Of a DNA stretch of 58,642 bases, positions 1-58,642 are shown piece after piece. A program made the translations under genes and the position numbers. A model generated the notes under the pieces. That model saw only the letters and a program-made list of their open reading frames with translations, searched no databases and was not told the DNA's origin. The stretch covers positions 1 to 58,642 of the forward strand of contig JAFGRD010000152.1 of assembly GCA_016935315.1 (NCBI GenBank), written 5' to 3'. The stretch is from Pirellulales bacterium. GTDB taxonomy: Bacteria > Planctomycetota > Planctomycetia > Pirellulales > Thermoguttaceae. Position 1 is the first letter of the stretch. Each line of letters opens with the position of its first letter.

Positions 1-179
1 CCACAGACACAACACATGCCCCGACTGGAACTACACCATCAAGCCGAGGGCGAAACCCGGGAAGTAATTCTTGTACGAGTTCTAAGCTATACGCTCAACA
101 GCCCACTGAGAAAGGCACATTGGGCCAATACGAAAGACAGCGGAGGTCCACCGCCGCAGTCTCTTGCTGCGGGGACCGG
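1..179. other. Left edge, downstream of the secretin-like gene
   Basis: These bases lie 3' of the minus-strand gene that ends at 180. I see no convincing gene, RNA or terminator hairpin here. Short open frames cross it, but they continue antisense into the neighbouring gene and are not credible. Confidence 0.4.
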
Positions 180-3100
180 TCAGTTGGGGCGCCACCCGTT
201 GGGCCTCGTCGGGCCGCCTTCTCTCGGCCGAGGGCCGGGCGGCTTCTCTGCCGGGGCATGGCGTCCGGACGACTGGCCCAAGACCTCGTCGAGCACCTGC
301 TGCAATTGCGACGCATTGATCGCGCCGCCCACCTTCATCACGCGAACGGTGGCCACGGGTCTGGCCGCCTCGTCGAGCCGCTGGATCAGCTCGGTGACGT
401 CGCGGAAGAGGAACTCCGGGGCCGAGACAATCAGGGTGTTGGACAGCTCGTCGACCCCGATCGACAGATCACCCTTCCAACGCCGGGTCTTTCGTTCGCC
501 GCCTTCATCGCCTCCGCCTCCGCCTCCGCCGTAGATGTAGGTATAGCGGCTTTCGTGCCGAGGCTCTTGCGGCCGCCCGCCGGCCAACGCCTTGTCGTTC
601 TCGCTGAGCAGATCGCGGTAGACGTCTTTGACGGTCTCGGCCACGATCGCCGCCTTGGAATAACGGATGGGGAAGACCTCGGTTCTCCGGGCCGATTCCG
701 AATCGGTCAGGTGCGGCTGATCGTAAAGCTTGATCAACTCGTCAATCGTGCGAAGCTGCGCCGGGTCGGCACCCAGAACTAGGATCGTGTTGGTATCGTC
801 GTCGGAGATGAACCGCAAGGGGCGTCGCTTCGACAGCCGGCGGCCGCTGTCGCTCGAGCTACCGGACGAATACGGGTATCCGTACCATCCGGCCCAGTAC
901 GCGTCCGAAGAACCGCCCTTCTTGTCCTCCTCTTCGAAGAAGTCCTCCAAGTTCCACTTGACCCAATAGGCCTCGGCGTACTTCAATTGAAACACCTCGT
1001 ACTCAGTGCGCGGAGGCGCCAGCCGCATCACCAGGTCTTCGAGCTGATCGAGCGCCTTCGTGTCCTCCGACGTGATGATCAGGCGACCGTCGGGGGCCTG
1101 CGTAATGCTGACCGGTGGCCGCGGACCGACATCGCTGCCCGCTGGACGGACGGAAGGTGGTTCCTCGGTTGCCACCGTCGGCCGTGTCGCCTGGTCGCTC
1201 GCATTGCCGGGCGACAAGGGCTCGGAGACAACTGCCGGCGCCGGCTCTTGCTGGGACTTCAGCCCCGGGCCCTGCTCAGTTTCCTCGCCCGCGTTCTGCT
1301 CAGGCTGGACCGCCGGCTGCGGATCGTCGTCGGACGGGGTTTCCGGCTGCGGGGTTTCTTGCTGGAGCATTGCCAGCCGGAAGACGCTATGCGACTGGGG
1401 CACTTCGGTCGTGCGCCGGTTGCCGGGATCCGACTCGGCGGGATTGGAGGATTCAGGAGGAGCCGGTCCCCGGGCCGCCATGTCGGGCGGCGTTGGGGGC
1501 GGCGAAGCCTCGTCGACGGGCTCTTGCTCGCCGGCCTTCCCTTTCTTTTCTTCCTCCTCGGATTCTCCCGGCGGAGGCAACACCAAGGTATTGGGCGCCA
1601 GCGAAGGCCAGACGCGGCGGATGTGTTCGAGCATCTTCTGCCTTTCGGGTCCGGGCATGACGTCGAGCACGCGGATCGTGCTCGAATCGCCGCCTTCCGG
1701 GGGCAGCTCGCCGAGCTTGACCAGCAGGTTTCGCACCTCCTTCACCTCGATGTCGTTGGCCCAGAGCAATAGCCGGTTGTACTGCAAGTCGGCGTCGACG
1801 CGGAACTCGTCGGCCTTCTTCTCTCCACCGCGCGAGGGCCCGCCGCCGTAGTACTCGTTGTAGACGTAGGTCCGGCTGTATCCCGACTGCTGTTGCTGGT
1901 CCTCCTGGCCGGCCATCATGAACTCGATGGTGCCGCGAACATAGTCGGCGTCGAGCCGGCGTAGCGGGATGACGTGGAACTGCCGCCCGCTGCCGTCCAG
2001 CGTCGTGATCAACTCACGAATCTTCGTGTGGTCAGATTCGGAAGCGTAAGCGATGATGGCATTGTTTTCGATGTCGACCTTGAGCGACGTGTGGAACTCC
2101 AGCGTGTTCATCGCTTGGAGCGTCTCGATAAACGGCTCGGGATCGAGGGTTACCAGCCGATGAACGCGGACCGTGTTCGGCTCCGTGCCCTCCTTCTGGT
2201 GTTCGCGGAGGCTCACCAGCAGGTTCTGGACTTTGGCTAGCTCGAAGTCGTTGCACCACAACAGAAGCGAGTTGTTGGCCACGTCGGCATCAACGCGAAA
2301 CTGATCGCTGTGCTCCTGGCCGCGGCGGCGTGAGGAATCGCGGTCGGGCCCGAAAAAGGGGAAAAACATACGCCCCCTTCGCGAATCGTCTTCCGTCTGC
2401 TCCTTCTCTTTCCCTCCGCCCATCATGAAGTCGACAATCTCGACGACCGTTTCGGCCCGCAGCATCGTCAGCGGAATCACTTCGGCGCGGCGGCCGCCGC
2501 TGTCGAGCTTCTCGATCAGCGTGCGGATCGTCATGTGGTCGGCCAGCGAGGCGTAGGCGATGATGGCGTTATTGTCCGAATCCGCTTCCAGCCGCGTGTC
2601 GAAATCCAGATCGCCCAGGTCCTGTAAGGTCTTGATCAGCGGCTGCGGCTCGATCGACTCCAGGAAGTAGACGTGCATCCGTTCCTTGTTGCGCAGCAGC
2701 GAATGGGTGTGATCCGACGGCACGTCGAGCGATTCGATCGCCTGCTCAACGATCGCCATCTTGTCCGGCGGCGCATAGGCGATGATGGTGTTCTGACGCT
2801 GGTCGACGATCAGGTTGACGTCGGCTTTGGGCTTGGAGAGGCCGCCCGGCTTATTGCCCTGTTGCTTGGCCATCTCGGCCATTTGCTTTATCTGCTCCTG
2901 CATCTGCTGCATCTGCTGCGGCGACATCGGCCCGCCGGGCTTGCTGGCCTTCGACGGCGCTCCCAACAGCTCGAGCAGCAACTCGCGGATCTCGCTTGCC
3001 CGCGTGTGCTTCAGCGAAAACACTTTCACCAGGCGGTCTTTGCCCTCGGTCGACTGCTCCTCGGCGAGCAATCGGCGGATTTCCCGCAGGTTGATCACCG

Positions 3101-3962
3101 CGTCCATCGCCTCCAGGCGGTTGGTGGTGCTCAACGCCGTGAGCTTCCCGTTGGGGCTGAGCATCGGCTTGAGCTCTTCGACGGCCGTCTGGGCCATCAG
3201 CCAATCGAGCGGGAACGAGACCTTGACGAATTCGTAGGGGCGGTGCTGTTCCAACTCCTCCGGCGCCACGCGCGGCACCATGCTGGCGTTAAGCTTGTCG
3301 GTCTTCGCCACCGACATCAGCTCCCCCTCGCGCAACATCGTGTAGCCCCGGTCGAGCAGATGCCGGTTGATCAGATCGCCGGCTTCCTCCACCGTGTAGC
3401 GGCGCTGGGTGGCCAGGTTGAGATAGTCGCCGGGCAGCTCCTGCCAGTCGAGACTGGTTTGGGAAATCTCCGCCAGCCAATCGAGCACGTCAGGCCACGA
3501 CTGCCCGCGAAAACTGAACTGGACCTTGCCGTCTTCGCCGGGGCGAACCTTGAACTCGTCTGGATCGGGTGGCTCGGGCGGCTCGGTGGGACGTTGGATC
3601 GGTTTCGATGGCTCCTTCTTCTCGTCGTCTTCCTTCTCGCCGCCCTTGTCCGTGTCTTCTCCCGGTTGCGCGCCCTCCTTCTTCTCGTCGCCGGGACTCT
3701 TCTCGTCCGGCTTCTGCTCCGACGCGCCGGGGCCTTCCAGCGGGACCGATCCGGGAGGCGCCCCGGGGCCGCGATTGACGACGGGCCGGCTTGGCGGTTG
3801 CGCCACGACGGCCGGCTTGACCACGATGGTTCCCTCGGAAATGACAGGCCCCTCGACTTGGAGAACCTCCATTTCCGCCTCTTGGGCTATGAGAACGCTC
3901 GCTACGGCAAGAACCGCCGCCGCGAGGCCCAGCACGCCGGCATGCTTCCTCGGCACAGGCAT
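180..3962 (-). CDS. Exported array of secretin N-domains lacking a channel domain
   Basis: A 1260-residue protein. Residues 1-26 form a signal peptide, and residues 60-140 are a Pro/Glu/Lys-rich linker. From about 146 there is an N0-like segment, and from about 310 roughly eight secretin-type N1/NolW modules follow. Each has a VxxF/VIPL-type strand, then a 'DxxxNxIIAYA' or 'DxxxNxLLLW' strand and a closing helix ending 'LIxxLD'. A partial ninth module ends the chain. Modules 2-3 and 4-5 look like a tandem duplication. Four modules carry an inserted aromatic/Gly loop, near residues 534 (FFPFFG), 700 (YVYNEYYGGG), 1025 (WAGWYGYPY) and 1144 (YTYIYGGGGGGG). About 200 residues of acidic, Pro-rich sequence interrupt module 6. 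The C-terminal secretin beta-barrel domain is missing, so this cannot form a channel by itself; a periplasmic scaffold or partner of a secretin is an inference. The start is supported by GGGAGG 5 nt before the ATG. The large gene that follows upstream ends 191 bp away on the same strand. Confidence 0.8.
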   Translation of the reverse strand: MPVPRKHAGVLGLAAAVLAVASVLIAQEAEMEVLQVEGPVISEGTIVVKPAVVAQPPSRPVVNRGPGAPPGSVPLEGPGASEQKPDEKSPGDEKKEGAQPGEDTDKGGEKEDDEKKEPSKPIQRPTEPPEPPDPDEFKVRPGEDGKVQFSFRGQSWPDVLDWLAEISQTSLDWQELPGDYLNLATQRRYTVEEAGDLINRHLLDRGYTMLREGELMSVAKTDKLNASMVPRVAPEELEQHRPYEFVKVSFPLDWLMAQTAVEELKPMLSPNGKLTALSTTNRLEAMDAVINLREIRRLLAEEQSTEGKDRLVKVFSLKHTRASEIRELLLELLGAPSKASKPGGPMSPQQMQQMQEQIKQMAEMAKQQGNKPGGLSKPKADVNLIVDQRQNTIIAYAPPDKMAIVEQAIESLDVPSDHTHSLLRNKERMHVYFLESIEPQPLIKTLQDLGDLDFDTRLEADSDNNAIIAYASLADHMTIRTLIEKLDSGGRRAEVIPLTMLRAETVVEIVDFMMGGGKEKEQTEDDSRRGRMFFPFFGPDRDSSRRRGQEHSDQFRVDADVANNSLLLWCNDFELAKVQNLLVSLREHQKEGTEPNTVRVHRLVTLDPEPFIETLQAMNTLEFHTSLKVDIENNAIIAYASESDHTKIRELITTLDGSGRQFHVIPLRRLDADYVRGTIEFMMAGQEDQQQQSGYSRTYVYNEYYGGGPSRGGEKKADEFRVDADLQYNRLLLWANDIEVKEVRNLLVKLGELPPEGGDSSTIRVLDVMPGPERQKMLEHIRRVWPSLAPNTLVLPPPGESEEEEKKGKAGEQEPVDEASPPPTPPDMAARGPAPPESSNPAESDPGNRRTTEVPQSHSVFRLAMLQQETPQPETPSDDDPQPAVQPEQNAGEETEQGPGLKSQQEPAPAVVSEPLSPGNASDQATRPTVATEEPPSVRPAGSDVGPRPPVSITQAPDGRLIITSEDTKALDQLEDLVMRLAPPRTEYEVFQLKYAEAYWVKWNLEDFFEEEDKKGGSSDAYWAGWYGYPYSSGSSSDSGRRLSKRRPLRFISDDDTNTILVLGADPAQLRTIDELIKLYDQPHLTDSESARRTEVFPIRYSKAAIVAETVKDVYRDLLSENDKALAGGRPQEPRHESRYTYIYGGGGGGGDEGGERKTRRWKGDLSIGVDELSNTLIVSAPEFLFRDVTELIQRLDEAARPVATVRVMKVGGAINASQLQQVLDEVLGQSSGRHAPAEKPPGPRPREGGPTRPNGWRPN

Positions 3963-4153
3963 GGTCGCCTCCCTCTCTGCACTGCCGCTTCAGAAAGCCC
4001 CACCGATCGGTGGGCCGTGAAACCCAATTCCGATTATCGCACCCTCGGAAGGGCAAGTCAACATGCTCCGAGATGATAATCGGGGCCCCAAGCGGAAAGC
4101 GCACCAGGTGGTCAATGACGCCTGCGAGGGGGAGTCGCCTTCCGATATGGACA

Positions 4154-7100
4154 TCACCGACCGAACATGTTCGCCGGCAGCTCTCGGGCGGTCTCGGCCG
4201 CCGCCGCGCGGTTGCCGGTCGGCCGCTTATGCCCATCGGCCTCACTCCACTGGTAGAGCCACCCCGCTTCGTCCACGGCGACGTCGAGTACGGCCGTCGC
4301 GGTGGCGCCCTGGGCGTCGCTGACCGTTAGGGTGACTCGGTAAGCACCATGCTCGGCGAAGACGTGGCGAACGGCCCTCAGCCCGACGCCCGTGTCCTCA
4401 GGGCCGCCGTCGCCGAAGTCCCATGCGTAGCGGAGTACGTCGCCCTGGGAAAGCCCTTGATCCGGGTCGTCGGCGTGGGCACTGAAGTTAAACCATTGTC
4501 CGGGCTCGCCCGGGGCGTTGCCGAACAGATAATCGACGTAGGGTGCGGCGTTGACTCGCGTGAACGTCGCCGAGCGGCAATCGTCGATCGGCTCGCCGGC
4601 CGTGCCGTCGCCGTCCTGATCCATCGGGTTGCCCGCGGCGTCGAGAATGCCGGGCCCGATGGTCATGGTGTATTCACCCAGTGACGTCAGGCCGTCTGTC
4701 TGCACCCACAGCGTCCGGCGGTCGGCCGACCAATAGAAGCCCGCAATGTCACCTTCGGCTGCCGTCGGCCCCTGGAAGCCGACAACGTCCTCGGCCGTGC
4801 TGAAGCTGGCGGTGTCCATCGGCTCGTTGAAAGTGAACGCAACGACGCGGCGATCGCCGATAATCTCGCCGGCCGGTGTCGAGCGGATCACGGCGGGACC
4901 ACGTGTCTCCGAGCCGACTTGATGCAACAGCGCCGATGCGGGTACGGGCCGCTTGCGGGACTCCGTGCCCTCGAAGCTGACCGAGAGCTGCCCCTCGGCG
5001 GGATTGTTCATATTGCCGCAATACTTCAGTGTCAGCTCGTGATACCCGGCCTTCAAGGCGATCTGGCCCGACGGCTCGTCTGTCGGCCCGCTGCCTTCGA
5101 TGTCGTTGTCGACGACCAGCGTCGAACCGAGATAGAGCCGGCTGCGGCCGCCATAGGTATAGAACGTGTAAAGGTCGTCCCGGTCGACGTACACGTAGCC
5201 CGAGTAGATGTAGCCGAACTCGGCCTCATCGGGAAACGGATCGATGGCAAAGCCGTCATAGACGCCCCTGGCCGCCGGCGAAAGCGAGCCGAGCTGCTCG
5301 ACGCTGTCCAGCCCATCGGTTTCGGGATAGTAGCCAAAGACCAGCCCGGGCGTGAGGTCGGCCGGATTGTCCGGCGACCGCATGGCCACATGCAGCACGG
5401 CGTCGAGGTCGAGTCCCTGACCGCGGTGGCAGTTGTTTGCCTCGTCGTCCTCGGCAATCTCATCGTCGGCATCGACGACCATGCCGAGCCAGCCCCGGTG
5501 GTCGTCCCACGGGCTGGAGCCGGGCACCAACAGCGTCACCGTGTCGCTGTGGCTGTGGCCGGAATCGAGGCCGAACGCGAGACGATAGGAGTCGCCGCCA
5601 TCGGCCAGGCTCAACAGCGTGTCGTGGGTGGGATCGATCTCGGCGTCGTCGGAGACGTAGAACCGCACGCCGAACGGTCCAGCCTGGTTTGCCCCGGCGT
5701 TGAACACCGAGAAGCAGACCTCGACGGTCCCCGCCGCGTCGTGCAGATTGCCGGGGGTCACGTCCAAGGCCGCGCCCAGCAGGTCGTTCTCGCGCGCTAC
5801 GCCAATCGCAAACACGGCCGTGTAGGCAGCGGCCATGGCGTTGTAGCCGGTGGCGCCGTCGGTCACGTCGGGACCAATCGTCATGCGGTAGTTTCCGTCG
5901 GCCGATTGGGCGCCGAAAGTGATCGCCAACACGGCCTCGCTCAGCCAGTGGAAGCCCGTGATCCGGTCGGTCAGGTCGCCCGAGGGGCCCTCGAATGCGT
6001 CGATGTCGGCCAGGTTGAAGCTGTCGAAGTCCATCGGCTGGTCGAATATCAAGGTGACCGCCCGAACCGGCCCTGCCAGGCTGTAGGTCGGCTCGTGCGC
6101 AACGACCACCGGCGGATCGCCGCTCGCGGCGGGACTCTCCAAGACAATACGAGCGTCGGGCGTGCCGGTCACCGTGAGGTCGTCGATGTTCCATCCGTGG
6201 TCCACAACGGAGGCGTCGGTCGGGCCGATGCCGAAGCGAATCTGCACGTCCGGCTGCCCGTCGGCCACGGCGGAAAGGTCGACCGTTTGCTCGGTCCAGC
6301 TCGCGTCGCTGAGGTTTTCCTGACCGTTTTCCCACACGGTGGCCCACGTCTGTCCGCCGTCGCTGGAAACATCGATCGTGGCATGATCCCAACGGTTGTT
6401 TTCCACGCCCAGCCAGCGCCAGAAGCAGAGCGTCACGTCGGTGTGGTCCGTGCAGTCGATTGGCGGCGAGACGGCGTATTCCGCCCGGGCCATGTTGTTC
6501 GGATAGTCGCCGCCGAGACTGTGCCCGAGCACGTTGACGCCGGAGAACCCGCGCGAAGGATCGCCTTGCTGCCCGGCGGGCCGGCCGTGGGCCCATTGGC
6601 CCTGGAGCGTCCAGCCCGGGTCGGCCTCCATGTCGGCCCGGTAGAGGATGGCCCGGTCGTCGCCGAATCCCACGGGGATCGAGAAGCGAACGTCGATCAG
6701 GTCGTCGGTGTAGGTGCCGACGGCCATTTCCTGGCGGTCGCGCATGGTCGGCGCCAGCGTCAGCTCGTAGGCGCCCGCGGCGGTCTGCCGCTCGAAGAAG
6801 ACCTCCAGCGTCCAGAAATCTCGCCACTGGAACCCGGTAAGCCGGTCGCGCAGATCCACGCCGCCGGGCCCGATGAAACGGACCACGTCGTCCAGATCGA
6901 AATCGGTGCCGGCCATCGGCTCGGAGAATTCAACCCGGATCGAGCCCACGGGGACCGCCTGAAGTCCGGCGGGCTCCGCGCGAACCACGGCCGGCGGCTC
7001 GGCCAGCGGCAGGTAGGCCCTGGTTTCCGGATCGCCGAACAGGGTGCTGGAGTAAAATACCCAACGGCCCGTGCCGCTCTGGGAAGACCGGTCGATCTTG

Positions 7101-10100
7101 GCGTCGAAATGGGCCTCGCCCAGATGGAGCCGGTGTTCGGCAAACAGCGCGTCGAAGAATTCCCACGCCCACCAGTGGCTCCCGCCGGGGATTCCGCCCG
7201 GGCTGTACCAGCCGTAATGCGTGTTGAGGATCGCGGCCACGGCCGCCCCGTCGGCCTGCACGGTGTGCGCTTCGGCCATGCTCTCGTACTGAAACGCCCC
7301 GGAAAGGCAACCTTGCGAGTAGAACAAATAGGGATGCTCGTTGGTCAGCCGGGAGGGATCCGACGGGCTCAGCTTGGCGTTGCTGCCGGCGTTGGCGTGG
7401 CCGAGGTGGTGGACGAAATTCGGCTCGGCGTTGAGCGCGGCCATGACCTGGTCTCGGCCATAGGAGCCGTCGCGCTGATAGAGGACTTGCGCCGCGTAGT
7501 CTTCCGGCACGACGCCGCCGCAAATCGCATCGTTGGACGCGGCGCCCCAGGTGATCGGCTCGCTGTAGAGCTTCTCGCCCAGCCACAGGCCGGTGGTGGC
7601 GTTGGGCGGCGGTGTGGTCTCGTAGAGAATCGTCTTGCGCACAAACGTGGCGACCTCTTCGACGTTGCTGGCCGGCGCCCGGCCGACGTACACGTCGGGC
7701 ATTCGGTCCACGTCGCCGCCGCCGATCCCGTCGTTGTCCTGGGCCCAATCGACATCGTGCATGTCGTTGTACGGCCCGTCCAGGCAGGCGAAGTACATGT
7801 CGCTGAGAAACGTCTTGTCCTCGCCGTTGGCCTCCACGCGCACGTACCGATACGGGCTGCCGGCCACGTCGGTGTCGCCGCCGAGCAACACCCACTCGGT
7901 GTTCCAGACAAGGTACGCCTCGGCCAGAAACGCGCGGACCTTGCCGGCCAGGTCGTCCTCGGCGTCGTAGGGCGAATGGAAGTTGGCCTGGATGTACTCG
8001 GTCGTGACGACCGTCGCGTCGAGCCCGCGCGCGATCTTGTGCTCGACGAGCGGCTGGAATGCCCCGGCGAGCTCCTCAGGAGCGACCACGATGTACTCGT
8101 AGGGCCCGCCCGGCGGCAACGAACCCGAGGACGCCGATCCACCGGCCACAGCCGCCTTGCCGGCTGGAAACGTCTCGCCGTTGAAACGGGCGCTGCCAGC
8201 CAACAGGGCGCCGTACCTTCCGATCGCCGAATCGTTGTCTACCAGGTCCAGCGTCTGTCGCCAATCATCGTCGCACCGGCGAACGGGCAGAATCGCCGGC
8301 GGATCGACCACAGTCGTTGTCACGGTGACTTCGATCTCGTCGCAGAAGCTCACGGTCCCGCTGCCCGCCTCGAAGGCGACCGGAAACACTTGCAGCACGC
8401 CGATGCTGTATCCTCGCAGGAATTGGGTCTCGAACGTGACGCCCGAGCTGAAAGACTTTGTCGCCGTCTGGTCCGTGAAGTCGGGCTCCACGCCCGTAGG
8501 CGTGTCTGGCGGCGCGGCCGCGAGATCTGCGCCGGTGGCGATCACCTCGGGCGTGGCGGGCCGGACGGCGACCGAAGCGATTCGCGTGCCCGGCGGCAGC
8601 AGGATATGGGAGGTGCGGCTGGGCACGATCGGATCGCCGGGGATCAGCCACGGCGTCTCCCCTTCCAGCGATACCCAAGACCCGATCGTAGCCGGCAGCA
8701 ACTCGGGCGAACCGGCAAACCGATAGTGCAGCGTGGTCGTCCACCCGTCGGACGACCCAACGCGTGGCTCGGTCGCCGTTCCGCCTGACATGGAGGCCAT
8801 GCCCTTGTCGGCTTCCGCGGGCCCCATCGCCGCCGTATGGGCAAACGATGTCTCGCCGTTCCATCCGCTCCACCAGAACCGCTCGGGAAGCTCGGGCCCT
8901 GCCGGGGCCTTCAGCACGGCCGACTCGCTCGGATTGCCGTCCGGAAGCGGGGCCGGGCAGCCGGTGTCCGATGCGCCAGGTGCATCGGCGAAAACCTGCG
9001 GCGGCTCGGCCGCTGAGGGACCAAGGCCGGCGTCGACCGCCGGAGCGGTGATCAGCTTCAGGGCATTGAGAAAATGGGTCTGGTTGTTCCTCGCGATCAG
9101 CAGATCGGTTGCATCGACCCGCCCGTCGCGATTGTGGTCGTAGCGGAAATCGATCGGGGCCGGATCGAGGAACGTGCGCAGGTTGTTGCGGACCCGGAGC
9201 ATGTCGATCACGTTGACCCGCGCGTCGGCCGTGGCGTTGCCCGTATCGCCCACCGCGTTGCCGAAGTAGAAGACGTCGGCCTCGGGCAGCCCCGTGGTCG
9301 CCGTGGCCGAGATGGTCACCTGCAGCCACCGGTTCCGCACGGCGCCGTCGGCCCAGACCAGCGTGATGCGGTCGGAACCGCCGACCCCCGCGCCGGGCCG
9401 CACCGCGACGGCAACCGGATCGGCTGCGGGCTGCCAGACGCCCGGATCGGCGCTGTTGCCGACCTGGAACACAAAATCGGCGGTCTCCGGCACGCCGGCC
9501 AGGCCATAGACGTCGATCATCACGCCGTTGATTCCGCGGCCGTAGCTGGTGTAGTTGGCGAAAGTCGCCGTCTGGCCGGGCAGCAACGCGGCTTTATCGG
9601 GCGCCACGGCGACGTCGTCTTGCGAATTGGCGGCCGCGTCGCCGCCGTCGAAGATCGAGTTGTTGTAGAAGATGTAACGGCCGACGACCCCGGTTCGGTG
9701 CGTGCCGAAGTCGAGACCGGAGAGGTTCGCATTGGCGGCAAGATCGATCGTGTAGGCCCCGGCGCCTTCCGGCAGCGTTGATACATAGCCGGACGGCGGG
9801 AGTTGGCAGAGCCGATACGATCCCGGTTTCAGACCGGCAAAGCTGAAAACGCCCTGGGCATCGCTGGACGCAAGCGTCGTCCCGGTGTCGAACAAGTAGA
9901 CAGCACCCGCACCGGGGCCGGCCCTGTCGTCCAGCGCGGCACCCACCAGGACCTTATTGCCCAGCACGGCCAGGCAATCCCCAAACGCATCGTAGGCGCT
10001 CGGCTCCGATTTCCGAAACGTCCGCAACAGGCCGCCGTCCGAAGCGTCGAACAGATAGACGGCGCCCGCGTCACGAGTCCCCGTGTCGTCGTCCGGAGCG

Positions 10101-13100
10101 GCAACCAACACGTTGCCGCCCAGCACCGCAACGCGCCGGCCGAAGTGATCGCAGGCAGCGGGCGTCGGCTTCTGCAACGTTCGCAGCAGCTCTCCGGTGA
10201 CTGCGTCGAACAGATAGACGGCACCGGCGTCGGGGGCGGCCGTGTCGTCGTTGGGGGCACCCACCACGACGCGGCTCCCCGAAACGGCTATTACCCGCCC
10301 AAACTCGTCGGTTTCGGCGGGCATGGGATTGAAGAAGGTTTGCAGCAATCGGCCGGTCGTCAGGTCGAACAGATAGGCGGCACCGGCCCGCGAACCACCG
10401 ACGTCGGCGCCGGGGGCCCCGATCAGCACATTCTGGCCCATCACGGCCAGGCAGACGCCAAATGCCGCGTCTGCCGAAGGGACCGGAGCCCGGAAGGTCG
10501 CCAGTTGCCGGCCGGTTGCACCATCGAACAGATAGACGGCACCCGCATTCTCGGCGCCCGTGTCGTCGCCGGCCGCACCGACCAGCACGTTTCCGCCGAC
10601 GGCAAGCACCGAGCAGCCGAACAGGTCGGCCGCGTCCGGCGTGGGGTTGTGAAGCACTAGGCGCAGCTCGCCGGTCGTGCCGTCGAAACGGTAAACGCCT
10701 TCGTCGGCCGCCGCGTACGGCGGCTCCGCCGGCGCACCGACCAGCACGTCGTCGCCGATCGCCGCCACCGTATAGCCGAACCGCCCGGCCGACGCCGCGG
10801 CAGGATTTCGGAAGGTCTGCAGCAGGTCTCGCGTGTTTCCGTCGAACAGATAGGCAACGCCGGCGTTGCCGGCGCCGACCAGCACACAATCGCCCACCGC
10901 CGCCGCGGCGATGCCGAAAAGGCCGCCGGGATCCGGCGCCGGTTCCAGGAAGGTCCGCAACAACAGGCCCGTGTCGTCCAGGGACTGCAGTTGCACGGTC
11001 CAGCCCTCCACCGCCGGCTCGTTGGCGCCATGGGACCCGTCGACGTCGAGATCCTCGAACACCGAGCCGCGCAACGACGCGTGGTGCACCGGATTGACCA
11101 CCATCGAAACGACGACCTCGCTGGAGCCGGCGGCGCCGTCGAAGGCCTTGTAGGTAAACGAGTCGTTGCCGAGGAAGTCGGCGTCGGGCGTGTAGCAGAA
11201 CGCGCCGTCGGGCGTCAGCTCCAGCACGCCGTGGGCCGGCGCCCTGCCAAGCACGGCCGCCAGTGGGTCGCCTTCCGGGTCGCCGTCGTTGGCCAGCACG
11301 CCGGGCGCGGCGACCGAAAGCGAGCCGCCCTGGCTGGTGCCGTAGTCGTCGTCCAGCGACGCCGGCCCGTCGTTCACGCCCGCGACGGCTATCCGCACCG
11401 TGGCCACGTTGCCTTCGAGCAGTCCGTCGTCTGCCCGGTAGGTGAATTGGTCGGCGCCGTAGTAATCGGTCAGGGGTGTATAGAGAAACGCCCCGTCGGG
11501 CTGAAGCGTGAGGGTCCCATGCCGCGGACCGCTCAGCAGCCGGACGGTCAAGGGATCCCCGTCGGCGTCGTGGTCGTTGGCCAGCACGCCGGGCGCGGCG
11601 ACCGAGAGGACGCCGTCCTCGCTCGCGTCGTAGCGATCGTCCTCGGCCACGGGCCGCTGGTCCCGCACGTTGCCGAAATCCAGCCCGAGCACGGTGCCGT
11701 CGCTGAGAATGCTGATCAGATAGGTCCCACTGCCGCCCGGTGCCGTTTGTGCGAATCCGTCGGCCACGGCAAGCCGGACCCGGTAAGCCCCGAGTCGAAA
11801 CCCATGGAAGCGGTAATTGCCTTGGGCATCGCTGGGCACGCTGGCCAGCGTGGCGCCGCCGGCAGATTGCAGCTCGACGGTCCAGCCCTCCAGCAACGGC
11901 TCACCGGGGTCATAGAGCTCATCGCGGTCGAGATCCTCGAACACCACACCGCCAAAGGTCCCGTCGAAAGACCCGGCGACCTCGATCCAAACGGTGACCT
12001 CCTGCGATTCGTCCGTGCCGTCGGTGGTTCTGTACGTAAAACCGTCGAGACCGAAGAAGTCGGGCCGCGGCGTGTAGCGGAACGAGCCGTCGTCGCTGAG
12101 CTCGAGTATGCCGCTGAGCGGCGTTTCGACTACCGTGACCGAAAGGCGATCGCCCTCGCGATCCGCGTCATTGGCCAGAACGCCCGGGGCCGCCACGACC
12201 AGCACCTCGTCCTCCATGGCCGTGTAATGGTCGTCGGCGGCCGTGGGGGCGTCGTTGAGCGGATTGACCGTGACGTGGACGACGGCCGGTTCCGATTCGG
12301 CCCAGCCGTCGGTTGCCCGGTAGCTGAAGTGGTCCGTGCCGAAGAAGTCGGCGTCGGGGGTATAGGCCAACGAGCCGTCCGGACGCAGCACCAGGTGGCC
12401 GTGCGAGGGGCCATCGGCCAACAGCGCCTCGAGAGCGTCGCCGTCGAGGTCGCCGTCGTTGGCCAGCACGCCCGGCGCCGCGACCGAGAGCTGCGTGTCC
12501 TCGTCGGTCTCGTACTGGTCGTCGCCGGCCTGCGGCAACCCGTTCTCGACGCTGCCGAAGTCCAGGCCGAGCATGTCCTCCTGGTTGTCGATGGTGATCG
12601 TGTAGGCACCGTCGCCGCCGGGCAACGTGCGGACGAAGCCCGGGGGCACTTCGCCGCGGACCAGATACGTGCCGAACTCGAAACCGCTCAGCCAATACGA
12701 CCCGTCGGCGTCGGTGGTGGCCGTCAGTGCCTTGCCTGACCTGCCGCCGGCCGCCGGCAGGTCGCCATAGGCCGTGTCTACAGCCTTGCCGGTGCCGTCC
12801 AGGTATAGAAGCTGCACCGTCCATCCTCTCAGGCCCGGCTCGCCGGCGTCGCGGGTCCCATCACGATCGAGATCCTCGAAGGCCGTGCCGCCCAACAGGC
12901 CGTGATAGATCGGCGTGACGCGGATCGCGACCGTGGCCGGCTCCGATTCGACAATCCCATCGCCGGCTCGATACGCGAATGTGTCGGTACCGAAGAAGCC
13001 GGGCTCCGGCAGGTAGCTGAACGAGCCGTCGCCGTGCAACCCGAGCGCGCCGTGGGAAGGGCCCGCGATCAACCGCGCCGTCAGGCCGTCGCCGTCGAGA

Positions 13101-16100
13101 TCCGTATCGTTGGCCAGCACGCCGGGCGCGGCGACTTGCAGCGGGGCGTCGTCGTGGGCGGCGTAGTCGTCGTCGGCCGCCGAGGGCGGGTCGTTCGCCG
13201 ACGCGACGGCCAACGTAACCGTCGCCACGTCCGAATCGCTCCAGCCGTCGCTCGCCCGATAGGCAAATTGGTCGGTGCCGTTGAAGTGGGCATGGGGGAC
13301 ATAGAGGAACGACCCGTCCGGCTGCAACGCGAGCATTCCATGCCGCGGGCTCTCGACCACCATGGCGAGAAGCGGATCTCCGTTCCCGTCGCCGTCGTTG
13401 ACAAGGACTCCCAGCGAGGCCGGCACGGCAAGCGGCGTGTCCTCGAAGCCCCCGTAGGCGTCGTCGCCCGCCGTCGGCGGACTGTTTTCCGCCTGGCCGA
13501 AGTCGAGGTCGCCGATCTGCTCGTCGCCTGCCGTTGTGATCGTGTGGACACCGGTGCCGCCGGGCGCCGTGTGGACCTGGCCTTCGGGCAGCGGGACGCG
13601 GATTCGATACGTGCCGGGCTTGAACCCGGTGAAGTGATAGCTGCCGTCGGCGCCGGTGGTCGTGGCCGCGGTGCCGGGGCCGGCCGCAAACAGATACGCC
13701 GCCCGGCCGTATTGTGTGCCCACCAGTACGTTGTCGCCGACCGCCGCGACCGAAACGCCGAACCGGGCGTCGCGGTCCGGCCCGGGGGCGAGAAAGGTCT
13801 GAATGAGTTCCCCGCTCTCACCGTCGAAGAGGTAGGCCGCTCCGTTGCGGTCACCGGAGCCGTTGAATCGGGCCCCGATCAACACGTCATCGCCGACGCC
13901 GGCGACCGAAAAGCCGAATTCATCACCGGGGGCCGGCGACGGACCGAAGAACGTATGCCGCAGTAAGCCGGTCTCTCCGTCGAACAGATAGGCCGCCCCC
14001 GCGTCCTCGGCCGCCGTGTCGTCGCCCCGCGCCCCCACCAGCACGTTGCCACCCACCGCCGCAACGCTTCGGCCGAAGGCGTCGGACTCGCCGGGCGCGG
14101 GATTGACGAACGTTTGCAGCAGTTCGCCGGTAACGCCGTCGAACCGATAGACGACCCCGGAATCGGACTCGCCGGTGTCGTCGAGGCGGGCCCCGATCAA
14201 GATGTCCCGGCCCAAGGCCGCCACGCAATAGCCGAACTGATCGTCTTCCGACGGCGTGGGATTGCGGAACTGCAGCAGCAACTCGCCGGTGGCGCCGTCG
14301 AACAGGTAGGCGGCGCCGGCGTCCTCGGCGCCCGTGTCGTCGAATCGGGCCCCGATCAGCACGTTGTTTCCCACCGCGGCCACGGCACGGCCGAACTGGT
14401 CGTTCTCCCGCGGCGCCGGCGAAAAGAAGGTCAACAGCGCTTTGCCGGTGGCGGCGTCGAACAAATAGGCGACTCCGGCATCTTCGCCCGCCGCGTCGTC
14501 CCGGTAGGCCCCCACGAGCACGTTGTCGCCTACCGCGGCGACCGAGCGCCCGAAATGGTCGCCCCGATTCGGTGTGGGGTTGGCGAAGGTCCGCATCAGT
14601 TGGCCGGTGGTGCCGTCGAACAGATAGGCGGCGCCCGTGTCTTCGGCGCCCGTATCGGCATCGTAATCGCCCACCAGCACATCACGGCCCAGGGCGGCCA
14701 CGGCCCGCCCGAACTGGCCCGAGTCGTAGGTCGGATCCAGGAAGGTTTGCAGCCACTCGCCGCCGACAGATTCGAGCTCGACCGTCTGTCCTTCGATCGG
14801 AGACTCGCCGGAATCGTGAACGCCGTCCCGGTCGAGATCCTCAAACAGCGTGCCGCCCAGGCCGCCGTCGGAAACCGGCCGGACGTCGATCGCAACGACG
14901 GCCACGCTGGAGCCGGCAACCTGATCGTTGGACTTGTAGGTGAACAGGTCTGTGCCGAAGAAATCACCGTCGGGCGTGTACTCGAACGAGCCGTCGGCCC
15001 GCAGCGTCAGCCGCCCGTGGGAGGGAGCGGCAATCAGCGAGGCCGTCAGTGCATCGTGGTCGACGTCGGCGTCGTTGGCCATGACGCCGGGCGCCGGTAC
15101 CACCAGCATCGCGTCTTCATTGCCCAGATAGTGGTCGTCGGCCGCCGTCGGCACATCGTTGACCGGATCGACGACGAGAGTGACCCAGGCCTCGCCCGAA
15201 ACGTCCCAAGCGTCCCCGGCGCAATACGCAAACCGGTCGGTCCCGTGGAAGTCGGCGTCCGGTGTGTAGGCGAACGAGCCGTCGTGTTGCAGTTCCAAGG
15301 CCCCATGGGCGGGGCTGCTGATCAACAGAGCCGTCAGCAGATCGGTATGGGAGTCGCTGTCGTTCGCCAACAGCCCGAGCGGCGGCTGCACGGCGAGCGT
15401 GGTGTCTTCCAGCAGAGAAAACGTGTCGTCCGCGGCCGTGGGCGGCTCGTTCTCGACGATACCGAAGTCTCCGGCATGGATGGGTTGGCTCCCGACCACG
15501 GTGATCGCGTAGCCGTCGAGGTCGGCCGGAAACGTCTGGCCATAGCCGGGCGGCACAAGGACACCGATGCGATAGGCACCGAAGCAAAGGCCGCTGAACC
15601 CGTAAGTGCCCGTCGCGTCCGTCCGCGTCCTCAGCGGTTCTTCAAAGGCGTCGACCCGTTGCAGTTCGATTTCCCAGTCGGCCAACCCCGGCTCGCCCGC
15701 GTGGCGGGCGCCGTTGCGATCGAGATCCGCAAAGACCGTGCCGCTGAGCACGGCGTCGAAGACGGCAACCACCGTGATCTCCACTACGGCTTCGCTCGAG
15801 ACGCCCGCACCGTCGTCGGCACGGTAGGTGAAACGGTCGGAGCCAAAGAAACCGGGCTGGGGCGTATAGCCGAAGGAGCCGTTGGACCGCAGTTCGATGG
15901 TTCCATGGGCCGGACCGACGCCGAGCACGGCGGTCAAGGCGTCGAAGTCGATGTCCGTGTCGTTGGCCAGCACGCCCGAGGCCGGCACCCAGAGCGTGCC
16001 GTTTTGCCGGATCTGGTAATCGTCGCCGGCCGCCGTCGGCGCGTCGTTGACCGGGGTCACGGTAATCGTGACCATCGCCGCACTTGAATCGGTCAATCCG

Positions 16101-19100
16101 TCGCTCGCCCGGTACACAAAACGATCGGTCCCATGGAAGTTCATCTCGGGCGTGTAGACGAAGGAGCCGTCTGGCTGTAGCGCAAGCGATCCGTGCAGCG
16201 GCTCGCTCAGCAATTCGGCCGTCAGCGCATCGTGATCGCTGTCGTCGTCGTTGCCCAGCACGCCGGTCGCCGCCGCCGGCGAGAGCACCCCGTCTTCGGC
16301 AACGGAATACGCGTCATCCGCGGCAAGCGGCGCCTGGTTGGCCGCGTTGCCGAAATCGAGTTCCCAAACGCCGGAGTCGTTGGCCACCGTCACCGTGTGA
16401 CTTTGCGGTGGAGGATACGTCAGATCGAAGCCTTCGGCCGGCGTTTGGCGCACGACGTAGGTCCCCGGATGGAATCCGCTGAACGCGTAGGCGCCGTCGG
16501 GCCCGGAGGTCGCGCAGGCAGGCGCGTCCAACGTCGCGACCAGATGAGCGGCACCGGCGTCACGTCCGCCCGCGTCGTCGCCATAGGCCCCCACCAGCAC
16601 GCGTTCGCCCACGGCGGCCAAGGCGACGCCGAATCGATCGTCGGCGGCCGCCTGGGGCTTCGTGACCGTCTGTAGCAAGTGGCCCGTGGTCGGGTCGAAC
16701 AAATACGCAGCCCCGGCGTTGTCGCCCGCCGTATCGTCGCCATAGGCGCCCACCAGCAGATAGTCGCCCACCGCGGCAACCGCATAGCCGAAGCAGTCGT
16801 AGTCGGTCGGCGTCGGGTTGGAGAGCGTGTGCAGAAGGTTCCCGGTGGCGCCGTCGAACAGATAGGCGGCGCCGGCGCTGCTGGCCCCCGTGTCGTCGCC
16901 ATAGGCGCCCACCAGCAGGTTCCCGCCCACGGCGGCGACGGCACTACCGAATCGGTCGTAAGCCGCCGGCGCCGGGGGAAGCAGCGTGTACAGCAACGCC
17001 CCGGTCGTGCCGTCGAACAGATAGGCCGCTCCGGCGTCGATACCGCGGGTGTCGTCGCGATAAGCACCCACCAGGATCTTGTCGCCGACGGCCGCCAGGG
17101 CGCAGCCGAACGCATCGCCCTGGGCCGGCGTGGGGTTGAGAAACGTCCGCAGCAGCTCACCCGTGGCGGCGTCGAACAGATAGACGGTTCCCGTGTCGGT
17201 GCCGGCGTCGTCATCCTTCTCGGCGCCCACCAGCACGTAATCGCCCCAGGCCGCCACGCAGACGCCGAACCCGTCGCCGACCGTCGGACTGGGATCGAGA
17301 AACGTCTGCAGCAACCGCCCGTCATTGCCGTCGAACAAGAAAGCGGCCCCGGCGTCCTCCGCGGCCGTGTCGGCGTAGGGTGCGCCGACCAGCACGTTGC
17401 CGCCGACGGCCGCCAGGCACAGCCCGAAGTAGTCGCCTGTCGACGGCGCGGGACTGACGAACGTCTGAAGCAGGCTTCCGGTCGCCGCGTCGAACCGATA
17501 GACGGCCCCGGCCGCAGGGGCCGCCGTGTCGTCGGCAAAGGCGCCGATCAGCACGTCGTCGCCCAAGGCCGCCAGGCTGCTGCCGAAATACTGGTTGGCC
17601 CGTCCCCGCGGATTCGCGAACGTTTGCACCGGATCGCAGCCGAAACCTTGCAGCCGCACGGCCAGCCCTTCCAGCCCCGGCTCGCCCTGGTCGTGGACCC
17701 CGTTGCGATCGAGGTCCTCGAAGACCACGCCGCCGAGCCCGCCGTCGCAAACCGCGGCCACACCGATCACGACCCGGGCGACATTCGACCCCGACGACGC
17801 ATCCGCGGCGAGATAAGTGAAGCTGTCCGTGCCGAAGAAATCGTCATCCGGCTCGTAGACCAGCGAGCCGTCGGGCCGAAGTGTCAGCACCCCGTGCGAC
17901 GGCGCAACGATCAGCGAAGCCGTCAGGCTATCGCCGTCGACATCCCGATCGTTTGCCAAGACGCCCTCGGCCGCCGGCACCGTGAGCGTCGCGTCCTCGT
18001 CCACGCGGTACGCGTCGTCGGCCGCCGTCGGCGGGTCGTTCGCGGCGACAACCGTGATCGTCACCGTGGCCGTATCGGTGGTCGCGCCCGCGTCGTCGCC
18101 GATGCCGACAGCCTGACGGTTGAAGTCCACGGCACGGTAGCGGAAGCGGTCGACTCCAGAGAAATCAGGCAACGGCCGGTAAATCAGCGCCCCGTCCGGC
18201 TGCAACGTGAGCGAGCCGTGCAACGGGCCGCTCAGCAGCGATGCCGTCAGGACGTCGCCGTCGGCGTCGGAGTCGTTGGCCAACACACCGTCGGCCGCCG
18301 CGAGGAAGAGCATCGAATCCTCGCCGGCGCTGTAGCCGTCGTCGATGGCTGCGGGCGGTTCGTTGTCGGCCACGCCGAAGTCCAGCCCGAAAACGGCTTG
18401 GCCGGCAGCCACATCGACAAGGTATGGCAGACCGTCGCCGGGCAACGTCCGGACGCACCCCGGCAAGCCGGCCAGGCGGACTTGATATCGGCCGGGCTCG
18501 ATGCCGTCGAATAGGTAATCGCCATGGTCGTTCGTGGTCGCGATATCCGGTTCGGCCACGGAGCGAAAAAGATACGCGGATCCGGCGTTTTCGGCGCCCG
18601 AGTCGTCGTCGTCTGCCGCAACCAGCACGTGTTCGCCCACGGCCGCCACCGCGACGCCGAAATGGTCGTTCACCGCGGCCAGTGGCTTGCGGAACGTTTC
18701 CAGCACGTTGCCGGTGGCGGCGTCGAACAGGTAGGCGGCGCCGGCCCCGGGCGCCCCCAGGACGTCCGCTCGAGCCCCGACCAGCACATGCCGGCCAGCG
18801 GCCGCCACGCAATAGCCGAATTCCCCCGCGACCGTGGGCGCGGGGCTGAAGAACGTTTGCAGCAACTCGCCCGTCGCGCCGTCGAACAAGTAGGCGGCGC
18901 CGGCGTCTTCGGCACGCGCGTCGTCAAATCGGGCCCCGACCAGCACGTTGCCCTCGACGGCCGCCACGCTCCGGCCGAAGGCGTCGCCGGCTGCCGGCAT
19001 GGGATTGCAGAACGTTTGCAGTAACTCGCCGGTGGAAGCGTCAAAATGATAGACGACCCCCGCGTCGTCGGCGCCCGTATCGTCGTAGCGCGCCCCGACG

Positions 19101-19900
19101 AGCACGTCATTGCCGAGCGCCGCCACGCAATAGCCGAACTGGTCGTTCTCTTCCGGCGAGGGATGGAAGAACGTTTGCAGCAACTGGCCGGTGGAGGTGT
19201 CGAACAGATAGGCCGCCCCGGCGTCGACCTCCCCCGTGTCGTCGAATCGGGCCCCGACCAGCACGTTCTCACCCACCGCTGCCACCGACCGGCCGAACTG
19301 GTCGTTGTAGGCCGGTGTAGGGTTGAGGAACGTCTGCAACAGCGCGCCGGTGGAGCCATCGAACAGGTAGACGGCCCCCGAGCCGCCGTAGGCGCCGATC
19401 AGGACATTGCCGCCCAGGGCCGCCACCGACCGGCCGAACCGATCGTCGTCCGCCGGCGTCGGATCGAGGAAGGTCTGCAGCACCTGCCCCGTGGTGCCGT
19501 CCAGGAGATAAGCGGCCCCGGTGTCTTCGCCCAAGGTGTCATCGAGATAGGCGCCGATCAGCACGTTGTCGCCGACCGCGGCCAGCGACCGGCCGAACTG
19601 GTCGCTCTGACCGGGCGCGGGATTGTTGAACGTTCGCAGCACTTCGGCGGCGTGGCCAACCGGCCGGAGTTCCATGCCGAGGCCCGGCAGACCCGGCTCG
19701 CTCGGATCGCCAATGCCGTCCCGATCCAGATCATTGAAGACCGTTCCGGCAATCAGCCCGAGGGCGTCGAGCAGCATCCTCTGCTCGAGCGGCTCCACGG
19801 CAAGCTTCCGCAATCGAAGGCCGGCCGAAGGATGGGGCGGTCTGGCCGGGCCGGGAGCAGTCGGCATGCGATCGCGGCGGCGAGCACGTCGGGTCTTCAT
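4154..19900 (-). CDS. Giant LEPR-XLL protein: nested beta-propellers, cadherin-like repeats, dockerin, C25 peptidase
   Basis: A 5248-residue surface or secreted protein. The LEPR-XLL motif (VEPLEQRMLLDAL) lies near residues 35-47 after a basic N-terminus. Residues 50-3403 are seven super-repeats: a B-type module (FEDLDRDGxxDxGEPGLxGW ... GxYxFxGFxxGxYxV), each of the first six followed by two cadherin-like Big_9 repeats (PxAxDDxYxxxED ... VLANDxDxDxD). In modules 1, 2, 4 and 7 the B domain is split by seven FG-GAP-like blades. Residues 3404-3617 hold a planctomycete pre-dockerin module and a dockerin with two EF-hand-like loops. A gingipain-like C25 domain spans about 3930-4303, with a His in HHLGHANAG (His4168) and a Cys in SQGCLSG (Cys4198), the spacing expected of the family dyad. 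The tail has three Big_5-like domains, a jelly-roll, CARDB, PA14 (GLVFGYYP) and PKD (YAWDFGDG). There is no clear Shine-Dalgarno at the ATG, and no other plausible start near the motif. Substrate, ligand and role are unknown; adhesion plus proteolysis is an inference. Confidence 0.92.
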   Translation of the reverse strand: MKTRRARRRDRMPTAPGPARPPHPSAGLRLRKLAVEPLEQRMLLDALGLIAGTVFNDLDRDGIGDPSEPGLPGLGMELRPVGHAAEVLRTFNNPAPGQSDQFGRSLAAVGDNVLIGAYLDDTLGEDTGAAYLLDGTTGQVLQTFLDPTPADDDRFGRSVAALGGNVLIGAYGGSGAVYLFDGSTGALLQTFLNPTPAYNDQFGRSVAAVGENVLVGARFDDTGEVDAGAAYLFDTSTGQLLQTFFHPSPEENDQFGYCVAALGNDVLVGARYDDTGADDAGVVYHFDASTGELLQTFCNPMPAAGDAFGRSVAAVEGNVLVGARFDDARAEDAGAAYLFDGATGELLQTFFSPAPTVAGEFGYCVAAAGRHVLVGARADVLGAPGAGAAYLFDAATGNVLETFRKPLAAVNDHFGVAVAAVGEHVLVAADDDDSGAENAGSAYLFRSVAEPDIATTNDHGDYLFDGIEPGRYQVRLAGLPGCVRTLPGDGLPYLVDVAAGQAVFGLDFGVADNEPPAAIDDGYSAGEDSMLFLAAADGVLANDSDADGDVLTASLLSGPLHGSLTLQPDGALIYRPLPDFSGVDRFRYRAVDFNRQAVGIGDDAGATTDTATVTITVVAANDPPTAADDAYRVDEDATLTVPAAEGVLANDRDVDGDSLTASLIVAPSHGVLTLRPDGSLVYEPDDDFFGTDSFTYLAADASSGSNVARVVIGVAAVCDGGLGGVVFEDLDRNGVHDQGEPGLEGLAVRLQGFGCDPVQTFANPRGRANQYFGSSLAALGDDVLIGAFADDTAAPAAGAVYRFDAATGSLLQTFVSPAPSTGDYFGLCLAAVGGNVLVGAPYADTAAEDAGAAFLFDGNDGRLLQTFLDPSPTVGDGFGVCVAAWGDYVLVGAEKDDDAGTDTGTVYLFDAATGELLRTFLNPTPAQGDAFGCALAAVGDKILVGAYRDDTRGIDAGAAYLFDGTTGALLYTLLPPAPAAYDRFGSAVAAVGGNLLVGAYGDDTGASSAGAAYLFDGATGNLLHTLSNPTPTDYDCFGYAVAAVGDYLLVGAYGDDTAGDNAGAAYLFDPTTGHLLQTVTKPQAAADDRFGVALAAVGERVLVGAYGDDAGGRDAGAAHLVATLDAPACATSGPDGAYAFSGFHPGTYVVRQTPAEGFDLTYPPPQSHTVTVANDSGVWELDFGNAANQAPLAADDAYSVAEDGVLSPAAATGVLGNDDDSDHDALTAELLSEPLHGSLALQPDGSFVYTPEMNFHGTDRFVYRASDGLTDSSAAMVTITVTPVNDAPTAAGDDYQIRQNGTLWVPASGVLANDTDIDFDALTAVLGVGPAHGTIELRSNGSFGYTPQPGFFGSDRFTYRADDGAGVSSEAVVEITVVAVFDAVLSGTVFADLDRNGARHAGEPGLADWEIELQRVDAFEEPLRTRTDATGTYGFSGLCFGAYRIGVLVPPGYGQTFPADLDGYAITVVGSQPIHAGDFGIVENEPPTAADDTFSLLEDTTLAVQPPLGLLANDSDSHTDLLTALLISSPAHGALELQHDGSFAYTPDADFHGTDRFAYCAGDAWDVSGEAWVTLVVDPVNDVPTAADDHYLGNEDAMLVVPAPGVMANDADVDHDALTASLIAAPSHGRLTLRADGSFEYTPDGDFFGTDLFTYKSNDQVAGSSVAVVAIDVRPVSDGGLGGTLFEDLDRDGVHDSGESPIEGQTVELESVGGEWLQTFLDPTYDSGQFGRAVAALGRDVLVGDYDADTGAEDTGAAYLFDGTTGQLMRTFANPTPNRGDHFGRSVAAVGDNVLVGAYRDDAAGEDAGVAYLFDAATGKALLTFFSPAPRENDQFGRAVAAVGNNVLIGARFDDTGAEDAGAAYLFDGATGELLLQFRNPTPSEDDQFGYCVAALGRDILIGARLDDTGESDSGVVYRFDGVTGELLQTFVNPAPGESDAFGRSVAAVGGNVLVGARGDDTAAEDAGAAYLFDGETGLLRHTFFGPSPAPGDEFGFSVAGVGDDVLIGARFNGSGDRNGAAYLFDGESGELIQTFLAPGPDRDARFGVSVAAVGDNVLVGTQYGRAAYLFAAGPGTAATTTGADGSYHFTGFKPGTYRIRVPLPEGQVHTAPGGTGVHTITTAGDEQIGDLDFGQAENSPPTAGDDAYGGFEDTPLAVPASLGVLVNDGDGNGDPLLAMVVESPRHGMLALQPDGSFLYVPHAHFNGTDQFAYRASDGWSDSDVATVTLAVASANDPPSAADDDYAAHDDAPLQVAAPGVLANDTDLDGDGLTARLIAGPSHGALGLHGDGSFSYLPEPGFFGTDTFAYRAGDGIVESEPATVAIRVTPIYHGLLGGTAFEDLDRDGTRDAGEPGLRGWTVQLLYLDGTGKAVDTAYGDLPAAGGRSGKALTATTDADGSYWLSGFEFGTYLVRGEVPPGFVRTLPGGDGAYTITIDNQEDMLGLDFGSVENGLPQAGDDQYETDEDTQLSVAAPGVLANDGDLDGDALEALLADGPSHGHLVLRPDGSLAYTPDADFFGTDHFSYRATDGWAESEPAVVHVTVNPLNDAPTAADDHYTAMEDEVLVVAAPGVLANDADREGDRLSVTVVETPLSGILELSDDGSFRYTPRPDFFGLDGFTYRTTDGTDESQEVTVWIEVAGSFDGTFGGVVFEDLDRDELYDPGEPLLEGWTVELQSAGGATLASVPSDAQGNYRFHGFRLGAYRVRLAVADGFAQTAPGGSGTYLISILSDGTVLGLDFGNVRDQRPVAEDDRYDASEDGVLSVAAPGVLANDHDADGDPLTVRLLSGPRHGTLTLQPDGAFLYTPLTDYYGADQFTYRADDGLLEGNVATVRIAVAGVNDGPASLDDDYGTSQGGSLSVAAPGVLANDGDPEGDPLAAVLGRAPAHGVLELTPDGAFCYTPDADFLGNDSFTYKAFDGAAGSSEVVVSMVVNPVHHASLRGSVFEDLDVDGSHGANEPAVEGWTVQLQSLDDTGLLLRTFLEPAPDPGGLFGIAAAAVGDCVLVGAGNAGVAYLFDGNTRDLLQTFRNPAAASAGRFGYTVAAIGDDVLVGAPAEPPYAAADEGVYRFDGTTGELRLVLHNPTPDAADLFGCSVLAVGGNVLVGAAGDDTGAENAGAVYLFDGATGRQLATFRAPVPSADAAFGVCLAVMGQNVLIGAPGADVGGSRAGAAYLFDLTTGRLLQTFFNPMPAETDEFGRVIAVSGSRVVVGAPNDDTAAPDAGAVYLFDAVTGELLRTLQKPTPAACDHFGRRVAVLGGNVLVAAPDDDTGTRDAGAVYLFDASDGGLLRTFRKSEPSAYDAFGDCLAVLGNKVLVGAALDDRAGPGAGAVYLFDTGTTLASSDAQGVFSFAGLKPGSYRLCQLPPSGYVSTLPEGAGAYTIDLAANANLSGLDFGTHRTGVVGRYIFYNNSIFDGGDAAANSQDDVAVAPDKAALLPGQTATFANYTSYGRGINGVMIDVYGLAGVPETADFVFQVGNSADPGVWQPAADPVAVAVRPGAGVGGSDRITLVWADGAVRNRWLQVTISATATTGLPEADVFYFGNAVGDTGNATADARVNVIDMLRVRNNLRTFLDPAPIDFRYDHNRDGRVDATDLLIARNNQTHFLNALKLITAPAVDAGLGPSAAEPPQVFADAPGASDTGCPAPLPDGNPSESAVLKAPAGPELPERFWWSGWNGETSFAHTAAMGPAEADKGMASMSGGTATEPRVGSSDGWTTTLHYRFAGSPELLPATIGSWVSLEGETPWLIPGDPIVPSRTSHILLPPGTRIASVAVRPATPEVIATGADLAAAPPDTPTGVEPDFTDQTATKSFSSGVTFETQFLRGYSIGVLQVFPVAFEAGSGTVSFCDEIEVTVTTTVVDPPAILPVRRCDDDWRQTLDLVDNDSAIGRYGALLAGSARFNGETFPAGKAAVAGGSASSGSLPPGGPYEYIVVAPEELAGAFQPLVEHKIARGLDATVVTTEYIQANFHSPYDAEDDLAGKVRAFLAEAYLVWNTEWVLLGGDTDVAGSPYRYVRVEANGEDKTFLSDMYFACLDGPYNDMHDVDWAQDNDGIGGGDVDRMPDVYVGRAPASNVEEVATFVRKTILYETTPPPNATTGLWLGEKLYSEPITWGAASNDAICGGVVPEDYAAQVLYQRDGSYGRDQVMAALNAEPNFVHHLGHANAGSNAKLSPSDPSRLTNEHPYLFYSQGCLSGAFQYESMAEAHTVQADGAAVAAILNTHYGWYSPGGIPGGSHWWAWEFFDALFAEHRLHLGEAHFDAKIDRSSQSGTGRWVFYSSTLFGDPETRAYLPLAEPPAVVRAEPAGLQAVPVGSIRVEFSEPMAGTDFDLDDVVRFIGPGGVDLRDRLTGFQWRDFWTLEVFFERQTAAGAYELTLAPTMRDRQEMAVGTYTDDLIDVRFSIPVGFGDDRAILYRADMEADPGWTLQGQWAHGRPAGQQGDPSRGFSGVNVLGHSLGGDYPNNMARAEYAVSPPIDCTDHTDVTLCFWRWLGVENNRWDHATIDVSSDGGQTWATVWENGQENLSDASWTEQTVDLSAVADGQPDVQIRFGIGPTDASVVDHGWNIDDLTVTGTPDARIVLESPAASGDPPVVVAHEPTYSLAGPVRAVTLIFDQPMDFDSFNLADIDAFEGPSGDLTDRITGFHWLSEAVLAITFGAQSADGNYRMTIGPDVTDGATGYNAMAAAYTAVFAIGVARENDLLGAALDVTPGNLHDAAGTVEVCFSVFNAGANQAGPFGVRFYVSDDAEIDPTHDTLLSLADGGDSYRLAFGLDSGHSHSDTVTLLVPGSSPWDDHRGWLGMVVDADDEIAEDDEANNCHRGQGLDLDAVLHVAMRSPDNPADLTPGLVFGYYPETDGLDSVEQLGSLSPAARGVYDGFAIDPFPDEAEFGYIYSGYVYVDRDDLYTFYTYGGRSRLYLGSTLVVDNDIEGSGPTDEPSGQIALKAGYHELTLKYCGNMNNPAEGQLSVSFEGTESRKRPVPASALLHQVGSETRGPAVIRSTPAGEIIGDRRVVAFTFNEPMDTASFSTAEDVVGFQGPTAAEGDIAGFYWSADRRTLWVQTDGLTSLGEYTMTIGPGILDAAGNPMDQDGDGTAGEPIDDCRSATFTRVNAAPYVDYLFGNAPGEPGQWFNFSAHADDPDQGLSQGDVLRYAWDFGDGGPEDTGVGLRAVRHVFAEHGAYRVTLTVSDAQGATATAVLDVAVDEAGWLYQWSEADGHKRPTGNRAAAAETARELPANMFGR
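9040..9692 (-). repeat. Pre-dockerin plus dockerin module, copy 1 (within the 5248-residue protein)
   Basis: About 215 residues, from VVGRYIFYNNSIFDGG to FLNALKLI. It contains the string LLPGQTATFANYTSY, a GINGVMIDVYGL strand, VRPGAGVGGSDR and VFYFGNAVGDTGN. It closes with two Ca-loop/helix dockerin halves (ADARVNVIDMLRVRNN and NRDGRVDATDLLIARNN). A closely similar copy lies at 21427-22080 in the other giant gene, recognisable at DNA level too. Confidence 0.85.
9870..10965 (-). repeat. Propeller insert 4: seven FG-GAP-like blades
   Basis: Seven repeats from LRTFLEPAPDPGGLFG to LRTFRKSEPSAYDAFG, inserted in the seventh and last B-type module, between 'FEDLDVDGSHGANEPA' and 'GVFSFAGLKPGSYRL'. 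This is the most diverged of the four inserts: blade 1 is truncated and blade 3 lacks the LQTF start. Confidence 0.82.
13670..14755 (-). repeat. Propeller insert 3: seven FG-GAP-like blades
   Basis: Seven repeats from LQTFLDPTYDSGQFG to a final blade IQTFLAPGPDRDARFG, inserted in the fourth B-type module between 'FEDLDRDGVHDSGESP' and 'GSYHFTGFKPGTYRI'. The last blade is shorter and lacks the DDTG...DAGAA segment. Confidence 0.85.
16525..17630 (-). repeat. Propeller insert 2: seven FG-GAP-like blades
   Basis: Seven repeats, opening with VQTFANPRG and closing with a blade that begins LQTVTKPQAAADDRFG. They sit inside the second B-type module, between 'FEDLDRNGVHDQGEPG' and 'GAYAFSGFHPGTYVV'. 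Blades keep the FG...VAAVG...VLVGA...AGAAYLFD pattern. Confidence 0.85.
18545..19640 (-). repeat. Propeller insert 1: seven FG-GAP-like blades
   Basis: Seven consecutive repeats of about 50 residues with consensus LLQTFxNPTPAxxDxFGRSVAAVG, then NVLVGAxxDDTG and AGAAYLFDGxTG. Blade 2 is shortened by about eight residues. The run interrupts the first B-type module: the 'FNDLDRDGIGDPSEPG' half precedes it and the 'GDYLFDGIEPGRYQV' half follows it. Confidence 0.85.
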
Positions 19901-20047
19901 CGCGTTGCCGTCCCGGCGTTAGCAGACTGTTCCTGAAGGAAGGGCCGATAGCCTCCACTGTAACGGGATTTGAACCTATGTCAAGGAAATGGGGCGGCTT
20001 TGTTGCACTTGGCGAGACGCCGTTTCGAGTTCGGCGGCGCAAGGGAA

Positions 20048-20075
20048 AGGCCGCCGAGATCGCTCTCGGCGGCCT
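20048..20075 (-). terminator. Hairpin terminator downstream of the PEP-CTERM gene
   Basis: A perfect 12-bp stem (AGGCCGCCGAGA against TCTCGGCGGCCT) with a four-base loop. On the minus strand the loop reads GCGA, a GNRA tetraloop, and the stem is followed by TTTCCCTT. It lies about 130 bp after the PEP-CTERM stop codon, and the T-tract is weak. Confidence 0.65.
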
Positions 20076-20119
20076 GACCGATATCAATCTGGCTTCAGAC
20101 GCCAGCTTATGCCCTTTTT

Positions 20120-20200
20120 GATGTTCGCATTGTGAATAACCCAGGCCGATCAACGGGAGGCCGGGCAGGTCGGGGTCCCGTTGGTCGCCCTCGCGCATTG
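20120..20200 (-). repeat. Dispersed hairpin repeat, copy A
   Basis: An 81-bp element beginning four bases past the PEP-CTERM stop codon. It matches 30431-30510 at about 82 percent, aligned by eye. Both contain an imperfect hairpin built on CAACGGGA and TCCCGTTG. A one-base indel in the loop separates the copies, which argues against coding. Read in the PEP-CTERM direction, this copy has the same orientation as copy B on the plus strand. Confidence 0.75.
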
Positions 20201-20204
20201 AGTA

Positions 20205-20933
20205 CTAGGCGGCCGGTTTTCGACGACGATGCCAGCCGATCGCCAGACCGATGACCGCCAGCAAGGACCATACGAGCAGACTGGCAGGCTCGGGGATAAT
20301 CAATGCCTCCGACAGATCGGTGCCGTACAAAAAATGCACGTTACAAACGTCGTCGATGTCGAATCCCTGGGGCAGCCCGCCGAGCGTGAGCACTACCGAG
20401 TTCTGGACCAGCACCACGTCGGTGCCCCCGTTGCCGGTGGTGAAGTCATCTCCGGCCGAAGTAATACCGTAGCTGAGCCCGTTCGGGGATTGTGGCCCAT
20501 CCAGATTGTCCCCCGGAAAACGATCGTGTGGCCCGAAGGTGTCAAGCCCCGTGCTGCTGATGCCCTGGCTGGCGCCGCCCGGCATGCCCGAGAGACCGGA
20601 GAGATAGGCCCATTCACCGCCGACCACACCCCCGGGCACGTTGACCTGCACGCCACCGAGGTAGACGGCACTACCGGGTGCGAGCACTGCCGACTCTCGC
20701 GTGAGCGCCGGATCACCGGCGACATCGAAGAACACGGCGGTCAGCACGTCCACCGGAACGAGCACGTCGGCAAGTGACGAATTGGTTAACGTGACTTGCA
20801 GGTTGCCACCGGCGAGTTCGAACTCCGCGGTGGCCTCACGATCTCCGATGGACTGGACGAAGATCGCCGCACTGGCCTGTGCGACAACCGCCAACGCCAA
20901 AACTGATGCAAGTAAGGTCGTTCGTTTCTTCAT
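20205..20933 (-). CDS. PEP-CTERM sorted exported protein
   Basis: A 242-residue protein. A signal peptide covers residues 1-22 (basic KKR, hydrophobic core, AQASA). The C-terminus has the PEP-CTERM tripartite signal: IPEPAS near 213, one hydrophobic helix, then the basic end GWHRRRKP. In this family an exosortase recognises the PEP motif and the protein is sorted to the surface or matrix; no exosortase gene is in the window. The body is beta-rich and of unknown function, with strings such as LTNSSLADVLVPVDVLTAVFFD that resemble other planctomycete PEP-CTERM proteins. GGGGAG lies about 7 nt before the ATG. It sits between two LEPR-XLL giants on the same strand and is followed by its own terminator, so it is probably a separate transcription unit. 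Confidence 0.88.
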   Translation of the reverse strand: MKKRTTLLASVLALAVVAQASAAIFVQSIGDREATAEFELAGGNLQVTLTNSSLADVLVPVDVLTAVFFDVAGDPALTRESAVLAPGSAVYLGGVQVNVPGGVVGGEWAYLSGLSGMPGGASQGISSTGLDTFGPHDRFPGDNLDGPQSPNGLSYGITSAGDDFTTGNGGTDVVLVQNSVVLTLGGLPQGFDIDDVCNVHFLYGTDLSEALIIPEPASLLVWSLLAVIGLAIGWHRRRKPAA

Positions 20934-21194
20934 TCAGGCACTCCCCACATGTGCCCCAAGACAGGTGCAAATACGCTATATCCCGCAATCTAACAACCTA
21001 TAGGCCACCAACATACAGAAGTGTGACAGGTAATATGGGAGTTTTCCAGAAAAAACACCAACTCCTCCGTGTTTTCGCGGATTTCCCGACGCACCCCAAG
21101 AGTAGCATCGCAATGATGCACCCCCGAGGTGGCGGTCCGATCGATGATGCCCTTGGACCCCCGGGGCGATCGCACGCTCACTGCCGATCGCCGG
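20934..21194. other. Intergenic region upstream of the PEP-CTERM gene
   Basis: A stretch of 261 bp, more AT-rich than its surroundings from 20960 to 21070. On the minus strand a weak pair, TTGTTA and TATTTG with 17-bp spacing, lies before the PEP-CTERM start, but the match is too poor to call a promoter. No gene is seen. Confidence 0.4.
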
Positions 21195-24100
21195 TCAACA
21201 GATCACCCCAGGCTTCGTCTCGTCCCAGGCTTCGTCGCCGGAAGCGGCCTGCCTGTCGCGACGGCCGGAATCGGCGAGCTCTTCGAATTCGTAGAGCCAC
21301 CCCCACTTCGACGCAAGGATCTCATTGCCGGCCGTTTCCCCCGCCCCGGTCGGCGACGATGGCCGAGTCGTTTCGTCCGCAGCAGCCGTTGCACCCTTTT
21401 CTACCGCGTCTTCTCCCGCATCCGGCACGGTGATCAGCCGCAACGCATTGAGGAAGTGGGTCTGGTTGTTGCGCGCCAGGAGCATGTCCGTGGCATTGAC
21501 CCGGGCGTCCCGATTGAAATCGTACGGGAAATCGAGTGGGGCGGGGTTGAGGAAGTTGCGAGGGTTGTTTCTTGCCAGTAGCATGTCGGTGGCGTTGATC
21601 CGGGCGTCGGCGGTCGAGTTGCCCGCTTCGCCCACCGCGTTGCCGAAGTAGAACACGTCCGGGTCGGCCAGGCCAATCTCGTCGGTGACCAGCACGGTTG
21701 CCTGTAGCCACTGCTTCGCGATGGCGTAATCCGCCCAGACGATCGTCACGCGGTCGGAGCCGTCCACGCCGTCGCCCGGCCGCACGGTGATGATCGTGGG
21801 CACGGCCGCCGCTTCCCAGGTACTCGGGTCGCTGCTGTTGCCCACACGGAACAGAAAGTCGTCGGTTCCCAGAACGGCCCCACCGGGCAAGCCCGCGATG
21901 TCAATCATCAGGCCGTTGATGCCGCGGAAGTAGCTGGTGTAGTTGGCCAGGGTAGCCGTCTGGCCGGGCAGAAGCGCTTCCTTGTCGGGGGCGATCGCGT
22001 TGTCGTCCAGCGCATTGGCTGCCGCGCTGTTCCCGTCGAACGCGGAGGTGTTGTAGAACACGTGCCGGCCCACCACTTCCGCCGAGGGCAACAGCGTCAC
22101 CTGGCCCGGAGTCGGCAGGAGGGCGTCCCAACTGGCGGGCGCGTTGCCCCAAGCATCGACCGCCGCACGATGGAGCGAGCTACCGCCCCCGTCGGCCTCG
22201 ACCGGCCAATCCCCGTCGCCAGCGTAGACGACTTCGTCCTCCCACAAGCGAGGAATGAAATCGGGATCGTCGGCCGGCGGCGCGTCGGGACGCTGTAGCT
22301 GGACACGCTCGCCAACGTCCCTGAGCTGCCCGGAATACCCGCCGACGAATCGCACGGAGGCATCCATCCCATAGTAGGTACGGAAGGCCGTCAGTTTGTC
22401 GGTGTCGCTGGGGTTGAAGGGCACAACGACGAGGACCGATCGCGGGCCCAGCAAGGTCCCGGCGGCAAAGTCGAAGTCGATTCCCTTGCGGATTCGCCAG
22501 TCGGTCAGGTCGGCCGTTTCGGCAGTGGGGTTGTAGATCTCGATGAATTCCAGGTCGTCGTCCAGATCGGTCGGATCGGGGTTGTAGTGGACCTCGCTGA
22601 TGATGACCGGCCCCACTCGGGGTTGGGAGTTCTCGCCGTCGGCCGGATTGAGCGTGCGTTGCTGCATCGGGCAGAGGTCGCCGCTTCCGTTCGGATAGCG
22701 TCCGAAGGACTCGCCGTTTTTCGCCGCGCCGAACTCGACGTGGTCGATGAACCGGACGAGCTTGCCGGACGCGTCGGCTCCCATCAGCCAGACATCGTCG
22801 CCGTGGGCGCCGTCCAGCGCGAAATCCTTGGGGCCGGGGGCAAGCGGCGTGGGGTTGAAATCGTCCTCGTCGAAGACGATGTATCCCTGGCTCGGGATCG
22901 TCGTGCCGTCGGAGATACGGAACTTCTTGTAGTCGCCGTTTTGCGGGTTCGAGTCCCATCCCCAGGAATCACTCAGATACCAGCCGCCGACATCGATTGC
23001 CGCGCCGGTCGTGTTGTGCAACTCGATCGCGTCGGCCAAGGGCACGTCGGTATGGCTGAGCACTTCGTTGATCACCACGCCGCCGACCGGTCCGTCGCCG
23101 ACCATGCCGGGCGAGCCGCCATATTCGCTGCTGGACCGCCAATGGTTGCCGTCTTCGAGGTATTCGGTTCGCAGCGGCTCGGTCGCGGGCACGGCCGCCG
23201 GATCGAGCAACTCCAGCGAAGCGCCTTTGCCGTCGGCCCGGCCGGGCCAGTCGCCCGAGTCGTTGTAGGCGAAGTCGAGGATCGGCTCGTCCGCCCAATC
23301 CAACAGCGTCAGCCCCTCGCCCGCATTGTCCAGTGTGCCTTCAAACTGCCCGGCGACGAGCTGTCCTGTGCCATAGCGGGCCGCAAACGCCGCCTGGTTG
23401 GCCACGACGACCAGAGACTGCTGCGGTGCAAGCTGGGTCACGTCGCTCCAGGCGAAATCGAAGGCGATTCCCCGATCGAACCGCGCGAACTTCAGATCGA
23501 TCGACTGGGAGCCAGTGTTCTGCAGCTCGACGAATTCGAAGTCGGCGGCGGTCCAGGCGGGGTCGATCAGTAGTTCTTCGTCGGTGGGATCGTACGGGTT
23601 GTAGTTGATCTCGCTGATCACCAGATTCTCGGCGCCGGCCGGCCGCACCACGTACTCGGCTTCGTTCAAGGCCGACCACCGGCCACCGCTGAGCACCCGG
23701 GCCTTGAGCACGCACGACTCGTTGAGCGGGATCGCGCCGCTGTAGATCCGAGCGTGGGCCGTGTTGACGGCGCCGCCGGGCAATCGCGGGTCGGAGCCGT
23801 CGACGGTGTAGTAGATCGTTCCGCCCTGGGCACTTATCGACAGCCAATAGCCCGGGGTTACCTCGCCGCCGCGAGGAACGCAGGTGGGGGCGGTGACGCT
23901 CGGGTAGAGACCGCGGGCTTTCAGTTGACTGAGCACGGTATTGGTGCGCTGTGGGAAGTAGCTGTTCAGCAAGCGGTTTGCCTCGGCCATCCAAGTGCCG
24001 TTGCGGGTGTAGGGGGTGCTGGCCACGCGGTTGTCGCCCCAACGCGCCGATTCGGCGACGATCGCCCGGTCGATCTCGTTGAGACGCTCCTGGTACATCG

Positions 24101-27100
24101 CCGCGGCGTTCTCCGCAGTCAGGATGCCGTCGTTGAAGAAGTGGCGGTGGACGTGGTCGGCGAACAGCAGGCGGTACTCGGCGTTTGCGGCGAGCCGCTG
24201 CTGCAGTCCCGTGGGCGCGTAGTCCACGTTGTTGCCGGTCACGTTGTCCGTGTTGCCCTTCAGTACGTGCTCGGCGTCCCAGCTGTGGAACCGCCAGCGG
24301 CCGTCGGGGTCGACGCGGTTTCGCGTCGCGTACCAGTTGTGGTCCGCCCAGTCGGTGTTCCCCACGTAGTAGTTCGTGATCATGTAGTCGATGAAGTCGG
24401 GAACGTCGAGATACTCCTGGATCAACGCGTATTGTCCGTCGCCGGTCAGGCCGGCGTTGGCGATGTTGAACATCTCGCGGTAGTTGGCGTTGGTCCCGTT
24501 GACCACGAGGTTGTACGAGTGCTTGATGACGTCGTAGTCTTCCTCTTCGCCGCCGAAGTAGTCCGCGGCAAACGACTCGTCGGGGCGCTCGTGCAGCCAA
24601 TGCATCCCCCAGTAGATCCCGTTGAGGTACAGGTGGGCCTGGAAGCCGTGGGTTCCGTAGCCGCCCAGGGCGTCTTGGATATCCGAGACGTACTGGTCGC
24701 GGGTGCATTGCCCCATATTCCGTTGGCCCGAGTCGGGATGGAGCCAGTTGAGATTCATCATCGCGTCGATGACGATGGTGTTGTAGCTGTCCAACGGAGA
24801 GTCGGGATACAGCGGAAAATCGAGCCGGCTCGGTCCGTAGGGTTCCCGGAACTTCAGCCGCATCGAGAGCTTGTCGACCTTCCACCGGCCGGTGCTGCTG
24901 CCGCCGACAATCTCGACCGAGCAATCGATCTGGAATCCGTCGCTGCCATCCGGATAGATCAGCTCCGCCGAGACGGCCTTGGGAACGTGCTCGCCCGAAG
25001 GGTAAATTCCCGTGCCTCCGGCGCCGAACCAATTGTCTTGCTCCATCACCAGGGAAAGGGTCGGAATGTCCTGCAAGGCGTCTTGCACGTCGAAGGCGTT
25101 TCCGTACCGGTCGAGCAGCGGCGCGGCATTGACCACGTCCGGATCCATGGCGTAGTCGGCCCCGTCGTGGCCCCAATTGTCCGGATAACCGGTGGGCAAT
25201 TCAGGCTGCTGGGCCACCTCGCCGGGGAACAGATACGTATGGGTATCGACGTTGGTGGGAATGAAGCCCGGCTTGAAGGCGGCGGCTCGCACCGTTGTCG
25301 TGCCGCTGATTGTGATCGACGCGGTGTAAGCGTTGCCGGTGGTGGACGTGGGCGGACTGCCGTCGGTCGTGTAGCGGATCTCGGCCCCCGCGGTCGACGT
25401 CGTGATCTCCAGCTCGAATGCCTCGTCGAAGAACCCGCGGTCGACGCTGAATCGGGTGTCGGCCACGACGCCCATGGCGCCCTCCAGGTTATCGCCCCCG
25501 GGCGTCGGCTCGGTCATGTATTGCGGGCCGGCCAAGGTGGTCGCGGCAATCAGCTCCGGCAGCAGAAGAAAGTCATCGTCCGCGGCGTCGACGTTCAGCC
25601 CGTGGATTGCCAAAACGTTGGCGCCCGTCTGCAACACGTCCAGAAACTCGCCGATGCCGAACTCCTCGAACTGCAACGTCTGGGGGTCGGGCTGGGCCTG
25701 GATGGCCGCCGAATCATGGGCGAGCAGATCGGGCGCGTTCTTCCGGGCTACCTCGACTCCGTTCAGATACGCGACGAACCCGTCGTCGCACTTCATCCGC
25801 AGGGTCATCTCGTCGTACTGCGAGGGGGCGCCCGCCTCGAACTCGATGCGGGCCCAGAGCGAAGCATTCACACCGTGCATCGCCTCGCCGACGTCCGTCT
25901 GGATGTTGCCCTCGAACTCCGGCTGGCCGTTGCTGAATCCCAGCCCCGTATGGGCCGGCAGCACGGTGCCGAAGGGAACGGTCAGGTCGGGATTCTGCAG
26001 GCCCGGCGAAGGCTCCGTCGTGCGGATCCACGCGGCGGCCGTGTCGGTGTCGACGTTGCCGGTCCGCTTCAGCCACGAGCGCGGCCCGGCGGGTATGACC
26101 TCTTCGAGCCGGAGGCCGGCAATGCCGTATCCCTTCGAGCCGCTGGCGTCGCCCAGCGGCGTGTCGCCGGTGTACTGCCGCGAAACGATCGCGAACTCGC
26201 CGTCGGGTCCGGGATCGATGTCGGTCCAGGCTGCCAGGAATCCCTGGTCGGAAAGATGGTTCTCCCCGGTCAAGATCGCGACTTCCGTGGGGCTGAGGAC
26301 CACGACACCGTGGCCGCTGCTGTGGGCCGCCGTGGCCGATGCGGCGCCCTCGAGCGTTACCCGCGTCCAACGGTCGGTGTAGCCGTCCCTGCCGCGCACG
26401 GTCGTTCCCGCGAAGCTGTAGGTCACCGCGTCACCCGTATCCAAGCCCGCGAACGTGTGTGTGATATGGTCGGCGCCGGAAATGGCGATGCTCGCGCCGG
26501 ACCCGGAGGCTCCGCTGAAGTCGACGTAGTCGTGGAAGACGCTGTAGGCGTCGGTGCCGGGGGCGGGGTTTCCGTGTGTGCCCTCCCAACTCACGCCGCT
26601 TTGCGACGTCGTTAGCGTCACTTCGGTGAACAGGCCCGTCTCGATGTCTTTCAGCAGCCCGGAGGCCACATCGTTGGGCGTGTAGGTGGTCGTGTTCTCG
26701 TGGGTGCCGCTGCCGCGCATATGATCGTTGAAGGCGACGAACCCCGTCTCCTCTCCGCCGGGGCCCTCAGTGCCGACGGCCGCTCCGTTGCCGCTCCACT
26801 GGTCTTCGACGGTGATGCCGGAAAAGCCGCCGTAGTTGATCTCCAGCGAAGCCACTTCGGCGGCCGTGTATCCCCAGGCGACAAAATCCATCACCTTGCC
26901 GGCGTCGTCTAGGATCATCACCCAACCCGGGCCCTCGGGCTGCCAATCGATGGCACCGCCCCAATAGTGGTCGTCGGTCTGGTCGGTCCGATAGAGGACG
27001 ACCGCCTCGGCCACCGAAGCAGGCAGGCTCCAAGCCACGGGATTGACGCCGCTGATGCCCGCCGACGCGTCGTTGGCCAACACGGACCAGCCGCTGGTGG

Positions 27101-27845
27101 CAACGGGCGCCGCCGAGACGTTCTGAACCTCGACGAATTGGACCTCGCCGGTGGCGACCTCGGTGATCAACAGGGCCGCGGGGTCCAAAGTGACCGTGTC
27201 GACCCAGGCGGAGTCGTCGAAGCCGGGCGTGGTCCAGGCGAGCAGATCGTCGCCTGGCCCGGGCACGTGGAAGCTGGCCGCAGCACCGGCCACAACGTAC
27301 TCTTCCCGCAACGTGGTCGTGCTGGGCAAACCGTAGGAGACGTCCTCCAACTGGCGAGGAAACTCCGGCGCGTAGGCGTGGGCAATCGTGCGGCCGTCGG
27401 GCTCGACCAGCGCCAGATACTCGCCGTCGCCGTCGATCTTGAAGTTGGCGTGCAACTCGCCGGGCGGAGGGTCAAGATGCTCCTCCGACGCGAAGACGAT
27501 CAAGTAGTCGTTTGCCCCAACCGCGGCGTCCTCGGGAAACTCCCACTTCGTCAGATTCTCGCCGTCGTCGGTCAGGTACCAGCCGTCGAGATGGACTTCG
27601 GCGCCGGTCGGGTTGTAGATCTCGATCCAATCGTGGAAGTGGCCGTGTGCGTCTGCCAGCGTGTCGCCGTTGATCGCCATGAACTCGCTGATTATCAGCG
27701 TGCCGCTATCGAGCACCAGGCGTGTCTCCAGCGGCTCGAATCGCAGCCGGGCGTTACAGGAGTGCTTGGATTGACCGCGACGGAGTCTCCCGCCAGTCCG
27801 TGCCCCAGCTCTCATTGCCCACCGTCGCCCGACGCTTCGCAGCAT
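21195..27845 (-). CDS. LEPR-XLL protein with lamin-tail, CotH-like and dockerin domains
   Basis: A 2216-residue exported protein. I chose the start at 27845 because GGGAGGGG lies 3 nt before this ATG; an upstream ATG at 27950 would only add a basic extension. LEPR-XLL (FEPLETRLVLDS) is near residues 36-48. A lamin-tail domain follows (SEFMAING ... DWIEIYNPTG ... GWYLTDDG). Further on are a chitobiase-like strand domain near 790-870 (RYTTDGSPP), a CotH kinase-like domain near 925-1290 (YWGMHWLHERPDESF, WRFHSWDAEH), a second TVDGSDP domain, three more lamin-tail domains (1400-1880) and the pre-dockerin/dockerin module at about 1922-2140. CotH proteins are atypical protein kinases in spore coats; whether this version is catalytic is unknown. 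Lamin-tail plus CotH plus dockerin is a recurrent planctomycete layout. The last 35 residues begin GWLYEFEE, echoing the end of the other giant. Confidence 0.9.
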   Translation of the reverse strand: MLRSVGRRWAMRAGARTGGRLRRGQSKHSCNARLRFEPLETRLVLDSGTLIISEFMAINGDTLADAHGHFHDWIEIYNPTGAEVHLDGWYLTDDGENLTKWEFPEDAAVGANDYLIVFASEEHLDPPPGELHANFKIDGDGEYLALVEPDGRTIAHAYAPEFPRQLEDVSYGLPSTTTLREEYVVAGAAASFHVPGPGDDLLAWTTPGFDDSAWVDTVTLDPAALLITEVATGEVQFVEVQNVSAAPVATSGWSVLANDASAGISGVNPVAWSLPASVAEAVVLYRTDQTDDHYWGGAIDWQPEGPGWVMILDDAGKVMDFVAWGYTAAEVASLEINYGGFSGITVEDQWSGNGAAVGTEGPGGEETGFVAFNDHMRGSGTHENTTTYTPNDVASGLLKDIETGLFTEVTLTTSQSGVSWEGTHGNPAPGTDAYSVFHDYVDFSGASGSGASIAISGADHITHTFAGLDTGDAVTYSFAGTTVRGRDGYTDRWTRVTLEGAASATAAHSSGHGVVVLSPTEVAILTGENHLSDQGFLAAWTDIDPGPDGEFAIVSRQYTGDTPLGDASGSKGYGIAGLRLEEVIPAGPRSWLKRTGNVDTDTAAAWIRTTEPSPGLQNPDLTVPFGTVLPAHTGLGFSNGQPEFEGNIQTDVGEAMHGVNASLWARIEFEAGAPSQYDEMTLRMKCDDGFVAYLNGVEVARKNAPDLLAHDSAAIQAQPDPQTLQFEEFGIGEFLDVLQTGANVLAIHGLNVDAADDDFLLLPELIAATTLAGPQYMTEPTPGGDNLEGAMGVVADTRFSVDRGFFDEAFELEITTSTAGAEIRYTTDGSPPTSTTGNAYTASITISGTTTVRAAAFKPGFIPTNVDTHTYLFPGEVAQQPELPTGYPDNWGHDGADYAMDPDVVNAAPLLDRYGNAFDVQDALQDIPTLSLVMEQDNWFGAGGTGIYPSGEHVPKAVSAELIYPDGSDGFQIDCSVEIVGGSSTGRWKVDKLSMRLKFREPYGPSRLDFPLYPDSPLDSYNTIVIDAMMNLNWLHPDSGQRNMGQCTRDQYVSDIQDALGGYGTHGFQAHLYLNGIYWGMHWLHERPDESFAADYFGGEEEDYDVIKHSYNLVVNGTNANYREMFNIANAGLTGDGQYALIQEYLDVPDFIDYMITNYYVGNTDWADHNWYATRNRVDPDGRWRFHSWDAEHVLKGNTDNVTGNNVDYAPTGLQQRLAANAEYRLLFADHVHRHFFNDGILTAENAAAMYQERLNEIDRAIVAESARWGDNRVASTPYTRNGTWMAEANRLLNSYFPQRTNTVLSQLKARGLYPSVTAPTCVPRGGEVTPGYWLSISAQGGTIYYTVDGSDPRLPGGAVNTAHARIYSGAIPLNESCVLKARVLSGGRWSALNEAEYVVRPAGAENLVISEINYNPYDPTDEELLIDPAWTAADFEFVELQNTGSQSIDLKFARFDRGIAFDFAWSDVTQLAPQQSLVVVANQAAFAARYGTGQLVAGQFEGTLDNAGEGLTLLDWADEPILDFAYNDSGDWPGRADGKGASLELLDPAAVPATEPLRTEYLEDGNHWRSSSEYGGSPGMVGDGPVGGVVINEVLSHTDVPLADAIELHNTTGAAIDVGGWYLSDSWGWDSNPQNGDYKKFRISDGTTIPSQGYIVFDEDDFNPTPLAPGPKDFALDGAHGDDVWLMGADASGKLVRFIDHVEFGAAKNGESFGRYPNGSGDLCPMQQRTLNPADGENSQPRVGPVIISEVHYNPDPTDLDDDLEFIEIYNPTAETADLTDWRIRKGIDFDFAAGTLLGPRSVLVVVPFNPSDTDKLTAFRTYYGMDASVRFVGGYSGQLRDVGERVQLQRPDAPPADDPDFIPRLWEDEVVYAGDGDWPVEADGGGSSLHRAAVDAWGNAPASWDALLPTPGQVTLLPSAEVVGRHVFYNTSAFDGNSAAANALDDNAIAPDKEALLPGQTATLANYTSYFRGINGLMIDIAGLPGGAVLGTDDFLFRVGNSSDPSTWEAAAVPTIITVRPGDGVDGSDRVTIVWADYAIAKQWLQATVLVTDEIGLADPDVFYFGNAVGEAGNSTADARINATDMLLARNNPRNFLNPAPLDFPYDFNRDARVNATDMLLARNNQTHFLNALRLITVPDAGEDAVEKGATAAADETTRPSSPTGAGETAGNEILASKWGWLYEFEELADSGRRDRQAASGDEAWDETKPGVIC
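21427..22080 (-). repeat. Pre-dockerin plus dockerin module, copy 2 (within the 2216-residue protein)
   Basis: About 215 residues, from VVGRHVFYNTSAFDGN to FLNALRLI. It shares with copy 1 the strings DKxALLPGQTAT, NYTSY, RGINGxMID, VRPG, SDR, VFYFGNAVG and two dockerin halves ending LLARNN. The similarity extends to DNA level, which suggests module exchange or recent spread. Confidence 0.85.
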
Positions 27846-28082
27846 GATCCCCTCCCTTGTCCCGCGCGCAACCCTCCGAATGCCCCGCCGGCAAACGACT
27901 CCCCCGAAGTCAGAATCCGGCCAAGCAGGTGGGCCGGTGGGATTGACCATCCATTATGTCCGCTGGCGGCCCAAACCTCAAGTTTTTCGCGAGCGGATTC
28001 ACGTGAGGGCTTCCACGTGCTAGACTGGGGCCGTTGTGCCTGCCTTTGACCGAGTCGGTTTTGTCCCAGGAGGAAGACTTCC

Positions 28083-28955
28083 ATGACACACAGACACTGG
28101 TTGCCCGCGATGGGAATCTGGGCCGTACTGGCCGTTTCTGCACTCGCGGCACCGCATAAGGCCCTGATTGTCGACGGCCAGAACGGCCACGACTGGAAAG
28201 GGACTACGCCTTCGTTGAAGAAGCTGCTGGAAGAGACGGGGCTGTTTTCGGTCGACGTGGCCACTTCACCGCCGAAAGGCGAGGACATGAGCGGCTTTCG
28301 GCCGGACTTCGCCGCTTACGACGTGGTCGTCAGCAATTACCAGGGCGACGAGTGGCCCGAAGAGACCAAGAAAGCACTGGTCGATTACGTGCAGGGCGGC
28401 GGCGGGCTGGTGGTCTACCACTTCGCCTGCGCGGCCTTTCCGAACTGGGAGGAGTACAACGACATGACCGGGCTGGGCGGCTGGGGCGGCCGCAACGAGC
28501 AGGCCGGCCCCTACGTCCGCTGGCGCGACGGGAAGATCGTTCGCGACATGACGCCCGGCCGCGGTGGGGGCCACGGCCCGTCGCAGCCCTTCCAACTGAT
28601 CATCCGCGAGCCCAATCATCCGATCACCGCGGGTCTGCCCGAGAAGTTCATGCACGTCTCGGACGAGCTTTACGGTTGGCTTCGCGGGCCGGCAAAGAAT
28701 CTGGCGGTGCTGGCCACGGCCTTTGCCCCCAAGGAAAAGGGTGGATCCGACGAGCACGAACCGCTGTTGATGACGATTCAGTACGGCAAAGGCCGCGTGT
28801 TTCACATTGCCTTGGGCCATACGGCCGAAGAGCTCAAGAGCGTGGCCTTCATCGTGCCCTACCAGCGCGGTGCCGAATGGGCCGCCACGGGCAAAGTGAC
28901 CCAGAAGGTGCCGGATGACTTTCCGGGTCCGGACGAGGCCCGCGTGCGAGAATAG
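28083..28955 (+). CDS. Exported ThuA-like domain protein
   Basis: A 290-residue protein with a signal peptide (residues 1-22, ending SALAA). The ThuA-like, class I amidotransferase-like fold follows: [16 protein letters not shown], then [35 protein letters not shown] and, near the end, [13 protein letters not shown]. ThuA-like domains are linked to trehalose and other sugar metabolism in rhizobia and are very abundant in planctomycetes; the reaction is not established. AGGAGG lies 9 nt before the ATG, one of the best ribosome sites in the window. The gene is divergent from the LEPR-XLL gene upstream and appears monocistronic. Confidence 0.88.
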
Positions 28956-29491
28956 CTGTCGCCTTTTCCGTTTCGTCGCGCGGTTGCGTGGTTCCGGGAA
29001 TCACCCGGTGCCCCGTGCCAATCGGATGTGTGGGTGGCTGGCGATTGCCTCAGCGAGGCCCCAGGCCTGAGACACTGGGGGCGCCGCTTCGCTTTGCCCC
29101 AGCCACCCGACCGCCCTTGCCGAGTTGCCCGATGGCTTTGGTTCGGCCGGTCGGCCACGCCTCCACTCTGATGCTGCGCTGTCGGGAGCCCAAGTGCGGG
29201 CCCTTCCGATTCGCCGAACAGGTGCTCCCGCTCCTCCCGAATCCGTCATATATCGGCATTCCGAGCTGGACACTTTGGAGAATGTGAACGGCTCGGGTGC
29301 ACAAGAATTGGGCAACCCGGGGCGTGCCGCTTGTTTTGGCATCCTTGCCCAAGAAGCGGGCAGGCTGCTTGCATTGATGTAAGTGATTGCAGATCATGCA
29401 CTTAAGAGTTCTCCGTAGAATTGCACGGACCGTCGCCACGGAGGTGGACGGTCGCAAGCACGCCACATGCATCGACCGAAGGAGGTCTAGG
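28956..29491. other. Long intergenic region with an inverted repeat
   Basis: A stretch of 536 bp between the ThuA-like gene and the RHH gene. The only structure I can support is the inverted repeat at 29032-29108. Short open frames on both strands cover parts of it, but none has a ribosome site or a recognisable product. The last 100 bases are less GC-rich and probably hold the promoter of the RHH gene. Confidence 0.5.
29032..29108. repeat. Inverted repeat, 10-bp arms
   Basis: GGGTGGCTGG at 29032-29041 is mirrored exactly by CCAGCCACCC at 29099-29108. The interior carries smaller pairings (CCAG...CTGG around 29060-29080). It looks like a REP- or MITE-type intergenic element. I see no second copy in this window. 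Confidence 0.5.
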
Positions 29492-29959
29492 ATGACCACG
29501 GACGAAAAGCACCAGGAGATTCTCTGCTTCGCCACACGTTTCTATCCCGAAGCGCCCGACTGGGTGACCTTCTACCGAGAGACTTTCGGGCTACATGGCA
29601 TCGTTCGCCGCCATTTTCCCACGCCGACGTTGCTGGCCGAGTTCGAACAGTCGGAAACCTATCGAGAGTTGCAGCAAATGCTCACGCGTCTGCGGGAACA
29701 GGGTCCTTTGACCACCGATCCCCAAGAGCCCACCCGGGTGATCACGGTCCGATTGCCCAGGAGCCTCCACGAGTCGCTCCGTGTCGAGGCGCACGAACAT
29801 CACACGAGCATGAACAAGCTGTGCATCTCGAAGCTGCTCCAATTCATCGAGGAGGGCATGGTGCCCGCCGAGACCTGGGCGACCCGGCCGGAACCGGCCC
29901 GGTCGCCCGCGACCGCATCCAACGCGGCAACAGCCCCAGAAGAAGAGAGTTCGGAGTGA
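29492..29959 (+). CDS. Small protein with HicB-like ribbon-helix-helix domain
   Basis: A 155-residue protein. GGAGG lies 7 nt before the ATG at 29492; the upstream in-frame ATG at 29387 has no such site. The C-terminal half has a ribbon-helix-helix signature: TRVITVRLPRSLHESLRVEA, followed by SMNKLCISKLLQF. This is the DNA-binding part of HicB-type antitoxins. The N-terminal half (FYPEAPDWVTFYRETFG) is a segment of unknown function. No HicA-like toxin gene is adjacent, so a transcription regulator is as likely as an antitoxin. The tail is Ala/Pro/Glu-rich. Its last codons and stop overlap the 3' end of the RNase P RNA gene on the other strand. Confidence 0.75.
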   Translation: MTTDEKHQEILCFATRFYPEAPDWVTFYRETFGLHGIVRRHFPTPTLLAEFEQSETYRELQQMLTRLREQGPLTTDPQEPTRVITVRLPRSLHESLRVEAHEHHTSMNKLCISKLLQFIEEGMVPAETWATRPEPARSPATASNAATAPEEESSE

Positions 29960-30406
29960 GCCTGTAAGCCGGGTTCTGTGCCCGTCCAACAGTCGTTGGA
30001 CGGGCGATGGCCATTTCTCTAGGAAGCCGATTACTCGACTCCTCAAGCGGTCTACCCGGGAGTCGACGGCGGACCGGGCCAGCCCGCGGGAACGTCTGGG
30101 TCGATTGAGCGACCCAGCGTATCCACAGCTCCCTGTTTGACCTTGCTCCCGATGGGGTTTGCCTAGCCAGACCGGTCACCCGGTCTGCTGGTGAGCTCTT
30201 ACCTCACCGTTTCACCCTTACCTGGCGGGCGTCGAGCCCGCAAGGCGGTTTGCTTTCTGTTGCACTTTCCCTGGCCTCGCGACCGGTGGGCGTTACCCAT
30301 CATCGTACCCTACGGAGCCCGGACTTTCCTCTCGCCGGAACCCTTTGTGGGCCGATATGGCGACCCTGTGGAATTCCAGCCAGCGACCATCCGGCCCACT
30401 CCGAAC
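29949..30406 (-). ncRNA. rnpB: RNase P RNA, bacterial type A
   Basis: This is the catalytic RNA that matures tRNA 5' ends. Read on the minus strand it shows the universally conserved blocks in order: GAGGAAAGTCCGGGCTC, then ACAGAAAGCAAACCGCC, GGTAAGGGTGAAACGGTGAG, GGGAGCAAGGTCAAACAGG, CCCGGGTAGACCGCTTGAG and ACAGAACCCGGCTTACAG. The ends are set by helix P1: GTTCGGAGTGGGCC (30393-30406) pairs with GGCTCACTCCGAAC (29949-29962), 14 bp including one G-U. The length of about 458 nt is within the range for large type A RNAs. The 3' strand of P1 overlaps the last codons of the convergent RHH gene by about 11 bp. Confidence 0.96.
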
Positions 30407-30430
30407 CTCACCTCTTGACGCTTGCTCAGT

Positions 30431-30510
30431 CAATGCACGAAGGCGACCAACGGGAGCCCGACTTTCCGGCCTCCCGTTGGTTGGCCTGGATCAGTCACAA
30501 TGCAAGCGTC
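30431..30510 (+). repeat. Dispersed hairpin repeat, copy B, with terminal inverted repeats
   Basis: Eighty bp matching 20120-20200 on the opposite strand at about 82 percent. The hairpin here is stronger: CCAACGGGAG pairs exactly with CTCCCGTTGG around a 14-base loop. It is bounded by a perfect 11-bp inverted repeat, TTGACGCTTGC (30415-30425) and GCAAGCGTCAA (30502-30512), giving a 98-bp MITE-like unit. It lies between the 5' end of RNase P RNA and the 3' end of the radical SAM gene. Confidence 0.75.
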
Positions 30511-30604
30511 AATAAACCATACTCGCAACGGACGAGATGGGAAAGACGGAAGCAGGGGCGGCGGAGTCCGGCACGTGGGCACGGCGCCCGACGGCGGCGT
30601 GCTC

Positions 30605-31576
30605 CTATTCGGCGTGCTTCCGGCCTTGCCAGGTGTTGCGGCGCTTCAGCTCGGATTCGACGGCGAGGCGAACGGCCGACTTGTCGCCGCACCAGGCCGG
30701 CCCGACGAGGTATTGGGGTGGTGCGTCGCCGCTGAGGCGATCGATGACGCAACTGGGTGGGAGGTACTCGAGGAGATCGACCACCCACGCCACGTACTCG
30801 GCAAGCTGTGGCAGTCTCACGACCCCGGCGGCAACCAGTTCGGCCAACCTGGTGTCGCGGACCGCATGGAGATTGTGGATCTTAACCGCATCGATCCGCA
30901 GCCGGGCCAACTGCAACGCGGTTGCCCGCATGTCGGCCGGCGACTCGCCCGGCAACCCCAGGATGACGTGGGCGCCGACCGTCAGCTCCCTCTGCCGGCT
31001 CCGCCGATGTGCGTCCAGGAACGCCTCGTAGCGATGGCCCCGCTTCATCCAGTCCAGCGTCCGGTCGTGGATCGTCTGCAGCCCGTACTCGACCGAAAGC
31101 CACGTCTGCCGGGACAATTCGGCCAACAGATCCAGCACGTCGTCCGGAACGCAATCGGGCCGCGTACCGATCATCAGCCCCGCCACGTCGCGATGGGCCA
31201 GGGCTTCTCGAAAGACGTGCTCCAATTGCCCGACCGGGGCGTAAGTGTTGGTCGCCGGCTGGAAATACGCCACGAACCGATCCACGCGATGGCGTGCGCG
31301 AAGCCGCCGAATGCCCTCGTCGAGTTGGGCCGTGACCGACCGTCGCACCAAGCGGCGTGAAGGGCTGAAGCTGACCGGATCGCAGAAGATGCAGCCCCCG
31401 GTTCCGCAGGTGCCGTCGCGATTGGGGCAGCCGAATCCGGCGTCGACGCTGACCTTCCACACCCGTTGGCCGAACTGCTTGCGGAAGAAGAAGCTCCGGC
31501 TGTGATACAAGAGCCCGGCAGACCGCCAATCGGCCGGCGTTCCCGCGGAACTGCGAGACTCAGTTGACGACACCAT
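30605..31576 (-). CDS. Radical SAM protein, YhcC/TIGR01212 type
   Basis: A 323-residue protein, the usual length for this family. The Cys cluster near the N-terminus is CPNRDGTCGTGGCIFC (Cys50, 57, 62, 65), following VSVDAGFG as in YhcC. In this family it binds a 4Fe-4S cluster for S-adenosylmethionine cleavage. Later blocks fit too: FQPATNTYAP, MIGTRPDCVPDDVLDLL, VEYGLQTIHDRTLDWMKRGH and GAHVILGLPGES. The substrate is not known with confidence; some relatives are linked to tRNA modification. GAGGG lies just before the ATG. It is divergent from the FHA gene (92 bp between starts). Confidence 0.9.
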   Translation of the reverse strand: MVSSTESRSSAGTPADWRSAGLLYHSRSFFFRKQFGQRVWKVSVDAGFGCPNRDGTCGTGGCIFCDPVSFSPSRRLVRRSVTAQLDEGIRRLRARHRVDRFVAYFQPATNTYAPVGQLEHVFREALAHRDVAGLMIGTRPDCVPDDVLDLLAELSRQTWLSVEYGLQTIHDRTLDWMKRGHRYEAFLDAHRRSRQRELTVGAHVILGLPGESPADMRATALQLARLRIDAVKIHNLHAVRDTRLAELVAAGVVRLPQLAEYVAWVVDLLEYLPPSCVIDRLSGDAPPQYLVGPAWCGDKSAVRLAVESELKRRNTWQGRKHAE

Positions 31577-31668
31577 GGCCCTCGGCTAAACTTATTGGAG
31601 TGTCTTCCCATCCTACGTACTCGTGTCCGTGCTCACAAGAACAACCTGCTCGCAAGAACAAGGCTGCC

Positions 31669-32151
31669 ATGTACGGTCAACTAATTCCCATGGGGGGCGG
31701 CGACCCCATTCCACTGTTGAAGAAGACCCTGTTGGTCGGCCGACGCGAGAGCTGCGATATCGTGCTGCGATTTTCCAACGTCTCGGCGCATCATTGCCAG
31801 TTGAGCGTGACGGGCGGGTACTGGTACGTTCGCGATATGAAAAGCCGCAACGGCGTGAAAGTCAACGGGATCCGCGTGACGGAGAAGCGCGTCGACCCGG
31901 GCGACGTGCTGGCGATTGCCAAGCACCGCTACGAGGTGAAGTACTCTCCGATCGAGCTCGGCGCAGTCGGTCCACCACCGCCGGACGTGATGGACGAAGA
32001 CCTGTTCGGCAAGTCTCTGTTGGAGCGGGCGGGCCTGGATCAACGGAAACTGGCCGCGGAGAAACGCAGACCGGGACGCGACGAGCAACTGAAATACGAT
32101 GTCGATGACGATCGCCCCGGCCAGCTACGTTTCCGCAATCACCCGCTGTAG
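31669..32151 (+). CDS. FHA domain protein
   Basis: A 160-residue protein with one forkhead-associated domain at about residues 18-85. Conserved positions are present: the GRR in LLVGRRESCDIVL, SxxHC in SNVSAHHCQL, and SRNG with NG in SRNGVKVNGIRV. FHA domains bind phosphothreonine peptides, so this is probably a small adaptor in Ser/Thr kinase signalling, which planctomycetes use widely. No kinase gene is nearby. The rest is a charged, probably flexible tail (EDLFGKSLLERAGLD, then Lys/Arg/Asp-rich). I chose the ATG at 31669 because the residues before it in the longer frame look non-coding and the domain begins soon after. RsgA follows 60 bp downstream, so they may be cotranscribed. Confidence 0.85.
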   Translation: MYGQLIPMGGGDPIPLLKKTLLVGRRESCDIVLRFSNVSAHHCQLSVTGGYWYVRDMKSRNGVKVNGIRVTEKRVDPGDVLAIAKHRYEVKYSPIELGAVGPPPPDVMDEDLFGKSLLERAGLDQRKLAAEKRRPGRDEQLKYDVDDDRPGQLRFRNHPL

Positions 32152-32210
32152 CGAAGTGTTGCCGGCCGTCTTGGTTCGGACATGGCGTCTCTTTGCGACA
32201 GCTTCTGCCG

Positions 32211-33362
32211 ATGGCCGAAAAAAAGAAGAAGAAGAAAATCCGCGCCGCGTTCCGCAAGAACCGCGCCGTCCGCACCCGTCGTACCGACTGGACACGCCAG
32301 TTCGATCAACACCGGTTCGAGGACGAAGCTCCCCAGCAGCAGGAACGGATCAGCGGCAAGGGGGACCTGACGCGCAAGCGAACCATCACCGGCGACATCC
32401 TGCAAAGCGGCGACGAGCCCGGACTGGATGTCTTTCTCGAAGTGGATGAATCGGTCAGCCGTCGAGGCCGGGTGCTTTCCGTCCACGGGCTGACCAGTGT
32501 GGTCGAGGACGACGAGGGCCGAACCTATCAGTGTGCCATCCGGCGGCTGCTGAAAACACTCAGCACCGAACAGCGCCACGTGGTGGCCGCGGGCGATCGC
32601 GTGCAGTTTCGCCCCGTCGAAAACACGGATCCCCCGGAGGGCGTTGTCGAGCGGATCGAACCGCGCCGCGGCAGCATCTGCCGCACCAGTCGCGGCCGGC
32701 AGCACATCATCGTGACCAACGTCGACCAGGTGCTGATCGTCTCCAGCGCGGCCGAGCCGCGGCTGAAACCCAACTTGATCGACCGTCTGCTGGTGACGGC
32801 CGAAAAAGGCGGCGTGCGGCCGGTGGTCTGCATCAACAAGATCGACCTGATCGAACCCGCCAAGCTCCAACCGCTGGTGGGTGTCTATAGCCAGATGGGC
32901 TATGAAGTCTTGCTGCTGAGCGCCAAGAACGGATTCGGCATGGACCGATTCCGCCGCGCGTTGGCCGGGCAGGAGAGCGTGGTGGCCGGACAGAGCGGGG
33001 TGGGCAAGTCGTCGCTGCTGAACGCGGTCGATCCGGAGCTCGCGTTGCGGGTCCGCGCCGTCAGCGAGGATACGCAGAAGGGCCGCCACGCGACGACCAC
33101 CGCACGATTGCTGCCGTTGGCCTGCGGCGGCTACGTGGTCGACACGCCGGGTATCCGTCAGTTTCAGCTCTGGGACGTGATCGCCGAGGAAGTCCCCGGT
33201 TTCTTCCGGGATCTTCGCCCCTACGTGAGCCTCTGCCGGTTTCCCGACTGCACGCACACGCACGAGGCCGATTGTGCCGTCAAGAACGCGGTAGCTGACG
33301 GCCGGCTCGATGAGCGGCGCTACGACAGCTACTGCCATTTGATCGAATCGGACGACGGATGA
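32211..33362 (+). CDS. rsgA: Ribosome small-subunit GTPase RsgA
   Basis: A 383-residue circularly permuted GTPase that acts late in 30S maturation. The OB-fold comes first, and the G motifs are in permuted order: G4 as NKID, G1 as GQSGVGKSS near residue 260, then a G2-like HATTTARL and G3 DTPG. The C-terminal zinc-binding part follows (CRFPDCTHTHEADC, near residues 342-355). It begins with an unusually basic extension, six lysines in a row, then RxxFRKNRxxRTRR, longer than in E. coli RsgA and probably an rRNA-binding tail. The ATG at 32211 is preferred over a TTG 18 bases upstream. No strong ribosome site is visible. HflX, another ribosome-binding GTPase, follows. Confidence 0.95.
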   Translation: MAEKKKKKKIRAAFRKNRAVRTRRTDWTRQFDQHRFEDEAPQQQERISGKGDLTRKRTITGDILQSGDEPGLDVFLEVDESVSRRGRVLSVHGLTSVVEDDEGRTYQCAIRRLLKTLSTEQRHVVAAGDRVQFRPVENTDPPEGVVERIEPRRGSICRTSRGRQHIIVTNVDQVLIVSSAAEPRLKPNLIDRLLVTAEKGGVRPVVCINKIDLIEPAKLQPLVGVYSQMGYEVLLLSAKNGFGMDRFRRALAGQESVVAGQSGVGKSSLLNAVDPELALRVRAVSEDTQKGRHATTTARLLPLACGGYVVDTPGIRQFQLWDVIAEEVPGFFRDLRPYVSLCRFPDCTHTHEADCAVKNAVADGRLDERRYDSYCHLIESDDG

Positions 33363-33525
33363 GATTGCGGCCCGCAGTCACGGAACAACCGGCTCGGCTT
33401 TTTTGGAGGAGGAACGGCGAACCTTCGGCCGCCCACCCGGCTCTCCTCTTTCCTGGGGGGGTCCCGGATGCGGGAAACTGCACGTAACGGGGGAGCGTTT
33501 TCCGCCGCCATCGATTAGAATTGAG

Positions 33526-34896
33526 ATGGAAGGGGAGCGTGTGAAACCAGGGAGGAATGACCCGACCGTGTACGAACTCGACCGTGCCGACAGCGTCGCC
33601 AGCGAGGCGGCGGTCCTGGTCGGCGTTTTGTTGCCCGATCGACGCCTTGACGAACCTCCACTGCAGGAACTGGAGGGGCTGGCCACCACGGCGGGCGTCA
33701 ACGTGGTGGGGCAAGTGACTCAGCGGCGGGCCACGCCCGCCACGGCCACCTATCTTGGCAAGGGCAAGGTCGAAGAGCTGGTTGCCATGGTCGGCCGGCA
33801 CGGCGCCGACGTGATCATCTTCGACAACGATCTGACCCCTGCCCAAACCCGAAACCTGGAGCAGGCCACCGGGGTGAAGGTGCTGGACCGCACCGAGCTG
33901 ATCCTCGATATTTTTGCCAGCCGGGCGCAAACACACCAGGCTCGACTCGCCGTGGAATTGGCCCAGCACGAATACGCCATGCCGCGGCTGAAGCGGATGT
34001 GGACGCACCTGTCCCGGCAGAAGAAGGGCGTGGGATTGCGCGGCCCCGGCGAAAAACAGTTGGAGGAGGATCGCCGGCTGGTCGAGAACCGGATTCGGGA
34101 TCTCCGCCGGGAGCTGCGCGTGATCGAGCGCCGCAAGGAGCGTGAGGTGGCCGCGCGGCGCGAGCTGATGACCGTGTCGCTGGTCGGCTATACCAACGCC
34201 GGCAAGAGCACGCTGCTGAACGCGTTGACCGGCGCCGACGTGTTGACGCAAGATGCGCTGTTCGCCACGCTCGACACCCGCACCCGCCGCTGGCAGTTGC
34301 CCGGCTGGGGCCCCGTGCTGTTGAGCGACACCGTCGGATTCATTCGCGACTTGCCGCACCACTTGATCGAGAGCTTCAAGGCCACGCTGGAAGAAGCCCG
34401 CCAGGCCAACCTGTTGCTGCACGTGGCCGACGGCAGCAATCCGGCGGTCTACGATCAGATTACCGCGGCCTACGAAGTGCTGGAAGAAGTCGGCATCCAG
34501 CGAAAAGACACGCTGCTGGTGGTCAACAAGATCGATGCGATGCCGCACCGCGCCCGGCTTGAGGGGTTGCTGAGCCGCTATCCCGATGCCGTAGGCATCA
34601 GCGCTCGCGGCGGCGCGGGATTGACGCAGTTGGCTTCGGCCGTCAGCGTCGCGCTGAGCCGCAGCTTCCTGGACGTGGACGTCGAAATGGGCGTAGAGAA
34701 CGGCCGGCTGATGGCGTATTTGGCGGCGCATGGCGAAGTACTCTCGAAGAAGTACCACAACGACCGCGTGATCGTCCACTGCCGCGTTCCCCAGAAGTAC
34801 CTGGGCCGTGTCGGCGAAGACGGGGTCGTTGTACGACCGCACAGTCCCAACGGTGATCTGCTGCCGCCGATACCCGCCGTGGACGACGTGGCGTGA
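33526..34896 (+). CDS. hflX: Ribosome-associated GTPase HflX
   Basis: A 456-residue GTPase that splits stalled or stress-damaged 70S ribosomes. The N-terminal glycine-rich domain has ATYLGKGKVEEL and FDNDLTPAQTRNLE. A linker GLRGPGEKQLEEDRR leads into the G domain: G1 GYTNAGKST near residues 221-229, G3 DTVGFIRDLPHHLIESF, and G4 NKID. The C-terminal domain is short. Two starts are possible: ATG at 33526, or GTG at 33541, which has the better ribosome site (AGGGGAG just before it); they differ by five residues. The 164-bp gap from rsgA is GC-rich and contains no gene. Confidence 0.95.
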   Translation: MEGERVKPGRNDPTVYELDRADSVASEAAVLVGVLLPDRRLDEPPLQELEGLATTAGVNVVGQVTQRRATPATATYLGKGKVEELVAMVGRHGADVIIFDNDLTPAQTRNLEQATGVKVLDRTELILDIFASRAQTHQARLAVELAQHEYAMPRLKRMWTHLSRQKKGVGLRGPGEKQLEEDRRLVENRIRDLRRELRVIERRKEREVAARRELMTVSLVGYTNAGKSTLLNALTGADVLTQDALFATLDTRTRRWQLPGWGPVLLSDTVGFIRDLPHHLIESFKATLEEARQANLLLHVADGSNPAVYDQITAAYEVLEEVGIQRKDTLLVVNKIDAMPHRARLEGLLSRYPDAVGISARGGAGLTQLASAVSVALSRSFLDVDVEMGVENGRLMAYLAAHGEVLSKKYHNDRVIVHCRVPQKYLGRVGEDGVVVRPHSPNGDLLPPIPAVDDVA

Positions 34897-34929
34897 GGTG
34901 TGATCCGCTAGGGATTCGCAAGAGAGCCC

Positions 34930-35712
34930 ATGTCCAAACGTGAAATCCAAGGCAGCCGAGCGATCGTTACGGGGGCCTCCAGCGGAATCGGCCGCGCCGT
35001 TGCCCGGGAGCTGGCCCAACAGGGCGCCCGGGTGATCGCCGTCGCCCGCCGGGAAGAACGGCTGCGGGAGCTGGCCGCCGAAATCACCGGCGGCGGAGTA
35101 GTCAGACCGCTGGTCGGCGACGTCACCGATGCGAGCGAGCGCCGTCGGGCCATGGACGCGGCCGAGGCGGAATTCGGCGGTCTCGATACGCTGGTCAACA
35201 ACGCGGGCATCGGCGCGATGGGGCTGTTCGAGAGCGCCGGCGCGGATCGGCTGCGACGGGTTATGGAGGTGAACTTCTTTGCCTTGGCCGAGATGACCCG
35301 CCTGGCCCTGCCGCTGTTGAAGCGGGGAACCCGCCCGATTGTTGTCAACGTGGGGTCCATTCTGGGACACCGCGGCGTTCCCTACAGCAGCGAGTACTGC
35401 GCGAGCAAATTCGCCGTCCGCGGGTTCAGCGAGTCGATCCGAGCCGAGTTCGCCCCGCTGGGGATCGGCGTCCTGGTGGTCAGCCCGGGCACGACGGAGA
35501 CCGAGTTTTTCGACAGCGTGCTGGAACGGACCGGCGGTCCCAATTGGCCGGAGCATGCCCCGGTTACTGCGGAGGAAGTGGCCCGGCAGACGATTCGAGC
35601 AATCCGTCGCGGGCACCGGGAGATCATACCATATCGCTGGGCCAGGCTGCTGTACTGGCTCAATCGCCTCTCGCCCACGCTGGTCGATCGGATGATCGTC
35701 CGGTGGGGTTAA
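34930..35712 (+). CDS. Short-chain dehydrogenase/reductase
   Basis: A 260-residue classical SDR with a Rossmann fold. The cofactor loop is TGASSGIG (14-21), followed by NNAG near residue 92, a catalytic Ser in NVGSILG and the YxxxK pair as YCASK (Tyr156, Lys160). An Arg after the glycine-rich strand (VARREERL) points to NADPH preference. The C-terminus is hydrophobic and basic (YRWARLLYWLNRLSPTLVDRM), as in membrane-associated DltE/YqjQ-like SDRs. The substrate cannot be inferred. It starts 33 bp after hflX and ends before a convergent terminator. Confidence 0.9.
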   Translation: MSKREIQGSRAIVTGASSGIGRAVARELAQQGARVIAVARREERLRELAAEITGGGVVRPLVGDVTDASERRRAMDAAEAEFGGLDTLVNNAGIGAMGLFESAGADRLRRVMEVNFFALAEMTRLALPLLKRGTRPIVVNVGSILGHRGVPYSSEYCASKFAVRGFSESIRAEFAPLGIGVLVVSPGTTETEFFDSVLERTGGPNWPEHAPVTAEEVARQTIRAIRRGHREIIPYRWARLLYWLNRLSPTLVDRMIVRWG

Positions 35713-35771
35713 CGCCCCGTTGTGTCGGCGGTGGGCGCGTGGAGACGAGTTTCGCCTGGCAGATGCAGAAA

Positions 35772-35794
35772 GCCCCCGCAGGGCGTGCGGGGGC
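35772..35794. terminator. Bidirectional hairpin terminator
   Basis: A perfect 9-bp GC stem (GCCCCCGCA against TGCGGGGGC) with a five-base loop between two convergent genes. On the minus strand it is followed by TTTCT, on the plus strand by ATTT. It should stop both the SDR and the Gfo/Idh/MocA transcripts. Confidence 0.8.
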
Positions 35795-35843
35795 ATTTCC
35801 GGTGTCTGGTCCTCTTTGCGTCCGTGCGCTGCTCGCCTTCGTG

Positions 35844-37298
35844 CTACACTTCGCCGGCGGCGGGGACGACGAACGGCTTGCGGTAGTCGCGCGTTAAAAG
35901 GGCGTTGGCCCGCTCGTTGTCGAGAAACGTCTCGGTCTTGGGATCCATCTTCAACATCGGTCCCAGGGCGAGCTTCGTCTTGTCGAGGTCCACGCCGTTG
36001 GCGCGCAGATGGGCGACGGTCCGCTCCAACGTCTCCACCGATTGGTCGTTGCTGGCCACCTTGGCCAACTCCTGCTCCAGGTCGGGCAACGAAATCTCGT
36101 CGCCCAGGCGATAGGAGATCGTCCCCGTGTGGGCCAGCCCGGCCGAGAGGTGTCCTTCGAGGACGTCGGCCGTGAGGTCTTCATGATTGCGGCTACGAAC
36201 GGCCTTGAGGAAATTGGCGTAGTGGTTCCCCCCGCCGTTGAACTCCTTAACCACCTTGCCGTCGGGATCGAACGCCTTACCCCGCGTGTAGCTGGTTAAG
36301 ACGACGTAGCCGTCGGTGCCGTAGAAAATCACACCGATCTTGGCGCCCCGCAGCGACTCCGTCTCCAGGCCGCGGACCTCGAACACGAGCGTCTTGTCGC
36401 CGAACTGGTGGATGGCCACCTGAGTGTTGGCCACGTCGCCGGCGTCCTCGTAGCCGAGGCGGCCGCCGTAGCTGATCACCCGCTCGCTGAGATGATCGAG
36501 CTGCAGCCCCCAGCGGGCAAGGTCCATCTGGTGCGGTCCCTGGTTGCCCATGTCGCCGTTGCCCCAGTGGTACTGCCAGTGCCAGTCGTAGTGGAATCGG
36601 CGCCGCGTGATCGGCCGTTCCGAGGCCGGGCCCTGCCAGAGATTGTAGTCGACGTCTTCGGGCGGATCGAAAACGCCCGGAGGGCCGATCGAACCGCGCC
36701 GCTTGTAGCAGAGTCCGCGGGCGAGTTTTACCTCGCCGATCTTGCCGTCGTGGACGTACTGGATCGCGTCGATCGAGCCGCCCAGCGACCGGCATTGCGT
36801 TCCGGCCTGGCAGATCCTCTTGTGCTTCCGCGCGGTCTCGACCATGCGACGGCCTTCGCTGACGTTGTGGCTGACCGGCTTCTCGACGTAGACGTCTTTG
36901 CCGGCCTGCATCGCCCAAATGGCGGCCAGGGCGTGCCAGTGGTTGGGCGTGGCGATGGTCACGATGTCCAGGCCCTTGTCGTCGAACCCCTCGCGCATGT
37001 CCTGGATGACCTTCGGCCGGCGCGGCTGCTTCTTGGCGATGTCGTCGGCCCTGCGGTTGCCGACCTTTTCATCCGCATCGCAGATGTAGCTGATCTCGAC
37101 GCCGGGCTGTCCCATCATCCCGCCGATGTGATCGCCCCCTCGCCCGTTCACACCGACCACCATCACGCTCAACTTCTCGTTGGCGCCGGTGGTCGCCTTT
37201 TCCTCCGCGGCGAAGATCCGCGTGGCGGGCGCGGCGGTTACTGCCGCCGCGGCCAGCAGCGAGTCTTCCAAAAAACGACGCCTGGTGTAATCTGCCAT
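35844..37298 (-). CDS. Tat-exported Gfo/Idh/MocA family oxidoreductase
   Basis: A 484-residue protein. A Tat signal opens it (TRRRFLEDSLLAAAAVT). The NAD(P)-binding fold follows, with VMVVGVNGRGGDHIGGM, then TIATPNHWHALAAIWAMQAGKDVYVEKP split over two strands; the EKP lysine is the usual catalytic or cofactor-contacting residue. The C-terminal alpha/beta domain has GNGDMGNQGPHQMDLARWGL. Exported members with tightly bound cofactor are abundant in planctomycetes and are thought to act on sugars from polysaccharides; the substrate is unknown. I chose the ATG at 37298 because AGGAGG is 10 nt upstream; for the ATG at 37307 it would be only 1 nt away. Confidence 0.9.
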   Translation of the reverse strand: MADYTRRRFLEDSLLAAAAVTAAPATRIFAAEEKATTGANEKLSVMVVGVNGRGGDHIGGMMGQPGVEISYICDADEKVGNRRADDIAKKQPRRPKVIQDMREGFDDKGLDIVTIATPNHWHALAAIWAMQAGKDVYVEKPVSHNVSEGRRMVETARKHKRICQAGTQCRSLGGSIDAIQYVHDGKIGEVKLARGLCYKRRGSIGPPGVFDPPEDVDYNLWQGPASERPITRRRFHYDWHWQYHWGNGDMGNQGPHQMDLARWGLQLDHLSERVISYGGRLGYEDAGDVANTQVAIHQFGDKTLVFEVRGLETESLRGAKIGVIFYGTDGYVVLTSYTRGKAFDPDGKVVKEFNGGGNHYANFLKAVRSRNHEDLTADVLEGHLSAGLAHTGTISYRLGDEISLPDLEQELAKVASNDQSVETLERTVAHLRANGVDLDKTKLALGPMLKMDPKTETFLDNERANALLTRDYRKPFVVPAAGEV

Positions 37299-37481
37299 GG
37301 AACACATGCCTCCTGGATTTGACGAATAGGTGGGATCCCGACAAAGCCTAGTTTACTCGATGCGGGCGGGAAATTGCCAGCGGCACGGGCCGTTTCTTGC
37401 GGCGGATCAATGCAAGGAAAATTCCGGGGGTTTCCGCGCGCCGCAAGGACCGACGGAGGTTCCGTGGAACCCGCCAAGCGG

Positions 37482-38471
37482 CTATGGGTCCCCCCGGTGC
37501 TGCGCCGTCCGTTGCGACATCAGCGATTGCGCCCGTTTCAGCAGCGATTGCGTGCTGGGCCGGGCAGATCGGCCGGCACTCCCGTCCGAATCGGCGGCGG
37601 CCAGGGCCATCGGCTCGACCGTTTCCTCCGGCCCGGCCTCGTCGGCCTCGACGTACGGTTCCCATCGGATCCCCGAATCGAGCGTCGGCAAGAGGTCCGC
37701 CAAGGCGTCCGGGTCCTGTTCGTAGCGCTCGAACGCCGTCAGGGCGCGCCGGGCCCGTTCATGCGTCGGATCGGCCGCCAGGGCCAGACAGAAGCACTCC
37801 TTGGCCCGGTCGGTCTCCTCACGCGACGCCCAAATAAAGGCCAGATTGTATCGGGCGTCGGCCTCGCTGCCCCCGTGGCGAAACTGCTCCAGCGCCTCCT
37901 CGTCGCGGCCCAGATTGCCGAGGACCAAACCCAAGTTGTTCCGGTAGCGGGCAACGGACGGGCAGAGCGCCACGGCCTTCAGCAGGGCGCTTTCCGCCTT
38001 GTGCAACTTACCCTGCAGAAAGAAACAGTAGCCCAAGTCGTTGAACAGCTCCGGATCGCCGCTGCAGCGGCAGATGGCCTGGGAGTAGAGGGCTTGGGCC
38101 TCGCGGTGGCGGCGCTGGTGGTCGGCCACGACGCCCAGACGATGGTATCCTTCGTAGCGCTGGGGAAAGCTGGCGATCAGGCGCTGGTAGACGGTCCTCG
38201 CTTCCTCGTATTTGCAGGCCTTTTCCAGGTTGCGGCCCTTGGCCAACTCCGCGGGAAACGCGGCAGCGGCTGCCTTGGGCTGGTTCGAGCGCGTCGATTT
38301 CCGCAGGGGGTTCTCGAAATCGGTCAGCGCGCGATCCGCCGAGAAGATCTCGCTGCCGCTGAATCGGCTTGAACAGCCGGCCAGCAGCAGCAGACTTGCG
38401 GCGACGATCCACCATCGCTTCTCGGCGACGCCGGCGGTCGAGCATGGGGGCCAACGATTCACGTCATTCAC
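37482..38471 (-). CDS. TPR lipoprotein
   Basis: A 329-residue protein with a lipoprotein signal: hydrophobic stretch from residue 20 and lipobox LLAGC at Cys33. Residues 75-250 hold about four to five tetratricopeptide-type repeats (ACKYEEARTVYQRLIASFP, EAQALYSQAICRCSGDPELFNDLGYC, KLHKAESALLKAVAL, EEALEQFRHGG). The remainder is charged and probably disordered. TPR lipoproteins commonly act as pilotins or scaffolds for outer-membrane machines. It begins with GTG, 27 bp after the small lipoprotein gene and downstream of the CpaC-like secretin, so the three probably form one operon. It may be a TadD-like component, but that is an inference from position. Confidence 0.82.
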   Translation of the reverse strand: MNDVNRWPPCSTAGVAEKRWWIVAASLLLLAGCSSRFSGSEIFSADRALTDFENPLRKSTRSNQPKAAAAAFPAELAKGRNLEKACKYEEARTVYQRLIASFPQRYEGYHRLGVVADHQRRHREAQALYSQAICRCSGDPELFNDLGYCFFLQGKLHKAESALLKAVALCPSVARYRNNLGLVLGNLGRDEEALEQFRHGGSEADARYNLAFIWASREETDRAKECFCLALAADPTHERARRALTAFERYEQDPDALADLLPTLDSGIRWEPYVEADEAGPEETVEPMALAAADSDGSAGRSARPSTQSLLKRAQSLMSQRTAQHRGDP

Positions 38472-38498
38472 CGGGCCAACGCCTCGCGAGTCGAATCC

Positions 38499-39050
38499 TT
38501 ACCGAAACGTTCCACCGCGTCCACCGAAGCGTCGGCCGACACCTCCGCCGTTGCCGAAGTCCTGGGCAACGGCCGTGGCGTAGTAGGCCGCCTCGCCCTC
38601 GACGGCCGTGATTCCCTCGGCCAGGGCCGGCGCCACGGCCACGCGCTGGTCGGCCCCTTCGACTCCCAACCGTGCCAGTTCGCCGGTGATCGTCTGCCGG
38701 CGCTGCCGGTCGAGCTCCGGCCCAAGCTCCCGCACGCTCTGTTCCACCGTAATGGGGAAGGGCACGTGTTTCATCCGCAGCGCCACTTGCAGCAGGTGTT
38801 TCCTGCCGTAATCGGTCAACTCGGCCGTCTCGCCCACAAACTCGTGGTCGTAGAAGATGAAGTCGGCGGCCTCCGCATTGGTCTGTTGCGTTTCCCAGAA
38901 CGAGTCGGAGACCTGGCCCAGCGGAAACGGCCGATCGTAGGCCGGCCCGAGCCGCTGCTCGCGGCTGGTGCGCGCCCCAGCGCACCCGCACAGCAACACA
39001 CTGCAAGCGGCAAGCGACAGGAAGTGAGTGAAAGCGCACGCGCCTCTCAT
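38499..39050 (-). CDS. Small lipoprotein of unknown function
   Basis: A 183-residue protein. Lipobox LLCGC (Cys23) follows a hydrophobic signal. The body includes FIFYDHEFVGETAELTDYGRKHLLQVALRM and VEQSVRELGPELDRQRR, split here by unremarkable sequence, which suggests a CpaD- or OmpA-like periplasmic fold. The end is Gly/Arg-rich. I chose the ATG at 39050, 9 nt after AGAGGA; the ATG at 39059 directly abuts that site. It lies 69 bp after the secretin gene and 27 bp before the TPR lipoprotein. A role as a secretin-associated lipoprotein fits this position. Confidence 0.72.
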   Translation of the reverse strand: MRGACAFTHFLSLAACSVLLCGCAGARTSREQRLGPAYDRPFPLGQVSDSFWETQQTNAEAADFIFYDHEFVGETAELTDYGRKHLLQVALRMKHVPFPITVEQSVRELGPELDRQRRQTITGELARLGVEGADQRVAVAPALAEGITAVEGEAAYYATAVAQDFGNGGGVGRRFGGRGGTFR

Positions 39051-39119
39051 GATTCGCATTCCTCTTTATGCGGTACCCAAATCCGGATGTGCGGTGGATC
39101 GTGCGTTGTCGGCCACGCG

Positions 39120-42100
39120 CTAGTCTCCGTGCCCAAACGGCCCGGAGATCATCGCCGAGCCGCCGGCCTTGTAGCGGCGCTGCAGGCGCGGCCAGACGGT
39201 GCTGCGATACTCGTGGGTGGGCCGGCCTTCGATCCGGCCCTCCAGAAAGAACTCACGGTTGTTCGGCTCGGTCACGTCGAATCCCGGCAGCGGCGGCACG
39301 GCCTCGGGCTCCATGGGATGGACCAGCTCGGGAGTAACCAGAATGAGCAGCTCGGTCTCGTTTCGGGTCAGGTCGCGCTTGCCAAACAGCTTGGCCACGA
39401 TCGGCAGATCGCTCTGGAGGCTGCCTTTCATCGAATCGTCCAGCAGCCCGGCGATGGCCAGCGTTTGGCCCTCACGCATCTCGACGGTCGTGGTCACCGC
39501 ACGCGTGTTCAACCCGGGCGTGCCGCCCACGGAGAGGTCGTCGTCGATCTGGCTGAACTCGGGGGCCACTTGCAGGCGAATCAGATCCTTGTCGATCACG
39601 GTGGGAACGAACGTGATGATCGCCCCGAAGGCGCGGAAATCGGTCGTCACGGCGCCCACGCCGCCCACGCCCACGGTGGTCGGAACGGCGAACTCGCCGC
39701 CGGCGACGAAGCTGGCCGGCTGGCCGCTGAGCGTGACCAGCGTGGGCTCGCTCAGCATCCGGACGACCCCGTGCTTTTCGAGGTAGTGGATGCCGAAGTT
39801 GATCTGCTCGTCGTCGAACCGGCCGAGGATGCTGGCCGAGCTGCCGGCCGCCTGGTTCAGCAGCGACTGGACGATCAGCCGGCCGCTGCCCGCGTCGAAT
39901 GCCGCATTGACATCGACGCCGAAGCCCCGCGCGGCCGACCGGTTCAGCTCCGCGATCTTCACTCGCAAGGCCACCTGGTGGACGCCGGGAACCCGGAGCA
40001 TGTTGATGATCTGAGACGGCGGCAGGGGGCGGCTCGTCTGTTCGCGAGCCAGCGGCTCGGCTGCCTGGCCCTCCCTGACCCCATGGCCGACGACCGCCTG
40101 GCCGCGGATGACCGCCATGATCTGGGAGGCCTCGGCGACGTCGCGGGCCTGGCCGCGGACGATGAGCTTGTCGGCCACCGTGGTCAGCTTCACCTTGCTC
40201 TCGGGAAACAACTCCGCGATCACCTCTTCGAGGATGTCGTACTGTTGCTCGCGGCGCTGCTGGACCTCCGGGTCGGGCGTGACGCGGATCAGATAGGTGA
40301 TCGGCTGTTGCACGGCGTCGTTGAACCAGAAGGTCACGTGGGTGGCGCCCTGGCCCTTGCCGATGATCGAGACCTCGCGGGGGGTAAACTGCACGACGTC
40401 GCAGATGCTCGGATCGACGACCGCCGTGCGGTAGATGTCCATCTGCGTCCTCAAAAGCTTGCTGCGTCGCATCACGACGGTCAGTTCGTCCTGGTGGTCA
40501 ATCACCTCGAAGGGCCCCAACCGACTATCGCCCACGGTAACATTGACGGTCACGTCGCGACCGGTCGGCGCCGGCTGCGCCGCCTGGAGCCCATTCAGCA
40601 AGGGTTCGGACGCCAGAGGTTCGGCCGCAAGGGGCCTGGCCGCCGGTGGCTCGGCCGCGAAGGGCTCTTCCTCCGCCGGTGCGGCTGTGGCAGCCGAGGC
40701 CGCAGCCGGATGGACGACCCGCGGTTGTGCCTGGAGAGGTTGTGCCTGGAGAAACGTCATCCGCTCGCCCCGCAGTTCTGCGGGCGGCGACATCGGTTCC
40801 CTTGCAGGAGCGGACCCTCTGGAGAACTCGACTGCCGGCGACACCAGCAGTGGTGTCCGCTCGGGCTCGGCCAGAGACTCCGAGGTCTCGCGGTCGTAGG
40901 AGACGATCTGCACGGGCGGCCGGGATCGGTCGGCGCCGCCGGGCAGGCTCTGCTGCATCACGGCCGAGGGCTTGGTCTCCCGCTGCCGCCGTGCCAAGGC
41001 AAGACGCTCGGCCAGCGACAGGACGGGCTCCTCATAGGCCGCCGCTCGTGTCGTGGCTTCCGCGGCGTGAACCGTCGCCAGGGCTTCCGCCGCCGCCGCG
41101 ATGTCCCGGGAATGGACGGCCGCCGGCGGTTGTGTCGCCGCGGGAGTGCTCTCGGGGCGAAGCGTCGCCAACGAGCGCGCCCCGATCGAGGAGGGCTTCG
41201 GCAGCAAGCGGACGTTCTCATCCAGCGCCGGCTTGTCGAATTCCTGTACGGGCAAGACTCGATACGCCTCGTCCGATCGTGAGTTTCCGGCGGGTTCGAA
41301 ATGCAGCGCGCGAAGCGCGGCAAGTCCTGACGTCGCATCGGATGTATCTTGGGGTGCTATGGGCTGAGGCTTCAGGTGGATATCCGCCTCGGGGCCGGGT
41401 CCTGAGCGACGTGTGGCCGGCACAATGGCCACTTTGGATTGCGGCGCCTCGCGCCGATTGGGAGACGCGATGGCTACTTCAGATTGCGGCGCCTCGCGCC
41501 GATCGGGAGACGCGATGGCTACTTCAGATTGTGGCGATTCACGCCGATTAGGAGACGCGAAGGCTACTTCAGATTGCGGCGCCTCGCGCCGATCGGGAGG
41601 CACGATGGCTACCTGGGCTACTGCCCGTTTCTGGCTTTCTGCCCGGGCGACTCGGTCCGTTGCCGGCTGTGAGATGCGGATCCCCACGTCCGTGACGGAC
41701 GGGGCAGAGCGTGGTTGCATCGCGGCTGAGTCCGCCTGAGAGATCGACAGGTTCGTCTCGACTGTGGGGTCGACGATCCGCAAGGGACTCGCTTGGCCTC
41801 GCTGTGGCGGATTGGCGGTCGAGCCGGCTGCCGCGCTGCGAACCCGCAAGTCGGCTGTGGCAGCAGCCCATTCAGCGGCCGAGACCCTATCGGCCGGCGT
41901 CGTCGGGTTGAGTTTCAGTTCCGCGGCAGCGGGCGCCCGCACGACCGATCGATCCTGGTCGAGGATTTGCAGCATGGTGTCTGGCGTGTTGACGACCTGC
42001 GCGGTTGCCCGCATGTCGGCATGGGTCGCCCAGAGTCCCGCCGCCAGCCCCATCAGTAAGGCGGCAGCCGTCAGCAGCCTTGCCGACGTGGCAGGTCTTC

Positions 42101-42140
42101 GAGTCGAGATCGCCGGACGGGCATCCATCGTTCGTCTCAT
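39120..42140 (-). CDS. CpaC/RcpA-like outer-membrane secretin with long repeat-bearing N-terminal region
   Basis: A 1006-residue protein. A signal-like hydrophobic segment (LLTAAALLMGLAAGLWA) lies near residues 20-36. Residues 60-520 are low-complexity and include four tandem 15-residue repeats (VAIASPxRREAPQSE) at about 177-236. The conserved part starts near 527: the pilus-assembly N-terminal domain (VTVGDSRLGPFEVID, VVDPSICDVVQFTPREVSIIGKGQG), a BON domain at about 637-665, then the secretin domain (VALRVKIAELNRSAARGFGVDV, SEPTLVTLSGQPASFVAGGEF). This forms the outer-membrane ring of Tad-type pili or type II-like systems. I chose the ATG at 42140 (AGGGA 8 nt upstream); the frame stays open 200 codons further, but that part is antisense to the divergent gene. 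The low-complexity region is far longer than in typical CpaC. Confidence 0.88.
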   Translation of the reverse strand: MRRTMDARPAISTRRPATSARLLTAAALLMGLAAGLWATHADMRATAQVVNTPDTMLQILDQDRSVVRAPAAAELKLNPTTPADRVSAAEWAAATADLRVRSAAAGSTANPPQRGQASPLRIVDPTVETNLSISQADSAAMQPRSAPSVTDVGIRISQPATDRVARAESQKRAVAQVAIVPPDRREAPQSEVAFASPNRRESPQSEVAIASPDRREAPQSEVAIASPNRREAPQSKVAIVPATRRSGPGPEADIHLKPQPIAPQDTSDATSGLAALRALHFEPAGNSRSDEAYRVLPVQEFDKPALDENVRLLPKPSSIGARSLATLRPESTPAATQPPAAVHSRDIAAAAEALATVHAAEATTRAAAYEEPVLSLAERLALARRQRETKPSAVMQQSLPGGADRSRPPVQIVSYDRETSESLAEPERTPLLVSPAVEFSRGSAPAREPMSPPAELRGERMTFLQAQPLQAQPRVVHPAAASAATAAPAEEEPFAAEPPAARPLAAEPLASEPLLNGLQAAQPAPTGRDVTVNVTVGDSRLGPFEVIDHQDELTVVMRRSKLLRTQMDIYRTAVVDPSICDVVQFTPREVSIIGKGQGATHVTFWFNDAVQQPITYLIRVTPDPEVQQRREQQYDILEEVIAELFPESKVKLTTVADKLIVRGQARDVAEASQIMAVIRGQAVVGHGVREGQAAEPLAREQTSRPLPPSQIINMLRVPGVHQVALRVKIAELNRSAARGFGVDVNAAFDAGSGRLIVQSLLNQAAGSSASILGRFDDEQINFGIHYLEKHGVVRMLSEPTLVTLSGQPASFVAGGEFAVPTTVGVGGVGAVTTDFRAFGAIITFVPTVIDKDLIRLQVAPEFSQIDDDLSVGGTPGLNTRAVTTTVEMREGQTLAIAGLLDDSMKGSLQSDLPIVAKLFGKRDLTRNETELLILVTPELVHPMEPEAVPPLPGFDVTEPNNREFFLEGRIEGRPTHEYRSTVWPRLQRRYKAGGSAMISGPFGHGD
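41433..41612 (-). repeat. Tandem repeat, four 45-bp units
   Basis: Four adjacent 45-bp units in frame inside the secretin gene, plus a degenerate fifth at 41388-41432. They encode VA[IF][VA]SP[DN]RRE[AS]PQS[EK]-type units. Neighbouring units are nearly identical at DNA level, so copy number is likely to vary between strains. Confidence 0.88.
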
Positions 42141-42359
42141 GTTGTGTTTCCCTACACATCTCTGCCCCGGATCCCACCTTTCCACACCCTGGTGGCGTGC
42201 GTGGCTTGGCACCGGGCGCAGAGGTCCGAAAGCGGGCGCGGCCTCGACATTCGTATCGGGGCACGGCGATGATAAATTGAGTAAAATGTAAGGATTATTC
42301 CGGTTCCTGCCGAAAGTAGCGATAATGCGAAGTTTGGGGAGTCGAACGGGAGATGGCTT

Positions 42360-43421
42360 ATGCCGCTTGAGGCGTCGAAACTGGTCCGGGGCGCCGGGGT
42401 GGGGCCGAGTTGGCCGCTGGCGGCGTCGGTCGTTCTGCTGGCGATCTGGCTGCCGCCTTGGGTGCCGGGGGCCGAGACGGCCGTCGACAAGGCGGAGTCT
42501 GTCGCGGATGACTTGCATCCGAGGCCATGGCAATGGGGTTGGGAGATTCGCACTCGGCACCTGATTGTTTTCTGTACCACGAATCGGCAACAGGCGACCT
42601 GGGCCGCTCGACACGCCGAGGTGGCGTTTGCCGACGCAGCGCGACTGGCCGATCATTGGACCGACCGGCACGGCCACTCGGCCCCCGAGCCGCGAGCGAT
42701 TGGCGTGCTGGTAACCGACCGGCCGCCCGAGGTCCGCCAACCGCCGAATCCGCCGACGCGATCGGCCAGTCTGATCTCGATCTCCGACGTCGCGGATTCC
42801 ACGGACGTCTGTGTTGCCTTGCGGGGCGGCGGCGCGGAGTTACAGCAGCATCTGCCCCAGTTGCGGCGAGAGGTTTTCCGGGCGATGCTGAGGACCACGG
42901 GCCAGGACGCGGGGCTTCCCGAATGGGTCAAGGAGGGCCTGGCCACGTACCTATCGGGCGAGAAGTTGCTCGCCCCCGCGGAACGCGGCGTCTCCGACGC
43001 CTGGCTGACGCGAAGCGACTCGGCCGGCGATCTTCGGCCCGAAGACCGTCGTCAGGCGGCCTGGCTGGTGCGATACCTGATCGAAGGCGACGACGCCCGG
43101 CACGCGGAAGAGTTCTTCACCGCGATCGCCGCAACGCTGGCTCACCGTCCGCCGGTTCGTTTCAGCGCAGCCGGCTGGGATGAAAGCGTGATGCGGTTCA
43201 CCCGTCGGACGTATCGAGGCGGACAGCCGTTGGAGGTGTTGGTCCGTACGGCCGCCGTTGGCAACGGGTTTTCCCAATGGCTGGCCGCTGAGAATGCCGA
43301 GAAGCCAGTTGGCGAATCGATCCGCCCGAGGGTCCGGGAGTTCATGGAGCCGGGGGCCAAGAACCCGGGGGCCGAAAACTCAGAGGCCCCGCCCTCCGAC
43401 TCCGGGGCAAGGCAGCCCTGA
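42360..43421 (+). CDS. Degenerate gluzincin-like (peptidase MA-type) exported protein
   Basis: A 353-residue protein with an N-terminal hydrophobic segment (LAASVVLLAIWLPPWVPG, residues 20-37), probably a signal peptide. Residues 60-110 resemble the start of peptidase MA-type domains (TRHLIVFCTTNRQQA, AEVAFADAARLADHW). At the expected catalytic helix the sequence reads LRREVFRAMLRTTG. Both zinc-binding His of HExxH are Arg (170 and 174), while the Glu (171) and the downstream third-ligand motif LPEWVKEGLATYLSG (Glu192) remain. So it keeps the fold markers but should not bind zinc. It may be a structural or binding protein. It is divergent from the secretin gene, 219 bp between starts. Confidence 0.7.
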   Translation: MPLEASKLVRGAGVGPSWPLAASVVLLAIWLPPWVPGAETAVDKAESVADDLHPRPWQWGWEIRTRHLIVFCTTNRQQATWAARHAEVAFADAARLADHWTDRHGHSAPEPRAIGVLVTDRPPEVRQPPNPPTRSASLISISDVADSTDVCVALRGGGAELQQHLPQLRREVFRAMLRTTGQDAGLPEWVKEGLATYLSGEKLLAPAERGVSDAWLTRSDSAGDLRPEDRRQAAWLVRYLIEGDDARHAEEFFTAIAATLAHRPPVRFSAAGWDESVMRFTRRTYRGGQPLEVLVRTAAVGNGFSQWLAAENAEKPVGESIRPRVREFMEPGAKNPGAENSEAPPSDSGARQP

Positions 43422-43455
43422 ACGAGCCCCCGGGATTCGTGGAAGGACAGCGTTT

Positions 43456-43983
43456 CTACCGCACGCCGAACCACCGCTTGATCTTGTCGCTGGTCGACGC
43501 CGACGGGCTGAACTCCTCGCCGCGTGGGGGCGACGGCAGTCGAACCAGCTTGCTCGCGGCCGCGTCTTGCTGAGCCAATTCGTCGTGATAGGTCTTAAGC
43601 GCGGGGAAACGCCAAGGGCTGGTGTATTCGGTCATGCTCTGCTGCGAGTAGATTCCCGGCCAATGGTAAGTGTACTGGGGTGGAACGGGGAATTTGTAGC
43701 TTCCTCGGCAGTTGCAGTTGAAATCGCCGGTCTCCGTAACCAATCGGGAACGCCGGTGGTGCCCGCAGCAGGATCGCAAACAGTCGCCCAGACCGCATGA
43801 CGGGAAACACGGGGCGCATGAATCACAGGTACCGCCGGGATTGACGGCTCCGTCCCAGATCGCGGCACCGCCGTCGCAGCCCTCGAACGTGGCTCTTTTG
43901 AAGGCCGCCACGTCTTGCGCCGAGCAGGTTTCCACCGCTACGGCGACCGCCAACAACGCCAACAGCCCACAAAACCTATGCAT
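43456..43983 (-). CDS. Cys-rich exported protein of a planctomycete type
   Basis: A 175-residue protein with a signal peptide (residues 1-22, ending CSA). The mature part has ten Cys, seven of them in GTCDSCAPCFPSCGLGDC and the LRSCCGHH that follows, and two in DFNCNCRG. Then comes an aromatic stretch (PVPPQYTYHWPGIYSQQS, TEYTSPWRFPALKTYHD). Similar YTYHWPG-containing exported proteins are, as I recall, found in planctomycetes and have no assigned function; the Cys may bind metal or crosslink the envelope. GGGAGGG lies 4 nt before the ATG at 43983, which rules out the long upstream extension of the frame. It is convergent with the preceding gene, with only 34 bp between stops. Confidence 0.78.
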   Translation of the reverse strand: MHRFCGLLALLAVAVAVETCSAQDVAAFKRATFEGCDGGAAIWDGAVNPGGTCDSCAPCFPSCGLGDCLRSCCGHHRRSRLVTETGDFNCNCRGSYKFPVPPQYTYHWPGIYSQQSMTEYTSPWRFPALKTYHDELAQQDAAASKLVRLPSPPRGEEFSPSASTSDKIKRWFGVR

Positions 43984-44212
43984 TTCGCCCTCCCTGATGT
44001 CCGTGACCGCGGACACACCAGTCCTTTTGGCCGAGTGCCGCTTACCCAGTGGCCTCACTCGCCACTCCGCAAATGTCCACCCAATAACCATCATCGGCAG
44101 GACCGGTATATCGCGCACAACACAAACTGCCGGTATAACCCGGCCGACAACCGGCCCAAGAAAACCCGGGTGAACCGGGAAACGAAACAGAATCGCGACG
44201 ACTCTGTTGCTG

Positions 44213-44256
44213 ACTGCGGAGAAATCTGTCGCTGATTGCGGAGAAAGCTGCGTGGC
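44213..44256. repeat. Tandem duplication of 22 bp
   Basis: Two adjacent copies of TCTGTYGCTGAYTGCGGAGAAA, written here with Y at the two variable bases. It lies in the divergent spacer. It may be a regulator site or a simple slippage product. Confidence 0.6.
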
Positions 44257-44412
44257 GGTTGCGTGGCGGAAGTGGCGGAATAGGAATAACTTCCGGGCGA
44301 GGCGGCGATTTCGAGGATGAGGGGAGAGGGGGTAGGAGCTGCGCGCTGCCTGAATTGTCATAGCCTCCGCACGCGAGCGCAGCCACCCCCCCTCGACAGA
44401 AGTAGTTTTCAC

Positions 44413-44442
44413 TTGACTTTTGGGGGCTGCGGCTGCGAGAAT
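44413..44442 (+). promoter_or_regulatory. Putative sigma-70-type promoter of the DUF4159 gene
   Basis: TTGACT (five of six consensus bases) and GAGAAT (four of six) are separated by 18 bp. The expected start of transcription is some 35 bases before the ATG at 44483. This is a sequence match only. Confidence 0.4.
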
Positions 44443-44482
44443 CATAGTGTGGGGCGGTCGCAATAGGAGAAGGGCAACCATC

Positions 44483-46054
44483 ATGGAACATTTCGATCGC
44501 GGGCCTGACAACGGCCTCTCCCGGCGGAAATTCCTGGAGCGGATGGGGTTTACGGCAGCCGCCGGCACCGCGGCCGGGAGCTTTGCCATGCCGTCGCTGG
44601 CATGGGCCCAAGAGCAATCCGGCCCGATCGACTGCGGCCCTCCGCCGAAGGCGAAGTCCCAACATCGCACCGGGGGCGAGTCCTTTGCACCGTTACCGTT
44701 GCCGGTCACGCCGCTGCGTCGCAGCGAGAAGAAAAAGCCGCCCAGCCCGCCGGCGCTGATCGGCAAAATGTCGCTGGGGCCCGTCCGCTGGGTTACGCGA
44801 GACGGCAAGCGGGTGAAGTACCGCGACTGGATGACCGACCCGGCCGACGTGGGCACGCTGCTGCAGTGGATCAGCGGGCAAATGGGGATCAACTATCGGG
44901 CGATTGAAACGGATTTTTCCCATTTCTCCTACGACCCGCGCGAATTGCCCGCGTTGCTCTTCGCCGGTCACAACACGTTTACCTTGCCCGACGAGGTCCG
45001 TCCGAAGCTGGCCCAATACGTGCTCGACGGCGGCACGATCATCGGCGACGCCTGCTGCGGCTGGAAAGATTTTTCCACGTCGTTTCGCCAGGAGATGGAG
45101 CTGATTTTTCCCGGCCGGCCGTTGCGGAGGATGCTGCCGGAGGAACCGCTTTTCTCGGCCTATCACAAGCTCGGCGACTTCACGTACAAGAAGGGCGACG
45201 GCACCACCTATACCGACGCCCCGTGTCTGGAGTCGATCGACTTCGGCTGTCGCAGCGGCGTGATCTTCTCGCCGAGCGATCTGACGTGCGGTTGGGACGG
45301 CCACGAGCATCCCCGCGGCACCCGGGTGTTGATCAGCCAGGCCCGGCAGATCGGGGCCAATCTGGTCACCTACATCCTGGGCAGCTTCCAGCTTGGTCGG
45401 TTTCTCAGCACCACGAAGGTCTATTACGAGTCGGGAGAGCCCAGCCGCGACGATTTTGTCTTCGCCCAGTTGAAGCACGAAGGCGACTGGGACCCCGACC
45501 CTTCGGCGGTGCACAACCTGTTGAAACACGCCCGTGACAACTCGACGATGGAAGTAAAGTTCAAGCGGGAGAACGTCGTGCTGACCGACCCCCGCACGGC
45601 GACCTACCCGCTGTTGTACATGACCGGACACCGCGAGTTTCACTGGACAGAAGAGGAGGCCGAGCGGTTGCAGGGCTATCTGAAGGCGGGCGGGATTCTG
45701 CTGGCCGACGCCTGCTGCGGCCGGATGTCGTTCGACATGGCGTTTCGCCGCGAGATGGCCCGCGTGCTGCCGGAGGGCAAGCTGCAGCGGCTTCCCCTGG
45801 ACCATCCCGTCTATCACTGCCACTACGACGTCAATCGCGTGGACTACACGCCTCGCGTGCGGGAAGACTTCGGAGCGCTGGACGCACCCGAACTGGAAGG
45901 GATTAGCATCGACGGCCGGCTGGTGGTGGTCTATAGCCGGTTTGATCTTGGCAACGGCTGGGAGCAATTCCCCCACGCATATAGTTACGGTCTGAAAGAC
46001 GAGCCGGCCCTGCAACTCGGCACCAACGTGATCGTGTATGCGATGACGCACTAA
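44483..46054 (+). CDS. Tat-exported protein with two DUF4159 domains
   Basis: A 523-residue protein. A Tat signal opens it (SRRKFLERMGFTAAAG, Arg14-Arg15; probable cleavage near residue 42). Two DUF4159-like domains follow, at about 120-320 and 322-523. Each has the pattern 'LLFAGHNTFTLPDEV / LLYMTGHREFHWTEEE', then 'YVLDGGTIIGDACCG / YLKAGGILLADACCG' and 'FRQEMELIFP / FRREMARVLP'. The fold is related to ThuA/amidotransferase-like domains. DUF4159 usually occurs with MoxR ATPases, DUF58 and BatA-like proteins in envelope-maintenance clusters; those partners are not in the window. GGAGAAGGG lies about 8 nt before the ATG. The next gene starts 11 bp after its stop, so they form an operon. Confidence 0.88.
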   Translation: MEHFDRGPDNGLSRRKFLERMGFTAAAGTAAGSFAMPSLAWAQEQSGPIDCGPPPKAKSQHRTGGESFAPLPLPVTPLRRSEKKKPPSPPALIGKMSLGPVRWVTRDGKRVKYRDWMTDPADVGTLLQWISGQMGINYRAIETDFSHFSYDPRELPALLFAGHNTFTLPDEVRPKLAQYVLDGGTIIGDACCGWKDFSTSFRQEMELIFPGRPLRRMLPEEPLFSAYHKLGDFTYKKGDGTTYTDAPCLESIDFGCRSGVIFSPSDLTCGWDGHEHPRGTRVLISQARQIGANLVTYILGSFQLGRFLSTTKVYYESGEPSRDDFVFAQLKHEGDWDPDPSAVHNLLKHARDNSTMEVKFKRENVVLTDPRTATYPLLYMTGHREFHWTEEEAERLQGYLKAGGILLADACCGRMSFDMAFRREMARVLPEGKLQRLPLDHPVYHCHYDVNRVDYTPRVREDFGALDAPELEGISIDGRLVVVYSRFDLGNGWEQFPHAYSYGLKDEPALQLGTNVIVYAMTH

Positions 46055-46065
46055 GAGCCTTCGCG

Positions 46066-49000
46066 ATGTCTCCCGCAGCCGAATCCGTGATCCAGCGGCT
46101 CGACGCCGCTCGTCAAAAGTGGTGGGTCTTCACGCTGCTGACGACCAGCGTGATGGCGGTGTGCCTTTCGCTGGGTACGCTGCTGGTTTTTGTACTGGCC
46201 GACGCCCTGCTGAAGTGTTCGCAGCCGATGCTGCTGGGGATGTTTCTGGTGTGGCTGGTCCTCAGCGGCGTGTTGATCGCGGCCGTGGGGCGGCGTTTGC
46301 TGCGAAGCCAGCGGAGCCTCGAAGCCACCGCCCGGCGCGTGGAATCGGAGTTTCCCGAGCTGGGCAGCAGCCTGATCAACGTGCTCCAGCTTTCCGGGGG
46401 CGGGGCCAACGGGAATCGGGCGTTTTGCCATGCGGCGGTCGACGAGGCGGCCGCCCGGATCGGGCCGGTGTCTTTCGACGCCGCGGCGGCCAGGGAGTCG
46501 CGTCGGCACCGCTTCCTCCATTGCACGCAAACGCCGCGCGATCTGGCCGAGTCCCTGGCGATGCTGTGTCTGCTGATCGCCGGGGCCGTTCTGTGTCACG
46601 TCTTCCTGGCCAATTGGGGCTCGGCGGCCAGCCGGTTGATCACGCCCTGGAAGTTCGTGCCCTCGGTCGGCCGAGTCGAGATTCTGGAAGTCACGCCCGG
46701 CAGTACGGACGTGATGGTCGGCGGCAGCCTGGAGATCGCCGCCAAGATCCGCAACCCCCAATCGCGGCCTTGCGCAGGCTGGTTGCTGATTACGCCGGAG
46801 GGTGAAGAGGAGACCTCGCTGCCGATGGCGGCCGACGGCGGGCATCAGCAGTATACGCTCACGCTGCCTGCGGTGATCAAACCGCTGCAATACCGGCTGG
46901 AGATCGGCGATTCGCAGACGGAGATCTTCCAGGTGGGTGTGCGGCAGAAGCCGACGATCGACGAAGTGAAGGTCGTCTACCACTATCCGAGCTACCTCCG
47001 GCTCAAACCGGAGACAGTGGTGCAGAAGCACGGCGACCTCCAGGGACCGGAGTATACGGTGGCCGAGCTGCACATCCGCCCTTCGGTTCCCATTGCCAAG
47101 GGGCATATTGAATCGGGTGTGCAACACTATCCCGGTCGGATTGAAGACGACGGCATGCGTCTGGTCGTCCAGGAGATGCCGCTGCTGAAGGACGGGGCGT
47201 ACACGGTCCACATGTTCAACGACGCCGGCCACACCGACCCCGACCCGCGGCTGAGCAGGATCCGCACCGAGCCCGACAGGCCGCCCACGGCACAACTGCT
47301 CAAGCCGGCCCGGCAGAGCACGTCGGCACCCGGTGGCGACGTGCCGGTGATGATTCGCGCCGGCGACGACCACGGCTTGGGCAAGCTGCGGCTGGAGATG
47401 AAGATCGAGCAGGCCGCGGAGGTCACGGCGGACGCCGATGCCCAACCGTCCGGCCTCGGCCCGTCCGCCACGCCCACGGTGGTCCGGGAGTGGACCGATT
47501 TCCAGAACGACACCAGCGCGGTGCGGCACTATCGGCTGTCGTTGGACCCGGCGAAGGTCCAGCCGGGACAGACGGTATCGCTGCGGGCCGTCGCCTGGGA
47601 CCGCCGGGCGGTTCATCAATGGGGCGTGGATCTCGATCCGCAGCAGTTCGCCAGCCCGTGGCACTCGGTGCGGATCGTCGCCGAGGAGGCCGAGTCGGCC
47701 GCCGCGCTGGAGCGACTCGACGGTCTGCGCGAAGCCGTTTGGCGTATCCTCGAGAAGCAGGTGCGTGCCCGGGTGCTGGCCGCCGCGGTTGCCAAACCCC
47801 AGGAGCTTGCCGGGAGTCTGGAAACGGCAAGCGAGGTTCGCACCCGGCAGATCGACGTGCAGAAGGCGACCTTGGCGCTGGTCGAATCGACCGACGGGAG
47901 CCGGCAGGAGGGACACCTGACAATCAAGCGGACGCTCAACGCGCTGGCGCTCGGCGAGATGCTGCAAGCCGTCCGGCAGTGCGACGCCATGGCCGGTGTG
48001 AAGGCAACCGACGGCTTCGAGCGGCCGACGACGGAGCTGATGGGCACGCAGGATCGGATCATCCGTATGCTGCGGGCATTGCTCGACGTGGCCCGCCGGG
48101 CACAAGACGAAGTGCTGGCCGAGATGAAAAGCCGGCCCGGCGGCGACTTGCCTCCCGACGTGATTCAGAAGCTCGACGAAGCCAGAAAGAAGCTCGACGA
48201 GTTCCTCGAACAGCAGAAAAAGGTGATCGAAGCCACCGAGAACCTGGCCAAGACGCCGGTCGAGGACTTCACGGAAGAGGAAGAGCAGTTGCTCAAGGAG
48301 TTGGCCGCGACCGAGGACGACTGGTCGAAATTCATGCAGGAGCTGCACTCCGACTTGAGCAAGCTTCCCGAGCAGGATTTCGCCAACGCTTCGCTGCTGA
48401 GCGAGCTGGTCGAGATCCAGACCGAGATCAAGATGGTGGAAGACGCGCTGACGAAGAAGACCTGCGACATTGCGGTGCCGCTGGAGCAGTTGGGCGCGGA
48501 GATGGCCGAAGAGATCAAGACGAACGTGGAGAAGTGGCTCCCCGACACGCCTGACCGCGAACGCTGGAGCCAGGAAGAATCGCTTACCGACGCCGACAAG
48601 GAGGCCCCCATGGCCGAGTTGCCGGGCGAGCTGGAGGACCTGATCGGCGAGCTTCTGGAGGAGGAAGAAGACCTGTTCGACGAGATGGAAGACATCTCCA
48701 GCAGCGCGGCCGATTCGCTCGACCTGGGCGCCGGCTGGGACGTGGCCGATGGGCCGATCTCGAACATGAGCGCCAAGGGCGCCACCGGCAACCGGCTGCC
48801 CAACACGAGCGAGATCGGTGGCCGGTCCGGCGAGGGTCGCAGCGGCAAGTCGAGCGGCGAGTTCGTCGGCGAAGAGGCCGTCGGCAAGGGCGGGCGGAAG
48901 ACCCCCAGCCGCCTCACGCCCGATCCGTACGTCAAGGGCCAGATCAAGGACCACAGCCAGGACCCGACCGGTGGGGCGACCGGGGGCGGCAAGGAAAGCG

Positions 49001-49476
49001 GCCAAGGCGGCGAGGGGCTCGAAGGACCGATCGCCCGATCGCCCGGCCAACGCGACCTGCAACGCCTGGCCGGCAAGCAGGCCGCCTTGCGCAATCGGGC
49101 CGAAGGCGTCGACCTGCAGTTCCAGATCATGAACTTCCACCACACCGACCTGCAAAAGATGATCGAGCTGATGGCCCAGGTCGAACGCGATCTGAAGGCC
49201 GGTCGCTATCAAAGCGCGCTGAGGCAGCGCAGGATGCTGGCCGACGGGCTGGGCAACGTGAAGCAGTATCTCGAAGGCGAGTTCGAGGTCCGCCAGGACG
49301 CGACGGCCAACCTGCCGGCCGACGTGCAGAAAGAACTCCTCGGGAGCATGCAAGATCATTCGCCGGTCGGCTGGGAAGAGCTCAACCGGCGGTACTTCGA
49401 ACGCCTTTCGACCGGCCAGACGGCTGTGGGTGACGCCGCGCCCGGTGCCGACCCTTCACCGCCGGGTCGGGATTGA
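46066..49476 (+). CDS. Large membrane-anchored coiled-coil protein (DUF4175-like)
   Basis: A 1136-residue protein. There are three membrane segments near the N-terminus, at about 20-48, 53-76 and 165-190. A periplasmic Ig-like domain follows (VEILEVTPGSTDVMVGGSLEI). A long helical region is strongly coiled-coil at 670-830 (LDEARKKLDEFLEQQKKVIEA, EEEEQLLKELAATEDDW). Then come an acidic segment, a Gly/Ser-rich linker (GGATGGGKESGQGGEG) and a helical C-terminus. The layout matches DUF4175-type proteins that accompany DUF4159 and BatA/BatD-like genes. The function is unknown; a mechanical or signalling link across the inner membrane is only an inference. There is no clear ribosome site, and translation may be coupled to the DUF4159 gene 11 bp upstream. 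Confidence 0.8.
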   Translation: MSPAAESVIQRLDAARQKWWVFTLLTTSVMAVCLSLGTLLVFVLADALLKCSQPMLLGMFLVWLVLSGVLIAAVGRRLLRSQRSLEATARRVESEFPELGSSLINVLQLSGGGANGNRAFCHAAVDEAAARIGPVSFDAAAARESRRHRFLHCTQTPRDLAESLAMLCLLIAGAVLCHVFLANWGSAASRLITPWKFVPSVGRVEILEVTPGSTDVMVGGSLEIAAKIRNPQSRPCAGWLLITPEGEEETSLPMAADGGHQQYTLTLPAVIKPLQYRLEIGDSQTEIFQVGVRQKPTIDEVKVVYHYPSYLRLKPETVVQKHGDLQGPEYTVAELHIRPSVPIAKGHIESGVQHYPGRIEDDGMRLVVQEMPLLKDGAYTVHMFNDAGHTDPDPRLSRIRTEPDRPPTAQLLKPARQSTSAPGGDVPVMIRAGDDHGLGKLRLEMKIEQAAEVTADADAQPSGLGPSATPTVVREWTDFQNDTSAVRHYRLSLDPAKVQPGQTVSLRAVAWDRRAVHQWGVDLDPQQFASPWHSVRIVAEEAESAAALERLDGLREAVWRILEKQVRARVLAAAVAKPQELAGSLETASEVRTRQIDVQKATLALVESTDGSRQEGHLTIKRTLNALALGEMLQAVRQCDAMAGVKATDGFERPTTELMGTQDRIIRMLRALLDVARRAQDEVLAEMKSRPGGDLPPDVIQKLDEARKKLDEFLEQQKKVIEATENLAKTPVEDFTEEEEQLLKELAATEDDWSKFMQELHSDLSKLPEQDFANASLLSELVEIQTEIKMVEDALTKKTCDIAVPLEQLGAEMAEEIKTNVEKWLPDTPDRERWSQEESLTDADKEAPMAELPGELEDLIGELLEEEEDLFDEMEDISSSAADSLDLGAGWDVADGPISNMSAKGATGNRLPNTSEIGGRSGEGRSGKSSGEFVGEEAVGKGGRKTPSRLTPDPYVKGQIKDHSQDPTGGATGGGKESGQGGEGLEGPIARSPGQRDLQRLAGKQAALRNRAEGVDLQFQIMNFHHTDLQKMIELMAQVERDLKAGRYQSALRQRRMLADGLGNVKQYLEGEFEVRQDATANLPADVQKELLGSMQDHSPVGWEELNRRYFERLSTGQTAVGDAAPGADPSPPGRD

Positions 49477-49523
49477 CCGCGGGACGGACGAAGGTCTGTC
49501 CAGAGGCCATGGGGGACAGTCCC

Positions 49524-49542
49524 GTTTTCGCTGCGCGAAAAC
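49524..49542. terminator. Hairpin between convergent genes
   Basis: A perfect 8-bp stem (GTTTTCGC against GCGAAAAC) with a TGC loop, in the 97 bp between the stops of the DUF4175-like and sulfatase genes. It is preceded by GGGGGACAGTCCC, itself an inverted repeat. It could end both transcripts, though no T-tract follows. It could also be a dispersed intergenic element. Confidence 0.5.
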
Positions 49543-49573
49543 ACGGCTCCGTGCATCCTCTTCTATCGTCCGC

Positions 49574-50947
49574 TCAGCGGCCGGGACGCACCGTGTTCTC
49601 CCAATCGGCCAGGAGTCGCTTCAATCGGGCCAGATCCTCGGGCCGGGCTTGAAGCAGATTCTCCTTCTCCCCCGGGTCGCGATGCAGGTCGAACAAGAAC
49701 TCTTCGACTTCGTCGCCGTCCTGCCGGGCGAGATACTTCAGCGATCCGTCGCGGACCGCACGCCATGTTCGCTCGCCGCGGCGCTGGCGGAAGAAGAGGG
49801 TCCGCTGCTGCGGCGGGCAGCGCTGTTGGACCAGCTTGAGGATATCGATCCCGTCCGGCGGCAGATCGGCCGGAGGCTCGACGCCGGCGGCGCGGAGCAT
49901 CGAAACCGTGAAATCCATCATGATCGCCGTCTGGTCGGTGACGACACCTTGGGGAACCACGCCGGGCCAACGCACGAAACACGGCTCGCGGATTCCGCCC
50001 TCGAACAGCCCGCCCTTGTAGCCGGACAGGGGTGCGTTGCGCCCGGTCTTCGTTGCGCCGTTGTCGCTGGCGAAGATCACCAGCGTCTGGCCGGCGAGCC
50101 CCTGCTGATCGAGCGTTCGCAGAATCGCCCCCACGCCCCGGTCCAACCGCTCGACCATCGCGGCATAGGTCCGGCGCGTTCCTTCGTTCCAGTTCTCCTC
50201 GGTGCGGGCAGCCGGAGGCTTTCGATCGGGATGCTGCAAGGGTGTATGCGGCACCGTGTACGGCAGATAGAGGAAGAAGGGCTCCGGGCGCTGGCCCTGG
50301 CGAAGGAATTTCACTGCCCCGTCGGTAATCAGGTCGGTCAGGTAGCCCTCGCGGCGGACCGGCTTCTCATTCTCGTAAAGCATGTGGACGCCGTCCGACT
50401 CGCAGTGGTAGAAGTAGTCAACACCTCCGCCCAGCGGACCGAAGAAGTAGTCGAAGCCGTGGTGCAGCGGGCCGAATTTCGGCTCGTAGCCGAGGTGCCA
50501 CTTGCCGAACCCGACGGCCGTGTAGCCGGCCCGCTTCAACCCGGAGACCAACACGTTTTGCTCCGGTGGCAATCCCAGGTCGTGGGCGCCGGCCAGCCGG
50601 ACGGCGTCGTCGTAACGTCCCACGTTTGCGGTGCCGATGGCACATTCCAGCCCACCAACCCGCTGTTGGTACCGGCCGGTCATCAGCGCGGTCCGCGTGG
50701 GCGTACACTCCGGTGCGTTGGCGTAGTAGTTCGTGAACCGAACGCCCTCGGCCGCCAGACGATCGAGCACGGGCGTGCGGATATCGGGGCAGCCGTAGCA
50801 ACCCAGATCGCCGTAGCCCAGGTCGTCGGCCAGAATGAGCACGATATTCGGCCGCGGCGGCCACGACGTTTCGGCGGCGTCGATCCGTGCAACCGGCGCA
50901 GTCGCGGCGGCGGTCAACAGCAGCAAGGCGTATCGTCGGATGGTCAT
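49574..50947 (-). CDS. Exported formylglycine-dependent sulfatase
   Basis: A 457-residue protein with a signal peptide (residues 1-24). The metal-binding N-terminus is NIVLILADDLGYGDLGCYG. The sulfatase signature is CTPTRTALMTGRY, with Cys81 in the CxPxR context that formylglycine-generating enzyme converts. Also present are GKWHLGYEPKFGPLHHGFDY and FASDNGATKTGR. All ligands I can check are present, so it should be active after maturation. It hydrolyses sulfate esters, in planctomycetes usually on algal polysaccharides. The maturase gene is not in the window. The ATG at 50947 has AGGAG 11 nt upstream and is preferred over the one at 50989. It lies downstream of the zinc-ribbon gene on the same strand. 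Confidence 0.93.
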   Translation of the reverse strand: MTIRRYALLLLTAAATAPVARIDAAETSWPPRPNIVLILADDLGYGDLGCYGCPDIRTPVLDRLAAEGVRFTNYYANAPECTPTRTALMTGRYQQRVGGLECAIGTANVGRYDDAVRLAGAHDLGLPPEQNVLVSGLKRAGYTAVGFGKWHLGYEPKFGPLHHGFDYFFGPLGGGVDYFYHCESDGVHMLYENEKPVRREGYLTDLITDGAVKFLRQGQRPEPFFLYLPYTVPHTPLQHPDRKPPAARTEENWNEGTRRTYAAMVERLDRGVGAILRTLDQQGLAGQTLVIFASDNGATKTGRNAPLSGYKGGLFEGGIREPCFVRWPGVVPQGVVTDQTAIMMDFTVSMLRAAGVEPPADLPPDGIDILKLVQQRCPPQQRTLFFRQRRGERTWRAVRDGSLKYLARQDGDEVEEFLFDLHRDPGEKENLLQARPEDLARLKRLLADWENTVRPGR

Positions 50948-50998
50948 CAGTGCCTCAGCTCCTCTTGTTCTTTTACGAGTCCCTACCACTACGAGTCT

Positions 50999-51499
50999 CT
51001 ACCACCCCAAGGCCGCTGCCACGAGCCAAAACGCCATCACGCCGGTGAAGATGATTCCCATCACCAGCCCGAACACGGCACGCCCCATGCCGTGTTTGTG
51101 CGGGTTGTTGCGCAAGTCGCGGACGGCCAGCATTCCCAGGACCAGTGCAATGGGGGCGAACAGACATGTCACCGCGAACAATCCCGCGTAGCCGGCGGCG
51201 ATGGCCAGGCCCGACCGCCCCACCGGAAGCAGCATCCGCATCGCCGCGTCTTCGCCAAGGTCGTCGAAATGCCTTCCCGGCCCGCCCGTATCGAACTCCT
51301 GCCCGCACTGACCACATGCCGTTGATCCGGCACGAACCAGCACGCCGCAGGTCGGACATCTCCAGACGGGCGCTGTGGACGAAGCCGCCGGGACGGTGAC
51401 CGTCCGTCCGCACTGGGCACACGGCCCGGTTTGGCCTGCGTATTCGTCCGAGACTTGGGTCCGCAGGCCGCAATGGGGACAGGTGAATTCGATGGGCAT
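50999..51499 (-). CDS. Double zinc-ribbon membrane protein with DUF4190-like tail
   Basis: A 166-residue protein. Two zinc ribbons come first: CPHC (7, 10) with CAQC (27, 30), then CPTC (48, 51) with CGQC (62, 65). A short linker leads to two membrane helices: SGLAIAAGYAGLFAVTC followed by FAPIALVLGML, then FGLVMGIIFTGVMAFWLV. The second part resembles DUF4190. Such proteins are common and uncharacterised; the zinc ribbons would face the cytoplasm. It starts 80 bp after the RND pump gene and ends 52 bp before the sulfatase start, so it may be read through from the efflux operon, but nothing ties it to metal export. Confidence 0.8.
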   Translation of the reverse strand: MPIEFTCPHCGLRTQVSDEYAGQTGPCAQCGRTVTVPAASSTAPVWRCPTCGVLVRAGSTACGQCGQEFDTGGPGRHFDDLGEDAAMRMLLPVGRSGLAIAAGYAGLFAVTCLFAPIALVLGMLAVRDLRNNPHKHGMGRAVFGLVMGIIFTGVMAFWLVAAALGW

Positions 51500-51578
51500 G
51501 GGGCAGACTTCTCAACCAAGGCAGATGTCCGCGAACTCGATCGGTATCCTACCATGCGTCGCCCGTCGCCGGTAGTCC

Positions 51579-54500
51579 TCAGAAGCCCAAGGCCGAATCG
51601 TCCTGGGTCTGGTCGACCAGCCGTCGGCCCGCCTTGCGGCCAACGGTCCAGAACAGTGCCGGGCGCACGACGAATTCCAGCAGCGTGCTGCTGATCAGCC
51701 CACCGATGATCACCGTGGCGATTGGGTAGAGAATCTCCTTGCCGGGCTCGCCGGCCGCCATGGCCAGCGGGACCAGGCCGATGCCGGACGTCAGCGCGGT
51801 CATCAACACGGGAGCCAGCCGCTCACGGCCGGCCCGGACGAGCATCTCCCGCGAGAAACCCTCGCCCTCATTGCGGACCAGGTGCAGGTAGTGGTTCAAC
51901 AGCAGGATGCCGTTGCGCGAGGCGATGCCGCAGAGCGAGATGAACCCGACCATGGAGGCCACCGTAAGGTTCTGGCCCGTGACGACCAGCGCGGCCACGG
52001 CCCCGAGGAACGCCATGGGCAGCGCGGCCATCACCTGCAGGGCGAAATTGGCCGAACGGAACATCGTGTACAGCACCAGGAAGATGCCCGCCAGCGAAAC
52101 AACCAGCAGCACGGCGATCGTCCGCGAGGCCGACTGCTGGCTCTCGAACTGGCCGCCGAAATCGACGAAGTATCCGGCCGGCAGCGACTGCTCGATCGGC
52201 CGAACGGCCGCCTGGATCTCTCGGACCACGTCGACCAGGCCGCGTCCGGCCACGTTGCACTGCAGCACGATGCGGCGGCGAACCTGCTCGCGATGGATCG
52301 TGTTGGGGCCTCCCGCCAACTCGATCCGGGCGACCGATTCGAGCGTGGTGGCCCCGCCGCCGGGCAATTCGACGTTGAGCCGTTTCAGCACGTCGAGGTT
52401 CTCCCGAAAGGGCTCGTCAAAGCGGACCAGTAGATCGAACGTGCGTTGGCCGACCAGCACTTGGGAGACCACCCTGCCGTGCATGGCCGTTTCGACCAGC
52501 TCGTTCACGTCGCCGGGCGTCAGCCCGTAATAGGCCAGGCGGTCCCGGTCCAGCGCGATGCGGAGCTGCGGGATGATGATCTGCGGCTCGACCAGCAGGT
52601 CCTTCACGCCGTCGATCCCGCGGACGGCCACGGCCATCTCCTGGGCTTTCGCCCGCAACACGCCGAGCTGGTCGCCATAGATCTTCACGGCCACCTGGGC
52701 CTGCACGCCGGAGAGCATGTGGGAAATCAGGTGCGCCAGCGGTTGCTCGACGGTGGTGACGACGCCCTCGACTTGAGCCGTTGCGCGGCGGATTTCGTCC
52801 AGGACCTCTTCGCGGGTCCGCCCGCTGTCGGGCCGGAAGCGGCCGATGATCTCGGTGACGTTGACGCCCACGGCGTGCTCGTCGAGTTCGGCCCGGCCGG
52901 TTCTGCTGAGGAACGACTGAAGCCCCCCGATATCCTGCAGGCGCTGTTCGATCTGCCGGGCGGCGTCCTTCGATTTTTCCAGCGACGTGCCCGGCGGCAG
53001 GATGACGTTCAGTTGCACGACGCCCTCGTCGAACGGCGGCAGGAAGTCGCTCTCCAACTGCGTCAGGATCAGGCCAGCCCCGGCCAACACCGGCAGCCCC
53101 GCCAGCAACACCAGCCGCGGCGCGCGAAGGCTGCCGCGGATCAGCCGGCCCGCCGCCGACTTCAGCAGCCGCAGCAGCGGACCTTCCGCGTTGCGGGCCA
53201 CCGCGGGAGCCTTCGGCAACAGCCAGTACGAGAGCACGGGCGTGACGGTAATCGAGACCAGCAGCGAGGAGAGGATCGAGACGATATAGGCGACTGCCAG
53301 CGGCGCAAACAGCCGGCCTTCCATGCCGCCGAGTCCGAACAGGGGAATGAACACCAGCACGACGATCAGTGTGCCGAAAACGATCGACTTGCGGACCTCG
53401 ACGCTGGCCTGATACACCACTTGCAGCGGCGGCAGCGGATCGGTCCGGCGGCGGTTCTCCCGCAACCGGCGGAAGATGTTCTCCACGTCGACGATCGCGT
53501 CGTCGACCAACTCGCCGATGGCGACGGCCAATCCGCCCAGGGTCATCGTGTTGATCGACAGCCCGAACCATCGAAACACCAGCGCCGTGATCACCACCGA
53601 GAGCGGAATGGCCGTGAGCGTGATGAACGTGGTGCGAAGATTGAGCAAGAAGACAAACAGAACGATGACGACCAGAATGCTCCCGTCGCGCAACGCTTCG
53701 ACGACGTTGTCGATCGCCAGATCGATGAAAGCCTTCTGCTGGTAGAGGTCCGGATAGACGGCCACGTCGCCCGGCAACGTTCTCTGAAGGTCTTTCAGGG
53801 CCTTGAGCACTTCCTGGGTGACCTTCCGCGTATCGGCGCCCGGCTGCTTGTTGACGGTCAGCAATACAACGGGGCCTCCCACGAACCGGCCGTCGTCGCC
53901 TCGGACGAACGCGGCGCTGTCGCCACGTTTGACTTCCGGTCCCTCGACTACCCGGGCAACCTGTTGAAGCAGAATGGGCTGCCCGCCGCGGACTTTCACG
54001 GTGAGCTTCTTCAGGTCGTCGACCGACTGCACGCGGCCCAGCGACCGGATTAGCAGCTCCTTGGCCCCCTGGTCGTCGAGATAGCCGCCGGTGACGTTGC
54101 CGTTGCTGCGTTCGACGGCCGTATGGACTTCGTGCAGGCTCACCTCGTAGTCGAGCAGCTTGTCCGGATCGACCAGCACCTGGAACTGCTTCCGCCCGCC
54201 GCCGATGGTGAAAACCTGGGAAACGCCCTCGATGGTCAACAGCCGCTGGCGCACGACCCAATCGGCCAGCGTGCGGAGTTCCATGGGCGAGGTCTTTCCG
54301 CTCTTGCTCCGCATGCCGACGATCATGATCTGACCGGTAATGGAGGAGATCGGAGCCAGTTGGGGCTTCACCCCCGGGGGCAAGCGATCGGCGACCAGCG
54401 CCAGCCGCTCGGTGACGATCTGGCGGTCGTCCAACGGATCGGTGCCCCAATCGAACTCGACCCAGACGATCGAAACGCCCACGCCCGAGCTGCTGCGGAC

Positions 54501-54743
54501 TGCCTGGACACCGGTGGCCCCGTTCAACGCCGTTTCCATGGGAAAGGTGATCAGCGTCTCGACCTCTTCGGGGGCCAAGCCGGGGGCCTCGGTCATCACG
54601 GTCACGCGCGGCCGATTCAGGTCGGGAAACAGATCGATCGGCAGTTGGGTCAATTCCCAGCCGCCGTAGCCCAACAGAAACAGGGCCAGCGCGGCCACCA
54701 GCAGCTGATGGCGAAGGGAAAAGCGGATGATTGCGTTGAGCAT
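51579..54743 (-). CDS. Heavy-metal efflux RND transporter (CusA/CzcA family)
   Basis: A 1054-residue inner-membrane proton antiporter, typical length for the family. TM1 begins at about residue 10 (RHQLLVAALALFLLGY). The two large periplasmic loops and twelve-helix layout are intact. The TM4 signature is GGLAVAIGELVDDAIVDVEN at about 401-420, with the charged residues used for proton relay in HME-type pumps. This signature differs from the classical CzcA (DFGxxVDG) and CusA (AIGAMVDAAIV) versions, so the metal cannot be assigned. The ATG at 54743 opens exactly at the family N-terminus; the frame extends further upstream but overlaps the adaptor gene. The adaptor ends 47 bp upstream. No outer-membrane factor gene is beside it. 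Confidence 0.94.
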   Translation of the reverse strand: MLNAIIRFSLRHQLLVAALALFLLGYGGWELTQLPIDLFPDLNRPRVTVMTEAPGLAPEEVETLITFPMETALNGATGVQAVRSSSGVGVSIVWVEFDWGTDPLDDRQIVTERLALVADRLPPGVKPQLAPISSITGQIMIVGMRSKSGKTSPMELRTLADWVVRQRLLTIEGVSQVFTIGGGRKQFQVLVDPDKLLDYEVSLHEVHTAVERSNGNVTGGYLDDQGAKELLIRSLGRVQSVDDLKKLTVKVRGGQPILLQQVARVVEGPEVKRGDSAAFVRGDDGRFVGGPVVLLTVNKQPGADTRKVTQEVLKALKDLQRTLPGDVAVYPDLYQQKAFIDLAIDNVVEALRDGSILVVIVLFVFLLNLRTTFITLTAIPLSVVITALVFRWFGLSINTMTLGGLAVAIGELVDDAIVDVENIFRRLRENRRRTDPLPPLQVVYQASVEVRKSIVFGTLIVVLVFIPLFGLGGMEGRLFAPLAVAYIVSILSSLLVSITVTPVLSYWLLPKAPAVARNAEGPLLRLLKSAAGRLIRGSLRAPRLVLLAGLPVLAGAGLILTQLESDFLPPFDEGVVQLNVILPPGTSLEKSKDAARQIEQRLQDIGGLQSFLSRTGRAELDEHAVGVNVTEIIGRFRPDSGRTREEVLDEIRRATAQVEGVVTTVEQPLAHLISHMLSGVQAQVAVKIYGDQLGVLRAKAQEMAVAVRGIDGVKDLLVEPQIIIPQLRIALDRDRLAYYGLTPGDVNELVETAMHGRVVSQVLVGQRTFDLLVRFDEPFRENLDVLKRLNVELPGGGATTLESVARIELAGGPNTIHREQVRRRIVLQCNVAGRGLVDVVREIQAAVRPIEQSLPAGYFVDFGGQFESQQSASRTIAVLLVVSLAGIFLVLYTMFRSANFALQVMAALPMAFLGAVAALVVTGQNLTVASMVGFISLCGIASRNGILLLNHYLHLVRNEGEGFSREMLVRAGRERLAPVLMTALTSGIGLVPLAMAAGEPGKEILYPIATVIIGGLISSTLLEFVVRPALFWTVGRKAGRRLVDQTQDDSALGF

Positions 54744-54790
54744 GGTTTCTGGGTGCCCTCTTGGATTTGCGCCCCTGTTGCCGTCCGCGT

Positions 54791-56311
54791 TCAATGCTGA
54801 TGTCCGGCGTGGGGATCCACGCCCGCGCCCGCCTTGTTCTTGGTGCCCAGGTGGATCTGATAAGCCCCGGAAGCGGCCACTTCGACGCCCAGCTCGAGGC
54901 TGCCGTCGTTGGCAATCACCACCCGATCCTGATCGCGGTATTCCACGCAAACATTGCGGCGGTCGAAATGGTCCCGGTTGTGTTCGAAGACGTAAGCCTC
55001 GGCGCCGTCCTGGACCACGGCTTCGACCGGCAGCAGGATGCGTTGGACGGGGGCTTCGGTGGGCACGGACAGACGCAGTCGCTGCCCCGGCTTGAAGCGC
55101 CAGTCGACAAAGCGCTGTCCGGCCTCGGTCGTCGTGTCGCGAGTCAGCTCGTTGGGCAACAACACGTAGAAGTGGAACGCCCGGGACAGTGTCTGCACTT
55201 CGTTGTCGAGGTAGAGGATTCGGAGGCCCTCGACGACGCGACTCTGCCGATCGGGCGATGGGAAGACGGCGGTGACGGGTAGCCCGTCTCGGACGGCCGC
55301 GCTGAGCGTGGGAATGTCTTGCTCGAAGGCCTTGCCCTGCACGTAGAGGAGGCGGTGGTCGGCCAGCTCGCACAGCGGAGCCCCGGCCTCCACGTGGTGT
55401 CCCCTCTCCACAAGGAGTCGCTGCACCTGCAAGATCCCGCTATCCCGGGAATCCTCGAGCAGAGGCGGGGCGACGACCGTCATGTTCCGCAAGAGCTTGC
55501 GGTCCTGTAGGATGCCGTCGACCTGTTCCGGACTGAGCCGATGCAGCATCAGCCGCTGTCGCAAGGCGTGGAGCTGGGCCTCCAGCTTTTGCTGCTCGTA
55601 TTGGCGCTGCAGCAAGGTCTTTCCCGCGATGGCCCCTTCGGCCGCCACCGCCGCCACCCGCGCCACCTCGCGCCGGACCACGTCGAGCTCCTCGCCGAGG
55701 CGCAGGAACTCCGCTTGGGCCTCGACCAGCTCCTCGTGGGTCAATTGCAGATCGAACAGGGGAGTGCCCGGCGCGATGGCCTCCCCCTCCGTGCAATAGA
55801 TCTTAGTGACCAGTCCGGTAAACGGCGCGGAAACTTGCACCTGGGATCGACCCGGCCGCTGCACGACCGTGGCCGGCACGGAGATCGTCCTGGCGAAGGG
55901 GGAAAGCTCGACCCGGCACAGCCGCAGCCCCACGCTTGCTTCGGCCTGTTTGCTCAGGCGCAACGAGGCAGCCTCGTCGTGTTCGTGGTCGTCCGGCTCG
56001 GCGTCGTGACTGTGACCGTCGTCGTCTGATGCGTCCCGCGCGTGGCGGGCGTTCAGATCCCCGGAGCCGTTCCCCTGCCTCTGCGCCTGATCATGATGGC
56101 TGGGCAAAGGGGCCGTTGCGTCATGTGTGTGTACCTCGCCGGCACCACCGGCGTACGTGTGTCCCACGTCTTGCCTGTTCTCGGGCGACGATCGCCCAAT
56201 GTACTGTCGTGCTGCGGGCAGCCAATATCGATAGGAAGCCGCGGCGGCCATCGCCAGCGCGCATACCCCCAACAACAGCCACACGGCTACGGAACGAAAG
56301 CGGGTTGTCAT
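54791..56311 (-). CDS. Periplasmic adaptor of metal RND efflux (CusB/CzcB type), His-rich
   Basis: A 506-residue membrane fusion protein. An N-terminal anchor (SVAVWLLLGVCALAMAAAA) leads to a His/Asp-rich segment at about 45-112 (HTHDATAPLPSHHDQ, DGHSHDAEPDDHEHDE). The adaptor core follows: a barrel-sandwich half (VQVSAPFTGLVTKIYCTEG), a helical hairpin (VEAQAEFLRLGEELD to LHALRQRLMLHRLS), then a second lipoyl half (LQVQRLLVERGHHVEAGAPL) and beta-barrel domains. The C-terminus ends DPHAGHQH. His-rich ends in CzcB/CusB bind metal for delivery to the pump. AGAGGA lies just before the ATG at 56311, so I reject the longer frame. It follows the Cys/His-rich gene by 50 bp. Confidence 0.92.
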   Translation of the reverse strand: MTTRFRSVAVWLLLGVCALAMAAAASYRYWLPAARQYIGRSSPENRQDVGHTYAGGAGEVHTHDATAPLPSHHDQAQRQGNGSGDLNARHARDASDDDGHSHDAEPDDHEHDEAASLRLSKQAEASVGLRLCRVELSPFARTISVPATVVQRPGRSQVQVSAPFTGLVTKIYCTEGEAIAPGTPLFDLQLTHEELVEAQAEFLRLGEELDVVRREVARVAAVAAEGAIAGKTLLQRQYEQQKLEAQLHALRQRLMLHRLSPEQVDGILQDRKLLRNMTVVAPPLLEDSRDSGILQVQRLLVERGHHVEAGAPLCELADHRLLYVQGKAFEQDIPTLSAAVRDGLPVTAVFPSPDRQSRVVEGLRILYLDNEVQTLSRAFHFYVLLPNELTRDTTTEAGQRFVDWRFKPGQRLRLSVPTEAPVQRILLPVEAVVQDGAEAYVFEHNRDHFDRRNVCVEYRDQDRVVIANDGSLELGVEVAASGAYQIHLGTKNKAGAGVDPHAGHQH

Positions 56312-56361
56312 AGTCCTCTCCGGCAGTGGGATTTCGAGCGAGACGAACGAAATCCCGGCAA

Positions 56362-56838
56362 TCAAAGCAGGAGGACTTGACAGACAAGATGGGTGGGAAG
56401 CGGGGGGTGACGGCCCACGGCTGCGAGCGTCCCGGCAGACAGGCCCGGCTCCGTGGGCAGACCGGCGGCGGCCGTGGCCACCGTCACAGCGCCGCGACAA
56501 GGCATTGACCCGACGGCATGGGGCCGGACGGGCTGTCCGATGACGAACATGCAGCGGCCGCCGTCACATCGATTGCGCTGGTCAGACCGCTGGCGGGCCG
56601 GCGGATTGCCGTGCGAGCAGCCTTCGTGCCCGGCAGACAGGTGGCCGGGGGAGTGACTCGGACAGTTCGTCGCTTCGGCAAAGGCGGCCTCCTGCGCATG
56701 CAAGTGTGCGTGATGCCAGCAGCATCCCACGACCGCATGCGTAAGCAGTGCAACGGCCGTCACGCTGGACACAGAAAAGCTGGATATCAAGTGGCGCACA
56801 CTATCCCTCAAGTACAGAATTTCACCTACGGTCATCAT
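56362..56838 (-). CDS. Small Cys/His-rich protein leading the efflux operon
   Basis: A 158-residue protein with one hydrophobic segment (SSVTAVALLTHAVVGCC, residues 24-40) and a metal-ligand cluster right after it, CCWHHAHLHA (39-48), followed by more Cys and His (NCPSHSPGHLSAGHEGCSHG). The C-terminal part is Pro/Ala-rich. As I recall, similar CCWHHAH proteins precede RND metal pumps in other planctomycetes, but I cannot check this here. It could be a metal sensor, chaperone or sequestering protein at the outer face of the inner membrane. Two starts are possible, ATG at 56838 and GTG at 56799; both follow an AGGGA. Confidence 0.68.
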   Translation of the reverse strand: MMTVGEILYLRDSVRHLISSFSVSSVTAVALLTHAVVGCCWHHAHLHAQEAAFAEATNCPSHSPGHLSAGHEGCSHGNPPARQRSDQRNRCDGGRCMFVIGQPVRPHAVGSMPCRGAVTVATAAAGLPTEPGLSAGTLAAVGRHPPLPTHLVCQVLLL

Positions 56839-57136
56839 ACGTCCCTGGTACCGATTGCGTCAACATGACATCGTGCTCCCCGGGTTTGACTGGGTCGGGC
56901 CGCTCTCCAACCCTCCTAACCCCGCCAGCCCCCATATACGGCCGCGGACCGGCGGCGCGAGAGGGCGCCAAGGGGTGGCCCTGTCAACGGTTTCTCTGGA
57001 AAGGTAAACTAGCTGCATGACACGAGTGGAACGTTGCTTGCCCCCCCGGCCACCGAAGGCTGGCGAAGCACTATTGACGTTTGCTCAGCCGATGCCAGAG
57101 CGAGACCGACGTCAGTAAACCGACGGAATTGCTGCC
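56839..57136. other. Divergent region between the efflux operon and mgtE
   Basis: A stretch of 298 bp that should hold the promoters of both transcription units. I looked for a metal-regulator palindrome on the efflux side and for an M-box or other Mg riboswitch on the mgtE side and found neither. GC content is high, with a C-rich run at 57040-57050. Confidence 0.4.
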
Positions 57137-58507
57137 ATGACCAACACACTCTACCTGCCCGAGTTACGCGAGATGCTGGCCGAGAACGACGCGGCCACCT
57201 TGTCGGAGTTTTGTACCGCGCTGCACCCAGCGCGGACGGCGGAGTTCATGGAGGGGCTTTCGGCGCAGGAAGTGTGGAACGTGCTGCAATACGCCGACGT
57301 GCCGCTTCGGGTGGAAGTTTTCGGGTTTTTCGATCGCGCCAAGAAGATCGAGATCATCGAGACGCTTGACCGCGAAGCGATTGCGGCCTTCATCGGCGAC
57401 CTGCCTCCCGACGATCGCGTCGACTTGCTCAACGAGGTCCGGCCCGGGATCGTCGGCGAGTTGATGCCGCTGATCCCCACCGACGAGCGGCGCGATATCC
57501 AACGCCTGAGCGCCTATCCCGAGGATACGGCCGGCGCGGTGATGACCACGCAGTTCGCCCGCCTCAGTGAAGACCTGCCCGTGGCTCAGGCCGTCAAGGA
57601 GGTCGGACAACAGGCCGGAGAGCTCGAGACGATCTACTACCTCTACGTCGTCGATGAAGAGGACCACCTTCGGGGGCTGCTCTCGTTTCGGCAACTGGTC
57701 ACGGCGATGGGCAAGCCGGACACGCCGATCGGAGAGCTGATGGAGCGCGACCTGGTTACCGTCAACGTGGCCGAAGACCAGGAGGAAGTCGCCGACAAGG
57801 TAGCCCGGTACAACCTGCTGGCCATCCCCGTGGTCGACGACGAGCACCGCATGCTGGGAATCATCACCCACGACGACGTGATCGACGTGGTCCGCGAGGA
57901 AGCCACCGAAGACGCCCATCGTATCGCGGCGGTCGCCCCGCTGGAGGTGGGCTATCTGGAAACCCATTTGTTGACGCTCACCCGAAAACGCGGGATCTGG
58001 CTGACGGTCCTGTTCTTTGCGGCCATGCTCACGGCTCTGGCCCTGGAGGAATACAAGGGCGATCTGATGCAGCCGGGCTACGTGTGGCTGATGCTGTTCA
58101 TCCCGCTGGTGATCTCCACCGGGGGCAACTCGGGCAGCCAGTCGGCCACCTTGATCATTACGGCCCTCTCGACCGGCGATATCAAGCTCCAGGACTGGTG
58201 GCGCGTGGTGCACCGGGAACTGGTAATGGGTCTGCTGCTGGGTAGTTTCCTGGGCAGCATCGGCTATTTCTGCGCGCTGCTGGCCGCGCCCGCTCCGGCT
58301 TATCTGACGGCTGCCGTCATCCCGGCGACGTTGCTGCTGGTCGTGCTCTGCGGGACGCTGCTGGGCTCACTGCTGCCGTTGCTCTTTCGGCGTCTCGGAC
58401 TGGACCCGGCCATGATGAGCAATCCGTTCGTGGCGGGGTTGATCGACGTGCTGGGGATTGTCATCTATATGCAGGTGGCCCTGCAGTTGCTCCCGACGTC
58501 TGACTAA
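57137..58507 (+). CDS. mgtE: Magnesium transporter MgtE
   Basis: A 456-residue inner-membrane Mg2+ channel, normal length. The N-terminal superhelical domain covers about 1-130, the CBS pair about 135-260 (PEDTAGAVMTTQFARLSED, VVDEEDHLRGLLSFRQLV, MLGIITHDDVIDVV), then a connecting helix and five membrane helices from about 290. The pore signature PLVISTGGNSGSQSATLIITAL and the conserved NPFVAGLIDVLGIVIY are both present. Gating by cytosolic Mg through the N and CBS domains is known for the family. The ATG lacks a clear ribosome site. It is divergent from the metal efflux operon. Confidence 0.96.
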   Translation: MTNTLYLPELREMLAENDAATLSEFCTALHPARTAEFMEGLSAQEVWNVLQYADVPLRVEVFGFFDRAKKIEIIETLDREAIAAFIGDLPPDDRVDLLNEVRPGIVGELMPLIPTDERRDIQRLSAYPEDTAGAVMTTQFARLSEDLPVAQAVKEVGQQAGELETIYYLYVVDEEDHLRGLLSFRQLVTAMGKPDTPIGELMERDLVTVNVAEDQEEVADKVARYNLLAIPVVDDEHRMLGIITHDDVIDVVREEATEDAHRIAAVAPLEVGYLETHLLTLTRKRGIWLTVLFFAAMLTALALEEYKGDLMQPGYVWLMLFIPLVISTGGNSGSQSATLIITALSTGDIKLQDWWRVVHRELVMGLLLGSFLGSIGYFCALLAAPAPAYLTAAVIPATLLLVVLCGTLLGSLLPLLFRRLGLDPAMMSNPFVAGLIDVLGIVIYMQVALQLLPTSD

Positions 58508-58576
58508 AGAAAAGGGGTCAGGGCTGCTCTGTAGAAAACGCCGAACCTGTCACGGATAGTGTTCGTATGTATAAGT

Positions 58577-58642
58577 ATGAGCAGGACGAGCAAGTCACCA
58601 CGGAAGGTGTTGGTGACGGCTTGGCGTGTGGCGCAGGCCACG
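58577..58642 (+). CDS. Start of a possible transposase, cut by the window end
   Basis: Only 22 codons are present, reading MSRTSKSPRKVLVTAWRVAQ and continuing off the edge. The opening 'SKSPRKVLLTA' style resembles the N-terminus of a DDE transposase family seen in planctomycetes. The preceding bases (AAAGGGGTCAGG at about 58511-58522) look like the kind of repeat found around such elements. The fragment is too short to be sure. Confidence 0.35.
   Translation, partial: MSRTSKSPRKVLVTAWRVAQAT

Follow-up and report, generated by a model that had tools for sequence, protein, structure and literature searches.

Here we report a giant protein, encoded in a Pirellulales bacterium, in which four SdrD B-like domains are each opened at one loop by a run of seven FG-GAP-like repeats, and the run that was modelled within its host is predicted to form a closed propeller of the integrin type. 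The window, i.e. the whole stretch of DNA analysed here, comprises 58,642 nucleotides. A preliminary description of this DNA had proposed complete propellers nested within B-type domains, and the nesting of a complete propeller within one B-domain loop is supported by an AlphaFold2 model of the third split domain (module 3), by the mapping of the two host halves onto SdrD, and by the scores of the joined hosts. The explanation we favour for the whole, at a probability of roughly 0.6, is a rod of SdrD B-like domains that carries nested integrin-type rings as binding heads.

Layout of the giant protein and its split modules

The gene (19900..4154), like all of the features of the protein listed below, is on the minus strand; it encodes 5248 amino acids without inner stops, and the source genome is a draft of 7.1 Mb. 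The protein has a LEPR-XLL-like N-terminus (motif LEQRMLL at residue 38), which reached 13.5 bits with model NF012209, under its cut-off of 17, and ends with a PKD domain and a short tail. Pfam matches comprised SdrD_B, FG-GAP_2, cadherin/Big_9, a dockerin-like repeat, Peptidase_C25, CARDB, PA14 and PKD. The dockerin type I-like repeat (residues 3558–3602; 9095..9229) matched PF00404 with 26.7 bits (cut-off 22.9), and the gingipain-like peptidase domain of family C25 (residues 3936–4294; 7019..8095) matched PF01364 with 168.8 bits (cut-off 23; E = 2.7e-49). Within the peptidase domain, we picked out His 4168 and Cys 4198 by eye as candidate catalytic residues. Judging from the sequence together with the Pfam stretches, seven SdrD B-like domains, starting at residues 52, 723, 1387, 1682, 2337, 2650 and 2945, are interleaved with pairs of cadherin/Ig-like domains, and the protein is presumably a long rod, either secreted or surface-bound.

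The first, second, fourth and seventh of the seven B domains are split by FG repeats in runs of 7, 7, 7 and 7, exactly as the preliminary description had it, with a repeat unit of 46–53 aa in all four runs. The repeats were assigned to FG-GAP_2 (PF14312), for which three parts of the chain scored 372.7, 174.8 and 145.2 bits (cut-off 23 bits), and the host to SdrD_B (PF17210). Module 1 comprises residues 49–513 (18362..19756), with the seven FG-GAP_2 blades of propeller 1 at residues 87–446 (18563..19642), and module 2 comprises residues 720–1188 (16337..17743), with the seven blades of propeller 2 at residues 757–1122 (16535..17632). The modelled module 3 extends over residues 1679–2139 (13484..14866), and its seven-bladed propeller 3, delimited from the repeats, the AlphaFold2 model and structural superposition, over residues 1716–2071 (13688..14755); module 4 occupies residues 2941–3402 (9695..11080), with the seven blades of propeller 4 at residues 2980–3338 (9887..10963). 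Together, the four split modules span 9695–19756; the range of 9870–19640 given for them earlier misses the second host half of module 4 and the first host half of module 1.

The split point is identical in all four modules and lies between the second host strand, whose consensus is VELQxxG, and the strand with the consensus GxYxF. The three sibling domains have no insert, namely the third (residues 1386–1490; 15431..15745; 48.0 bits), the fifth, whose loop at the split point is longer (residues 2336–2455; 12536..12895; 46.1 bits, in two stretches), and the sixth (residues 2649–2750; 11651..11956; 48.2 bits), so that the inserted state is indeed optional.

A neighbouring giant protein in the window (21195–27950, minus strand) combines lamin-tail domains with a CotH kinase domain, and domains of the lamin-tail type are likewise found in L040, L041 and L044, which have split modules. 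Two secretin-related proteins, one with a Secretin_N domain (180–3962, minus strand) and one with a Secretin domain (39120–42740, minus strand), are encoded in the same window as the giant surface protein.

Host domain and inserted ring

The profile of an alignment of 14 modules (A1) matched the SdrD chain 10ps in the PDB (E = 1.8e-12 for the whole chain). Profile columns 3–43, the first host half, aligned with residues 444–482 of this chain (15.4 bits), and columns 409–445, the second host half, with residues 481–517 (23.6 bits). Because both halves map to adjoining SdrD residues, the approximately 365 profile columns between them are inserted at a single point. A second B domain in 10ps gave the same mapping at weaker scores, with seven residues separating the halves. 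When the insert was removed, the hosts of modules 1 to 4 matched PF17210 in a single stretch each, with 48.7, 55.3, 62.7 and 48.4 bits (cut-off 29.7); the joined hosts thus scored 48.4–62.7 bits compared with 46.1–48.2 bits for the unsplit siblings. Taken separately, the host halves reached 22.3–29.3 bits with SdrD_B, below the cut-off of 29.7 (five of the eight halves, among the matches listed).

In the model of module 3, the first host half forms strands at residues 2–9 and 28–34, and the second half forms five strands within residues 409–460. This host part was predicted with less confidence than the ring (pLDDT of 70–93 in ten-residue blocks) and is barely probed by the fold search. From the homology to SdrD, together with the predicted strand pattern, we infer that the two host halves pair into one sandwich.

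For the insert of module 3, AlphaFold2, with A1 as the input alignment, confidently predicted the closed, seven-bladed ring that the preliminary description had expected (mean pLDDT 91.8, pTM 0.86, all residues at least 50). The constructs modelled were module 3 and a protein with a different split point (L141, see below), and the fold of the other rings is deduced from sequence; modules 1, 2 and 4 share 49–57% identity with module 3 in A1. The top PDB matches of the module 3 model in a Foldseek search were integrin alpha headpieces, and the rings also showed profile similarity to the integrin alpha-M, alpha-4 and alpha-L chains. Among the 50 matches listed, the ring superposed on integrin alpha propellers with Z values of 41.4–44.0 and an rmsd of 2.3–2.6 Å over 342–353 residues, and the alignments began at model residue 32–37 against the beginning of the integrin chain, without circular permutation. 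This superposition indicates that the modelled ring of module 3 is seven-bladed, closed and opened at the integrin's own chain position.

The borders of the four window runs point in the same direction. Each run has the LxTF strand, or a close variant of it, at the start of its first unit, and its last unit stops after the strand AYLF, the next turn and the LxTF strand being absent, which is the pattern expected if the run's own first strand closes the ring. As the sequence shows, along with the module 3 model, the outermost strand of a blade comes first in the insert and the third strand of blade seven comes last, so that the ring is self-closing and both chain ends exit together at the opened host loop.

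The rings share seven blades, fold and chain opening with the integrin alpha propeller. They differ in that the integrin has a DxDxDG-type loop and carries its propeller at the start of the chain, whereas the window rings are bacterial and nested in a host domain. A pattern search for the integrin calcium loop (D.[DN].[DN]G) found no match in any of the 98 blades of the 14 modules, which leaves an integrin-like metal-dependent binding unsupported. According to passages in PMC3192720, bacterial integrin-type propellers consist of seven repeats, sometimes in two tandem copies, and, unlike the window rings, have one calcium site per repeat. Passages of the same source describe no propeller inserted in another domain, and SdrD does not appear in its main text (PMC3192720).

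Within the blades, loops D-A and B-C are long and the remaining two turns are short (the strand naming is ours). The mean entropy, averaged by hand within strand limits that we drew, was about 2.5 bits on the long-loop face, about 2.0 bits on the short-turn face and 0.9–1.6 bits in the strands. The long-loop face is thus modestly more variable, which plain loop drift could explain.

Distribution and descent of the nested module

Split domains were mapped with separate profiles for the blade, the first host half and the second host half; the host profiles were built from the seven window domains, which distant hosts can escape. The examined loci contained 59 host pairs, of which 44 were bladeless, 14 enclosed seven blades and one enclosed eleven detected blades. 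Order and split point were alike in the 14 seven-blade copies, which include L034, where the second host half was only partly matched. Of the 15 host pairs that enclose blades, 14 therefore have seven, and the remaining pair has 11 blades by profile and 14 by eye. A count of 7 or 14 blades in all 15 mapped copies suggests that ring closure governs insertion and retention.

The search for other B-type domains split by FG-GAP repeats that had been proposed in the preliminary description was successful, both in other genes of the same genome and in relatives. The genome encodes ten such modules, inserted at the same early loop, in four genes: four in the window gene and six in three others, with three rings in L039. 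Among the candidates scored, the nested module was found only in the window's family, where it was present at the early loop in 5 of 101 genomes (at most 16 candidates scored per genome). The copies elsewhere are two in G015, two in G022 (one of them short at its end), one in G026 that is cut by the contig end, and the 14-blade copy in G447. Across the phylum, the matches listed for 392 genomes (up to four candidates scored in each) included no full nested module outside the family. Listed matches outside the own genome that reached both host halves, such as columns 25–431 in G295, gave no B half with the host profiles used here (L199). Among the best 80 of 212 relatives, a B half was located near blades only in L108, L109, L111 and L141; L178 has B halves that are distant from the blades. 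In L048/L191, propellers stand in line beside a B domain. Free propellers are common, and in the examined loci 104 of the 169 runs of at least three blades had exactly seven (overlapping loci and cut contigs counted). Since seven-blade runs are ordinary elsewhere, the novelty lies in the nesting.

In four proteins (the window protein, L039, L041 and L044), a split module directly follows the LEPR-XLL-like N-terminal motif. By eye, these proteins also end in similar short tails (4157–4300 in the window), with WLY or WMY and an Ala-rich, helix-like end. The tails are perhaps a sorting or anchoring signal that is the partner of the LEPR-XLL-like N-terminus.

The preliminary description had attributed the spread of the inserted state to duplication of the whole module. 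This part of its account was borne out insofar as the blades are, overall, homologous by position. For 37 of the 98 blades in the 14 modules, the closest blade of any other module sat at the same position, where 14 would be expected, and for 12 of the 98, where 6 would be expected, the closest blade of all belonged to the same module; none of 20,000 random register sets matched the observed total, and register 0 was the best in 36 of 91 module pairs. The positional homology points to descent of the modules from an already seven-bladed ring. Module 4 and L034 are uncertain cases; register 0 was the best in 1 of 13 pairs each, and their blade-position homology with the others is not clear.

The four window rings, by contrast, do not form a single clade (p = 0.003 in an AU test of the ring columns; 13 modules, L034 with its short host end excluded), and recent duplication within the gene was rejected as the source of the four discs. 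The rings rather look like old lineages that are common to several giant proteins. Module 4 had module 1 of L040 as its nearest row in the ring tree and the host tree alike, in keeping with duplication of a whole module. In a ring tree of 23 rows, modules 1 and 3 joined rings from other genes and another genus (98/98); in a tree of 13 rows, module 1 was outside that grouping and the rest had a support of 86/94. The early-loop rings require five changes on the 23-row tree and thus possibly have more than one source.

The host tree comprised 27 of the 59 host pairs, unsplit pairs with a short second half and any pair with a short first half having been dropped. It requires six changes of the split state, two of which are forced by starred branches, and on the host columns it is neither demonstrated nor firmly excluded that the split state arose only once (AU p = 0.07). 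One group (95/88) brought together three of the split window domains, the three unsplit ones and one further unsplit row, and this mixture hints that the ring was gained or lost inside this protein's line. Trees of the hosts of the 13 split modules had no starred branches and are too weak to be set against the ring trees (AU p = 0.14 and 0.25).

The 14-blade copy is encoded by L197 (3160–7215, minus strand), which belongs to the same family as the window and to a different genus. Its blades (aa 370–1139; FG-GAP-like, 14 by eye and 11 by profile) occupy the early B-domain loop, and the alignment revealed an extra block of about 380 residues before an ordinary seven-blade module; judging from the sequence, these seem to be two rings within one B-domain loop. 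In L141 (5719–10149, plus strand; aa 149–540), which is from a Planctomycetales bacterium, the blades (six by profile, seven by eye) break the B domain at a later loop, ahead of the final strand. The AlphaFold2 model of this construct (pLDDT 85.8, pTM 0.79, linkers of low confidence) contains a ring that matched integrin alpha chains with Z values of 34.6–36.1, and addition of the last strand to the host changed its SdrD_B score from 34.1 to 34.8 bits, a small gain. L141 is likely to represent a second host-loop site for a propeller. By eye, its next B domain has another long insert at the corresponding place (aa ~633–875).

In the cyanobacterial proteins L112 and L122, which have a TPS secretion domain, a CHAT domain and seven blades, the blades (aa 452–823 and aa 485–839, respectively) come after the TPS domain and are located between LLLDPK and a segment ending in LQANNDITV, in a region that we take to be a beta-helix. 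The two segments are close together in L215, a paralogue in the genome of L122; in L214, another paralogue in that genome, DUF5650 repeats directly precede the second segment, so that the downstream border is seen. L112 and L122 probably carry inserted propellers. Two giant proteins of the window's own genome, L042 and L043, have approximately seven FG-GAP_2 blades shortly before pre-peptidase C-terminal domains, in which the blades may be inserted.

Proposed function and its alternatives

A ring with adjacent ends would plug into a loop and leave the host undisturbed. The long loops of a propeller lie on one face. Since the chain is opened at the short C-D turn, the host would be expected to grip the other face, so that the long-loop face stays accessible, as it does in integrins; the disc would thus be held by its short-turn face, with the long, variable loops exposed. 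Discs of this kind, spaced out along the rod, would most likely serve to bind glycans, polypeptides or matrix as the heads of a protein that has a gingipain-like peptidase as well. We consider such a display of ligand-binding discs plausible. The binding heads are preferred also because of L034 (501–3761, minus strand), in which a Ser/Thr kinase domain, cut by the contig end, is followed by a hydrophobic/transmembrane segment (288–306), a proline-rich stretch and then a split B-propeller module; a laminin-G-like domain is present too. This receptor-like layout suits a sensor head.

The same layout weighs against the best of the competing explanations, which we regard as considerably less probable, namely that the propellers act as structural spacers, or associate with one another, and in this way make the rod thicker or cross-linked, without binding any outside ligand. 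Such a role would agree with the presence of similar discs several times per protein (three in L039, four in the window protein) and with unsplit siblings at equivalent places, where the disc is evidently dispensable, but the combination of kinase, transmembrane segment and proline-rich stretch in L034 is better explained by a sensor head. It is improbable that the propeller serves the peptidase or the rod, for instance by acting as substrate or as a regulatory exosite of the C25 domain; this domain is present in the window protein, but Pfam detected no peptidase in the split-module proteins L041, L044, L045, L046, L034 and L047 (of which L046, L034 and L047 begin or stop at a contig end) or in the scanned parts of L039 and L040. 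That the module is a string of beads, i.e. a free propeller flanked by two different short domains, would accommodate the scores of the separate window halves below the SdrD_B cut-off and the propellers that stand in line beside a B domain (L048/L191), but is very improbable in view of the single SdrD_B match of the joined halves, which equals that of the unsplit siblings, the mapping of the halves onto adjoining SdrD residues, and the constant order and split point in fourteen copies.

Rings nested in B-type domains thus remain our preferred reading, and they have counterparts in known systems. Prolyl oligopeptidase has a seven-bladed propeller nested in an alpha/beta hydrolase, where the disc gates the catalytic site; the window modules share the nested propeller, and their host is a stalk domain. 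SdrD (10ps) shares the host family with the window modules, but there the halves adjoin, without a propeller between them. The parts of the modules belong to known families, and propeller nesting is a known kind of event, as in prolyl oligopeptidase. Searches of the open-access literature found no paper on an FG-GAP propeller in an SdrD B-like or CnaB-type domain or in planctomycete giant proteins, or on FG-GAP with filamentous hemagglutinin in cyanobacteria. The integrin alpha I domain, according to a passage in PMC3192720, sits inside the propeller; nesting in an adhesion receptor is therefore shared with the window modules, and the arrangement is reversed, with the domain in the propeller.

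The nested modules offer protein engineers natural examples of the rigid display of discs on a rod. They are also candidates for integrin-like recognition heads in planctomycetes, in one case on a receptor-like kinase. More tentatively, and at somewhat less than even odds, SdrD B-like domains and other adhesin-like proteins may be general sockets into which closed propellers have been plugged repeatedly; the sites would be the early B loop (with one ring, or two in L197), the second B loop (L141) and the site in the TPS-secreted proteins of cyanobacteria (L112, L122), which is empty in the paralogue L215 and has another kind of repeat in L214. If this is true, it would mean a convergent disc-on-rod design that serves integrin-like recognition at bacterial surfaces.
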